64,000 bases of DNA, from positions 620,001-684,000 of the forward strand of contig JAACJK010000004.1 of the NCBI GenBank assembly GCA_013368325.1, given 5' to 3'. Below are positions 1-64,000 of the stretch, piece by piece. How positions within the stretch are numbered: the stretch's first letter is position 1; every line of letters starts with the position of its first letter. The notes beneath the pieces are model-generated. The model worked only from the letters and a program-made list of their open reading frames with translations, was not told the DNA's origin and searched no databases. The stretch is from Ephemerocybe angulata (Eukaryota > Basidiomycota > Agaricomycetes > Agaricales > Psathyrellaceae). A program made the position numbers and the translations under genes.

Positions 1-1741
1 GTTTCCGCATCTCTGTCAGATGTGGCCCTTCGCGGAAATGGCGTTTACCTTTTAGCAATGCAATTGGGTACTGTCACGGTTGAAGTTTGTCTCTTTATCA
101 GGAGCATTGCAAGCTCGCAGCCCTTATCCTTGCTCGCAATACACCCATTTTGGGTAACAGTTTCAGGATGGTGCTTCGTTCTTTATCTCACCATATTCAG
201 ATATTTGATGTCATGGAAGCTATATACTCCCTCTCTTTAGGCTTTAATTTTAGTGGTGGATATCTCATACCAGTCTAGACCTTTCGGGCTCTCAGCTTCT
301 ACACACCCATGCATACCGGTGCAAGCTCCACAGCGCGACAGGCTCTCATCCCCGTTCCGGGCAACTCGAGGAACGCTGCTTCTCAACCCACCTAGAAGTC
401 CTACCTGCTTTATGCGAGGTGTGAACTTAGTGCGAATCACATGACGTTAACGATGGGCGCTTAATGTCATCCCATTCCACTGGTCCCGAGTAGATCCAAG
501 GCTTCAGGACTCATTTTAAGAACAAAAAGATAGGTTCATGTTTGTATACCACTCACGGAGTCGTGCTGGAATCTTGATGCCGGCTCACAGCCTTAGCAAT
601 TCACAAATCACACGTGCGTTCGTTAAGCGCCCATCATCACAGATCATTACGTGTTCCAGCGCCGCTCGTCCGCAAGGGCAAACCTTGATGGTATCTGGAG
701 ATTAAAAGCGGCTCTGTGAGCATTCTGAGAGGTCACGGTTTACGCCCGGGATGCTTGCTCCACTGTGAATAAGTTGTCTTGTGTCAAACCTGGTGCTTCT
801 ATTTGAAGTTCAAGAGTATCCGGAGTCGGCGCAACTGCCTCTTAATGAGCGGTAGATATGTAGTTGGTATTTAAATAGCGTTGCGTCTTCACCGTTCATT
901 ACCGCGCGATGTATGCTCGTATTCGTTCGGATAGCACGATACTTATCATCAGTACTTCGGGAAAACGGTATCGTGAAGAGCGCCAGAAAGCTCTACTTTC
1001 AATTGCCATTGAGTATAGACAGAGATTCGATCGATATAGATATATCTATTGCAGCGAACAATCGAAAAGGATAAAACGCGTGTTTCAAGTATCACAACTG
1101 GACGTATGTTATATGAGTGTGTGTAGGCCTCCGGGCGGGCAGATGGGGAGATGGCATAATGGCGACATGGGTTGGGTTGGGAAAGGCAATAGCGGAGGCG
1201 AAAGCGAAAGCGAAAGTCGAGGTGGGGAAGCGAGGGAGTACGGATTAACAGATCATACGTAAGTAATAGTGTCGATGCTATGGATATCAACAACAGTCGA
1301 GAGAGGTGCGAGACGAAGGTGGGGAAGAAGGCATGGGAGACGAGGAGGAACAGTATCAGACAGAGGCTCGTAACACAGACAATTGTGTGAAGACAACAAG
1401 GGAAACGGCCAAAATGAAGTGGGCCCAGGATAGGTAACGACCAAGAAGGAATAGAGCAAAAGAAATGGAAAAAAGAAGACAAGAGCCGGGAACGGGAGAT
1501 AAGAAACCAGATAGGCAGTCAGGGGAAAGGAGAGAAGACCGAGATAGAACCAAGCAATCAATAGCCAAGAGACCACGGTACGCTATCAAGAGCAAAAACG
1601 ATACGAAAACAGAGAAGCGAAGTGCCATGGACCAACAATGTGCAAAGGTCAGAACTAATAAATACGTGCCTTTTGAGTACAGCGAATGAACGTCCGAGCC
1701 TGAACAAGAGCTTAAAACAGAAAAGAAACAAACAAAATCGA
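1..1741. other. No recognisable gene
   Basis: Short open frames occur on both strands, but none shows a domain, spliced continuity or convincing composition. A 13-bp inverted pair (GATGGGCGCTTAA at 452-464, TTAAGCGCCCATC at 623-635) encloses about 160 bp and may be a small foldback element. From about 1160 to 1740 the + strand is purine-rich. The stretch next to 1742 is probably the 3' untranslated region of the La-domain gene on the opposite strand. Confidence 0.5.
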
Positions 1742-4700
1742 TCATCGCGACGCATCGCTCGTCATCACAAACAACACATCATCCTCATCCTCGTCCCCGT
1801 CACCACTCCCCACCCCATTGACCCCACCCCCCTGATGCGCCGCCACTTCAGCCGCAAAACCGGGTAAAAGCCCAGTCCCAGGTCCCACCGGGACCCCATT
1901 ATGCATCAAATACATCGGCGCCACGTCTACCGGTGGCTCTCGACCCCCCAAAGGCATTCCCATCGGAGGAGGCATCTGGCTTCGTGCCATCGGATTGCCG
2001 TTCACTTCAGGGACGACGCTCTCCTCTGCATCGGGCAACACGAACTGTTCCCATCCCCCCATCCTCACCCAATCGTCCCTAACCTGCAAGATCGACGACA
2101 AGTACAAGACTTCCCGCACGATGTTCGCATCCACAGTCAACCTTCGCACTCGGTTGAAGGATGCGATAATCGAGATCGGAATCCACCCACGGGAGTCCAT
2201 CTAAGAGAAATGGAATCAATGTGATGAAAACGTGGAGATATATGAAATTAAACTGCGAACACACCTTCTTCCTTAAGAAGAAATCCTTCGCCATATTCTG
2301 AGGGCTAAGGTAATACTCCAACTGGCCCAATAAGTAATACCTCGTCGGATCTAACGGGAACGGCACCAGTGTCACTGGAACTGGCACAGGAGGGGCGGGA
2401 GGGCCGGAGCCAGCGGCCGCACTGGGCGAAATCGCCGACGGTGGGTTTGACGACGGATGAGGCAGCAGCTGAGGGGGAATGGGCGGCGGAGGTGGTAAGG
2501 GAGGCAGGTACGACACCGCTCCCGGGTTCGGTTGGCCCATGAATCCTGGAGGCATCCCGCCGAAGTAGGCAGTGGGACTGGGCATCCCTTCGAGAGGCAT
2601 TGATCCATGGTGTGCAAGCGGAAGGCCATGCATGAACTGAGGGGGAAGGAAGGGAGGCATGTGAAGGGGCGGGGCATTTGGATGAGGAGGCCCAAACGGC
2701 GGCAGAGTCGGCGGTACTTGAACTTGGATTGGGACAGACTGCGGGGTATTACTCCGTCGCGCATGGCGGTGCTGTGAACCTGGGCCTCCTCCCCCACTGA
2801 TTCCGGATGCATGAGTCCGCCCTCCACGACGCGGCCCTTGTCCCCCTCTGCCGTCTGGTCTATCTCTATCTCCCCTCTCCCTCTCCCCGCCCTCAAATGG
2901 TCGAGGCATCCTCTGCCTTCGATCGTCTCTGCCAGGGACGAACCCAGGATGAGGATGAGGAGGAAGGTGGTGTGCTCCTTGACCTTGGGCGAACCCCTGC
3001 GCCCTCCGCTCCTTTTCCCACACTCTTTCCCGTTCCCTTGCCAGCATCTCCTCACGCATGACCTCTAACGCCCTCCCACTCCCGCTGACCCGCCCGAACC
3101 CATACCCGTAATCTCGCACCTCAAAGTCTTCGTCACTCACGACGGGGATGGGCCTCGGTGCCTCCGGCAAGGGAGCTTCCAACGTGTCAGAAACGTTGGT
3201 TCCATTAATCAGAGGAGAAGGCGACGATCGCGTTGCTGGAGGACGAGTGAGCCCAGGCGGGTGCTGAGGCTGAGTCAAGCCCAACCCAGGCGGAGGTGCA
3301 TCCGCTAAATCTGCTCCAGGCGTCCCACCCAGACTCAACGGGACCTGCAACCCTCCAGGCGAAGCCGACAGCGACATCGACAACGGACTGAGACGCGCCA
3401 CCCCAGGACTCCCCTCCACAACCACATCCAACAGACTTTTCCCGTCTCCTTCAACTTCAACTTCAACTTCAACTGGCGCATCTATCGTTGCGGTCCCAAA
3501 CTCCCACTTTCCCTTGCTCTCGGCAGTCGTCGCCTTGACCTCATCCTCGGGCGGTACAGCGAAGCTCGACCGTCGCGATCGTTTCCCAGTCACTCCAGCC
3601 CCCGTGATTCCCAGATTCTTCACCCCCCGAACGACCTCAGATAGTTCCTCAGGCGCTAGCCCGATCACAACCTTCCTGCCGCCGTTCATAACAGGCTCTT
3701 GGCTATCGATCGATCCAAACTGCACCGGCTTTGCAAAAGGGCCGCCGTCACTAGGCACTGGGCCTGTGCTGTATAGTTGATTGGGTGGGTAGTAAAAGCC
3801 ATCAGCCCCAGGTGAAGGCGGCAAATACGGTGAGGCGTTAAATCCTGGGGGCGGTCCATACGGGGGGAATTGCTGATGGGGATATGGATGAGGCGGCGGG
3901 GGCGGTGGGGGCTGGAAATTCGGGCTGGGCATTTGCGGATGCGGGGAACCAGGTTTGGATGACCTGTTGGAAAGGCTGGGCGGCCTCAAGGAGGCATTCG
4001 CGGTGTCAAGGTTGCGTGAACCGTTGACTTTTGGACTATGCGCGGCATTGCTGTTAGAATCGCGATCACCACGGCGCTGCTCTTCAGGGAGCCGCCTGCG
4101 CCCAGCGCCTCTGGGACTCGATTGCACGCTCCCGCTCCGACTTTGCACGCGAGACTGCGACGTTGACGCCACCTGCGATGGGGGTCCTGCATCCTCATGT
4201 CAACTACCAAAGTACGCCAACCCAACATCTGAATATACACACCTTTCGGGTTCTTGCGCGTTTGCCCATCACCCCTGCCCGCCGATTGTCGCCGTGTCGA
4301 AGGCGCCGACGCCTTGAGCGCGTCGGCGGCAGCCTGCAACTCTTCAGCGGGGATAGGTACCCACTTCTTCGTTTTCTCTGCGGATGGTATGAGCTACATC
4401 CCCAAACACGAACAGCAAACGCACCCTTCTTCGGTAGCTGCTCCTTGGCCCCTCGATCGTTCTCCTTGCCATTCCCATTCGCATCCTTCCCCAGCGACGC
4501 AGTGACCTCTGGCCACGACTCCTTATCCGTCACGGGCGGCACCTTCGTCGCCGCCGCAGTCTTAGGCTGCATCCGAGTTGCAGGCGAGCTCGTTAATGGC
4601 GGTTTGGTCGTAGACGATCCGGGCTGTGACGACGACGACAAGGACGAAGCAGGCGGCGGCGCGGCGGTCGAGGACGTGGCACGAGCAGCAGCCAACTGCT

Positions 4701-4928
4701 CCTTGCGCATGCTCCAGACGTTGGCGATGGGGGCTTTGGCGGGCTCCATCGGCGATGGCAGCGAATCTGCACGGGTTGACGTCGTGGACGGTGTCAAGAG
4801 ATGTTTTGACGACGACCAGGGCGTTTGCCCCTGTGCAGCCAGCTGTGCCGCATTTCCCACGCTAATATGTTTGGCATGCGCTAAATCATTTTCCCGACGA
4901 ACTTATAAATCCTCGTCGTACTTGCCAT
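1742..4928 (-). CDS. La-domain RNA-binding protein, LARP1/Slf1-Sro9-like
   Basis: Predicted exons, complement: 1742-2200, 2265-4186, 4243-4377, 4425-4880, 4922-4928; all junctions are GT-AG and the frame is continuous, giving about 992 residues. The La-type winged-helix motif lies near the C-terminus and is split by the last intron (YYLSPQNMAKDFFLRKK, then MDSRGWIPI, FNRVRRLT). Members of this family bind mRNA or poly(A) and act in translation control in the cytoplasm. The N-terminal 800 residues are disordered, rich in Pro, Ser and Gly, and carry KWVPIP, a motif I associate with this family. The start is uncertain. The open frame at 4860 begins with GTG, so I infer a 7-nt first exon (ATGGCAA, 4928-4922) and a 41-nt intron, which restores an ATG. 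The La domain is certain; orthology to LARP1 rather than another LARP class is likely. Confidence 0.85.
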
Positions 4929-5271
4929 AACGAAACAGGTTTTCTTACGAGAACGAGTAGGAAAGAGGCATTACATGCAGTATTATTTGATAAGACTAGT
5001 ATTCAATAGGTTGTGGCTATAGGTCATGAACTGGAGCTGGAGGGTCCTTGTGTGTATCTAGGGAATGGTATGCGCTATGTCCGTCCGAAATTGCGTGTGT
5101 GGCAAGTACAAATGTAGATGGAGTGATAATGATAGGTCGTAGCAAATCGTCAGGTAAGGTTAGAGGATGGAGGAATGTTTAATGAAGAAGGGAAGTGAAA
5201 ATATTGAAGGAACGAATGATTGTAAAAGGGGAACGAAAACAGGCATCATTTCATAAAAAAAGACGAGGAAC
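4929..5271. other. Intergenic region, convergent/tandem spacer
   Basis: It holds the promoter of the La-domain gene (read leftwards) and the 3' flank of the furin-repeat gene. No coding signal or repeat was seen. Confidence 0.4.
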
Positions 5272-8134
5272 TCATTTCCGGAATGGATTCCTCGACCTCT
5301 TATGCTCCTGCGGCACCCCCAGGGTATCCATCGAGAACTTACTCACAAGTTCGCGTTTCACAGGCTGCCTCGTGGACGGCGCCTTGCTTGGGAGCCCAGT
5401 CATCTGGGAGTACAATGAATCCGCCGACATTTGGCTCGAACCGCTCGGCGGTCTCGCAGCCGGCGGGTTCATGTAGTACCCAGCAGGGGAGCTAGAGGGG
5501 AACATTGAGATCTCGGTGATAGGCCTAGGCGGCTTCGGTGCCTTCCTAGGCTCCGAACCACCAAGGTCAACCAAGTCGTCCCTCTCCCGCAGCCCTACAT
5601 TCCGCATCGGCGGCGAGATGATCAAGCTGCCTCTCTCCCTCTCCCCCTTCAGGTTCATGAGCTTCATAGGCGCAGAAATGAGCATATTGCCCCTGGCTTC
5701 CTCCGCCTCCCTCAGCTCATTCAGCCTGAGACTGTACGGCCGCCCCTCCTCTCCATAAGGCACAACTACAATCTTCTTCCCCGTCCCTTGAATGCGCGAC
5801 GGGACACCCCCACCCAGCCCCCCTTCGTAATCCGCCCTCACACTCCTCTTATGCCCAAACACCTTCTCCCCAAACCTAACCAGCCGCCACCTCCACCCCC
5901 CACTCTTCTTCACCCCCTCCCCAAACATCCTCGTCTTCTCCGCCCTCTTCTTCTTCTGCCTCCTCCTAAGCAACCAGATGATAACCAAAAGGATGAAAGC
6001 ACATCCAAGCGCCATCAACAAGATCTGCCACCACTCCAACTTCCCCTTGCTCTTCTTAGTCGGCGTATCGATCCCAGCAATAGGCTGCTCCCCACTCGAG
6101 GCCACAACCACCAGCTCACTCAGACACACCCCAAGCCCAGGAATCACATTCGCCGACCCCGCACAGTTCGCAGCGACACAGCTCCCCTGGCGCAGCACCT
6201 GCGTCGCGCTCGAGCACGCAGCGCAGTTCGCCGGGCCCGGCCCAAAACAGCTCGAACAGCTACTATCGCACGCCAGACACGTCCCACTCGCGGCGTCAAA
6301 GAACTGCGTCTTCGTGCACGTAGGCAAACACCTCCCATTAAGCAGGACCGGCCTGTCCGCCGGGCACGCAGTGCACTGGTTGAACTCGCCCCCGGAACAC
6401 GAGGCACAGTCCGGATGGCACGTTGTGCAAGAGGAAGCGGACGAAGACTGGAACGTCCCGGCGGGGCACGTAGCGACGCAGCGCCCGGAGGCGGCGAGCT
6501 GGTTGTTGGCGCACGTGAGGCACGAGGTGGCAGAGTCGCTGCACGTCCTGCAGGACGAGTCGCAGGCTTGGCATGTCTTGAGGTCCGAGCCCACGAACGT
6601 CCCATCAGGGCAGGTCTCGACACACTCGCCGTTGTTAAGGAAGAACCCCGCGATGCACCCCGTGCACTGTCGGGCGCTGATAATCGAGGCTTGGCTGAAG
6701 TTGGGGATCCTGCAGGAGGTGCACTTTGCGCCGCAGCTGTCGCACACCTTCTTGACGTTGTCGGCGATGCGGTTCGACCCCTCGCAGACGCCGTCCGAGT
6801 TCGGGGTAACGCAGACGCCGTTGAGGAAGATGGTGCCGCGCGCACATGAACTGCAGTCGTTTGCAGAAGGGCCGGTGCAAGCATCGCACGCCGAGTTGCA
6901 GACGCCGCAGTCGGCGCCATTTCCAAAGCTTCCCGCGGGGCAGACTTGGCCATTCGACCGGACCTGGGCTGGAGCGTTGCAAATGCTCTTGTCGGAGCCA
7001 TCTTGAGTGAACCCAGGACGGCAAGAGGTACACGTCCCGGTGGTATCTTCGCACTGGTTGCATCCGAGTCCACACACTAATAACAGAAGTCAGCTTACTT
7101 CGACTCGCAGCAAGGAATAGGATTGACGTACCTTTGCAGTCTCCAGTAGACGAACGGAAAAACCCAGAAGCACACTTCCCACAAGCCACTCCGTCCGCTC
7201 CTGTCTCGAACCCAGTGGTACACTCGCATTGTCCGTTCGCGCCACACACCCCATTCACACAGTTGCAGGTCGACGGCTTGTTCGGAATCGTGGGCTTCAG
7301 GCAGCGACCGGTGCCCGATATCCCCTGGTCGCAGGTGTCGCAGTTGGAAGGGCAAGGCTGGCACTTCGGTCCAAAGAATCCAGGCTGGCACTGTTCGCAA
7401 GACGCCCCTGCAAACCCGGCGGCACACAGGCACTTTCCGGCAACGGTGCAGCGACCCGCGTTGCTGCAAGCAGGTGAGCAGGCCACGGACTCGAGGTTGT
7501 TGAGCGAGAGAGCCCCCGCCACGCTTGCCGGAAGCTGGCTGATATCAGGGACAGGTTCCCAGAGGGTTATCCGCTTGTTGGAGCCGGCTGTGATGGTCGC
7601 GACGAGGTTGTTCGAGATGGCGAGGGCTTTGGCGTTGAGGGGCACCGAGGCGTTAACGACTGGTGCTTCGGGAAGACCAGTGAAAGCTGCTTGGCTTGAA
7701 TAAAGGGGACCTTCATAGATCGAGAACCCGTTCTGGAGTTGAAGGTTGAGGGGTAGTTTGGTGGAGTTGACGAATCCTACGGAGGCTGCGATGGAAACAG
7801 ACGGGTTCGTGAGGACGTCGTGGAGGTATTGGGGGCTGGTTTGGTCGGTATATTGCCCGGGTAGCAGGTGTACCGGCATTGCCCCTGTCGGAGTATTTAG
7901 GCGTGCGCCAACTAGATAACGTTGAGAACCGTCAAGAGTGCCAGTACAAAGTCCAACTCACTGGTGACATTGGAAGTCCCCTGCAGACATTGTCCGGGAA
8001 CACAGACGATAAATGATGTAGTTGTTTGTGAATCTCCAAATGAGAGTTAGAAAAGGCCAGAGTAAGGATGTTCTCAGCAACTCACAAGCTAGTATGGGTG
8101 CTAAGAGCACAGGGAACAGTCGTGTTGCGAACAT
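5272..8134 (-). CDS. Furin-repeat, cysteine-rich single-pass membrane protein (receptor-like), full-length copy
   Basis: Exons, complement: 5272-7076, about 7132-7911, 7962-8033, 8086-8134; the product is about 901 residues. It opens with a signal peptide (MFATRLFPVLLAPILA). A region of about 150 residues follows without dense cysteine. Next come many CxxC/CxC furin- or growth-factor-receptor-type repeats (CSPACSNAGRC, CEQCQPGFFGPKC, CNSACDACTGP). One transmembrane helix (ILLMALGCAFILLVIIW, about residue 650) precedes a basic stop-transfer stretch and a cytoplasmic tail of about 230 residues rich in Pro, Ser and Arg. Fungal relatives are usually annotated as growth-factor-receptor-domain proteins; their ligand and role are not established. 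A near-identical truncated copy lies at 15055-17515. Long open frames on the opposite strand here are GC-rich shadows. Confidence 0.85.
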
Positions 8135-8335
8135 CGCAGGCGTGAAGGTCGTGGTAGAGAGGAAAGAGCAACGAGCAGGCTCTCCATTCCTCTTGTGCTC
8201 ATAATCCCTGCCTCCCCGCCGCTGCCCATGGCGACTCCCATTGTCCTTTTGTGCAGCACACAATTAGGCGGCAACCAGCCATTGTTCTCATTGTTTGGTT
8301 CCGAGGCTGTTTGGCCGTTGTTTGATGTGCCCAAA
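5699..8335. repeat. Segmental duplication, copy 1 (partner 15086-17750)
   Basis: About 2.6 kb in direct orientation relative to the partner, spacing about 9.4 kb. Identity is very high through exons, introns and the promoter, then ends abruptly inside the coding region on the left (shared start TCCTCCGCCTCCCTCAG). It fades on the right near 8335, after TTTGATGTGCCCAAACAAAG. Confidence 0.9.
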
Positions 8336-8339
8336 CAAA

Positions 8340-11290
8340 GGCGTCTGCTCCGAGCACAGCGGAGCACCTCCTCGCCCTCGTCGCGATCGCCGCGTCTGCC
8401 CATTGGCATTCCCCTGTGGTCGTCGTTCTGCACGGTCCTCAGGCCGACGCTGCCCTGCTTCGACGCCGCCTGAAAGCTCGAGAAGCCCGTGAACGTCGTG
8501 CAGGCGCAAGGCGGTCGTTGATTTGCACAGGAGCGTGCTGGGATAGCGAACGTGAGTTCAGATGGCTTTGGAAATGGCACCCACACTCATCTTGGCCATA
8601 GACCACCTCGAGACCGCATGCAACCGAAACCGACACCCCTCACACCCATCCCTACGAAAGAAAACATCTTCGGCAACAGAATGGGATCGGAGACGTCGAA
8701 TACGACTCGACCGGCAAGCGACGCGCAAACGCAGGACCAGCAAACTGCGAATGGCCTCGTTCGAAGGTAAGGACAACTCACTTCATTACAGCTGAGAAGC
8801 ATAACTGACCTTTTCTTCATCGCAGCCTGCATTCGAGCCCAGTCCGAACCCGAAATCGCACGCAGACCCCCCGCTAGTTCTCCTGCATGCAATCGGCCAA
8901 AGGTCAGGTCGACGGGGAGAAGGGGTGCGAAGCAAAGAAGATTGTGGTGAGTAAAGGTATTTCTGGCTCGCTATCGGCATTTGCTCACCTTCGACCACAG
9001 CCTACGAATCACGCGCCATTCGCCGGCCTCCCTACACCGTCGCATCAACTGCGAGCTCGAAACCTCCGCCTACGCCTGCACCGCCGCATCGACTACGAGC
9101 TCGAAAGAGTCGCTGGCGCCTCGCCCGGCCTCGCACGAATACCCCGCCTCTATCTTCAGCGCCGGATCGACCACATGGCCACGAGACTTGGCGCGTTGTC
9201 TGGCTTCGCGTTAACCCCCCGCATGCTGTCTCCAGCGTCGCATTGACGAGCACCGAACATTTGGTGAGCGATATACAGACGTCGATTTGCTGTCAGATAC
9301 TTACTTGTTCTTCTAGATTGGAACGGCACATCCATTACTTGGCTGCTAGGGATCGATCTGGTGAGTATCCGCCCCCTCATGCACAGGAATGCGACGTACT
9401 CACCTTTTCTTCGGCCAGCCCACACGAACCGTTCAACCCCCTCGAGCGTACCCAGCCCTCGCCCACATTCGGGCTAAATGCCGACTCCAGCACACAGGAC
9501 AACGTCGCGAGTCGGAATGCGGGCGTCGGCCACCTGGGTGAGCGCTGCCGTGTCTGGCACTAGCCTTCACACAGGTCAGGACAGTGCGTCTCTGTATGAC
9601 GAGACGAGACTCACGGTGTGTTGAGACGAGCAGGCGGCCTGTGAAAGAAACACTAGCCACGAAGAGTCGGAGGCGGAGCGTTGACTTACTGTACGCGAAT
9701 CTAGAGGTGTGGAAAGTAGAAAGGTGCGTTTTTTTATAACAAAAACGAGGCGAGACTGACCTGTAACAGTAGTAGCAGTATATGGGGCTACGATGGGCAT
9801 TGAAACGACGAAACCCGTGTCGATCCCGAGCCAAGCGAAGAGCCATAGATACGGCGTCCATGGTCGAACGACCGCATCGACGAGACTGGCTTCGGGTGAG
9901 CACCCTTGCCTGCACGATGTCGAGAGCACACTCACCCTCGTTTGCAGGCAGACAACACCTCAGCCGGCCCACGTTGCAACCATCGCAGTAGACCAAGGAC
10001 GAGGCTCACCGACGCGCCGGGGATTTACCGCACGCGTCGTCGACGTGCACCGACCCTCGGGCGATGATGCCGGCTGTAAGGAGCTGGTTGCGACAAGGAC
10101 CCCCTTCGACGTGCACGACCGTCGCAGACAGCACCAGGGCCTTGGCCTGTCGACGAAACAGAAATCAACTCCAAGTCAAACGAAGTCTAAGAGCTGCAGG
10201 ACTTACCGCACCCATCGTCGACACATGCACCAGTCTTCGATCGCGCCAGTTCAAGAAACAGCACTTCGGCCTGTTCGGTCTACGGAGGGGCGAGCGTGCA
10301 GAGGTGAGTGGCCAATCGCCCTCGACGGCGCTCGTGGGGTGTACTTACTGAATTATCAGTAGGCTGGCGCGTTCGAACAACGTTCGAAACGTGCTCGACG
10401 TTGTGGGTCGCCGTTCGCCCTCGACGACGGTTGCTGCAAGTCATCAGCACACATCCAGTTTCAATCGCAGTCCCTTCGCTCACCGTCTGGATTCTCCGGC
10501 ATCGTGCAGCCCAACGTTGGCCGTCGCGTTCGCAAGATTATCCTTCGGCTGGCCAAGGTAAGTAAATCATTTGTTGTTCCCAACGCTGCTTGCGGACGTA
10601 CTGAATTCCAATATTGGACGTGGCCGTGGAGCCAGCAAGGCCGCTATCGACATGCCTCGCTGACGGCGGGTGCGTCTATTGGCCTAGAGGTCTGCTTAAC
10701 TTTCGTAGCCAGAACGAATGTAATAGATACGCACCTTGGATAATAAAACTTGATTCTCTTATTCCGGCTGCCTGAATTTTGTTTCAATGGTTTACTCTGG
10801 CTTCGCGTGAGTCGCCCTTCATGGCATGAGAAAGCACAACTAACTGACCTGTATATAACCCTGGCCTCGGGTCGAGCAATCGTCTCGGGCAGGCTGTTGA
10901 GTCTCTTTTGCTGTGTTAATCGGCCCATGTCAGACAAGAGAACAAAGTATTAGATGATTGAATGACTTACCCAGTTTATATGTCTGACCTTCCGCGTGCG
11001 AGTGCTTAGCCGGAGCCGTTGAGGCATCGTGGTGTTCACGCGCAAGTAGTCTAAGGTGGTGAGTTCTTCCAACTTCCCTGATTGATTCAGAAGACTTACT
11101 TCAAGTATTAATGACCAAGGGGCCAGAAGCTAGAATAATCGTTCAAGTCAGCGTGGGGCCAATCCAGTAGGCCTATAACAGCTCACTTGAGGACAACTTG
11201 AGGTATGTGTTGAAGTGTACGATTCTGAAAGGGGTGGATACACATGTCAGCTAACAAAACTGTCCAGACTCTACAGACAACTGACGAACT
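8340..11290 (+). other. Mini-exon array: run of spliceosomal introns between short exon-like blocks
   Basis: At least six intron-like units fit strict rules: 8552-8601, 8767-8825, 8947-9000, 9264-9316, 9361-9418 and 9896-9947. Each is 50-59 nt, starts GTGAGT, GTGAGC or GTAAGG, and ends in CAG or TAG; most carry a CTCAC, CTGAC or CTTAC branch-like box just before the 3' end. More candidates continue past 10.5 kb. Exon-like blocks are 40-250 nt. Joining the blocks around 8.6-9.2 kb gives an open frame of roughly 200 residues that ends at TAA near 9214, without any domain I recognise. The strand is set by the intron signals. It may be an intron-rich protein gene, a decayed one, or a spliced non-coding transcript. 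A similar array occurs at 49.1-51.2 kb. Confidence 0.45.
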
Positions 11291-14200
11291 CACAGTGCTC
11301 ATCGTCGTCGCCGCCAACGAGGAACAAGACCGAGAGGGTGGAGATGCAGTGATAGGAGCTAGAGACTACTTGAGACGAGTGGTCTGAGTAGGGAGAGAGC
11401 GAAGAAATGGGAGGGGAGGGAAACCTCGCTGAGGAGGATGGGGAATCAACGCTGCACACCCTCCCACCTTTATACCTCTCAACGCCCGAATCACGCCCAC
11501 CTTCCGGCAAGACTCGGGCCTCTCTCTGACGTACCACACTTATTTTCAGCGCCGAACAACGCTCGCGTCGCATCCGCTTTCCGTACATTTCATGTGTGTT
11601 ACGTGCGTCTATGTCTCTTTGACTGTCCGATTCGCCCCAATCTTCCCTCAGGAACTGCGCTAGCGGTCATGTCAGCTGTCTGTGGGCACTGATGGGACGT
11701 GGGTAAGTGTTTCAGACCCTGTGCCGGTCAGGGAAACGAGCGCAAATGTGTTATTTCGGCGGTACGGGGCGATGGGGAGAGGGTCTGGGCGCCGCCTTGT
11801 ATATCGAAGATCGTGCACCTCAGTGGGGGTTTGGATGCTGGGGAGTAATATAGTATACTAATAAAGTGTATTCAAAAGTACAGAGCTGCTTCTCATGGTG
11901 AGTAGGGATGTCGATCTGGTGGTATTGTGCAACCTGCCACGCAACTATGTATCTCTCCCGTTTGCGAAATCTGCGCACCGGGTCAGGGAACCGAAGGCTC
12001 TGAGACTTGAGTATATCGGTACCAATGGTACGTATGATAGATCAGAATGATGAAGTTTAGACTGCTCGTTGGCAGCGAAACTGCTGGAAACGCGGGATTT
12101 CGTTGAAGGGAACTAGGAGGAGTTCCACCCAAGATCTCGATGTTTTTTCTCGTATTTTTCAAGGTCGTATGACATGGTCATCCCTTACGAGCACCTATGG
12201 TCTATCTTATGGGCAATACACCTTAAGAGCTCTGATATCTGGAGAGCTAGTCTACGATATCTGTATTTGGAGCTAAGCGCGCCTGGGCGCTTATTTCCGT
12301 CTTGCTCGTTTCTCGCGCCCGGCACGGTTCTTTCAAGTCATGAGAGCCTTATATGTCGTAATTTATCTTTAGATGAGATATATTAAGCAGATCTATGCTG
12401 ATTTGCTGATTTAGTCAAATTGCAAGTTGGTGTTCGTCCCATTCGCATTTGCATCCGCCGGGATACTTGGTTTGAATTCGTACGTGCATAGAATCCTGAT
12501 GGTATCTATGCTGCTTTTAGGCCGCGGTAACTCGTATCCAGCTCTGATTTAATACCAGGTTTACCTTGTGTGTTCAATAATGTGTCCGAGCCAGGGGCAT
12601 CGTCCTGCGCCGGATGCCGGGGATGAAATGGTTCAAGCATGTCATAGTACGTACATAGTACATACATACAAGCTTTCCTCTGCATCGCGAGTCCGTATTG
12701 TGGTATATTACACGTATTGACTACATTGTACACTGCCTTGCGCAACAAGGCCCTGCAGACGCAGATGGGCCATGGCGAAGCACGAGAATCTAGCAAATCG
12801 AATGCAAAAGCGCTGAAGCACGACATTCGTAGCGTGAAACGGGTGCTGACGTCTCCCTGGTAACTTTGATTGGTGAGAAAGGTCGTAGGGCTATCCTAAG
12901 ATGAGATTAATACGTCAGCGTCGCTTCTGTTCTCGATTGCAGACGGGTACACACCTCATGTCTCTCGGAGTCGGAGTCCACCGTCCCGCATCCGAGGCCA
13001 TTTGCGCCGCCCCGATCACCCTGTCGATCTTTTCCTCGCTGCTATTCGCTCTGCAATGCCGTTGTAGCTTCAGGCTCCATTCTCGGGGTCGGTGTGAGGG
13101 CGCGGTGACAGGATTATTGATTGGGAGAATGTTGTGGATCCTGAGAGGTAATCGTGCCACTTGAATTCGTCGACGCCAATGCTGAGCCTAGCCAGAGATA
13201 CCCCGAGGTACGAAAACTTGATTTTTGGCGTTCCCGAAAACGGGGTCATGCTACCGAGAATGTCAGTGATGATTGGGCATTCAGAGAAGGAAAGGGAGTA
13301 CATACGTGCCAGAGTACATGACAAAGGGAAGGGTGGCTGTGGAGTCTCCCATGGTGGATACACGGAGGGAGCCTTTGAATAGAAGAGTAGGCCGTAATGT
13401 CGCTTATTGAGCTTCCGGTGAACAGGTAGAATTTGTGGGCCATAGACTGGAGGTCCGGTGGGTGAGCCCAAGGGGAGCCGCTCCTACACATCTGAGTTGA
13501 GAACTCAGCAATTTAGGGATAAATGAAGCGAAGTGCACGCACGACTTGGGACCGACAACCCCTGGCATGTGGAATTGCCCGTAAGCATGGGTTTGGCAGC
13601 AATCCGGGAACTGGGATGGACTCCGATGGAGATGCAGTCGTGCTGTGTGGTGTCGGAGAGTTCAAGGGGAACGGAGCAAGCCTTTACGGTCGTCGGTTTT
13701 GCGCGTGAGTGTCTGATCCTCCAGCAAGCGAGCTTGTGTTCTGGGCCCTACACATGGTGCTGATGAGGTCGCGCATTGGCTACGAGTGAGCTGGGTGAAG
13801 TGGAGTGTCTACGGTGGGTCACCAGTCAGCAACTGAACGAAATAGAGAAGTGTGAATTTCGAACCTGTGAGCGCAAATTTGATATTTGAGCATCCGTCGA
13901 GTTAAGGTCAGTCGTGGTTCAGCGGCTCATAGACAAGGAAAGACGGCAGAGACACGAAGACTGCTCAGGACTGGGGGATAGCGAAGAAAGAGAGGAACCA
14001 AGTCCCAGGAGTCTACGAGGAAGGAAGGAGGGGAATGAATGGGGAGTTTCGTATACCCTCCTTACCGTTTCACAAATTATCTCGGTCATTCAAACAAAGC
14101 CGGAGGCCCAGAAGCGGGTTAGTGCGATCGCATGGCAGGCATGGGTTCCAGAGTCGGGACAGATGTTTAAGTGTAGTAATCATTTCATCCGACAATACGT

Positions 14201-14463
14201 ACTGCGCCGGCTACGGTCCGGGGGGAAAGTGTACATGGGCAAGGTGAGCGAGCTTCGTAAAGAGCGCAAGGCCGCGAGCACACAGTGTAATACGAGTCCG
14301 AATACGAGACGGCAAAGACAAGGACTAGGTAAGGAAGTCAGGACAAATTATCGGAAAGTTGGGAATGGGAACATAGCGTGAGGGTCGAGGCCATTCAGGG
14401 TCCGGAGATAACAATCCAGGGTCGAAGAAGTAATATTGCAGGGCTCTGAGTTGGCGGTAAGTA
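11291..14463. other. No recognisable gene
   Basis: About 3.2 kb with only short, unsupported open frames. Those near 12.9-13.5 kb on both strands have no domain or splice structure I can defend. A hairpin starts at 14464. Confidence 0.4.
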
Positions 14464-14542
14464 ACCTCTGCGCTGCTTTGAGTATTACCCTCATTTCAAA
14501 TGGTACTTGAAATGAGAGCAATGCTCAAAGTAGGACAGAGGT
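14464..14542. repeat. Long near-perfect hairpin
   Basis: Arms 14464-14499 and 14507-14542 are inverted copies matching at 30 of 36 positions, with two further G-U wobbles, around a 7-nt loop (ATGGTAC). The inner stem, CTCATTTCAA/TTGAAATGAG, is perfect. It could be a milRNA-type precursor or a very small foldback element. Confidence 0.7.
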
Positions 14543-15054
14543 AGAAAAGCGGAGGCAGCACCAGGGGAAGACTGACCTTGCGCCGAGAGGACAGGAAGTA
14601 TGGACGGAATGATTATGCCAGGCACTAGCCTCAAACATTGGATGGAACGTAATCACCTCTGGATCCGAAAGGATTGTTGAATGGCTTGACACGTCAAGAA
14701 CACGTCGCGTAGTGAGCACGGGATTGTAGCCAAAGTGGGTATATATACCCTGGTGTTGAAGCCCATCCCCCATCATGTCTTGCTGGCTGCCGTCTTGTCG
14801 CTCCGCTCCTCGTCGTTCGTGCCATATCCACTCTCCATGTCGTACTGTAGACTTATGTAGTCATCCTGTAGTAGCCACGCTTGAGCCAAATAAACAAGGA
14901 CCGCTTTACCCCGAACCTACGCACCTGCACCCGACTGTCCAGAGCAAAAAACTTGCGATTTTTTTCACCTTTTTGCCTCCATTTGGAAGGTCTATGCCCA
15001 TGAAAGGCAATTCCAGGGTCGCGTCGAGTGATTTCCTCACGCAAGCTTCGCCTA

Positions 15055-17515
15055 TCACGTCGGCAGACACGGCAGATGCCCCGCCTCCTCCGCCTCCCTC
15101 AGCTCATTCAGCCTGAGACTGTACGGCCGCCCCTCCTCTCCATAAGGCACAACTACAATCTTCTTCCCCGTCCCTTGAATGCGCGACGTGACACCCCCAC
15201 CCAGACCCCCTTCGTAATCCGCCCTCACACTCCTCTTATGCCCAAACAACTTCTCCCCAAACCTAACCATCCGCCACCTCCACCCCCCACTCTTCTTCAC
15301 CCCCTCCCCAAACATCCTCGTCTTCTCCGCCCTCTTCTTCTTCTGCCTCCTCCTAAGCAACAAAATGATAACCAAAAGAATGAAAGCACATCCAAGCGCC
15401 ATCAACAAGATCTGCCACCACTCCAACTTCCCCTTGCTCTTCTTAGTCGGCGTATCGATCCCCGCGATAGGCTGCTCCCCACTCGAGGCCACAACCACCA
15501 GCTCACTCAGACACACCCCAAGCCCAGGAATCACATTCGCCGACCCCGCACAGTTCGCAGCGACACAGCTCCCCTGGCGCAGCACCTGCGTCGCGCTCGA
15601 GCACGCAGCGCAGTTCGCCGGGCCCGGCCCAAAACAGCTCGAACAGCTACTATCGCACGCCAGACACGTCCCACTCGCGGCGTCAAAGAACTGCGTCTTC
15701 GTGCACGTAGGCAAACACCTCCCATTAAGCAGGACCGGCCTGTCCGCCGGGCACGCAGTGCACTGGTTGAACTCGCCCCCGGAACACGAGGCACAGTCCG
15801 GATGGCACGTTGTGCAAGAGGAAGCGGACGAAGACTGGAACGTCCCGGCGGGGCACGTAGCGACGCAGCGCCCGGAGGCGGCGAGCTGGTTGTTGGCGCA
15901 CGTGAGGCACGAGGTGGCAGAGTCGCTGCACGTCCTGCAGGACGAGTCGCAGGCTTGGCATGTCTTGAGGTCCGAGCCCACGAACGTCCCATCAGGGCAG
16001 GTCTCGACACACTCGCCGTTGTTAAGGAAGAACCCCGCGATGCACCCCGTGCACTGTCGGGCGCTGATAATCGAGGCTTGGCTGAAGTTGGGGATCCTGC
16101 AGGAGGTGCACTTTGCGCCGCAGCTGTCGCACACCTTCTTGACGTTGTCGGCGATGCGGTTCGACCCCTCGCAGACGCCGTCCGAGTTCGGGGTAACGCA
16201 GACGCCGTTGAGGAAGATGGTGCCGCGCGCACATGAACTGCAGTCGTTTGCAGAGGGGCCTGTGCAAGAATCGCACGCCGAGTTGCAGACGCCGCAGTCG
16301 GCGCCATTTCCAAAGCTCCCCGCAGGGCAGACTTGGCCATTCGACCGGACCTGGGCTGGAGCGTTGCAAATGCTCTTGTCGGAGCCATCTTGAGTGAACC
16401 CAGGGCGGCAAGAGGTACACGTCCCGGTGGTATCTTCGCACTGGTTGCATCCGAGTCCGCACACTAATAACAGAAGTCAGCTTACTTCAACTCGCAGCAA
16501 GGACCGACATACCTTTGCAGTCTCCAGTAGACGAACGGAAGAATCCAGAAGCACACTTCCCACAAGCGACCCCGTCCGCCCCGGTTTCGAACCCAGTGGT
16601 ACACTCGCATTGCCCATTCGCGCCACACACCCCATTCACACAGTTGCAGGTCGACGGCTTGTTCGGAATCGTGGGCTTCAGGCAGCGACCGGTGCCCGAT
16701 ATCCCCTGGTCGCAGGTGTCGCAGTTGGAAGGGCAAGGCTGGCACTTCGGCCCAAAGAAGCCGGGCTGGCACTGTTCGCAAGACGCCCCTGCAAACCCGG
16801 CGGCACACAGGCACTTCCCGGCAACGGTGCAGAGACCTGCGTTGCTGCAAGCAGGTGAGCAGGCCACAGACTCGAGGTTGTTGAGAGATAGCGCCCCCGC
16901 TACGCTTGCCGGAAGCTGGCTGATATCAGGGACAGGTTCCCAGAGAGTTATCCGCTTGTTGGAGCCGGCTGTGATAGTCGCGACGAGGTTGTTGGAGATG
17001 GCGAGGGCTTTGGCATTGAGAGGCACCGAGGCGTTAACGACTGATGCTTCGGGAAGACCTGTGAAAGCTGCTTGGCTTGAATAGAGGGGACCTTCATAGA
17101 TCGAGAATCCGTTCTGGAGTTGAAGGTTGAGGGGTAGTTTGGTGGAGTTGACGAATCCTACGGAGGCTGCGATCGAAACAGACGGATTTGTGAGGACGTC
17201 GTGGAGGTATTGGGGGCTGGTTTGGTCGGTATATTGCCCGGGTAACAGGTGTACGGGCATTGCCCCTGTCGGAGTATTTAGGCGTGCGCCAACTAGATAA
17301 CGTTGAGAACCGTCGAGAGTGTCAGAACGAAGTCCAACTTACTGGTAACATTGGAAGTCCCCTGCAGACATTGTCCGGGAACACAGACGATAAGTGATGT
17401 AGTAGTTTGTGAATCTTCAAATGCGAGTTAGAAAGGACCAAAGTGAGGATGTTATCAGCAACTCACAAGCTAGTATGGGTGCTAAAAGCACAGGGAATAA
17501 TCGTGTTGCGAACAT
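15055..17515 (-). CDS. Furin-repeat cysteine-rich membrane protein, C-terminally truncated duplicate
   Basis: Exons, complement: 15055-16463, 16513-17292, 17343-17414, 17467-17515; about 769 residues. Splice sites, signal peptide, Cys-rich repeats and transmembrane helix (with VIILLLRRR in place of VIIWLLRRR) match the copy at 5272-8134. The protein leaves the paralogue's sequence after LNELREAEEA and ends in eight new residues (GHLPCLPT), because the duplication breakpoint falls in the last exon. It therefore lacks the distal 133 residues of the cytoplasmic tail. No frameshift or stop was seen and most differences look conservative, so it may be functional. Without its tail it could act as a decoy or a signalling-deficient form; this is inference. 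Confidence 0.8.
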
Positions 17516-17750
17516 CGCAGAAACCGAAGTCGTGAAGGTCGTGGTAGAGAGGAAAGAGCAACGAGCAAGCTCTTCATTCCTCTTGTGCTCATTATCCCTG
17601 CCTCCCCGCCGCTGCCCATGGTGACTCCCATTGTCCTTTTGTGCAACACACAATTAGGCGGCAACCAAAGGCTGTCCGAGTCCCGGTCCGCCATTGTTCT
17701 CATTGTTTGGTTTGGAAGTTATTTGGTCGTTATTTGTTGTGCCCAAATAA
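15086..17750. repeat. Segmental duplication, copy 2 (partner 5699-8335)
   Basis: Direct repeat of the furin-repeat gene and its promoter. The left junction lies inside the coding region. On the right, a short insertion relative to copy 1 appears near 17680, and similarity ends near 17755, about 220 bp before the left end of the 4-kb inverted-repeat arm. Confidence 0.9.
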
Positions 17751-18796
17751 AGGCCAAATTTGGACTCCGAACAACGCGGATGGCATTCTTTTCCCCCTTC
17801 CACCCCGACTTCAAGCACAAAGCAAGTTCTCTCTACTCTTGACAGAAGGGCAACATGTACGTTCTGAAATGGATTATAAAGAAGAAGCACTGTCAAGCTT
17901 TTCAGGTACAGTTACTTCAATTGAGCGACACTCGTGAACATTTAAGCTACGGGAGCGACCTCTGCGCCCCTACTAGGGTAACTGAGTCCTGATATCATCG
18001 TGGCAGCATTCCTTAGAGCCATCGAACTTTGTTTCTAACTTGAAGGCTGCGCTTCAATAAGTTCAATATAAGTCACCTCTGTCCCCCGGGGCTCGCTTTG
18101 GCCGCCCCGGCGCCAAACATCGCTGACAGCAAGTGTGGCGATACTGGTGGTCTCGTCGCAACATGAACCCATGGTCCTAAGTGGGCCCCGCTCTCTCAAG
18201 GAAGGCTACTCTAAAAAGAGAATCATAGTTTTAGAGACGCAGATATATTGCACAGTGACAGACCTGTTGAGGTCTGCAGACTGAGGGGTATCTGGGGACC
18301 GGGGTTGGTACGCTGAGATAGTTGCGACGAAGTCACGAATTGGGCGTGGGCGCTTACCGGAGCGGCTTTTGAAACGGCGTCTGACGAGACCGTGGCTGTG
18401 CATGATGGTCAAACTCGAACCATTCCAGCCTCTCGAACTCTTCCCTTTCCGGACCCCATAGCGAGCTACAAGCGACACTGTTCGCTCGATCTTGCAACAA
18501 CGACTCTTGCCCTGGTTATAGTCTCGCCAATCTCGCCGGCGTCTCCAAACCTCCGTCACAGCGTCACGATTCGCCTGGAAAGGCCTCATGTTCAGCCCAG
18601 GGCAGCCCTCGGCGCTTATTGCTGGAAAGAGTCCAGTATGTCAACGAAGATCGCTTGCGAGCCGATTCTCTCTGAATTAGGGTCTTTCACAGCTCCGGCG
18701 CCTTCGCAAAGTCTCCGGCAGAAAGAACGTCACGTAGTCTGGTGATGCTGGGCCTGAGTCCAATGGCCGCCTCGTGCCAGCTCAAAAGCTCCCTCA

Positions 18797-18810
18797 GCGC
18801 TTATCGATAA
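18797..18810. promoter_or_regulatory. Palindromic double-GATA element (GCGC TTATCGATAA)
   Basis: TTATCGATAA at 18801-18810 is a perfect palindrome formed by two overlapping inverted GATA-type sites. It lies about 100 bp upstream of the start codon at 18909. The same element recurs at a similar distance from the other three members of the family. Confidence 0.6.
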
Positions 18811-18908
18811 CGATACTCGATTAGCAGCGCAGTCTTGTGACGAGGACTGGCTTCAGCCTTCCGTCAAGCTGAACTTCTCTCCACTGACTACCAATACGCC
18901 ATTGAACG

Positions 18909-21743
18909 ATGTCGAAGGAATTGAAAGGGCCTACGATTGCGTACGCGACCTTTTTCCTCTTGGAAGATACGTGGCACTAACCGATTGCTCACTCAGTGTC
19001 ATTGGAAAGGCTGACAGCGGCAAGACTACTGTGGGCGATTTCTTTTAATTGACTTGGAGGCCCTCGATGACACCAAATCTGCAGTTTATCAGGGCCGTTT
19101 GGGATGCAGCCAGTGGTACGCCTGGGGAGTATACGGATGACGAGCCTACAACGGAGATTGTGGAGTATAGGGTACCACTGTCTGGTGGACTGTTCATGAC
19201 CTTCCTCGATACTCCTGGATTCGACGGGAACCCGGCGAATTCTGAGAATGCGACAACCGAGGGAATACTCAACAGCCTGGAGAAGTACATTACAGACAAC
19301 AAGTGAGTCCTATTTCTACTCTGCAGGCGTCAGTACCTAATATGTGAGTTACCAGTCTCGGGCCCATAGCCTACGCCCTCTTCTTCCTCAATACAGACGA
19401 TATGACCATGTCCGACCTCACGGTCCTGCCGAGGAAGGCCTTCGAGCGAGTTTTCCAAAGCTCCCAAGTCGCATGCATCACCGCATGTTGGGATCGGATG
19501 GAAAGTGGAAACGAAGCTCCGTTCAGCGTCGAAGAGGTAGCGGACAAGGAAGAAAACCTTTATGCCAGTGCGAGGACGGGCAAGAGCCTTTTGGAGTACC
19601 TGGAAAACGGGAGGGAAGATCGAGGGTACAACCTACGTCGTTTTCGCTCAGGCCTACCGGTTGAAGGCGAGGCTACATCGTCGGCCTATTCGTTTCCCCA
19701 GGATATTATGTATCAGCTCCTTGGCGAGCAAGTAAGTGTTCAGCCTTATGCAGGGTCGTTTGGGTGTGCTTATCTATTAATTAACCACAGGTTCTGGATA
19801 CCACTCTGAGGGAAAGGTTAGCGGCGATGACCAAGGAGCGGGATGAACTCGCCAAGGCACGCACTCTTCCGCCCCAGGAGCCTGAGAAACTCGAGCAAGT
19901 ACCTATCACAGCTAACAACGCTGCTCCTCCGCAAACGGACGCTGTCCGTACCCCGCGAACTCGGCGACAGCGCCTCCTAGATACCTTCGACAAGTTCTCG
20001 GCGCAGGTCCTCGAGATGGTGGCCGATCTTGAGAGGGAAGCGTTGGATGTGGCGGACGAGTGTGCGGCTGATCGCGCGGCCTTTGAAGCTGCGTCCGCTG
20101 CGATCGATGAGGCTGAGGGGAGGTTTGCGGAAATTACGGAGCGCGTGAAGATCGCGGAGGAGGAACGTGTCTATTTGGGACAGGAACGCGACGGGCTTCG
20201 TGAACTGGAACAGTCTTTAACTGCACGGCTGGATGAATTTGGAAGAAAGGGTGCACGGCCTTCATTGGGAGTGTCACCTTCGGTGGATCAGCGGCTCGGT
20301 TCGAGACTGAAACACACGCAGGCATCCCTCAAAGACACGGAGGATTGGATATCGAGGGTGGAGGAGTATTATCAGAAGGCTCGCCAGGATGCGGAGCAGG
20401 CTGCTGCGGAGATTGAGAAGTGGAAACACATCAAACAAGGGAAGGAGAGGGAGTTGAATGAATGGCTATTTCGAGAGTCTGAACTGCTTTTGGAGGACCA
20501 GGAGATCTTTCGAACTCTCTACGCGACCTTGTGCACCAGCCTCGATGCCATGCGGGAGGGTCTGAATGATAGCTGGGAGGGGAAGCTTGGGGACAACTGT
20601 GTTTTCTGGGAGCCTGAGCGTCTCGATGGCCGTGTCATCAAGCCAGAGATGGTGGCACGTCCTGGAGATTGGGCACCGGTCATCAAATCGTTTTATGAAA
20701 TGCAGGTTGCACTTGCACTGACGCAACGAATGACCAAGTTCCACTCAACTGTGGTTCAGCGGCTTAAGGTCCGAGAGGATATGGTCGAGCGGGAATGGAA
20801 GAAATGTGTTGAGGGTATCTTTCTGCCCATCCTTCCTCCAACCCCTCCCCCACTGACGGGGCATACCAACATGGTATATGCAGTTGCGTTCTCCTGGGAT
20901 GGAATGAAGATAGTCTCTGGGTCGGGCGACAAAACAGTGAGGGTGTGGGATGCGCTAACAGGCAAGGTGCAGGCTGTCTTGGAGGGGCACAGCAACGCCG
21001 TCTGGTCCGTCGCATTTTCACCGGATGGGGAGCATGTCGTCTCCGGGTCGTACGATGCAACAGTGAGGGTATGGAGTGCGTTGACAGGCAGGGCTGAGAG
21101 GGTGCTTGTTGGGCACACTGGCGTCGTTCGGTCAGTGGCCGTCTCGGCGGATGGATCACGGATTATCTCGGGGTCAGATGATAAGACGGTTAGGATATGG
21201 GACACATTGACTGGCCAGGTTTTGCGCATCCTGGAGGGGCACACCAGTCAGGTCTTTTCTGTGGTATTCTCGGGCGACGGAGCCAAGCCTATTTCTGGAT
21301 CGTGGGATGGCACAGTAAGAGTGTGGAATGCCTTGACAGGGACAGCGCACAATGTTCTGAAGGTAGACAGCCCTGTTTGGTCAATCGCAGTCTCAGGGGA
21401 CAACGGGCGATGGATTGTGACGGCGTCAGATGATGGAATTGTAAGGGTGTGGGATGGGTTGGAAGGCAAGGTGCTGCGAGACTTGAAGGGCCACAAATAT
21501 TCTGCTAGCTCCGTTGCAATTTCTCCAGATGGATCATGGGTCTGCTCTGGGTCGTACGATAAAACATTGAGGGTGTGGGATGCCTCGATTGGAAATGTCC
21601 GGAGCATTTTGGAGGGGCACAGTGGGGCCGTTCGCGCTGTAGCATTGTTGAGGGATGGTAGGCGGATTGCCTCTGGGTCGGACGACAACACGATTAGGGT
21701 GTGGGATGTGGCTTCCTTGACTTCTGTCCCTCATGGAACTTAG
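18909..21743 (+). CDS. NLR-like GTPase-coiled-coil-WD40 protein 1
   Basis: Exons 18909-18940, 18997-19030, 19085-19302, 19356-19731, 19791-21743; 870 residues. The P-loop GKADSGKTTFI is assembled only after removing the 54-nt intron 19031-19084, which otherwise looks like an in-frame stop. Switch I (TTEIVEY), G3 (DTPGFDG) and a G4-like TACWD follow, as in AIG1/TRAFAC GTPases. Residues about 221-560 are heptad-rich coiled coil. From about residue 573 to the end there are seven WD40 blades (VRVWDALTG, SGSxDKTVR), enough for one closed propeller. The layout matches that of NTPase-repeat immune sensors: nucleotide switch plus ligand-reading repeats. No effector domain is fused. The paralogue at 30328-33159 lies in the inverted arm. 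Recognition of the domains is secure; an immune or allorecognition role is inference. Confidence 0.88.
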
Positions 21744-22243
21744 CTGGGAAATAGCACAGTCACGCAATTGTATCAATCAGATTATATTTTTCGAAGAAAA
21801 TGAGACCACCGTCTAAGGCATACCTGTCCAATACCTATCTCGCGAGTAACTGTTGTCATAGCTGCTAAGGCTGTATATAGTATACATTGTCCGGTCCATC
21901 CAAAAGAAAGTAGATGTATATACCGTACTCCCCGCTTTCACCCTGCCGCCGCTCTTCGCCCTGCCCGCCCCGCCCGCCCTGATGCGCCATCAGCTCCCGG
22001 GCAAACATCGCCACACATCGCGGAGGGGGCCACCAAGGGGCCACCGAGCCCTTTCCTCGCAACGTTATCGTCGCATCGTCTCCGTTGTCTTAGTCTTTAC
22101 TTCAAGGACACACCCTGGCTATCTTATCAAGCTCTAAACCGCGCTGGGACTGAGGCCGCAGTTAACCCAATTCGCCATGCTCGTCACGATGTCACCCGAG
22201 CTCATCCAATTGAGCTGACCACCTTATCCTCAGCAGCGGGCGC

Positions 22244-22253
22244 TTATCGATAA
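22244..22253. promoter_or_regulatory. Palindromic double-GATA element
   Basis: TTATCGATAA preceded by GGGCGC, 128 bp upstream of the pseudogene start at 22381. Confidence 0.55.
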
Positions 22254-22380
22254 CGATGCCGATTAAGCAAAACGGCCTTTTAACGCGTGATCCTTGCCTT
22301 CTATGGGGGTTTCAGAATCCAGAAAACCTGCCTCTCTCCCGACCAGCACCATCTGAACACCCTTGAACTTGGCGAGGGAC

Positions 22381-23085
22381 ATGGAGCATACGATTGTGTA
22401 TGTAATCTCCGTTTCTTCAAGAAAGGGTGACGTTAACTGACTACACCCAGCGCTTTAGGGTTGAGACGGACGTGGCGCGATTCGGTCAGTTGCCTTCTCG
22501 GCAGATGGATTGCGGATTATCTCAGGGTCAGACGATAAGTCTGTGACGGTATGGGATGCTTTGACTGGCACGGTTCAGCGCACTCTGGAGGGCCACACCA
22601 AGATCGTTTCATCTGTGACATTCTCGGGAGATGGGTCACGTATTTTCTCTGGGTCATACGACCACTCGGTGAGGGTGTGGGATGCTTTAACGGGCAAACC
22701 AGTGCAAGCAGTCCTCGAGGGGCATACGTACTGTGCCATGACCGTCGCATCCTCGGGGAACAGGCTACAAGTTGTGTCAGGGGCGCTGGACAGGTCGGTG
22801 AGGGTGTGGGACGTGTTGACAGGAAAGGTGTTGAACGTATTGAATGGGCACACTGGCTACGTTAGGTCCGTTTCATTCTCCCATGACGGGTCACGTATCT
22901 GCTCTGCGTCGGATGACAAGACGCTCAGGGTGTGGGATGCATCGACTAGTGTCACGCAGAGCGTTCTGGAGGGACACAATAGTGCTGCTCATGCGGCAGC
23001 ACTCTCAAGAGATGGGAGACGGATTGTCTCCGGGTCTTGGGACAGGTCACTTAGGGTGTGGAATATGCCTTCTTTAGCTAGTTGA
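22381..23085 (+). pseudogene. Internally deleted GTPase-WD40 pseudogene
   Basis: The first exon (MEHTIV, 22381-22397) and a GT-AG intron resemble those of the gene at 34773-37540 (MVEHTIV). The second exon starts like its P-loop exon (ALG beside LLG), then jumps straight into WD40 blade 3. The rest of the GTPase domain and all of the coiled coil are missing. The joined frame hits TAA after about 25 codons. A WD40 frame is open from about 22495 to the TGA at 23085 (five blades, SGSDDKSVTVWDALTG onward) but has no start. The promoter palindrome is retained. A short WD40-only product could arise only by unusual initiation or splicing. Confidence 0.8.
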
Positions 23086-23517
23086 GCCGAGGGATGTTTC
23101 CTGCCCTGGGGCCATATCCTCTGCTTTCTTCTTACCTATGTCCCTCCTTTGCTCCTTCTCGATTTTTTCTCACCTCGAGTACCACAGTGCGCTCCCTTTA
23201 CTTATCACTTTTACCTATTCTATATGCTTCTTATCATTACATATCACCACATGTTTCTTCCTATGAATTTCATCAACTGCTTGGTCCAAATTTGAACCGC
23301 TGAGAACGGCGTCAGCTTCCAACTACAACAGCGGCGATTCATTCAGGCCTTGGCACTTACTACTGTAACTCTGGTCCTCCATTCACACACTGCCTCGATA
23401 GACAGCCACATTCTTGGATCAGCGCTACTTTACACCTCTGCGGCGTTGTACTGCCCTGCTGGAAGATATAAAGCACTCTGAAATTGTCTCATGTCTTCAG
23501 AACCTGCGACCCTTTGA
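23086..23517. other. Intergenic spacer
   Basis: Pyrimidine-rich 3' flank of the WD40 pseudogene and promoter of the small membrane gene. The sequence TATAAAG at 23467-23473 lies about 50 bp before the start codon and may act as a TATA box. Confidence 0.4.
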
Positions 23518-23902
23518 ATGCCCAAGAGGAGAAAATCAAGCCCGCGCCACGGCAAGAATATCTCCAAACCTCCCTTGACCGCGAGCTGACCAAATGTTCA
23601 GAACCGACTGGAAGCTCTCTGTTCGACGGATCTTCGAATTTCAGCATCTCGGAGCTACATGCAACGCAATCGGGGAGAGACATCAACTACGCGCATACCG
23701 TCCAAAATATCACGATCGTCAACCAACAGGTGCGTTTACTCTCCTTCCAGGGTAATAGGCCATTCCTAACTCTCGTTCCATACTATCCTCATCTTCCCAT
23801 GTCCTTCAGCCCCTCTCTCAAATCCAAACCTTCGCTGCGGGAGTCTTTGCAGGCTCTGCCATGACCGTTTTATTTGGGAGCCCCGACCACATCTCGACTT
23901 GA
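23518..23902 (+). CDS. Small membrane protein, SSNF-motif family member 1
   Basis: Exons 23518-23551, 23602-23729, 23810-23902; 84 residues. The basic N-terminus (MPKRRKSSPRHEP) is followed by SLFDGSSNFSISEL, a GRDINYAHTVQNITIVN segment, and a C-terminal hydrophobic helix (FAAGVFAGSAMTVLFG) with a short polar end. The first intron uses a GC donor (GCAAGA) with a TTCAG acceptor. Two relatives, at 24636-25048 and 38482-38857, share exon number, intron phases and both motifs, which supports this model strongly. I do not recognise the family. The AGxxAGSAM helix resembles glycine-zipper membrane segments of fungal cell-death executors. The SNFxI segment could be an oligomerisation motif. Both ideas are inference. 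Confidence 0.75.
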
Positions 23903-24635
23903 AGCACACTGAGTACTAGCACCCTCCAAAGGGGTGCAATCTGCGCATGGGTCCATGACGTGCCAGTTGCTAGACTTTTTCTTCGAGTAGGGGACTCGTT
24001 GTGTATTACGGCGGTCCACGATCCCGTGCCACTACATATTCACCGAGTCCTAGCGGGCTGTGCTGTCGCAGGGGCTACAACTTCAAGAGCACCGGGTAAT
24101 TTCCGGGGCTCAGGAGTTCCCCCACGTCCCCCGGGAAGGAATAGATGATCACCGCCCTTGTTATACTTGCAATCTTACGACCTAATTCCCCTGATATAAG
24201 ACTCCCCATTATCCGATTTGTATCCGATGTTATACATGTTTAAACAGTACTCCTCAAGGCTCATTCACTGAAATATATTATAATAAGCGCCCAAACCCCT
24301 CCCTTTTGTGTAGTCATGCCAGGCCCGCCGCCCGAGGGGGCTCATCCTCCGAGTCACCCAATTGTGCGGAGCGAATGAAAGTCGGGTAAAAGCCTATACT
24401 GCCCCACCCAGCGCCTTGTGCTGACACGACGCAGTTCCCTGCAATGAAGTTGGCCGTGCGATACTAATGACAGACATAACCTATTGAATAGCTAGTCCCC
24501 ACGCCCAATGCAGCGAGGGTGGAGATACATTATAGATAAGTAGTTCCACAGCAATGTGGCGTCGTACTAGCTAGCTACAAATAAGCACCATTCCAACCAC
24601 ACTACCAGCTTTCCCCGGAGCTCCTCACATCCGCA
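23903..24635. other. Intergenic spacer
   Basis: No supported gene. The motif TAAGCGCCC occurs at 24284-24292. The 24500-24635 part is the likely promoter of the next small gene. Confidence 0.4.
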
Positions 24636-25048
24636 ATGCCCAAGCGAAAGAGGTCGCTGGCTCGACCTCCAGGTATGCCTGCTGATTAGTGCCCTTACAT
24701 CCACGCGCTGACCGCCTACTCTACTCACGCAGAGCCGCCTAGCAGGAGCTCCCTATTCGACGGATCGTCGAATTTCAGCATCTCCGAGCTTAGTGCGACA
24801 CAGGCCGGGGGAGACGTCAATTATTCGCATACCGTCCAGAACATCCAAGTCACCATTAACCAACAGGTGCGCGCCGAGCACAACCGAAAGCACTCACGCG
24901 AGTGCTTTCTCGTTACCCTCGGCCTATCTAATCCTCGTCCCCTTCCCTTCAGTCCCCATTCCATCTACAGACATTTGCCGCTGGTGCCCTCGCGGGCTCA
25001 GCCATGACCGTCGGTTTATTTGGGACCCCAGACCACAGCCTGCTCTAG
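24636..25048 (+). CDS. Small membrane protein, SSNF-motif family member 2
   Basis: Exons 24636-24672, 24733-24866, 24953-25048; 88 residues; all junctions GT-AG, phase 1 then phase 0 as in the other two members. The protein starts MPKRKRSLARPPEP, continues SLFDGSSNFSISEL, then GGDVNYSHTVQNI and VTINQQ, and ends in FAAGALAGSAMTVGLFG plus TPDHSLL. The single hydrophobic segment is about 17 residues and contains small-residue spacing (AGxxAGS) suited to helix packing. The neighbours are GTPase-WD40 genes on both sides. Conservation across three paralogues at splice sites and protein level shows that these are real genes. Function is unknown. Confidence 0.78.
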
Positions 25049-26538
25049 AGTTAGTTGAGAATGGATCATACAGTGACTCCCGTCGTACGCCCGAGACTCT
25101 CCTGACATGGTAGGTAACTCTGGGTGGAATCACTGATAGATCCCCTTCTCTTCGAGCGCAGGACACTTGGCTGGGATACGCAATGGATACAATTTCGGAT
25201 TGATGATCGTGGACCTCCGGCCAAGCCAGACGCAAGTTGTGTTGTCGTTGTGGGTTTTCCTAAAATAAAAAACATTTTTTCTCACCTTCCCTTCTCCCGT
25301 TCCAGTGCAGATCTGCTACTGTCCTTCTCGAGTCCCTTTGCCTGTTTTTCAACCTTCCGAACGTGCTCCAAATCGTCCTGCCCACTTCCCATTGAAAACG
25401 GAACTCATACCCTACATACTTGCCCTCTCCTTTCTCTATGACATCTATCTTCTCTTTGTACTCTTGTATCATCACTTGACCTGTGCTTCTGTATCGAGTT
25501 ACATGGCCTCTCGGCTCTCCATATCGTTGGTTTTGCCTATTTTGCTGCATCTGAAAGGATGCCACACGTACCCGCACACCATCGCCCCACCGCACATCCC
25601 ATGACAGGTTTTCCGGAGCCCCTATCGTACCGAGAGGGGATAAGATAACACTCAACTCCACCTCCCAACGCCGGGCGCTTACCCACGATCCACTAAGCGC
25701 CCACTGCGACCCCCCGCGTCTCCTTCAACCCGCCAACTTCCCACTCACCGCCCACCGAGCAACCGGTCGTCAAAGTAAAAACCGAGTCGCTACACATGAA
25801 TTCAAGCTACAGACGAGGCCAAAGATAAATACACGCTTAAATACAAGGACTATTCGTACAGTACAATTTGGATACAAGACAGGCGGAGACATGAAAGAGA
25901 TTGGGAGGTGCAAAGTGATGTATGGTATGTAATGGTATAGTGATGAAAGCGGACATGGTATGGAGTTTTGTAGTGAGATTGAAATAAACTGAGAACTGTA
26001 AAACGTGAAACTGAATTGGATACATGGGATGTGGTGGACGAACTAGAAATTGGGTTTGAGATACGAGGGTTAAGGGCGAGGTGGATGCGTGCATAGAAAC
26101 GAAGAGATTGGGTGATAACGTATAAATAATGTGGGTTTGAAAGGGATGCGGTGTATCAATCGAGCGCGCGCAAGTACAAGTCGATTTGGTCGTGAAACAA
26201 GTAAAGAGAGGAAAAACAGAATGGAAGGAGACCTGGCGTATGGAAGGGCCAGGTATTGCTTTTTGACTGCTCATGGGGAACGATATGGCACAAACGATTG
26301 AAAAGAGAAAGAGAAAGAGAAAGAGAAGGAAAATGTAATGGAATGGGATATGCTCATCTGTAGCGGGACGTAATCGGTCGGATCCTCTTTCATGCTTTCG
26401 TTCGTTCGTCGTTCATCATCCGCCCACCAACCCCTCCTCTCTATCCCCTCCCACCGCCCCGAAGGATCCACCCTCCCTCTTAGACTCGTCATGATACGCA
26501 CAACTCATCACTGCTAATTCGTCGTTCACCCCCCTTCC
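25049..26538. other. Intergenic spacer and 3' flank
   Basis: No supported gene. A compact inverted pair, GGGCGCTTA at 25673-25681 and TAAGCGCCC at 25694-25702, is separated by 12 nt. The part from about 25830 to 26538 is probably the 3' untranslated region of the gene on the complementary strand; it contains a short (GAAA)n-like run near 26303-26325. Confidence 0.4.
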
Positions 26539-29500
26539 CTAAACCCACCGCACAAAGCTCTCATAAGGCTTCTCCGCCTCCCTCCCTCCCCTCGCCACAC
26601 TATCCTTCAACTCCGGCCTCCCCTCCATAAACGGCACAAACGTCCCATGGTGGTCCTCATACCCCACCATATGCGCATGCTTTCCCACTCCCTTCGGCGG
26701 TCCTACACGAGCGTCAGCATACTGCACTCTTCTTTCCTTTCAACCCCCCAGAAAGAGGTTCAAAACAAAGGTTCAAGTAAAGGTAAAGAAAAAAGATAAA
26801 GAACCAATAGGCCAATCCGTAGGTAAAACAGAGACAGAGCAAACGAAAAACAGCAACGAAAGGCAACGCACCATTCCCATCCCTAGGATCCCTAGGATAC
26901 CCCGCCAACTCCGGCGGATACGCAAGCTGCTTCGGCGCATACACAACATACCCCGAATCCGTAAGATGATCTCCCCGACTATTCCAAAACCCATACCGCC
27001 TCTTTCCCTGCGTCCCCTGCCCCTGTCCTTGCGCCTGCACCTGCCCCTGCCCCTGCAACTGACTCGGGTTCCCATACACACTAGCCGGCGCCTGATGAGA
27101 CCCATGCTCCCTCCCCGGCGTCGAATACCCCAAATACTGCTGCTGCTGACCCTGCTGCTGCCCGCTGCCTTCTCGCACAGGCGTCCCATACCCCTGCGGA
27201 CCAGGCCCATACGTCCTCGAATACGGCGGCGGCGGCGACGCATACGCATCCCTCGCATCCCTCTCTCCGAGTCTCCCTCCCCCATCCCTCTCCCGCTCCC
27301 TACCATGCCCACCAACACCCCCCTCATCAGACCCCAAACTACTACTACTCCTATTCCCCCTCTCCGCCTTCACACTCAACCCCAGCCTCTCCCCCGCACC
27401 CCCACTCGGCGGCGTAGGGTACGCATTCACACTCCCAGTTCCAGTTCCACTTCCTCCAGCAACACCATACGCCCCCGCCCCCGCCCCCGAAGATACAGGA
27501 GGCGGCCCAGGCGGCGCACTCATATACGCAGGATACGAATTCCCCCTCGTCACCGACGGCGGCGTTCCCGCCCCGCCCAGAAAATTCGGCGCAGGAATCG
27601 GCACCTCTCCCCCATACCCCGGCACAGGGACCAACGGATCCCCCATCCTCCCGCCCGCCATCGAGGCAGACCCCGCCCTAGACCTCCCCTTCTCCTTCTC
27701 CCTCTCCCTCTCCCTCTCCCTCTCCCTCTCCTTCCCACCCTTACTCTTACTCTTACTCTTACTCTTCCCCCTCCTCCTCTCATCCGCCTCATCCGCATAC
27801 GCCTCATACTGGCTTTCCCTTTCCCTCTCCCTCTCCTTATCCTTCTCACTTGAATCGTAAGCATACCCCCTCCCCCGCTCCCTATCCTCCGACCCCCTCC
27901 GACTGCTCCCCGCAGGCGTGGGCGTCCCCGCCGCAGAAGCATAATGCGGCGGTGAGAAGTACGATGCGGACGGTGGTGGGGTTTGGTACGCTTCCCAGCC
28001 TCTCTGTGGGGTATTATTCGAAGAGCCCGAGCTTCCATGCTGCTGCTGCTGGGGATACGCCTGCGACTGCGACTGCGCCTGTGGTGCATACGCCTGACTC
28101 TGCGCCTGGGGATACGCCTGACTCTGACTCTGACTCTGCGATTGAGGATTCGGCTGGGCTTGAGCGTACGCCGAGTGCGAATGCGAAGCGCTAGAATGCC
28201 CGCGATGCGTTTTCTGCGCCTCAGCCTGCTGCGCAAGATGATACGGATACGGTCCACTCGTGTTCGCAGGCGGCGGGCTCCGCATAACATCCCTATCCCT
28301 ATCCCTATTTCCTCCTTCGTCACGCCCTCTTTCTTCCCTTCCGCTCTCTCTTCCGCCCTCCCTTCCACTCTCCCTTCCACTCTCCCTTCCGCCCTCCCTT
28401 CCACTCTCTCTCCCACTCTCCCTTCCACTCTCTCTTCCGCTCTCCCTTCCACTCTCCCGATCCCTTTCACGATCACGTTCCCTCCCACCCTCCTTCTCCC
28501 TCCCCCAATCCCCACTAACCCTACCACCCCACATCGGATTTGTATTCGCCCCCTCCCTGCCAGACCCATCGCGCTCCCAAAATCCCGCAGCCGTAACCCT
28601 CTGCACAGGCGGGTACGAGTTGCTATGCGGGTGCGCCGGTGGGTGCTGGTACCCCGATGCCGACGATGTACTAATACTACTATTTCCCCCAAGCCCCGAA
28701 GCAAATGTCGAAGAACCCGAAGTAAACGCTGAAGAACCCGAAGCCGATGTCGACGTCGACGCAGGATACGATGTCGATCTCGGCGGGGGCGTGCCCCGCG
28801 CGGGCGACGGCTGGCGCGAAACAGGTCTACTCCCACTCCCCGCGTTGCCATACCCATGCACCGACTCGTGCGACTGGCGCCTCGAACTCGACGCCGCCGC
28901 ATACGCGCTCGCAGACGACACCGCAGGGGCAGGGTATGTATTCGTGCGCGACGTAGAGGTAGACGATACCTCCGGAATAGTGCTAAGCACCGCTGGCGTG
29001 CTCGCATGGCGGCCAAGTGTAGAGGCAGGTGTACTCGACGCGCTCGTCGACGCCGACGACGACGACGTGTAGGTGCTCGAGCCGAGGGAGTGCGAGGCCG
29101 CGAGCTGGCGTGTATTACTGGAAGGCTTGGGCGTAGACGCGATAACGAGGGGCGAAAGGATGCTGCTCGGCTCGTCCGAGAGCTGGGGGACGCCGCTGAT
29201 CGACGAGGGCGGGGCGAGGGTGTTGGGCATAGATGCGTGCCTTGCAAGGCCCCCGGGGACAGCGCGATCAGGGGTGGGGGTCGGCGTGGAGGCGGGGGGG
29301 AGGTGCAGGCTGTGGAGGTGCGCATCGATCGAGGTCGATCCGAAGCGCTGGTAGTGCTCGGGCGTGCGCACGATCTTGGGCGAGAACGTCGGGCGGAGGG
29401 GGCCAGAGGATGTAAAACTCTCTCGTACGGGTCTTGGTGCGTCGTCCGATTCCGCCGAGCAGCTGCTGGTGGACGGCGAGGAGGGTGTGGACTCGTCGCC

Positions 29501-30007
29501 ATCACTATCGCCGCCACCTCCATCGTCGTCTTCGTCGTCGTCGTCATCGGAAAGGGGCTTGGGCGCCCATATCCACGGGGTCGTCTTGTGCACGGCGCCA
29601 GCGTCGTCGAGCCCCGCCACATACTCAGGTATCCCATTATACAAACTCTTGCTCGGATCCATGTTCTCCAGTCCAAGCGGGTTATCGCTGAGCTTGCTCG
29701 CCAGATACTCCTTGCTCGGCGCCTTGCTGCGTTTCTGGAACGGGTTCTGCTGCTGCTGGGCCGCCGCCGCTGCGTGCGCTTGGGCCGCGTACTGTGCCTG
29801 CGCCTGCTGCTGCTGCTGCGCGCGGAACATCGCCCAGTGGCCCGCGGGGATCCAGGGCACCTGTGCCTGGGGCGGGGCGCCCTGGTAGTGCGGGTTGGGC
29901 CGCCAGACGCCGTTCGTCCATGCCGCGGGGGGCACCCCCGGCGCACAGGGCGGCGCGGATCCGTTGAAGGGTACCGGCGGGCGCGCGTGGTTGGCGGAGT
30001 ACTGCAT
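26539..30007 (-). CDS. Low-complexity conserved basidiomycete protein of unknown function
   Basis: Exons, complement: 26539-26702 and 26872-30007, one 169-nt GT-AG intron; 1099 residues from the ATG at 30007. Conserved-looking blocks lie at both ends. The N-terminus has PPVPFNGSAPP, WIPAGHW and a KLSDNPLGLENM segment followed by TPWIWAPKPLSDDDD. The C-terminus has PPKGVGKHAHMVGYEDHHG. Between them is about 900 residues of disorder: poly-Gln/Ala, poly-Ser, an Arg/Glu/Ser tandem array (ESGR units, codons about 28320-28480), Gln-Ser-Tyr-Pro runs and KSKSKSK stretches. I recall proteins with these end blocks from other mushrooms, without a known function. The disorder and prion-like composition suggest an RNA- or condensate-linked role, but this is speculative. 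Confidence 0.7.
28315..28490 (-). repeat. In-frame trinucleotide-family tandem repeat (SGRE units)
   Basis: Coding minisatellite with a 12-nt period (complement TCCGCTCTCTCT-like, + strand CTCTCCCTTCCA variants). It produces about a dozen ESGR/EGGR units in the protein at 26539-30007 and is likely length-variable. Confidence 0.75.
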
Positions 30008-30327
30008 GCAAGGACCAGACCACAGGGCACCGCCACACAAGCCCCCTCCGCGTTGTGTGGCGATGTTTGCCGGGGGGCTGATGGCGCATCAGGGCGGGCG
30101 GGGCGGCAGCGTGAAAGCGGGGGAAGGTTGGGGGAAGGTATATACATCTACTTTCTTTTGGATGGACCGGAGAATGAATACTATATACAGCCTTAGCAGC
30201 TATGACAACAGTCACTCGTGAGTTAGGTATTTGGATAGGTATGGGCCGGTGGTCTCATTTTCTTCGAAGCGAGCGAGGAAAACATGTAATGTGATTGATA
30301 CAATTGCGTGACTGTGCTATTTCCTAG

Positions 30328-33159
30328 CTAAGTTCCATGAGGGACCGAAGTCAAGGAAGCCATATCCCACACCCTGATTGATTTGTCTTGCGACCCAGAG
30401 GCAATCCGCCTCCCATCCCTCGACAATGCTACAGCATAGACGGGATCGCTGTGCCCCTCCAAAACACTCCGGACATTTCCAGTCGAGGCATCCCACACCC
30501 TCAATGTTTTATCGTACGACCCAGAGATGATCCATGATCCATCCGGAGAAACTGCAACGGAGTTAGCAACACCGCTGTGGCCCTTCAAGACTTGCAGCAC
30601 CTTGCCTTCCAACCCATCCCACACCCTTACAATTCTGTCGGATGATCCCGTCACAATACATCGCCCGTTGTCCCCTGAGACTGCGATTGAGTGAACAGCG
30701 CTGCCGACCTTCAGAATATTGTGCGCTGTCCCTGTCAAGGCATCCCACACCCTTACTGTGCCATCCCACGATCCAGAAATAGCCTTGGCTCCGTCGCCCG
30801 AGAACACCGCAGAATAGATGTAGTTGGTGTGCCCCCCCAGGACACGCAAAACCTGGCCAGTCAATGTGTCCCATATCCTAACCGTCTTATCATTTGACCC
30901 CGAGAGAATCTGTGTCCCATCCTGCGAGAAGTTAACTGACCCAACCCAGTCAGTGTGTCCCACGAGCACCCTCTCAGTCCTGCCTGTCAACGCACTCCAC
31001 ACCCTCACCGTCCTATCGCCCGACCCGGAGACGATGTGCTCCCCATTCGGTGAAAATGCGACAGACGTGACGGTGTTGCTGTGCCCCTCCAAGAAAGCCT
31101 GCGCCTTGCCTGTTAGCGCATCCCAGACCCTCACTTTATCGTCGCTCGACCCAGAGACTATCTTCATTCCATCCCAGGAGAAAGCAACCGCGTTTACCTC
31201 TCGATTATGCCCCGTCAGTGGGGGAGGGGGTGGAGGAAGGCTGGGCAGAAAGATACCCTGAACACATTTCTTCCATTCCCGTTCAACCAGATCCTCCCGG
31301 ACCTTAAGCCGCTGAACCACTGTCGAGTGGAACTTGGCCATTTGCCCTGTCAGCGCGAGTGTAACCCCCGTTTGATAGAACGACTCGATGACCGTCGCCC
31401 AATCTCCAGGATGCGCCAGTATCTCAGGCTTGATGACACGGCCATCGAGACGCTCCCAGAAAACGGGGTTGTCCCCAAGCTTTCCCTCCCAGCTATCATT
31501 CAGACCCTCCCGCATGGCATCGAGGCTGGTGCACAAGGTCGCATAGAGAGTTCGAAAGCTCTCCTGGTCCTCCAAAAGCTGTTCAGACTCTCGAGATAGC
31601 CATTCATTCAACTCCCTCTCCTTCCCTTGCCTGATGTGTTTCCACTTCTCAATCTCCGCAGCAGCCTGCTCCGCATCCTGGCGAGCCTTCTGGTAATACT
31701 CCTCCACCCCCGATATCCAATCCTCCGTGTCTTTGAGGGATGCCTGCGTGTGTTTCAGTCGCGAACCGAGCCGCTGATCCACTGAAGGTGACACTCCCAA
31801 TGAAGGTCGTGCGCCCTTTGTTCCAAATTCATCCAGCCGCGCAGTTAAAGACTGTTCCAGCTCACGAAGCCCGTCGCGTTCCTGTCCCAAATAGACACGT
31901 TCCTCCTCCGCGATCTTCACGCGCTCCGTAATTTCCGCAAACCTTCCCTCAGCCTCATCGATCGCAGCGGACGCAGCTTCAAAGGCCGCGCGATCAGCCG
32001 CACACTCGTCCGCCACATCCAACGCTTCCCTCTCAAGATCGGCCACCATCTCGAGGACCTGCGCCGAGAACTTGTCAATGGTATCGAGGAGGCGTTGCCG
32101 CCGAGTTCGCGGGGTACGGACAGCCTCCGTTTGCGGAGGAGCAGCGTCGTTAGCTGTGGTTGGTGCTTGTTCAAATTTCTCCTGGAGTGGAAGAGCATGT
32201 AACTTCGCAGCGAGCTCATCCCGCTCCTTGGTCATCGCTGCCAACCTTTCTCTCAAAGTGGTATCCACTACCTGGGGTTGATCGATGAGTAAGTACGCCC
32301 TAACGATCCCGTATGACATCGGATACTTACTTGTCCGCTGAGGAGCTGAAACACGATATCCTGAGGGAGTGTATAGGCCGCTGATGTAGCCTCGCCCTCG
32401 ATAGGTAGGCCCGAGCGAAAACGACGTAGGTTGTACCCTCGATCTTCCCTCCCATCCTCTAGGTACTCCAAAAGGCTCTTGCCCGTCCTCCCACTAGCAT
32501 AAAGCCTTTCCTCCAAGTCCGCTACCTCCTCGACGCTGAATGGAGCTTCATTTTCAAATTCCATCCGATCCCAATATGCGGTGAGGCATGCGACTTGGGA
32601 GCTTTGGAAAACTCGCTCGAAAGCCTTCCTCGGCAGGACCGTGAGGTCGGACATGGTCATATCGTCTGTATTGAGAAAGAAGAGGGCATAGGCTATGGGC
32701 CCGAGACTGATAACACACATATTAGGCACTGATATATGGTGCGCAAAGGAATTAATACTCACCTGTTTTCCGCAATGTACTTTTCCAACTCGTTGAGTAT
32801 CCCCTCGGTTGTAGCATCCTTAGAATTCGCCAGGTTCCCGTCGAATCCAGGAGTGTCGAGGAAGGTCATGAACAGCCCACCAGACAGTGGTACCCTATAC
32901 TCCACAATCTCCGATGTAGGCTCGTCATCTGTGTACTCCCCGTGCGTACCACTGGCTGCATCGCATACGGCCCTGATAAACTGCAGCTTCGGTGTCATCA
33001 AGCGCCCTTGAGTCTACCAAAAGAGTTCACCCACAGTGGTCTTGCCGCTGTCAGCCTTTCCAATAACACTGAGTGAGCAATCGGTTAGTGCCACGTAACT
33101 TCCAAGAAGAGGAAAAAGGTCGCGTACGCAATCGTAGGCCCCTTCAGATCTTTCGACAT
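30328..33159 (-). CDS. NLR-like GTPase-coiled-coil-WD40 protein 2
   Basis: Exons, complement: 30328-32271, 32331-32706, 32763-32980, 33035-33068, 33128-33159; 867 residues. Exons 1-4 have the same lengths as in the copy at 18909-21743. The P-loop GKADSGKTTFI, switch I TSEIVEY, DTPGFDG and TAYWD are present. The coiled-coil region is nearly identical to that of the paralogue. The seven WD40 blades differ mainly in the residues just after each GH: NREVNAV for TNMVYAV, SNTVTSV for SNAVWSV, TDWVGSV for TGVVRSV. The last intron is inside the coding region before VVDTTLRERL. It shares its promoter palindrome with the other family members. Role as for copy 1. Confidence 0.88.
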
Positions 33160-33254
33160 CGTTCAGTGGTGTGTTGGTGGCAGGCAGAGGAGAAGCTCAG
33201 ATTGACGCATTCAGCTTATCCCTCGTCACAAGGCTCGCTGGCAATCGAACATCG

Positions 33255-33264
33255 TTATCGATAA
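33255..33264. promoter_or_regulatory. Palindromic double-GATA element
   Basis: TTATCGATAA followed by GCGCC, 96 bp upstream of the start at 33159 on the minus strand. A second, weaker copy (ATATCGATAA then GCGCC) lies at 33483-33492. Confidence 0.6.
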
Positions 33265-34042
33265 GCGCCGAGCAAGCCGTGAGCTGACACGAGGCGGCGA
33301 GGCCATTAGACTCTGCCCAATCGCAGGGCCAAATCTTCATATGGCCATGACACTTGAGTTATGATCCTTCTGCCAGAGACTTTGAATTCAAAGCGACGGC
33401 GCGGGGGCTGTGGGGCTCGCTGGATCTGGGAAGCCCCGGCTTAGGGAGAACCAGCGCGCAGGTTATCTTCACTGAGCAATCGATATCGATAAGCGCCGAG
33501 GGCTGGGCTGAACATGAGGCCTTCGCTGGGTGATCAGGAAGTGTGACGCTGTGACGGAGGATTCAAGACGCCGGCGAGACTGACGATACTATAGCCAGGG
33601 CGAATGTCGTTATTGCAATATTGAAAGAGAAGTGTCGCATGTAGCTCGCTATGGGGTCCGGAAAGGAAAGAGTTCAAGCTTTCAAGCGGGAATGGTTCGA
33701 GGTTGACCGTAATGCACAGCCACGCTCTCGTCAGACGAAGCGCCGTTTCAAAAGCCGCTCTGGTAAGCGCCCACGCCCAATTCCTCGCAAGCGTCTCACC
33801 AACCCCGGTCCCCTCAGTCTGCAGGCTTCAATAGGTCTGTCACTGTGTTCTATACCCGCGCCGCTAAAAATATGATTCTCTTTCTAGAGTAGCCTCACTT
33901 TGGAGAGAGAGGGCCAGGAGCGCATGTTGCGACGAGACCACCATTGACAGTACTCTATCGCCACACTTGCTGTCAGCAATTGCCATTGCCTAAGGAATGC
34001 TGCCACGGTGATATAAGGTCTCAGTTACCATACCTTCAAGAT

Positions 34043-34772
34043 GTGTGACAGCAATCAAGGGAAACCATCGACGCCGCGGGCACCTGGAGGATAATATATT
34101 GTGATATGGGCCTCAAATGGGCCTGCGAGTTGATGTATTCTGCTGTGAGGTCCTTCGCGTGACAGATATCCCTCTACCAGGCTTCAGCCAAACCATTCTG
34201 TCCTCGATTTTTGTTGGCCATACTTATGCTCAGCCATGAAATCGGCCTCCACAAACACATTGTCGCTCCTCCAGAGATCTACACCGTGCTGCCAGCGTTG
34301 TCAAATGGCAGTCCCTCCAAGCAAAAATCCACACTGAACGCGACATGACTTGTTACAGCCCTCCTCGTCGAGTGGTACGCCTCGCATTCTGCTCACTGAA
34401 CACTTTATCCTGCTTATAAGTTATCATCCCTGTTGAATTCTGCAGCAGGTTTCCAGTTGGGGTCGCGGCGCTTTTCATCAAGGTTTGAGTGCATAGTTCA
34501 ATTGTCGAAAGTTGAGGTGGCAGACATACACGGGTGTTATGTTTAATACAGCCCCCCTTGTATTATATTATGGTGGCCGTATTCAACACTTCGGAGGTCC
34601 TGGTCTTTTCCAGAATCCATGCATGGCAGCACAATACCTTTGCGTGCCTCTTAAGATAAACACAAGTAATAAAACATTGAGAGGCGATTGGGATCAGAGC
34701 AGTTTTGGAGAACTTCAACTAAAATCGTATCTAGCAAGATTACAATGCTATCTTATCGCTAATTTCCATCAG
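34043..34772. other. Intergenic spacer
   Basis: No supported gene. It is the 3' flank of the third GTPase-WD40 gene. Confidence 0.4.
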
Positions 34773-37540
34773 TTACAAAGTCAAGGGGGCCATATCCCAC
34801 AACCGAACTGTCCTGTCGTCCGACCCAGATGCAACCCGCCTACCATCTCTTGATAATGCTACTGTGTTAACATCACTGCTGCCATGACCATTATTCACAC
34901 TTCGCGCTGTGCCAGTCGAGGCATCCCACACCCTCAATGTGTCGTCGTACGACCCAGAGACAATCCATGATCCATCCTGAGAAAGCGCAACAGACCTAGC
35001 GTTACCGCTATGTCCCTTCAAAACCCTCAGGACCCTGCCTTCCAACAGATTCCACACCTTCACCATTCCATTCGACAATCCTGTCACAATCCATAGTCCA
35101 TCCGCCGAGACTGCAACAGACTCTATTTGATTCTCTTCTTGCAGGACTTTGTGCACCCCGCCCGTCGAAGCATCCCACACCCTCACTGTTTTATCGTCCG
35201 ACCCAGAGATAATCTTCGATCCCTCGCCCGAGAATACCACAGAATAAACCATACCGGTGTGCCCCTCTAAGATGCGCTGAACCTGGCCAGTTGATGCATC
35301 CCATACCCTGACCGTCTTATCCTTTGACCCTGAGACAATCCGTGATCCATCCGCCGAGAAGGCAACCGACCAAACGGCGTCGGTGTGCCCAACAAGGTCT
35401 CTTTCAACTCTGCCTGTCAAAGCATCCCACACCCTCACCGTCTTATCGCTGGACCCGGATATGATGCGCTCCCCATCTGGTGAGAATGCGACAGAAGTAA
35501 CGGTACTGCAGTGCCCCTCCAAGACAAGCTGCACCGTGCCTGTCAGCGCATCCCACACCCTCACTGTTTTATCCTCTGACCCAGATACTATCTTCATTCC
35601 ATCCCAAGAGAACGCAACTCCCCATACCCTGTCGCTATGCCCCATCAGTGGGGGAGGGGGTGGAGGAAGGACCTTGAGTAGAAAGATATCCTTAACGTAT
35701 TTCTTCCATTCTCGCTTGATCATATCCTCTCGGGCCTTAAGCCGTTGAACCACGGTCGAGTGAAGCTTGGCCATTCGTTGCGTCAGCGCAAGTGTAACGT
35801 CCGTTTCGTAGAACGACTCAATGACCGGGGCCCAATCTCCAGGATGTGCCAATATCTCAGGCTTGACGACGTAGTCGCCAAGACGTTCCCAGAAAAGGTG
35901 TTCGCCCCCAAGCTTCCCCTCCCAGCTCTCCTTCAAACCCTTCCGCATGGCATCGAGGCTGGTGCACAGAGTCTCTTGGAGGGCTTGAAAGGTCTCCCGC
36001 TCCTCCAGAAGCCTTTCAGACTCTGGCGATAACCACTCATTCAACTCCCTTTCCTTCCCTTGCTTAATGTGTTCCCACTTCTTCATCTCCGCAGCTGCCT
36101 GCTCCATTTCCTGGCGACTCTTCTGGCAATAATCCTCCGCCGCCGATTTCCACCCCTCCATCTCACTAATAAATCCCTGCGTGTGCTCCAGCCTCGAACT
36201 GAGCTGCTCGGTCACTGAAGGCCACACCCCAACTGAAGGCCGTGCGCCCTTCATCCCAAGCTCATCCAGCCGCTTCGACAAAGACCCCTCCAGTTCACGA
36301 AGCGCGTCAAGTCCCTGCCCCATATGGGCACGATCCTCCTCTGCTACCTTGACACGCTCTGCACTTTCTGCCAACCTGCCTTCAGCCTCCTTGATTGCAG
36401 CAGACGCAGCTTCAAAGGCCGCACGATCGGCCGCACACTCGTCCGCCACATCCAGTGCTTCCCTCTCGAGCTCGGCCACCATCTCGAATACCTGAGCCGA
36501 GAACCTGTCGATGGTATCCAGGAGGCGCTGTTGCCGAGTTCGCGGCGTACGAACAGCCTCTTTCGGAGGAGCGGCATCGTCAACAGCAGTCGGGGCTTGT
36601 TTCTCCTGGAGGAGAAGGGTATACTTGGCAGCGAGTTCATCCCGTTCCTTGGTTACCGCCGCTAGCCTTTCCTCCAACGTGGTATCTGATCCCTGGGATG
36701 AACGAATGAGCAACCGCCCCACTGTTTTTGAATTCGACTTACCGGTCTGGCGAAGAGCTTGAGCATGATGTTCAGGGGAGATGAGTAGGCTTCGATGGGC
36801 AGGCCAGAGCGGAAATGGAGGATGTCGCCCTCTCGGTTTGGCCGTCCGCCGTGCAAGTACTCCAACAGGCTTCCGCTAGATATTCCGCTCGCATAAAGGC
36901 TTTCCTCCTTGCTTTGCGCCTCCTCAGCGGTGATTTGACGCCCTTCATCTTCCTCGATCTGGTCCCAACGCGTGGTGACGCATGCAACTTGAGCGTTTGG
37001 AAAGAGCCTCTCAAAGGTGCGTCGTGCACGGGGCTTGAATTCGGTCGTCGCCATGTCGTTTGCATTCAGAAACACGAGAACATGCGATACGGGCACAGAT
37101 GTTCTGTTTCCATCATGAGAACCCATCTCGAAATAAAAAACCAAGACTATACTCACCCATTAGTTGCAAGATGCTCCTCCAGCACCCGAAGGATTTCCTC
37201 GGTCTCCATTGCGCCCTCCCCTCCCGCCTCATAGCCATCGAATCCGGGAGTGTCGACGAATTTCAGTGTCTTCCCATCTGGAAGAGGTACGTCGTATTCC
37301 ACGATGCCCGAAGTCGGTGCTTCAGTGGCAGGTGGTCCAGGTATAGCAGCGTCGACGGCATGCTGAACGGCCTTGATGAACTGTGATTCTCGATGAGATC
37401 GATGGCCTCCTGGAGACAAAAGTGGGAACGCACAGTGGTCTTGCCGGCGTCACTTCTGCCTAAGAGACTGATTAACGTTGGTTAGCTTTGCATACCTTTG
37501 AGGGAACAAAGTTTACTTACACAATTGTATGCTCCACCAT
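34773..37540 (-). CDS. NLR-like GTPase-coiled-coil-WD40 protein 3
   Basis: Exons, complement: 34773-36692, 36743-37103, 37157-37380, 37434-37467, 37521-37540; 852 residues, all introns 50-53 nt. It begins MVEHTIVLLGRSDAGKTTFI, a clear P-loop once the intron 37381-37433 is removed. Switch I is SGIVEY, G3 DTPGFDG, and the G4-like site TTRWD. A coiled coil covers about residues 213-555, then seven WD40 blades end the protein (last blade VRLWDMAPLTL). It is more distant from the two inverted-repeat copies than they are from each other. It is divergent from, and about 940 bp away from, a small SSNF-motif gene (38482). The domain calls are secure and the biological role is inferred. Confidence 0.88.
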
Positions 37541-37674
37541 TTCCTTCTTGATTTCCTTTGCCAAATTTCGGAAAGCAGCGTTCGAATGGTCAGGAGAGAA
37601 GCTGGGTTTGCCGGATTCAGCGTCGTCCTATTGCAGCTATCGTGCGCTGATTGCTAACCTGCCTATCGATACCG

Positions 37675-37684
37675 TTATCGATAG
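37675..37684. promoter_or_regulatory. Palindromic double-GATA element, one mismatch
   Basis: TTATCGATAG followed by GCGCC, 135 bp upstream of the start at 37540. It departs from the palindrome at one base. Further upstream, AAGCCGCTCT and TAAGCGCCCACG (37950-37972) are also shared with the two inverted-repeat copies. Confidence 0.5.
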
Positions 37685-37972
37685 GCGCCGAGGATGAGGG
37701 CTCCAGCACGAGGCTCAATTGAATGACCTCAGGTGATGTTGTGACGAGGACGTCGGTTTGAGGCTGCGAACTCATTTTAAGCGCACTATCTCGCGGTTTC
37801 GCGCGATTGAGCTCGACGTGGATGTGAGTAGACCGAGCTGTTGCAGGACTGAGAGGAAGACAGCGTTCATGGCTCACGACAAGGTCTGGAGTGAAAGGTT
37901 CGAGGACAGGCCCGACGCACAGCCACCCACGTGTGAGCACCGATTCAAAAGCCGCTCTGATAAGCGCCCACG

Positions 37973-38481
37973 GCGAGGGTCATATCCGCGCCGACGGTTT
38001 TCTTGCTCCCATAGCTGCTACAGTATCCACGGGTAGATGAAAAGACGCAACCCCCCCCAAAGTAAGCGGTCTAGTTGCGGTCCAGGGACACGGACGTCTT
38101 CGAGATGAAGCCAGCATTGAAAGGGCTCTTGCTTTGAGGAGACGTCTTGCAATTGGCCAGTTGCCAGTCGAAAGTGGGCCAACTTCATGGTTCTCGCGGC
38201 GACTTACATGATGCGTATTAACCTGTGTTCGCGAGGGAGTAATCAGACCAGAGGTCTTAGCCTTTAGGTCATGACCACTTTCCCGGGCATCTAACCTGAA
38301 GCAAGCCTGCTCTGCACTGTGGGCGACGCTTCATGCTGTAAGTGTGTACAACTCGATTGGTTTTGAACAACCAATGCCAAATATGCGGCAATTTTGATGG
38401 TACTTTGATGGTTGATGGATTAGGGGTATATAGACACTGGAATGAGAGCGGTTGAGCCCCCATAGTTTGCGAGTGCCCGAG
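37973..38481. other. Intergenic, promoter side of small membrane gene 3
   Basis: No supported gene. The GTATATAG sequence near 38426-38433 lies about 50 bp before the start codon and could be a TATA box. Confidence 0.35.
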
Positions 38482-38857
38482 ATGAATAAGTCTAGGAAGA
38501 GATTCAGAAATAACGGCGGTGAGTATCTCCCATGAGTCATTTTTAATGAGATCAAGGGCTGATTCTCTTTTGCTACGTCCCAGATATTCAGCCTCCTGAA
38601 AGTCCTTCACTGTTCCGTGAATCATCGAACTTTGGAATCTCCGAATTCCGCGCTACCACCTCAGGAAGGGACACCATGATCCAACATATTACAATCGTCA
38701 ACCAAAGCAGTAATGTATGTATGGGGATACCAGGAAGTCAAGGTAAAAGTCTCTGATAAGCGACCACATCTAGTTTACGGCGTTTACTGCTGGAGCCATT
38801 GCAGGCTCCGCGATGGCATTCGTTTTATTTGGGCGTCTAAACCACACTCTGGTTTAG
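38482..38857 (+). CDS. Small membrane protein, SSNF-motif family member 3
   Basis: Exons 38482-38518, 38584-38714, 38774-38857; 83 residues; GT-AG junctions with the same phases as the copies at 23518 and 24636. N-terminus MNKSRKRFRNNG, then SLFRESSNFGISEF, GRDTMIQHITIVNQ, and the C-terminal helix FTAGAIAGSAMAFVLFG with the tail RLNHTLV. It is the most diverged of the three, yet it keeps SLF, SSNF, ISE, GRD, IVNQ and AGxxAGSAM with LFG. That pattern points to selection on both the N-terminal motif and the membrane helix. It sits upstream of and divergent from the third GTPase-WD40 gene. Function unknown. Confidence 0.78.
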
Positions 38858-39192
38858 CCCATTGGTAGGCGCAATAGCCGATCAGTGGACTATTGGGTAA
38901 TAGACGTCTACATACCCATCCTCCAAAAGCGTGTCCGACGAGTCAGTTCTTGCGCGCCTCGATAGCCTTAACAGAACGTCCGCCGCGGGCAAGTGGCTAT
39001 TGCATGCTCGTCTATCCTCAACGTTCAATTTCATCTATCCTACTTGTACTAGCTGCCTTCCATACTTTAGTTTTTTGATACTATATATTCGCACCCCAAG
39101 TCTGTCCCAGAATTCGCTTTGCTCAAACGTTCAGTGGTCTCCCTGACTCGCTCATTAAGGTCGTGTCGACGCGCAGCGTGACGAAACCCGTG

Positions 39193-39215
39193 ACGCGTCA
39201 CACGCGGGCACGCGT
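39193..39215. promoter_or_regulatory. Two MluI cell-cycle boxes (ACGCGT)
   Basis: ACGCGT at 39193-39198 and 39210-39215, 73-95 bp before the start codon at 39288. In fungi, MBF binds such boxes at G1/S-expressed genes, so the downstream gene may be expressed at the start of S phase. Confidence 0.5.
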
Positions 39216-39287
39216 GATGTTGAAGTAAATGGCCCTGGGTGCTGCTTGGACCTTCCCACCACAAACTCGACGAACTCAGGATCCAGG

Positions 39288-42200
39288 ATGGCGGAGAACA
39301 GACATCCTGGCGGAGAGCCCGACTCGGCCTACCAGATCCGGACCGCATTCTCGTCAATGACAGTCGGCACGCCCCAGCAACAGCCGCCGCTCCCGAAACT
39401 CGACCTCGCAAGCCTCAAGAAACCCCGCTCCAAGAACAACAGGAACAAGATCGACTCTTCACCTTTCAAGAAAAGGACAAGCGCTGCGATTGCGGAGCCG
39501 AAGCCTATGTCTGGCGATAGGATGTTCAATGTCGCGGGCAGTACGGGCTCTGGCGCGCAGGGTTACTCCAACCACGAACTGGGGCACGAGGAACAGGCGG
39601 GGCAGACGTTGACTGTGAATGTCGATACGACGCGGACGCAGCTTATCAGTCCTCCCCCCGAGGAGATGTTGAGGAGGAACCAGCAGGTGAGTGCGACTAT
39701 CGGATTCCTTTGGAGCTGCGTCTGGCTGGGTCTGATAAGTAGCTAACTTGGGAACGTGTTTTTTCCGGTCTGTAGAGGCTTCCGCCGCTGTTTACGCCCA
39801 GCCTTTTGGCTGATGATGATGTGGAGAGGAGGATGGGTGCGGTAGCCCAACCTACGCCTATGACGAACAAGAATACGAAGCGGAAGCGACAACTCGCGAC
39901 ACCCAAGGTCTCGAAGACGGCCTTGCCTGCGACGACGGAGGAGGGGGATTTAGAAGGGAATTTAGGGGATGTGGCATCTACTTCGACAATATCTGGAACT
40001 GGGACGGGAGTGGGAGGGTGGGCCGAGGCGACGCCTAACCCGCGGCTGAGGAAGCAGGTGCGGCGGCAGGCTCAGTTTGAACATGAAGGCGACGACGATC
40101 TGGACGAGGACGACCAGGATGTGGAGATGGAGTCCCCAACTCGACCTAGCTATGCGTCTGGGACGCGGGATGCTCATACGAGTCCGTCGAGGGAAGCGAA
40201 GGGAAAGGGGAGAGAGCGGGTGCAGAACTCGCACCAACAGGAGGAGCACGTTCCGCCTTTGAGGGTGCGGCTGTTCAGGCCGAGTACCAGCCACGATGAT
40301 GTTCAGGAGGGTGTTGAGGCAGGTGCGGTGGGGAGTGTAGGGAAGGCGAGGGCAGGGAGGAAGAAACCTCCCATTCCTCCGTACGAACCTCCGGGCGACG
40401 TCTTCACACCGCCCAGGGAGGTTACGGTCAGCCCCCCGCATACGGAAGCGCGTCGGCGGAACAAGCAAGCCCCTAGATCAAGTACGAGCCGCACCCAGGC
40501 GCACACCGAGGACGAAGACGATCCGCTACTCCTTAGCAGCGAGGTCGAGGAGATGCAGATGGGGCTGGAGACCCCTGGCCCCAGATGGGTGCAACAGAGG
40601 ACGCCAAAGGGCAAGTCTAGCTCTAGGAAGGCCCCGTTGGACAAGAGCACCGCTAGGAGCACGGGGAGGAGGAAGAAGGTCGCGCTTACGCCTGGGAGTG
40701 CGCGCAAGACGGTGCGGTTGGAGAGTACGAGCGTCACGGAGGCGGCCGAGGTTGTGTTGGAGGAGGAGCTGGATGATATTGAGGAGAAGCCGAAGGAGAG
40801 GAAGACGCCTGTGGGCACGGCGTCGAGGACGTCCTTGAACTTTGACTTGCCGCCGAGCAGTGACGACGAGGATGAAGGGAACTATGACTGGACGCAGGGG
40901 CATACGCAGCCGATGGAGAGCACGGAGGACAGTATGATGCATATGGATGAGGGGGATGCGGAGGTTGAGCCTGTTGCGGTGGGCCTTTTGGATTTCGACG
41001 CTGCGCTTAAGGCGCATGCGTCTGTGTCTACCCTGAATGGTTCCCCTCATGATGGGAAGCCTGGAGCATCGGCGTCCTGGAGCGATAGCGACTCGGAGGA
41101 CGAGTTGGATGCGCTGGGGGAGTTGGAAGGGAGGGGCGAGTATACGGGCCGGTGGAGGATGTTGAAGGTCAGGGTTAAGGCGGATCCGCCGAGCGAGGCG
41201 ACGGAGTTGAGGATGGAGGAGTGGGGCAGGCCGATTAGTCCGTTTCCGGGGGTTAGGAGGATTGATAAGGATGGAAGGGAGGTGCCGCCGGATGATGATC
41301 TTGCGGAGGCGCTGGATGAGGTGAAGGAGATGAGAGAGGAGGAGATGGAGAAGGCGTGGGATGCTGCTGTGGAGGGGATGGAGGAGGATGTAGAGGAGGA
41401 GGACGAGGAGTTGCCGGCTCCTCCGCCTATGACGTCTGAGGCTGATGTGCTAGAACATGAGGGGGGAGAGGAGGAAGAGGAGGAAGAGGTTGTGAGGCTC
41501 TCGACGAGTCTTGAACCTGAGGACGATGTACCTGTTCACCCGGACGCACCTGCGACACCTGCTCAGCCGTTCGAGAATTCTTCGTCGCCATACCAGTTCC
41601 ATACGCATTATCAGACATCGTCGTCGCATTCCCGCTCTAAATCGCAGGATCGGACAAAGCCTCTATTTAATTCACGATATCAGCCATCTTACGAGGATGA
41701 TTCTCATCGGGAGGAGGAAGAGGAGGAGCAAGACCCCGTCACGCCACTCCCTGCAGCGCGAAGAGCGTCGGCTCCTCACAAGTTCTTTGACTTTGACCGG
41801 AGGGCACCTATTACGCCTGTGAATGTGCAACAATCACAGCCTGAATACGAAGAACACTTCACGCCCCTGAAGAAGGGATCGGCCGAACTTGACCTAGAGG
41901 AAGAGGAAGCGCAGGAAGAGGGTGGAGATGATGCGAGTGACCTAGAGGATTTGGATCTTGGGATGGTTAAGATCGTCAGTGCAGATCCTAGGGCCGCTGC
42001 GAGAGCTGCTGCTATTCTCAAGCAGGTATGTGCTTCTATTCAGACTACTTTGCTACTTATGCTAACTGACACTGTCTTTTAGTACGATTACGAGTGCTTC
42101 ACAAAACTTTCGATGAAACAGCGCAAGGAGAAGGAGAGGCGCCAACGGCGCTACTCTAGTCTTGACGACTTCTCGCAGGATTCGAGGCGGAAGAATCTTC

Positions 42201-43900
42201 TTGGTTCGGGTATAGGGAAGAGCGGGGCTCGGGACGTCGCTGAGCGGGAGAAGGCGAGGTTGAGGCAGCGAAGGTCGATGGGGGTTGTTGGGGAGAGGGT
42301 CGTCATCCCTGGCAGTCCGAGCGTCACCCTTCCTGAACTGTTGAGCCAGGTGGAGAAGGAGATTATTGAGGAGGGGGCTCTTCCCATGAGTCCGTTGAGG
42401 AGTCAGATGCGGGCTGGGGATGGGGCCATGCGCGTTGAGGAGGAGAGTACGCCGGCGGGGCTGAATATGGAGAGGAATATGTACGAGACGCCGGTGCAGG
42501 GAGGCGAGAGGTTTGCGGTTCCGCCGGCGATCGCTGCGTGGAACGTGTCTGTCGGCTCGAGGTCTCCTGGGTCGTTGGAGAAGGAATCGGGTGGCGGTCG
42601 GGAGCGGGCGTGGACGAAGGAGGAGTGGAAGCTTTTGGATAGCTGTTTGACGGATGAGCGGATGGGCGAGGGGCATGGGGGTTATTCGCCGTACACGCAG
42701 GAGCTGAAGGAGGTTGATGAGGTTAGTGTGGATGATGTTGTGGAGAGGTTCGTGCAAGCCGTCGGTGGGAAGGATGTGGTCAATGGTTATGGGAGTGCTT
42801 GGTCCTTGTGAGTGCTGTTATTGTTAAAATAAGTCGAGCTCGTTTGCTGATGGGTTTTATGCGCTAGGGATGTGATGAAGCAGCGCGTTAGAGCGCTGCA
42901 GAATAAGCAACGCGCTGGAAACGTTGCTCCGCCTTCGACGCCAAGCGCTGCGACACCTTCGACGACCGAGAGGGTGCTGGGCGGTGACAAGAGGCGCGCT
43001 TCGATGGACGTGCCGGACTTTACGCCTCTTGGGCGTCGGGCCCCGCCTCCGCGCAAGTCGAGGCCGTTGCCTGCGCTGAAAACGACCGATAATGCGCCGT
43101 TTGCGACGTTGGCGGGTACGGATCGGCGGAAGAGTGTCCCTGCTACGCTTTTGGCGCCGCGGTACTCGCATCTTTTGGATGAGGCGAGGGTGATTCACGC
43201 TGAGGTGGAGGAGATGTCGGGGCAGCAGGGGGAGACTTCTGTTGAAGTCGAGCCTGAGCAGGCGAGTAGTGAGCCTTTCCCCTCCGTCGAGCAGGAACCT
43301 GCGGATCCTCCGGTGGAGCAACCCATTTTAGAGACACCCAAACCGCGCGACACCTCCGATTCGAGTTTCAAGACGCCGTCGACGACTCTTGGGAAGAAGA
43401 TTAAAGGAATATTTTTCTCGTATATGCCGACGTTGTCAAAGACTGCGCCTCCTCCCCGCCGCCAGCCTCGGGAAGCCCAACCGGGCCTTCCCCTACCCCC
43501 TCCTGAAGTCTTGCACAAGAACCGGGGCCCCGTCGCTACTCCTGCGAAGGCGCCTCTACCGAAACCTAAGCACCCGAAAGAGCTTGTCGAACTACACCCT
43601 GTCGCTCCAGCGCCGAAGCCGTCTATGATTCCACGGTGGAATAAGGGTTCGGCGCCGTCTAGACTTGTGCAGTTGAACCATGTTTCGCCGGTGCCTGCGC
43701 CGGGCGCTGCTGGGGCGCCGAAGCCGAGAAGGAGCAGTGGGGCGAGTGTGAAGGATCTTGTGAGGGGGTTTGAGGAGATTAAGAAGGTGAAGGAGGAGGA
43801 GGTTAGGAGGAGTTATTCGAGGAATGGGAGGAGGAGTGGGGAGAAGGTTTTTGCTGCGCCTGGGACGCTTATGGGGCTGAGTAGGCCGGGGTGGAAATGA
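39288..43900 (+). CDS. Large acidic disordered protein, probably nuclear, function unknown
   Basis: Exons 39288-39686, 39776-42025, 42083-42807, 42868-43900; 1468 residues with consistent frames. The N-terminal third is Lys/Pro/Thr-rich. The middle is strongly acidic (DDDLDEDDQDVEME, EEEEEEVVRL) with basic Lys/Arg patches that could be nuclear localisation signals (NTKRKRQ). The conserved-looking part is C-terminal: YECFTKLSMKQRKEKERRQRR, then a segment like one Myb/SANT helix pair (WTKEEWKLLDSCLTDER), then DVVERFVQAVGG and DVMKQRVRALQNKQRAGN. The end is basic (VKDLVRGFEEIKKVKEEEVRR). I do not recognise the family. G1/S-type promoter boxes suggest a chromosome or cell-cycle role, but this is inference. 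Confidence 0.72.
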
Positions 43901-44432
43901 TTTCTGGGTGGTGGTTTGGTTAGGTTTTACTGTGGATTATATCTCATGTTTCTTTTATATCATCTGTGATTATTTGGTTCCCAGCTTTGTTTCCCTTAGA
44001 GCGCTTTTCATGATTTTGTGGAAGCTATAGGCTGCATGTACTGGGCTTACCCTTAAAACTGACTCCAACTAGGTTACTAGGCTTCAGCTCTTGTTACATA
44101 CGAGCCGTACCATTGCCTTTTGACTTTGCGAACCCGGGTCGCTCGGATACAACGATCCTCTCTGAGAACGTCCGCGAGTTCGACGGGGAACTCAGCGAAG
44201 GGCCGAGGTCATCTCGAGATTAAGTACTCTGGGGACCACGAGGCTCTAGGCGCACACGACAGCTCAGCCACTTCGAGTGAGCGCGGTCACTCCCTACCAC
44301 CAATTTGCACGGGTCTGCGGTTACAGTTGAGTAAAGGTCGATGTTATTGGTCAAGTTGGGAGGAGGTTGTTTGTTGCTGATGTTATGCTTGTTTATTTTA
44401 TACGCAACCAACCCTAATCTTATCGATACAAG
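43901..44432. other. Intergenic spacer
   Basis: 3' flank of the 1468-residue gene and promoter of the tRNA synthetase. A short hidden 5' exon of the synthetase could lie here (see 44433). Confidence 0.4.
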
Positions 44433-46540
44433 GTGGCTCTTGTTTCCTCCGTCCTCCGTCGCTTGTTCCAAGCGCCCAAGCAGTCCCTTTCCGTGCCCAA
44501 AGTCCGCATCCCAGCCGGCCGCTTTCCCCAGTCCAAAAACCAGTATCAAAACCGCCTATTCCACGCGATGGCGACCACGGGGCCTCTGACGACATACCGG
44601 TCTTCGTTCAGCCTCCCTTCGCTCCCAAAAGTTCTCGAGACAGACCCCTCGGCATGCGTGCTCGACTCGTTCCGCATCGCCATCGCCCAGCTGCTCTCTG
44701 ACGCGCTCGGACTCGACCTCGAGAAGGCGTACAACGGTGTCGACTACGGGAAGAAGGGGGAGGACTTTACGGTTGCACTACCCCGATTCAGGCTTCCTGG
44801 AAAGGTGAACGAGGTCGCCCAGAAGGTCATCGACAAGGTGCGTGGCGAGTATTGCAATCTACAGGCGTGTCGTTGATGCCGGTGCAGTTCACCCCGAATG
44901 AGTACATCGAGAGCGTCGTGGCCGACAAGGCTTTCCTCCATTTCCGCCTGAACACCCCCAACATGATTCGTGCCGTCCTCACCCAGGTGCACGAGCTCAC
45001 GCATGTCGTGCCCGCCCAGCAAGCCGCCTCGTCATCGTCATCAGCACCGCCCGAAGGTATCTACGGAACGAACAAGCTCGGCGCTGGCAAGAAAGTCATC
45101 GTCGAGTATTCCTCCCCCAACATCGCGAAGAGCTTCCACGTTGGGCATCTGCGCAGCACGATCATCGGCGCCTTCCTCGCCAACCTCTACAAGGCTTCTG
45201 GCTGGGAGGTCATCTCCATGAACTACCTCGGTGACTGGGGAACCCAGGTGCGTTCGCCAATTCGTAGGGGGTTCAACACTCACCCATCTTAGTTCGGTCT
45301 CATCGCGAGCGGCTACGAAAAGTACGGGAACCAGGAGAAGCTCGAGGCCGACGCGATCAAGCACCTGTTCGAGATCTACGTGCAGGTGAACAAGGACGCG
45401 GAGACGGACCCGACGGTCAAGGAGACTGCGGCGGCGTGGTTCAAGCGCATGGAGGACGGCGACGAGGCGGCCCTCGCGAACTGGCGCGTGTGGCGGGACC
45501 TCTCGATCAAAAAGTACGTGCAGGAGTACGAGCGCCTGAATGTGCAGTTCGACCTGTACACCGGCGAGAGCGAGGTGTCGAAGAAGAGCATGGACGACGC
45601 GCTGGAGCGCCTCGAGAAGATCGACCTCGTCGAGGAGTCGAACGGCGCGAAGCTGCTCAACCTCGAGCAGTGGAAGCTCGGCAAGGCCGTCGTGCGCAAG
45701 AAGGACGGCACGAGCATCTACCTCACCCGCGACATCGGCGGTGCCGTCGAGCGGTATGAAAAGTACAAGTTCGACAAGATGATCTACGTCGTGGCCAGCC
45801 AGCAGGATCTGCATCTCGCGCAGTTCTTCAAGGTACTCGAGCTCATGGGCTACGAGTGGGCGCAACCGAAGAACGCGAGCCTCGTGCACGTCAACTACGG
45901 TTTGGTGCAGGGCATGAGCACGCGGAAGGGCACGGTCGTCTTCCTGAACCAGATCATCGAGGAGGCGGCGAACGTAATGCACGAGCAGATGAAGACGAAC
46001 GAGGAGAAGTACAACGCCGTGGAGAACCCCGTCGAGACGGCGCGCGAAATCGGCATTACCGGCGTGAAGATCCAGGACATGGCGGCGAAGCGCATCAACA
46101 ACTACACCTTCAACTGGGACCGCATGCTCTCGTTCGAGGGCGACACCGGACCATACCTCCAGTACGCGCACGTTCGTCTCGCGTCGCTCGACCGCAAGAA
46201 CCCCCATCTCCTCCCCCTCCCCGCGCCCTCCGCTCTGGCTCTCGACCTCCTCGCTGCGCCGCACACCTCCCAGCAGGCCCGTGACATTGCGTTCCTGCTG
46301 GGCACGTATCCCGATGTCGTGAAGACCGCGCTGAAGACCCACGAGCCGAGCGGCGTCGTGACCTTTGCGTTCAGGCTGGCCCATGCGATTAGCAGTGCAT
46401 GGGACGCAGTGGTGGTGAAGAGTCTTGGGGAGGACGAGAGGGAGAAGGCGCAAGCGAGGCTGTTCTTGTATGGCTGTGCGAGGGATGTGCTGGGGAGTGC
46501 CTTGAGGTTGCTTACGATCAGGCCGTTGGAGAGGATGTGA
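44433..46540 (+). CDS. Arginyl-tRNA synthetase, likely dual cytosolic/mitochondrial
   Basis: Exons: first coding part to 44837, then 44888-45247 and 45293-46540. From the ATG at 44568 the product is 625 residues. Class I signatures are present: the HIGH-type [20 protein letters not shown], and the KMSKS-type GMSTRKGT. The C-terminal DALR-type anticodon-binding domain ends in [12 protein letters not shown]. It charges tRNA-Arg with arginine. Upstream of 44568 the frame stays open back to 44418 with no ATG. Codons 44433-44567 encode 45 residues with about nine basic and no acidic ones ([16 protein letters not shown]), as in a mitochondrial presequence. It may start at a non-AUG codon or be spliced from an unseen exon; CCTAATC and ACAAG before 44433 would serve as branch site and acceptor. 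Confidence 0.93.
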
Positions 46541-47164
46541 GGAAGGTTATGTGCTGTCGTGACTATCAAATAGGGTTTGTCTTATTGGAAGGCTACCATA
46601 GATGTTAACACTCACCCACCCAGCATAGTACTTGGGTACCACACTGACATCGTTTAATTCTACCCTACGCACCTCAAAGGATCATATGCTAAACCATACA
46701 CCTTCCCCCCTTTACTGGCGCCATATAGTGTGTTATAGTTAAGGTAAATGCAGCATTGAATACGGACCGTGTACGTCCTACTTGCCCCCGATTCTAGCCA
46801 GAGGGAGGAAAGATGCAAGACACATTTGATTCCGAGGTGAGCCTTTGCATATGGATAGTTTGATTGCTTCGACATGTTTTCCCCAATATAAGCTGACTGA
46901 CTTGGCTGTTTGACATTTGTTTTTTTGCAATGGGAAACTATAGCTAGCTAGAGTATTTCTACGGCCTTTGATTTTCCTCAGCTGGGTAACACTTGGGTAA
47001 CACGGGGTGCGTTACCAAGCTAATTAGCTGGGGATGTGATAAGGATCAGGTGTTTTGGGACTTGTACATGTACAACCCAAAAAGGTGGCTGAAAGTAGCA
47101 CAACCTCCTACCCAGGCTTTGTTCCAAGAGTGAAAATTAGGTCTGAGGGTATGATGGATATCTA
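46541..47164. other. Intergenic spacer
   Basis: No supported gene. Confidence 0.4.
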
Positions 47165-48114
<950 letters not shown>

Positions 48115-48166
48115 TCCAGCATATGTATTATGGACCTACGCTTGTGGGATAAGCCAAGCACGCAAC

Positions 48167-48710
48167 TGTCGTGAACACTGGTCAGCCTACTTATTTTCTC
48201 TTCTTTTCCTTTCATTTCTTCCTTTACTATTCATTCGCGCGCATTCCTGTGCACTCTTGCACACCTTTGCACACCCTTGCACACCTTCACACTGCCTTCG
48301 CCCTTCTGAGCCTTCCCCTCACTTCATGCACAGCACGTTCGTGCTTCTTATTCTCGTGCACAGCACGTTCACACCTTTGTTCTCAGGTGCGCTGCCCGCG
48401 CACTGCCTTTCAGTCATATCGACTCATATGGACTCTATTGTTCTTTGGATCATTCTATTGTTCTATTTTTGTTTGAGATCATCTGGACACATATATACTC
48501 GTAGCTACTCGTTCATTATTCCCCACTTGATCTCTTTGACTATACAGGTACATAGTCGCTTCGCTCCTATTCCCTGTATTCTATTTACCTTTGACTATAC
48601 AGCTCTTGTATCTGCATCGCTGCTCGTCGCTCGTCCAACCTCTGCTCCTCTGCTCTCTGCTCTCTGCTCGTCGCCCGTCCGACATCAGCCGTGTCTTCAC
48701 CGCATTAGAT
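48167..48710 (+). mobile_element. Ty3-type LTR, 5' copy
   Basis: It starts TGTCGTGAACACTGG, the same 15 bases that follow the polypurine tract at 57157. It contains promoter-like ATATATA at 48491. It ends near GACATCAGCC to TCTTCACCGCA, where similarity to the inverted LTR at 57740-58002 stops. The exact 3' end could be 48687 or 48711. Confidence 0.65.
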
Positions 48711-48730
48711 CAAGTCCTCCCAACTGCGCC

Positions 48731-49130
48731 AATGTCCATCGTCCTCGCAGCCCTGCTAGCCGGCACCATCGCGCCCACCCGCTCCCCCTCACCTGCAACC
48801 TCTGACGACTCCGAACTGGAGACCTGTGCACCGTACCTTCACGGCCTGCAGATCGACTCCAAATACCTCCGATCCACCACCGATTTGGTCTTCTCTTCGG
48901 TCTACTGGTACATCGATCGCCATGGTGCGATTGTCTACACCGACTGCACAGAACAGCCCTGCCCCCACACTAAGGAAACCCAGGATTCTATCCCAGGCTT
49001 CTACCTCTCTGGCCTCCATGGAGAACTAGTCCTACCACTAGTTCCACAATTCCGAGGCCATTTATGGCTCGGATTCTTGTCCACGGCGGAAAAAGTGCCA
49101 AGAAAAAACCGCATCGAAGGCCATGTGACC
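48731..49130 (+). CDS. First exon of an unknown dispersed gene family (FRGHLW family)
   Basis: Open from the ATG at 48731 (MSIVLAALLAGTIAPTR, hydrophobic start) for about 133 codons to a GTGAGT donor at 49131. Notable segments are DLVFSSVYWYIDRHGAIVY, TDCTEQPCPH, PGFYLSGLHGELVLPLV and QFRGHLWLGFLSTAEKVPRK. Part of it (TTCCGAGGCCATTTATGGCTC and onward) recurs as a decayed copy at 61911-61990, which shows that it belongs to a repeated family. I do not recognise the domain. It lies directly behind the 5' LTR and ahead of gag, so it could be independent or an insertion in the retroelement leader. Confidence 0.5.
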
Positions 49131-51290
49131 GTGAGTATCTCCTTCTTGATGTGTCGCGACATCTCAAGTGCCCTCCTCTCTCCTTTTCTTTCACCAAAAT
49201 CGGTTTATTTGCTAGGTATGTGCATACAGCGATTACAGGTACTCTAGGTGAATAACTGACCTTTCGTATCCCCTCGCTCTTGTAGAATTTGGTTAGTCAA
49301 CACGCCAAATCACGGTGCATGTCCGATGCCAAGGCTACCGGGTACTACTCACCTTCAATTGACCCAACTTCGATATGCACAGCTACCTTCGACGTCCCAC
49401 ATCGCTTCGTCGGCGACGCGACGCAAAAGTCGAATCACACATCTGAAGGAAAGTGAGCGCAAAGGTTGAGCACCAGATGGCCGTAACACATTCTGATCTT
49501 ACCAGCAGTACCTCGACGTCCTGACCAACGCCAAACGACACCAGACAGCCTTCCACCCATTGAAACCCGGCGTAGGGATTGCACCGACGCGGCACGTTGT
49601 GAATCTGCTCGAAACGGTCAAAGGTGAGTATTCAATTGAGCATAGCATGGTCATGACGCACCTCTGACTGTACCAAAAGCTGCTCGACATCCTGAACGAC
49701 ACCCAACACCGCCGGAAGTACGCCTTGGGGATTCGGCGCACGCGCACCCACCAAGTCAGAACCGTCCCCAACGACGGCTGCAGCCACCAAAGGCCAGTCT
49801 CCAGTCCAGGAATCGGTGCACGACTTACACCACTGCGCGAAATGGATGGGTGGGCAACGACGGCGGCGGCGGCTGGAGTGTACGTCGAACCCTATGCGCG
49901 GATCTGTGGTGGATGGTGAGTGGTCAGTACGATCAAGCGAAGCGCGATGAAACTGACTTACTTTCGTCACCCAGCCTTTGCGATGGGGCTGCGAATGTCG
50001 AAAACCCGACCTCGCACCTGTGCAACAAGGTCAGTGGAATTCACCCTTGAATTTGTCGAATACCCACATACCATTTTGCACAGATTATCGTTGGTAACAG
50101 TGACGGCGATGCTCAACGACAGGCTGATATCAAAATCTCGCCTTCAACATCACGGCCACACTTCCCAAACCCCCACAACCTGCGCCAACATCGACGACAT
50201 TGGCTATAAGGATAGCTTGTGAGTATTGACCGTTCCCATTGGTTCTGGCATCTCGCTCTTCTCGTTGGTGCATTGTCGTTTCCGTCATGGTGGAGGCATG
50301 CCAATGTTCAGATGGTGCTGCAGGATTCGGGGCGACTGACCTGGGCTGGTGTGCAATCTCGGTGAGCCGCTCTGCGCTAGGACTACACTTCCCAAGTCAG
50401 TCGTTTTGTTTCACGAATAGGGTGGTCTTGATACTGAGCTATTTCAGCTTCACGCTGCAGGTTGTCATTGTCCACTCGGCTGCTGGACGTGATGCGCCGG
50501 GGTTGCAGGACAGCGCCCTGCACACAACAAAAGGTCAGTAACTCACTTAGATATCCAGAAAAGTGTGCTCACCACATACATAGTTTTGTAGGACTCACAC
50601 ATCGCCAATTCGCCGTGCTTTTGGATGACACCACTGCATTGTTCGCCCTGTTCGTTGTTGGATGGGCTAGTCTGCGCCCTGGTAAGTCCAATCTTTGTCG
50701 ACGCGTGGTGCCGCCGCTGACCTTGGCTTGAATTCAGCGTGATGCTTCCATTTTTGACACGCCGCATGACTCGTCGTTCGACGGGATCCAGATCGTGCTC
50801 GTTAGCTGGTGCATCGGTCTTCATTGTGGATGGGGACCTGCATTTTGTTGGGTGTGCGCCGTCATCTTGGAGCTGGGCACGCGAGTTCGTTGAGTCGGAG
50901 CCGCATGTTAATGCTATCAGCAGGTCGTTGGGAAGTGATATAGTGCTCGTGAGGCGTCAGGAGGTGGCTCGTGTTGGCCGGATCGAGGTCGACTCAAAGC
51001 CTCAGGCGCGAATAGCCCAGGAGTCGCAGTGCCTGTGGCACGCACAGAGACCCTCGAAGTTATGTGGATGCTGGGTTCGTACGGGTCTTGGAGAGCCGTG
51101 GTTGCAACATGAGGGGTGCGGGGTGTGACGAGGTAAGTGCAATGTCGCGAGCGATGGTGGAGGATTGACTCATTTCTTGTAGGAGCCGCTGTGGTAAACG
51201 ACGAGCACGGTATAGCAAAAGCGAATGGAAGAGGGTGGCGAGGACGGATGAGGGCACGATGATATCATCCCAACGTTGTAAATACACCGG
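49131..51290 (+). other. Second mini-exon array
   Basis: Further exon-like blocks and introns follow the exon ending at 49130. Well-formed introns include 49624-49679 and 49916-49974 (GTGAGT to AAG/CAG, 56-59 nt), with others ending TTGCACAG near 50085 and AATTCAG near 50737. Exons around the 49624 intron join to an open frame (YLDVLTNAKRHQ, then AARHPERHPTPPEV). Architecture and branch-box spacing match the array at 8.5-11.3 kb. Confidence 0.45.
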
Positions 51291-51940
51291 TCAGTGAATA
51301 ACACGCTCGCAAAGAAACACCCCTTCGTTGATAGGTGTTTCTTTTGTTCGAAGTCACCTCGCGCTTTGCAGGGACGCGTTGTGAATAAAAAGGCGAGTAA
51401 ATTTTACACCGGTCGCATGAAGGACGTACTGACTTGGCTTGCATCCTAGAACCATCCTCATGCTCGCCGTATAATTATCTGTACGCCCACCAAGCTCATA
51501 CTGATACCAGCTCCACCATGACCGTCGCTTCGATGGGGACATTAGCCGCAAGCTCAAGCTTTCCCCGTACCCCATCCGCGGTGCTCTCCCCCTCATTGAG
51601 GCCATCTCGCGCAACTACGACTGTATATTAGTACTTTTTCAACATCATTTGATAGCCATGTGTACAGGTCTACGGTGCGAGTGCCCATTGAGTGCTTAGA
51701 TAGGGTGTAGGGGCCCGGGTTGATGGCTACGTGTTCAAGTGCGGCCTAGTTGCCTTTGGGTCCATGCATTGGCAACACATTGGCACATAGAAATGGCCTC
51801 AGACATGCCACGCAACGCGATGGGCTACTACCCACAAGTACCTGCACCCTACCAGCCCGCCTAGTCGCATCCCACTCCCATCGTCGCCACCGCCGCCGTA
51901 CTCCCCAAAGCTCCCTGACTACCCAAGTCCACCTCCTGCC
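51291..51940. other. Retroelement leader region, no gene
   Basis: Between the mini-exon array and gag. No open frame is supported and no primer-binding site could be fixed. Confidence 0.35.
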
Positions 51941-53212
51941 ATGTCCGACGCCTGCATCGAAGCCCTCTTCACGAGGCTCATAGAAGCCCAGATGAAGACC
52001 AACGAACAGCTGACTGCACTGGCCGCAGCTCAAACCCAAGCTCAACCTGCAACTGCACCTGCTCCAGCCACCACTACCACCCAGGTGGGGGCTGTCAACG
52101 TGTCCACTGGTTCCAGCATGGCTTACCCAGACCCTTTCAAGGGAGGTTCTGCTGACGCCCGGCGATTCCTCCAGTACTACACCATGTGTGCCCGATCGAA
52201 GGAGGCTCCCCTCAACAAGCTCAACACGACCACTGGCTTCCACGAGATTGCTCCCGAGCAGTGGATCTTCCATGCCCTCTCGCTCCTGCAAGGGGAAGCT
52301 GCGATATGGGCTGTCCGCTACCTCCAAGACATCGAGGCCCATGCCACCACCCAAGCCGCCGCTGCAGCCGCTGCCGCAGCCAACCAGCCTGCTGTCCCCG
52401 TCACCCCTTTCCCCTTCAGCGGATCGTGGGACGAGTTCGTCAAGGCCTTCAAGGCCCGCTTCATGGCCTCGGACGATAACGCCGAAGCCCAGAGGGAACT
52501 CGAGTCCATCACCCAGGGCAACAAGACAGTTGCGCAGTATGCAGCACGCTTCCAGGAGGTCTCCGGACGCACGGACTACTCCGAGTCGGACCTTGGCCAT
52601 CACTTCAAGCAGGGCCTCTCCAAGGATGCCCGTGCCTGGCTGACCATGGCCTCCTTTGCCAAAGCACCTGCCACCTTCGAGGAGCTCATCCAGCTCACTG
52701 TCAAGGTTGACTTCCACATGCGCAACAGCATGGTAGAAGGCCCTCGTACCAAGGGTTCCACTGCCTACTCCCCTCCCACTGCCTCTCACGACCCCTACGC
52801 CATGGATGTCGATGCTAGTCGAAGCTCGATGGCTCACACCCGCGAAGACTTCACCAAGCTCATGCGAGGTCGCTGCTATGGGTGCGGCTCCAAGGCCCAC
52901 CTAAAGTCGGCAGGAGGCCACGAGGCCACCAAGTGTGGATACTGCGCCCGCACTGGGCACATCGAGGCCATCTGCCGGGACAAGTTCCTAGGCAACGAGA
53001 AAGGCCGAGGAGCTAGACGCTTCCAGAAGGCAGCTGCCATGACCAGTGACACCCCTTTCACCCTCTTCCCAGGCGAGACCTCTGCCCCCAACGTCCCATC
53101 TCCTGCCCCTTCGACAACGCCCAAGGACCCCAGGTTTGCACGCCTGGAGGCTGCCCTCGCTGAGCAGAACCGTCTCTTTGGGCTCCTTGCCAATGACAAG
53201 CTGGGTTTTTGA
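51941..53212 (+). CDS. gag: Ty3/gypsy Gag polyprotein
   Basis: An intact 423-residue frame. The N-terminal part contains YPDPFKGGSADARRFLQYY and WAVRYLQDIE, typical of the retrotransposon capsid fold, and then EFVKAFKARF. Two zinc knuckles lie at about residues 312-350: a variant CYGCGSKAHLK and a canonical Cx2Cx4Hx4C (CGYCARTGHIEAIC). It binds element RNA and forms the virus-like particle. It is the only intact frame of the element. The end overlaps the start of the protease frame by 4 nt, consistent with translation in a shifted frame. Confidence 0.88.
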   Translation: MSDACIEALFTRLIEAQMKTNEQLTALAAAQTQAQPATAPAPATTTTQVGAVNVSTGSSMAYPDPFKGGSADARRFLQYYTMCARSKEAPLNKLNTTTGFHEIAPEQWIFHALSLLQGEAAIWAVRYLQDIEAHATTQAAAAAAAAANQPAVPVTPFPFSGSWDEFVKAFKARFMASDDNAEAQRELESITQGNKTVAQYAARFQEVSGRTDYSESDLGHHFKQGLSKDARAWLTMASFAKAPATFEELIQLTVKVDFHMRNSMVEGPRTKGSTAYSPPTASHDPYAMDVDASRSSMAHTREDFTKLMRGRCYGCGSKAHLKSAGGHEATKCGYCARTGHIEAICRDKFLGNEKGRGARRFQKAAAMTSDTPFTLFPGETSAPNVPSPAPSTTPKDPRFARLEAALAEQNRLFGLLANDKLGF

Positions 53213-56200
53213 AGCGGGTGCCCATCCGTGCTGCCGCACGCGTACCCATCGCTATGTGTTCCACCTCCTCCTATGACTCCATCTCATCATGTACTATTAG
53301 TTCTATTCATGAAATCGATCCTACTTCAGACCATTTCCGAGTGCGAATGACATTGAGAGGTCGCAACAGGAGCACTAGCTCAGCAGCCATGATAGATTGT
53401 GGGGCTACTGCCCTCTTTCTTGACCACCCCTTCGTCTTCAAACACCACATCACAACCTTCCCGCTCCATTATCCCATCCTCCTTCGCAACATTGATGGCT
53501 CCCCAAATACTGCCGGGGACATCACCCACTTCGCGCGTCTTCACCTCATGGTCAGACCCCACAACTGCTGGACAGACTTTCTTGTCACTGACCTAGGAGG
53601 CGAGAACATCATCCTGGGGCTCCCCTGGCTTCGCCAGGTTAACCCAGAGATTGACTGGACAAAGGGTATTGTGCACATCAAACCCTGAGCCACCATCGAG
53701 GACGCTCCTGAGGACCCGAACCCGAGCTACGCTCTGGGGGAACCGTCCAACGGATCTGTCCTGGAAGAGATCTATGCCTCGAGCGCACCCCCAGACCCCA
53801 TCGCATTCGTTCCAGAGCTCCTACCCTCACGCCGTCATCCCCACGCCTCGGTAGAGGAGGTGCTGGAGGAAAGACATCTGTGTTTGGACTTAGGGGAACC
53901 CTCTGACGGAGCGATTCTGGAAGAGATCTATGCCTCTTGGCCCACGCTCCCCAGCTCTCCAACTCCTGAACCTGCCCCACCGTCGTCGCCCCCTCCTGTG
54001 GAAGAGAAGCCCGAAACCCCCTTCTGCCAAATCCGTGCTAACCGAACAACTCGACGCTGCTGGCTTCGAGCTGGCATCATCAAGCGCACGGATGAGGAAC
54101 TGTGGTGTCCAGCTGGCTTCACCTACTCCCAGAAGATCGCTAAGGTAAACCGGAGAGAACCCTCAACAAGATCATCCCCATCCACTACCGAGAACACGCC
54201 GCTGCCTTTTCTGAGCAAGAGTCTACTCGCCTGCCAAGCCACAAGGACTGGGATCATGCCATCGAACTCACACCTGGCGCTCCAGCCAACATCCGCACCA
54301 AGATCTACCCCATGTCCCTAGATGAACAAGCCGTGCTCGATACATTCCTCCAGGAGAATCTTGCCAAAGGATACATCCAGCCCTCTAAGTCGCCCATCTC
54401 CTCCCCGGTCTTCTTCATCAAGAAGAAGGACGGAACACTCCGCTTCATCCAAGACTATCGCCGTCTCAACGAGTATACCATCAAGAACCGGTACCCACTC
54501 CCTCTTGTCGCCGACATCATCAGCCGTCTTCGAGGTGCCAAATACTTCACCAAGTTTGACGTCCGCTGGGGATACAACAATGTCTGCATAAAGGAGGGAG
54601 ACGAATGGAAAGCTGCATTCGCTATTAGCCGAGGCCTCTTCAAACCCAAAGTCATGTTTTTCAGTCTAACCAACTCACTTGCCACATTCCAGGGCCTCAT
54701 GAACTCGATCTTCTCAGATCTGGTCGCCTCCGGCAAGGTGGCGGTCTACCTCGACAACATCCTCATCTCTTCACCATGGACCTGGAAGAACACCGCCATA
54801 TCACCCACAAAGTCCTCCACCACCTGCAACAGCATGACCTCTATCTACGTCCAGAGAAGTGTGAGTTTGAGAAGGAGGAGATTGAGTATTTGGGTATGGT
54901 TATCCGAGAGGGAGAGGTGAGCATGGACCCCACCAAGGTCCAAGCCATCCGTGGCTGGCCTGTACCGCGCAATGTCCGTGAAGTCCGAGGATTCCTGGGC
55001 TTTGCCAACTTCTACCGCTGCTTCATCAAGGACTTCTCCAAGGTCGCCCGCCCCCTCCATGACCTCACCAATTAGAACACCCTGTTTGAATGGACTGACG
55101 AGCATCAGCAAGCCTTCGAAACCCTCCGTAACGCCTTTATCTCGGCCCCTGTCCTCGCTCTCTGGGATCCTGACCGCCCTACTCGCATCGAAGTTGACGC
55201 CTCTGGCTTTGCCACCAGAGGTGCCCTTCTTCAGCAAGCCGCTGATGGCGCCTGGCATCCTGTCGCCTTCCAATCAGCATCCATGGACCCAGCTCAGCAA
55301 AACTACAAGATCTATGACCGGGAGATGCTAGCCATCATCGAAGCCCTCAAAGATTGGCACCCGTTCCTGGAAGGTCTCCCTGACACCTTTGGGATTGTAA
55401 CCGATCATGCTAACCTGAAGTACTGGCGCACTGCCCAAGATCTGGCACGACGACAGGCGAGATGGGCTCTGTACCTCTCTCGCTTTGACTTCCGTCTTGA
55501 ACACCGCCCAGGTGCTGCTAACACCCAAGCTGACCCCCTCTCGCGCATGCCCCACCATCACGTCTCGGACTCTGACGACAACACCCAGCGCACTGTCCTC
55601 CACCCTGAACACTTCGCCAAACTCGCAGCCGCTTCCCAGTTCACCAACCCCCTAGAAGACCGAATTCATTGTGCAAGTGCACGCGAATCTGTGGTCTTGG
55701 GAGGGCTAGAGAAGCTGCACAAGTTTGGACCCCAGAAACTCGTCAACGGGTTGACAGAGTGGACAGAGGAGAACGGGTTAGTGCGGTTCAGAGGCAAGGT
55801 ATACGTTCCAGCAGACCCAGCAGACGATAAACTCTGGCGAGAGGTGGTGAAGCAGTGCCACGATGACCCCACTTCAGGCCATCTCAGGAACCATGCAACC
55901 CTCGAACGGGTCGAGCGGTTGTACTGGTGGCCCACGATGCGCACTTTTGTGAAGAAGTATGTCGAAGGCTGCGATCTCTGTGCTCGATGCAAGCATGCCC
56001 AGCACCCTCATGCCCTCACCCAGCCTATGGACGTCCCCGAAGGCCCTTGGGAGGCTGTTGGAGTTGACCTCATCACACAGCTACCACCTGCCCACGGCTT
56101 TGATGCAGTCATCATCTTCACCGACTTCTTCACCAAGCAGATCCATGCCCTCCCCTGTTCCTCCACCATCTCGACTGAAGGAGTCGTCGACATCTAATAC

Positions 56201-57123
56201 TGAGAGATCTTCCGCCTCCACGGTTTGCCCCTTCGTTTCATCAGCCACCAAGGGCCCCAGTTCGCCTCCAACGTCATGCGCACCCTCCTCCAACGCCTTG
56301 GGATTGGATCCAACCTCACAACAGCATACCACCTTCAGGCCAATGGCCAGACTGAGCGTGCAAATCAGGAAGTCGAGAAGCACCTTCGCTTCTACATTAG
56401 TCGACGACAAGACAATTGGGACCAACACCTCCCCATGGCTGAGTTCGTCATCAACTCACGCATTCACTCTGCTCACAATCGCTCCCCCTTCGAGGTCATC
56501 TACGGCTACTCCCCTCACTTCAACATTCCCATCGGCACTACCACTGGCGTCCGCAGCATTGATGAACGCATCCAGGACCTCCTAGACACCTGAAAGGATG
56601 TTGAAGCAGCCTTACAAATGGAGAAAGCCCACCAGAAGATGATCTTTGAAGCTGGGAAACGGACAGCACACACCTTCGCCGTAGACGACTACGCTGGCTC
56701 AGCGCCAAGAACATCAACATCAAGGTGCCCACTCGAAAGCTTGGGGACTTCCAGCTCGGACCCTACAAGGTCATTGAGACGGTGACCTTGACTACTGTCT
56801 CGCACTCCCTCAGTCTCTATCCCGCCTCCATCCTGTCTTCCACATTGATAAGCTTAGTCCCTGGAAAGGGAACAATACCAATGGCATCCTACCTCCCCCA
56901 CCAGAGCCTGTTGAACTCGAGGATGGGACAGAGTTTGAAGTCCAGGACATTCTGGACAGTAGGGAGGTCAAGCACGGACGAAAGCGCTGGGTCGAATACC
57001 TCATCAGCTGGAAGGGCTACAAGGACAGCGAGAACTCTTGGGAACCCCTCGCCAACCTTGGGAACACAGCTGAAGCCGCCGCGGAGTTCCACCTTCGATA
57101 CCCCATGGCACCCCAACCATAGT
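53209..57123 (+). pseudogene. pol: Ty3/gypsy chromovirus Pol, decayed
   Basis: Domain order protease (MIDCGATALFLD, about 53390), reverse transcriptase (54312-55075), RNase H (DREMLAIIEALKDWH, 55310-55560), integrase (zinc finger HLRNHATLERVERLYWW, CDLCARC; catalytic VGVDLITQL and HQGPQFASN) and a C-terminal chromodomain ([20 protein letters not shown]; about 56935-57110). The chromodomain marks a chromovirus. Damage includes TGA at 53686, frame changes near 54150 and 54775, TAG at about 55073, TAA/TGA at about 56196-56203, TGA at about 56591, and a further shift before the chromodomain. The RT active site reads YLDN instead of YLDD, so it is inactive even if joined. Confidence 0.9.
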
Positions 57124-57139
57124 CATCGAGGACGATGAG

Positions 57140-57171
57140 TTGTAGGAGGGGGGTAATGTCGTGAACACTGG
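57140..57171 (+). mobile_element. Polypurine tract and truncated 3' LTR
   Basis: The purine run GTAGGAGGGGGGTAA is followed at 57157 by TGTCGTGAACACTGG, the LTR start. Identity to the 5' LTR stops after 15 bases, so the 3' LTR has been lost at a junction beside Pontin pseudogene DNA. Confidence 0.7.
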
Positions 57172-57383
57172 TGGTAACACGTTAAGCGTGCCAAATTTGA
57201 ATGCTCCAGCTGTGCAAAAGGTGTCATTGAGCATGGGAGACCTTGACTACATATGGTAAAATTTCAAACTCAACATCCAGGCTGCTATCCACTGCTGACA
57301 TGGACAACGAGCTGAAATTCTGGGGCTGCCGTGAAAAGTACCCTTGGCTATAAATAGCCTCAGAATCTTACGTTCTCTTCCAG

Positions 57384-57696
57384 CGTGTTGGACGGTCAGA
57401 TGCATATGCATCGTCTTATGACCTGGAATCAGAGACGTATGTCCCTCTGTCCAAAGGAGATGTCCACAAGAAGAAGGAGCTAGTTCAGGACGTGACCCTC
57501 GGCAACCTGTATGCGGTAAACGCACAGCCCCAGGGCAGCCAGAGCATCATGAGCGTGAATCGTGATGGGCAGCTTGGTTAAGAGCGGTCGGACAGAGGTG
57601 ACTGAGAAGCTGAGGAAGGAAGTGAACAAGGTGGTCCAGAACTACGTCAACCAGGGCGTGGCCGAGGTTGTCCCCGGTGTGGTTTTCATTCATGAG
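57384..57696 (+). pseudogene. RuvB-like ATPase 1 (Pontin) pseudogene, central/N-side part
   Basis: It reads [35 protein letters not shown], then after damage [19 protein letters not shown] and [14 protein letters not shown], the part of Pontin that comes immediately before MLDIECF. It starts behind a CTTCCAG acceptor. There is a 7-nt duplication-insertion (GTGAATCGTGATG) and an extra G before GTTAAG, so the frame is broken. The Walker B aspartate is His here (FIHEV for FIDEV). The continuation is found at 47728 running leftwards on the other strand. No upstream Walker A part was found. Confidence 0.85.
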
Positions 57697-57719
57697 GTGT
57701 GCTTGGTTCCCTTGCAGTT

Positions 57720-58002
57720 GCTGTGGCGAAGATGCTGGCTGATGTCGGACGGGCGACAAGCAGAAAGCAGAGAGCAGAGGAGCAGAGGTCGGACGAGCGA
57801 CGAGCAGCGATGCAGATACAAGAGCTGTATAGTCAAAGGTAAATAGAATACAGGGAATAGGAGCGAAGCAACTATGTACCTGTATAGTCAAAGAGATCAA
57901 GTGGGGAATAATGAACGAGTAGCTACGAGTATATATGTGTCCAGATGATCTCAAACAAAAATAGAACAATAGAATGATCCAAAGAACAATAGAGTCCATA
58001 TG
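57720..58002 (-). mobile_element. Partial LTR, inverted relative to the 5' LTR
   Basis: The complement matches 48424-48700 closely (CATATGGACTCTATTGTTC through CGTCCGACATCAGCC). The 5' part of the LTR is missing beyond 58002. It directly abuts the Pontin fragment at 57384-57696, a plausible site of the rearrangement that split that gene. Confidence 0.75.
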
Positions 58003-58845
58003 TTGTGATATTGACCCGTTCTATTGGAATGTCAGTTATAAAGTTGATCCGATTATGCTATGGACTATCACAGCCTTCACTGAGCGTGATAACTGCGCCC
58101 AGGCCGGAATCGACATGAGGATGCATGCAGGAGTCGGCCAAAGACAGACATCTTCAAAACTCACAACCTCGATTTCTCCAGCCACTCACCCCACAAGTAA
58201 GTGCCGCACATTTTGCGACCTTGGAGGAGCGCACCACAGTGGGGAGGGAGTTGTAGAAGTAAACACCAGGGCAGTACCAATGTTTTACCACGTTCACAGT
58301 TCGCTCAATGCACTGACCTGGGCTTTGAAACGCCAAGATACTGTCGCACTCCGGCTTTTAACTTGAGACTCAGCTGGATGAGAGCAGCGGTGCCTGGGGT
58401 ACTGGTGAGTAAAAGAATCTCATACAATCGGCGCCAAATACTCACCTTTCGTATTGCAGCCCCTGCACCAACACATCAACATAGCGAACGCAGCAACAAG
58501 AGCTAAAGACGGACAGGGCACCGACTTTGAGAGGTCTTGAGGATTGGAATCAGGATGATGCTTAATGAGCTCGGTGCGTGCTTTATAGGATTCTCACAAT
58601 GCACTCACAATCCTAGAGACCTGGCGAACCCAAAACCCCAGAAACTGACGATATCCAGCTGAGCGCAAACATGACGAGTGCGCCATGCTAGGGCTGATGC
58701 TGATTGAAGAGCGTTGACGTCAGGGAACACATTCCAAGCTACGCAGAACCACTTTACCCTAACTTTCAGCACTTCGCGCATACGGCTGCCATGTAGTGCA
58801 CTCATTGGTCAAAGTTCTGGGCTGTGGCCACCATGCCCCATTATT
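58003..58845. other. Repeat-rich DNA with a short mini-exon segment
   Basis: One clear intron-like unit at 58405-58459 (GTGAGT to TTGCAG, with CTCACCTTTCGT) resembles those of the two arrays. No gene is supported. Confidence 0.35.
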
Positions 58846-59419
58846 CCTGTAGGAGTTCAGTAGGAATTCCAATGAAATTCCAGTGAACTTTTTGAACTTC
58901 CACTGGAATTCTACTGAACTCTCCTGCCAAATTTTGAGTTCTGATTTTCCACCAGAGTTCAGTTCAGTTCAGGAGGAGTTCTGTATCAGCCAAAGCATGG
59001 TTCAGTAGGAGTTCAGTACACTAGAATTCCTCCTGGTCAGCTGGAAAGTTCAGTAGGACAGTTCTACAGGACACCAGCAAAATGTGAGAAAAACATGAAG
59101 GTATTTTTGCATAAATGGATAGCCATTGTGATTTGATGCTGATATTATCAAAAACTTACATAATATCTGTGTCAGAAAATGCAAAATACTTTCCAAACAT
59201 CGAGTTTTGAGATAAAAATAGACTGAGTTCTGAGACATGAGTGTGAGAACATTATAAAAGATGCTGTCTATAACAGGAAATTTGATGAAAAAGACTTGTG
59301 AAAACAATTAATCAGCCTGTATTGAACAAATAAAGCTTTGTAGCAATCAACCATCAGTCCAGCAAGAATTCACTGGAAGTCCAGTGGAATATCACTGAAC
59401 TTCTACTGAACTCCTATTG
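58846..59419. mobile_element. Foldback element FB1 built from GTTCAGT/GAATTCC words
   Basis: Ends CCTGTAGGAGTTCAGTAG and, reversed, TCAATAGGAGTTCAGTAG. The outer 150 bp on both sides are crowded with GTTCAGT, ACTGAAC and GAATTCC words in both orientations. The core is A+T-rich and non-coding. Confidence 0.6.
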
Positions 59420-59429
59420 AGCCAGAATA

Positions 59430-59640
59430 TTGCGTGTAGCAGAATGTAAGTCCGCGGTCCGGGTCCACGGTCCACGTCTGGAGGTCCATGGTTACCAAAG
59501 CGCGCCGGACTGCCCTAAGAGTGTCGCTAGGTGTTCTTTGTCCACAACCATTGTGTAGGTATGGCAAAGCAACAGGATGTGCCACCACTATATCACTATA
59601 TAGGCTTGCTGCACCACCGTAGGTCCGTATTGGAGACCCC
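59430..59640. repeat. GGTCC-word segment, possible small foldback
   Basis: GCGGTCCGGGTCCACGGTCC near 59453 and GTAGGTCCGTATTGG near 59620 enclose about 180 bp. It is weak, and no target duplication was found. Confidence 0.3.
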
Positions 59641-59939
59641 CTCCTTTAACTGCTCAGTGCTTAGTGACTACACCACGCTGGGATGACCATGGTACTGCTC
59701 GGAGCACTCGTCAATGCCTTGTCTTCCCTATCCTCCCCCCTTACTGGTTTATCTCTCAATGATCTTGTTACTTTCTCCGATATCTGCTGCCTCTTGAGGC
59801 CGATTTTGGACACACCCGCACTGCGCCCAGTGCACATGCCCGGTGCCCTCTAAAAAAACTTGTGTTTACCAGGTCTTGTAGTTGGAGGAATGGGGCAGCA
59901 GATCAGAAAAGCAAAGGAGGAAGAGAGAAGAACATCAGG

Positions 59940-60172
59940 AGGTCACTTCTGTAGGACTGGTGAACTTCCAGTGAACACTGTGAACTTTTACCAAAACATA
60001 AAATCAAAGTCTGGTGGAAGTTCACTGAACTTCCACTGAATTTCCACTGGACTTTTGCTGGAATTCTTATAGGAATCCAAAATGTTCAGTTCAGTTCAGT
60101 ATGTTCAGGAGGATTTCAGTAGAAGTCTGCACTGGATTTCTAGTGAACTCTTACTGAACTGATAGTAGATTG
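59940..60172. mobile_element. Foldback element FB2 (GAAGTTCA words)
   Basis: TGTAGGACTGGTGAACTTCC at the left, and repeated TGAACTTCC, GGAAGTTCA and GTTCAGT words throughout. It is related to FB1 by word content and by the TGTAGGA start. Confidence 0.45.
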
Positions 60173-61462
60173 ATACAAAGCTTTATTTGTTTGCATGATT
60201 TGATGCTTCTCATACACACTGACTAATCATTCTCACAAGTCTTTTTCATCATTTTTCTTGTTTAAAGATACAGAAACATAAAATACATAGCCAAAAAGGC
60301 TGTAGCAAGCCTTCTCAAAACTGTTGCCTCATAGCTGGTACTAATAGCAGCACAGACGCTAACTGTAGAAGTTCCTCAGACTCAGACAAAACAAATTATG
60401 CTGTGATTGGGCAGAGAGTGTCATGAACATGGCATAGAATGTGTATAAATACCACGGTCCACTTATTCAGCCAAGCTGGATATAGTGCCAGCATAGTGGT
60501 TAGCAGGGCCGTCTCTCCACGTCAGAGAGCTAATGGGTGTAGTCAACTATGATCAGCCTTTGTCAAATATATCTATAACAGAGGAGTGCCTCACACACCA
60601 GGAAGTTCCTGCAGAGAATATCCGTGACTCCAGTCCAAACAACATTTCTGAAAACGATGATGGTAATTTATTAGAAAAGGCATGGCAGTATGGCAAGGAC
60701 ATTGATAAAACACTTACCTTGAAGTACTTTTTTTGTCATGCACCTCATCAAAAACCAATCTTGCACCTCTTCACTCGCGATTATTATCAGCATTTAATGT
60801 TTCTTTAAAGGATGGGAGAATTCTGGAATACAAAGACAATCTGCCAAGCGTCTGTATGAGAAATGTACAGCTTCTGTTATCAGCATGGGTCTAGGCCTAC
60901 ATGTGGACAAACTGGTACTCACCAAAAAGGTAGAAGCTTTGGACACAATCAGTATTGCTCTATCTGTCTCAACTATGAACTAATATGAACATCAAGAACT
61001 TTTGGAAGCAACTGAAATTTTGTTATCTGCACAATTACACATGTTCTCCTGGCTCCACCAACTTGTTTGAATTCTTCTCTGGTATGTTATTCAGGAAGAT
61101 GGAACCTCATTTCTTCCTTCAGGTCTATTGGCAGCACATACAGCCTCTCTACTTGCACCCAGCTCTCTAGGGGAAACTTGCCAAAGCCTCCATAACCAAT
61201 GGTGATAATAAGCAGTGGGGTGGTGACAACAGGTTGTGGTATTCCACTAGTCAGTGAAAGTTGGATGTGTGTACACGCGCCCCCAGATTGGTGTGGGCAG
61301 GACTACAGATCTCAGCTTAAGATCTACAGCAAAGGACAAGGTGACCAATCAAGAAACTAATGATGCTTCAAAATGTGCATACACCACTATATCATTTACT
61401 GATTGAGACTACATTGGCTTGACTGCCAAATCCAGCCCTTTTGACCCCAACCTAGGCTGCTC
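60173..61462. other. Repeat-like DNA without a supported gene
   Basis: A+T-richer than the left part of the window. Short open frames at 60533-60808 and 60985-61170 have no recognised domain. Confidence 0.35.
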
Positions 61463-61690
61463 GATCAGTCTCTACATCCCAGATTTGGATAGTTTTGTTG
61501 CTGGACCCAGAGATAACATGACTCCCATCTGGCCAGAAGGCAACTGAGTGAACCGCAATAGCAAGGTGTCCTATAAATAGATTGAAGGAAAGCTAGCCTG
61601 TTTTGCATGTCTCAGACCCTGACAGTCCTGTCACCGATCCAGAGAAAATGTACCTCCCATCGGGGGAGAAGCCCTATACTTCACACTCCC
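61463..61690 (-). pseudogene. WD40-repeat gene fragment
   Basis: On the complement, 61571-61463 reads GHLAIAVHSVAF, PDGSHVISGSSNKTIQIWD. 61690-61603 reads GFSPDGRYIFSGS and, after a frameshift, DRTVRV followed by TGA where the WD40 Trp should be. These are two adjacent blades of a decayed WD40 protein, cut off by the foldback element at 61699. Confidence 0.75.
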
Positions 61691-61698
61691 CCAGGAGC

Positions 61699-61902
61699 CC
61701 TGTAGGACTCCAGCTTGACCGTCAGACTTCCAGTGGACTTCCAATGGACTTCTGCCAGACTTACTATAAAAGGTGCATTTCTATTGGAAGTCCAACAGGA
61801 GTCCAACAGAAGTCCAGCTTGTCTGGTAAAATCCAGTTGAGTCCAGTTGAAACTTGAAAGTCCAGTTCAAGTCCAGTTGGAGTCTAGCTGGACTCCTATG
61901 GG
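61699..61902. mobile_element. Foldback element FB3 built from GTCCAG words
   Basis: 204 bp; ends CCTGTAGGACTCCAGCT and, reversed, CCCATAGGAGTCCAGCT. The interior is a series of GTCCAG, CTGGAC and GGACTTCC words. The TIR equals that of FB1 with GTTCAG changed to CTCCAG/GTCCAG. Confidence 0.65.
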
Positions 61903-61907
61903 ACTTT

Positions 61908-61995
61908 TATTCCGAGGCCATTTATGGCTCAGGTACTTGTACCAGCATAAAAGTGCCAAGAAATTCAGCGATTTCAGGCCATGTGACTGTGGCAT
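61908..61995 (+). pseudogene. Fragment of the FRGHLW gene family
   Basis: TTCCGAGGCCATTTATGGCTC, AAAAGTGCCAAGAAA and AGGCCATGTGAC match 49050-49128 in order with small changes. It has been truncated by the adjacent foldback element. Confidence 0.6.
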
Positions 61996-63585
61996 GACCA
62001 GTGCCATTTTGGGGTGGTGCCCTTAATACCCCGCTCAGCCACAACAGTTCTCGCCCTCTCCTGGAAGAGCTTTCCTGCTCTTCACCCCAGCTGCCCCACC
62101 CCACTCTATTCACTGTTCGCTGAAACCCAAAATCCTATTCTGTCCAAGAACAAGCACTCACAGTAGGCAAGAGTAGCACGCATTCTGGCCGCGGCAGAAA
62201 ATGAGAGAGGTCAAACCAAAGGACTCGATACGGCGAGCAAAGCAGAGCTTCTGGTATAGGGGAAGAAGGGAGAGGGAGATGCAGGAGGGGATAACTGGGT
62301 TCGACAAGCACCAAGTCCAGATCATTACCTGCTTTGAGGAACTGATGTATCCTAGGTGAGCACGTCAATCTGGAGGGCCAAATGGGTGTACTCACAGGGT
62401 AAAAGCCACAGTCCTAAACCTTACACATAGAGTTGGCACCCCACTCACATTGACCACTCACTAGCCAACAACATGAACCCACCAGCGATGATGCCCACAC
62501 CACCAATCCCTTGTTTCCTGCTTTGCTTGAATGCTGACCCAAAACAACAACAGCGAACACACCTCGACCTCTTCGACTCCTGCATTATGGAGCACAGTGC
62601 GAGAAACCATCAAAGATGTGCCCAGAATGCACAAGAACGACATCAAGGACTCACCGTGTACCCAACTAGCATCCCATCACCCACCGTACTCTGACATTCT
62701 CGAGAGTCTATCACCTCGCCACTGCGAACGACAACAAATATCCATTTGGCACCAGTTCCTGGAAGGCAAAGAAAGCAAGTCAGCGCCAATATGAGCTCAA
62801 CGATGCGCATCTGGCTTACCTGGGCGACCTATGCCAGGTTCGACGACAGTGGCAGAGAGCGTGAAAGGGAGTTCTAGAATGTCATAAGGTTAGTCCCCCC
62901 ATTTTGATTCAATTTTTATGTGTCGCTCGGCACCTTACGAGAAATCAAAGTCTTTGGGTTCTGGTGGGAGTATGGTCGCAAGGCTGAAACTCATGCATCC
63001 CTGCTTACCTTAGGGAAGAAGGCAAGTGAGCTGCAGGAGGAGATAGCCACCAGATCATTACTATGTTCCTGAAGACCGATGGGTGGAGGAACCTCTCAAA
63101 AGGTGTAGCCAATGTAGGATTGGGGGCGGGGCTTTTGGAACTGAAAATGGAAGGGAATGGGGAACATTTTCTAGGTATGTGTTTGTGTTTCTCAATCTTG
63201 TGAATTGTGAGCCAACCACAGAATACTTTCTTCTACATGTAAAATATGCCCATCATTCTATACCATAATACCCTTGTTAGCCCGCTAAAACCGTCATCAG
63301 TGTACCTCTCCGTTCCTGCTGTGTACAGCCTTCACCCTCCAACATCTATTGCTTACCCATATCCCCACTATAGCTCCTCTGTCTCACATTCTACCCTCTT
63401 TCTGTCAGCTCTATTCACAAATCCATGTGTTCCATCTGTAAATTCGCTGGTTTGTCGTGCGTCAGTCCTCACACAGCTGCATATAAGCTGGCCACCAATT
63501 TTCAGCCTTTTGAAGGTGAACGATGGGGCGGCGCAGAGTCAGTAAGTGTCCATAACTCGAGTTCACGATGACCAACTGACAAGTG
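61996..63585. other. Repeat-like DNA without a supported gene
   Basis: Several intron-like ends occur (AACAACAG near 62550, TATGCCAG near 62838), suggesting another decayed mini-exon locus. No frame can be defended. Confidence 0.3.
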
Positions 63586-63715
63586 ACATCATGTAGATCA
63601 TGACATCACAGGTACAGGTACCATCAATGATGTCATGCAAATCAGGCACAGGTACCATCAATGTAGATCATGACATCATAGGTACAGGTACCATCAATAT
63701 CATTAGGCTGATGCC
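63586..63715. repeat. Tandem repeat with ATGTAGATCATGACATCA and GGTACAGGTACCATCA
   Basis: About two and a half imperfect units of 60-70 bp. GGTACAGGTACCATCA recurs twice and CACAGGTACCATCA once. ATGTAGATCATGACATCA recurs twice and is itself partly palindromic. Confidence 0.7.
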
Positions 63716-63721
63716 ATCAGC

Positions 63722-64000
63722 AGTGGACTAGACCAATTTATCAAATGACAGCAGTGGACTAGTCCAGACAATAATGGACTAGTCCAATTTATCAATTGAC
63801 AGCAGTGGACTAGTCCAGACTATAATGGACTTGTCCAATCTATGCAAAACAGGTTGGTGGACTAGTCCACAATCAAGATTGGAAAAGTCCAATACTGGTC
63901 AAGTCCACACTGGATCAAATGGAAAAAGTCCACCTAATTGGACAAAATTCCAACCCTGGAAAAAGTCCATTAACGAAGACCCCAGACACCTGGACAAACA
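63722..64000. repeat. GGACTAGTCC-word foldback region, runs off the window
   Basis: The 12-bp palindrome TGGACTAGTCCA or near variants recur at least five times, interleaved with TGGAC/GTCCA half-words every 15-25 bp. The right boundary lies outside the window. Confidence 0.6.

Follow-up and report, generated by a model that had tools for sequence, protein, structure and literature searches.

A nine-member family of very small genes in Ephemerocybe angulata with a motif that, by sequence comparison, is related to NACHT NLR N-termini

The window, a stretch of 64,000 nt from Ephemerocybe angulata (contig JAACJK010000004.1), contains three small genes, g1, g2 and g3, which lie among larger genes (Table 1). 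The exon models of the small genes were built by splicing at consensus sites. A preliminary description of this DNA had proposed three genes of three exons with a common layout and common intron phases, and this is confirmed by the splice models, which give 84, 88 and 83 residues. In all three genes the first intron is in phase 1 and the second in phase 0, and the first intron of g1 has GC-AG borders. The public E. angulata protein DFP72DRAFT_1168047 (P0001) is letter-identical to g2. The neighbours had been called NLR-like; they are GTPase-coiled coil-WD40 genes and not NACHT NLRs, and no NPHP3_N or NACHT match falls within the window, either among 150 matches scored (248 candidates) or among the 48 of another search.

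Table 1. Features of the small genes and of their large neighbours, in window coordinates
Feature	Position	Strand	Exons	Product	Basis or remark
g1	23518..23902	+	23518-23551, 23602-23729, 23810-23902	84 aa	splice model
g1 exon 2, NLR-type motif LFDGSSNFSISELHATQSGRDINY	23602..23729	+			profile matches and profile comparison with NLR N-termini
g1 exon 3, glycine-rich tail TFAAGVFAGSAMTVLFG	23810..23902	+			
g2	24636..25048	+	24636-24672, 24733-24866, 24953-25048	88 aa	equals public protein P0001
g2 exon 2, NLR-type motif LFDGSSNFSISELSATQAGGDVNY	24733..24866	+			
g2 exon 3, glycine-rich tail FAAGALAGSAMTVGLFG	24953..25048	+			low-confidence helix, residues 59-74
g3	38482..38857	+	38482-38518, 38584-38714, 38774-38857	83 aa	splice model
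g3 exon 2, NLR-type motif LFRESSNFGISEFRATTSGRD	38584..38714	+			
g3 exon 3, glycine-rich tail FTAGAIAGSAMAFVLFG	38774..38857	+			
gene A, GTPase-coiled coil-WD40 and separate WD40 stretch 22465-23082	18758..23085	+			non-family; borders approximate
gene B, GTPase-coiled coil-WD40	30331..33073	-			non-family neighbour; borders approximate
gene C, GTPase-coiled coil-WD40	34776..37979	-			head to head with g3; non-family; borders approximate

A profile of exon 2 from g1-g3 retrieved three further complete copies from the same contig with E values of 1.3e-27, 1.6e-11 and 4.9e-9, matches that are far beyond chance. With further searches the family comes to nine small genes (g1-g9), all on one contig, which have the three-exon layout in common and encode proteins of 73-88 residues. 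For g2, g7 and g9 the splice models are letter-identical to public annotations. Genes g1 and g4 (C67:801.1-801.5k) have 86% identity and a dN/dS of 0.11. Across 15 copy pairs dN/dS is 0.09-0.25 in seven and the remaining pairs are saturated; the copies are constrained where the ratio is computable, and a Ka/Ks near 1, raised beforehand as a point against the family, is excluded for those pairs. Pseudogene status was ruled out for g1-g7 and g9, because their frames are complete, dN/dS is far below 1 in the computable pairs and three of the models equal public annotations. By contrast g8 may be a pseudogene, since about 1.2 kb separates its exon 1 from the exon 2 downstream. Pheromone precursors end in a CaaX box, and because none of the nine proteins does so this identity was rejected. 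Protein searches, which take in annotated rather than unannotated short genes of other fungi, found no homologues beyond E. angulata; their matches, all from this species, numbered one of 104 candidates at E 1, two of 3667 at E 10 and four of 2332 at E 10. The small proteins had no match in a plasmid collection, and a literature search found no description of them.

All nine proteins have a polybasic start, with 4-6 K/R within the first 12 residues, and in all nine the motif comes before a glycine-rich segment. This tail is an exon of its own in every member and contains GxxxG in seven. Its hydrophobicity is weak or borderline, the Kyte-Doolittle mean being 1.30-1.84 in a 17-residue window, and estimated membrane-insertion sums are unfavourable (+1.0 to +5.1). 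The C-terminus had been described as ending in LFG; LFG is indeed present in g1-g5, but 7-11 residues follow it there, and g6-g9 end at LF. At this length there is no room for a HeLo or HeLo-like domain, and g2 and g5 gave no Pfam match at E 0.1. An AlphaFold2 model of g2 with P0002 was poor (pLDDT 52.8), and the helix that it places at residues 59-74 is of low confidence.

Agaricomycetes have very many NLRs, many of them with short N-termini and without an effector domain, and in this genome 150 NPHP3_N matches were scored of 248 candidates. Judged by search and profile comparison, the motif of the small proteins is related to one that NACHT NLRs of this genome carry at the N-terminus, a link that is new here. 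Queries with the small proteins gave 11 weak matches outside the family, three of which immediately precede a NACHT on its N-terminal side, against an expectation of about 0.03 (chance about 2e-6); all three NACHTs are above the Pfam NPHP3_N cut-off. In the reverse direction, an NLR N-terminus used as query reached g8 at E 0.05. Twelve NLR N-terminal stretches, selected before being read, scored higher with the small-protein profile than 2000 background stretches (Mann-Whitney P 6e-6); two of them score above the entire background, and nine are unremarkable by profile, their scores being reached by more than 70 of the 2000. With hhalign, the full small-protein family compared with NLR N-termini gave a probability of 84.1% and the motif alone gave 93.0% and 97.5%, values that none of 300 shuffles reached; all these hhalign scores are inflated, since visual choice and trimming supplied seven sampled NLR motifs and small-protein queries had supplied the remaining three. 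Related N-termini occur at 26 NLR loci (19 of the 23 matches, at 18 loci, from one query and eight of eight from another), a count that includes both query NLRs and in which the matches are largely NLR paralogues. Among the matches listed, no small gene adjoins a NACHT NLR (150 scored of 248 candidates), and the NACHTs nearest to small genes on the contig, C67:569k and C67:574k, are about 38 kb away or more. For the N-termini of these two the match is weak, 20 and 2 of 1000 shuffles attaining it, and the profile scores are negative.

The preliminary description had read the small proteins as membrane effectors or motif-bearing partners of the neighbouring GTPase-WD40 genes. Since the proteins combine an NLR-related N-terminal-type motif with a C-terminal segment rich in glycine, motif-bearing partner is a good reading, but not with those neighbours as receptors, and the NACHT NLRs elsewhere in the genome are the better receptor candidates. 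We put at roughly one half the probability that the small proteins are effector-side partners of NACHT NLRs of the same genome. More tentatively, each could be a minimal cell-death executioner of about 80 residues, which would join an NLR amyloid-type motif to a glycine-zipper tail and which dispersed NLRs would fire at a distance by motif templating. On the partner reading, an activated NLR would cluster, and its N-terminal motif would adopt a predicted beta-arch or amyloid-like form and act as the template on which the small proteins convert to it. Clustering would gather their weakly hydrophobic GxxxG tails for a predicted action on a membrane, the polybasic start may assist binding to acidic lipids, and death of the hyphal compartment would follow. 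The common motif, and not gene neighbourhood, would bring receptor and partner together. Such an action would be like that of HET-S or HELLP, except that the small proteins lack a HeLo domain and carry the motif ahead of the tail. In the available excerpts of the literature, nothing was found to back the glycine zipper earlier ascribed to HET-S and HELLP types.

Partnership with the adjacent GTPase-WD40 genes, with the small proteins as their effectors, was the first reading considered, and was then lowered for lack of a common motif and weak co-location. Gene order does lend it something: g1 and g2 come after gene A, g3 and gene C stand head to head, and a GTPase-WD40 relic is about 7 kb from g4. 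Of six small-gene places, three have a GTPase-WD40 locus at 10 kb or less, against a random mean of 0.96 (P 0.056); the P value is 0.119 for a limit of 5 kb and 0.022 for one of 15 kb, and one of the three close places adjoins a relic, in an apparently duplicated segment. Yet no such locus was found within 25 kb of g5-g8 or within 10 kb of g9, 23 of about 35 are on contigs where small genes were not found, and the link is weak. With the exon-2 profile the motif is absent from the neighbouring GTPase-WD40 genes, and the N-termini of these neighbours do no better than shuffles, 760 and 421 of 1000 reaching the observed score. We regard these genes as very improbable receptors.

A different possibility is that agaricomycetes use the motif as a general N-terminal sequence, for localisation or oligomerisation, and that the job of the small proteins is unrelated to NLRs. 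Eight of the 11 weak matches do not adjoin a NACHT, and the motif also heads proteins that are neither NLRs nor family members (two on C112, one on C149 and one at C86:1218k) as well as a four-locus His-rich family on C63. Against this stand the excess of matches directly beside a NACHT and the NLRs themselves, whose 26 loci outnumber every other group of carriers found, and we find a general sequence unlikely. It is rather unlikely that the small proteins are motif-only regulators, which would cap or sponge NLR filaments and dampen signalling with the tail as a membrane tether alone. CARD-only and PYD-only proteins provide an analogy, and a motif common to NLRs, small size, several constrained copies and a weakly hydrophobic tail would all agree with such a role; a tail kept throughout as a separate exon, mostly with GxxxG, nevertheless exceeds the needs of a decoy.

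A 2022 survey (PMC9815663), in the portions available, describes a large meta-family of agaricomycete NLR N-terminal amyloid-like motifs, NLR05/08/22/29/44. Its Table 1 gives zero neighbours and zero effectors with these motifs, and its available text reports two single-species MLKL-like C-termini that match an NLR N-terminal pattern, one of which includes NLR22 instances. Like the meta-family so described, the motif here is a short NLR N-terminal motif of Agaricomycetes with many copies per genome; it also has three spaced hydrophobics and a C-terminal G[DN], a comparison by description from which identity of the motifs would be inferred. In this genome the related motif stands immediately ahead of NPHP3_N matches, an NLR N-terminal placement like that of the agaricomycete NLR05/22 group. 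Unlike NLR05/08/22/29/44 in those portions of PMC9815663, it also occurs in stand-alone proteins of very small size that bear a glycine-rich tail. In HET-S/NWD2 and HELLP/PNT1 of Podospora, according to the available part of PMC7885112, one motif is likewise common to a receptor N-terminus and a separate protein; there the separate protein is membrane-acting, whereas here a membrane role is predicted. In contrast to HET-S and HELLP as presented in that part, the small proteins, at 73-88 residues, have no HeLo or HeLo-like domain, their motif precedes the predicted membrane segment instead of being C-terminal after a membrane domain, and their genes, among the matches listed, are not adjacent to those of receptor NLRs. 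The bacterial BELL-BASS proteins, from the excerpted text of PMC7889193, are similar in having a small domain with a hydrophobic helix and an amyloid signalling motif common to an NLR; unlike the small proteins they are helical bundles with a C-terminal motif, encoded by adjacent or overlapping genes.

If the small proteins are indeed executioners, they would supply missing effectors for the agaricomycete NLR motif group. A compact partner in the same genome would allow direct tests of amyloid-type signalling in mushrooms, and would show the minimum size of such an effector. Of the individual genes, g2 is identical in apparently two strains of E. angulata, which does not suggest an allorecognition gene.

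Our searches of the 58.7 Mb assembly (232 contigs) bear out the family of three small genes noted in the preliminary description (g1, g2 and g3; 84, 88 and 83 aa) and widen it to nine. Splice models agree with the three-exon splicing already described for g1, g2 and g3, and intron phases are 1 then 0 in all six copies modelled by script. All nine members lie on one contig, C67 (JAACJK010000004.1); beyond it, genome searches gave motif-like matches only and no family member, counts being lower bounds. The g2 product is identical to a public protein whose locus tag begins with DFP72; the contig of that record, 790,812 bases long, probably comes from another strain. Ratios of dN/dS were 0.09–0.25 in the seven of 15 pairs with finite dS, and the sole unsaturated pair, g1 and g4, gave 0.11 at a dS of 0.70. 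A GC-AG first intron is common to g1 (window 23552-23601) and g4, with GT-AG in the other copies.

Small genes, neighbouring genes and other loci discussed. Plain ranges are window positions; others are contig:position. Copies g4 to g9 were found by exon-profile and single-protein searches. The limits given for A, B and C are approximate.
Locus	Position	Strand	Remark
g1	23518-23902		
g2	24636-25048		
g3	38482-38857		
g4	C67:801.1-801.5k	minus	
g5	C67:613.4-613.8k	minus	public annotation differs in first intron
g6	C67:612.1-612.5k	minus	
g7	C67:385.4-385.7k	plus	letter-identical to public annotation
g8	C67:386.7-388.2k	plus	long first intron; model uncertain
g9	C67:529.7k	minus	letter-identical to public annotation
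A	18758-23085 (with a separate WD40 stretch, 22465-23082)	plus	GTPase-coiled coil-WD40
B	30331-33073	minus	GTPase-coiled coil-WD40
C	34776-37979	minus	GTPase-coiled coil-WD40
L071, L072	C67:569.3-574.0k		NACHT NLRs
L050-L053	C63:~157.2k, 207.9k, 216.5k, 242.1k	minus, minus, minus, plus	short proteins
L032	C112:88.8k	minus	longer protein
L033	C112:115.1k	plus	longer protein
L056	C149:234.7k	minus	longer protein

All nine proteins share one order: a basic start (4–6 K/R within the first 12 residues), the exon-2 motif, a polar segment that varies between copies and is rich in Asn or His, and a glycine-rich tail. In g2 numbering, F21, S25, F27, G38 and D40 are invariant in the motif and A67, G68, L79 and F80 in the tail; GxxxG is present in seven of the nine tails. 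Membrane location is a prediction only, because the best 17-residue stretches have Kyte-Doolittle means of 1.30–1.84 and summed insertion energies are unfavourable. The AlphaFold2 model is poor and suggests only a helix at residues 59–74; Pfam gave no match in g2 or g5.

With the small proteins as queries, 11 distinct weak matches were obtained outside the family, and in three of them (C11:187k, C86:972k and C207:957k) a NACHT domain that passes the Pfam NPHP3_N cut-off follows immediately downstream (P of about 2e-6, with the expectation drawn from 191 NACHT matches listed: the 150 scored of 248 candidates from one search and 41 of 48 from another). In the reverse direction, the C86:972k N-terminus retrieved g8 at E 0.05. 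Matches lay within 1.5 kb upstream of a same-strand NACHT in 19 of 23 cases for this query (18 distinct loci) and in 8 of 8 for a second NLR N-terminus. Each count includes its own query, and many of the matches are paralogous NLRs.

A less selected test used 12 NPHP3_N loci, six from each of two systematic samples of 19, picked before reading. Their N-termini and 2000 stretches of C67, coding and non-coding mixed, differed in score distribution under the small-protein profile, the N-termini scoring higher (P 6e-6). Two (L062 and L063) outscored every background stretch; the scores of L070, L068 and L069 were reached by 8, 73 and 119 stretches, and those of the remaining seven, which are unremarkable, by 207–859. 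By eye, a subjective count, seven of the 12 carry an FFxxAxxF-like motif. Against these seven, hhalign gave 84.1% for the whole family and 93.0% when only the motif was aligned; the motif scored 97.5% against the three NLRs that the queries had found. Of 300 column shuffles, none reached either motif score. These are upper estimates, because the first set of NLRs was chosen and cut to length by eye, and using the second set is circular. C67 also carries two NACHT NLRs of its own (569k and 574k). The profile misses their N-termini, which read FFNAAQQLSIG...SGN (FFNAAQQLSIGTVTTTIVSGN), align weakly with the motif (20/1000 and 2/1000 shuffles reach the score) and are possibly a diverged form of it.

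The adjacent genes A, B and C have seven WD40 stretches matched per main frame and a GTPase part recognised from sequence, its Pfam matches falling below cut-off. They belong to a clustered family of about 35 loci (41 matches, six merged by hand), of which C67 holds 12 and the other contigs 23. An exon-2 profile search found the motif absent from GTPase-WD40 genes, and the N-terminal regions of genes A and C scored no better than shuffles. Co-location with the small genes is weak and radius-dependent: against uniform placement of six clusters along C67, P is 0.119 at 5 kb, 0.056 at 10 kb and 0.022 at 15 kb. Part of it is explained by duplication, because a GTPase-WD40 relic (C67:793.4-794.3k) lies about 7 kb from g4, beside a near copy (C67:793152-793613) of the ORF following g3 (window 39159-39743), in what looks like a duplicated segment. 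The NLR-partner idea proposed earlier holds up, but the likelier receptors are NACHT NLRs at other places in the genome rather than the adjacent GTPase-WD40 genes.

In fungi, the HET-S and HELLP systems rely on an NLR whose N-terminus serves as the template for an amyloid fold in a second protein that acts on membranes (PMC7885112). For a large agaricomycete NLR motif group of 689 sequences, Table 1 of PMC9815663 gives 0 copies in neighbouring genes and 0 on the effector side; the paper also reports two MLKL-like cases, each confined to a single species, in which a pattern is shared. From its described features, rather than logos, we infer that the small-protein motif belongs to this group, whose missing effector-side role the nine proteins fit by architecture. 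The proposed, unproven model resembles HET-S/HELLP in its way of working, through a motif common to an NLR and a separate small protein; however, the family is not a member of that type, because it lacks a HeLo domain, its order is reversed and, among the NACHT matches listed, no receptor gene is adjacent.

Alternatively, the small proteins could be regulatory decoys, or the motif a general-purpose sequence. We count as real evidence for the latter that non-NLR proteins on C112, C149, C86 and C63 also begin with the motif. In the longer proteins L032, L033 and L056, a related motif (for example SMFKGAQNFGVNEIHSVIAGRDA) stands at the start, and the region behind it is not an NLR. The four short-protein loci on C63 (L050-L053), with an FQxAENFVLGDVDIIAAGGNVERH-like motif and no glycine-rich tail seen, are a second motif-bearing small family; an alternating His tract follows the motif in three of the four, and those exon starts that were seen are basic.
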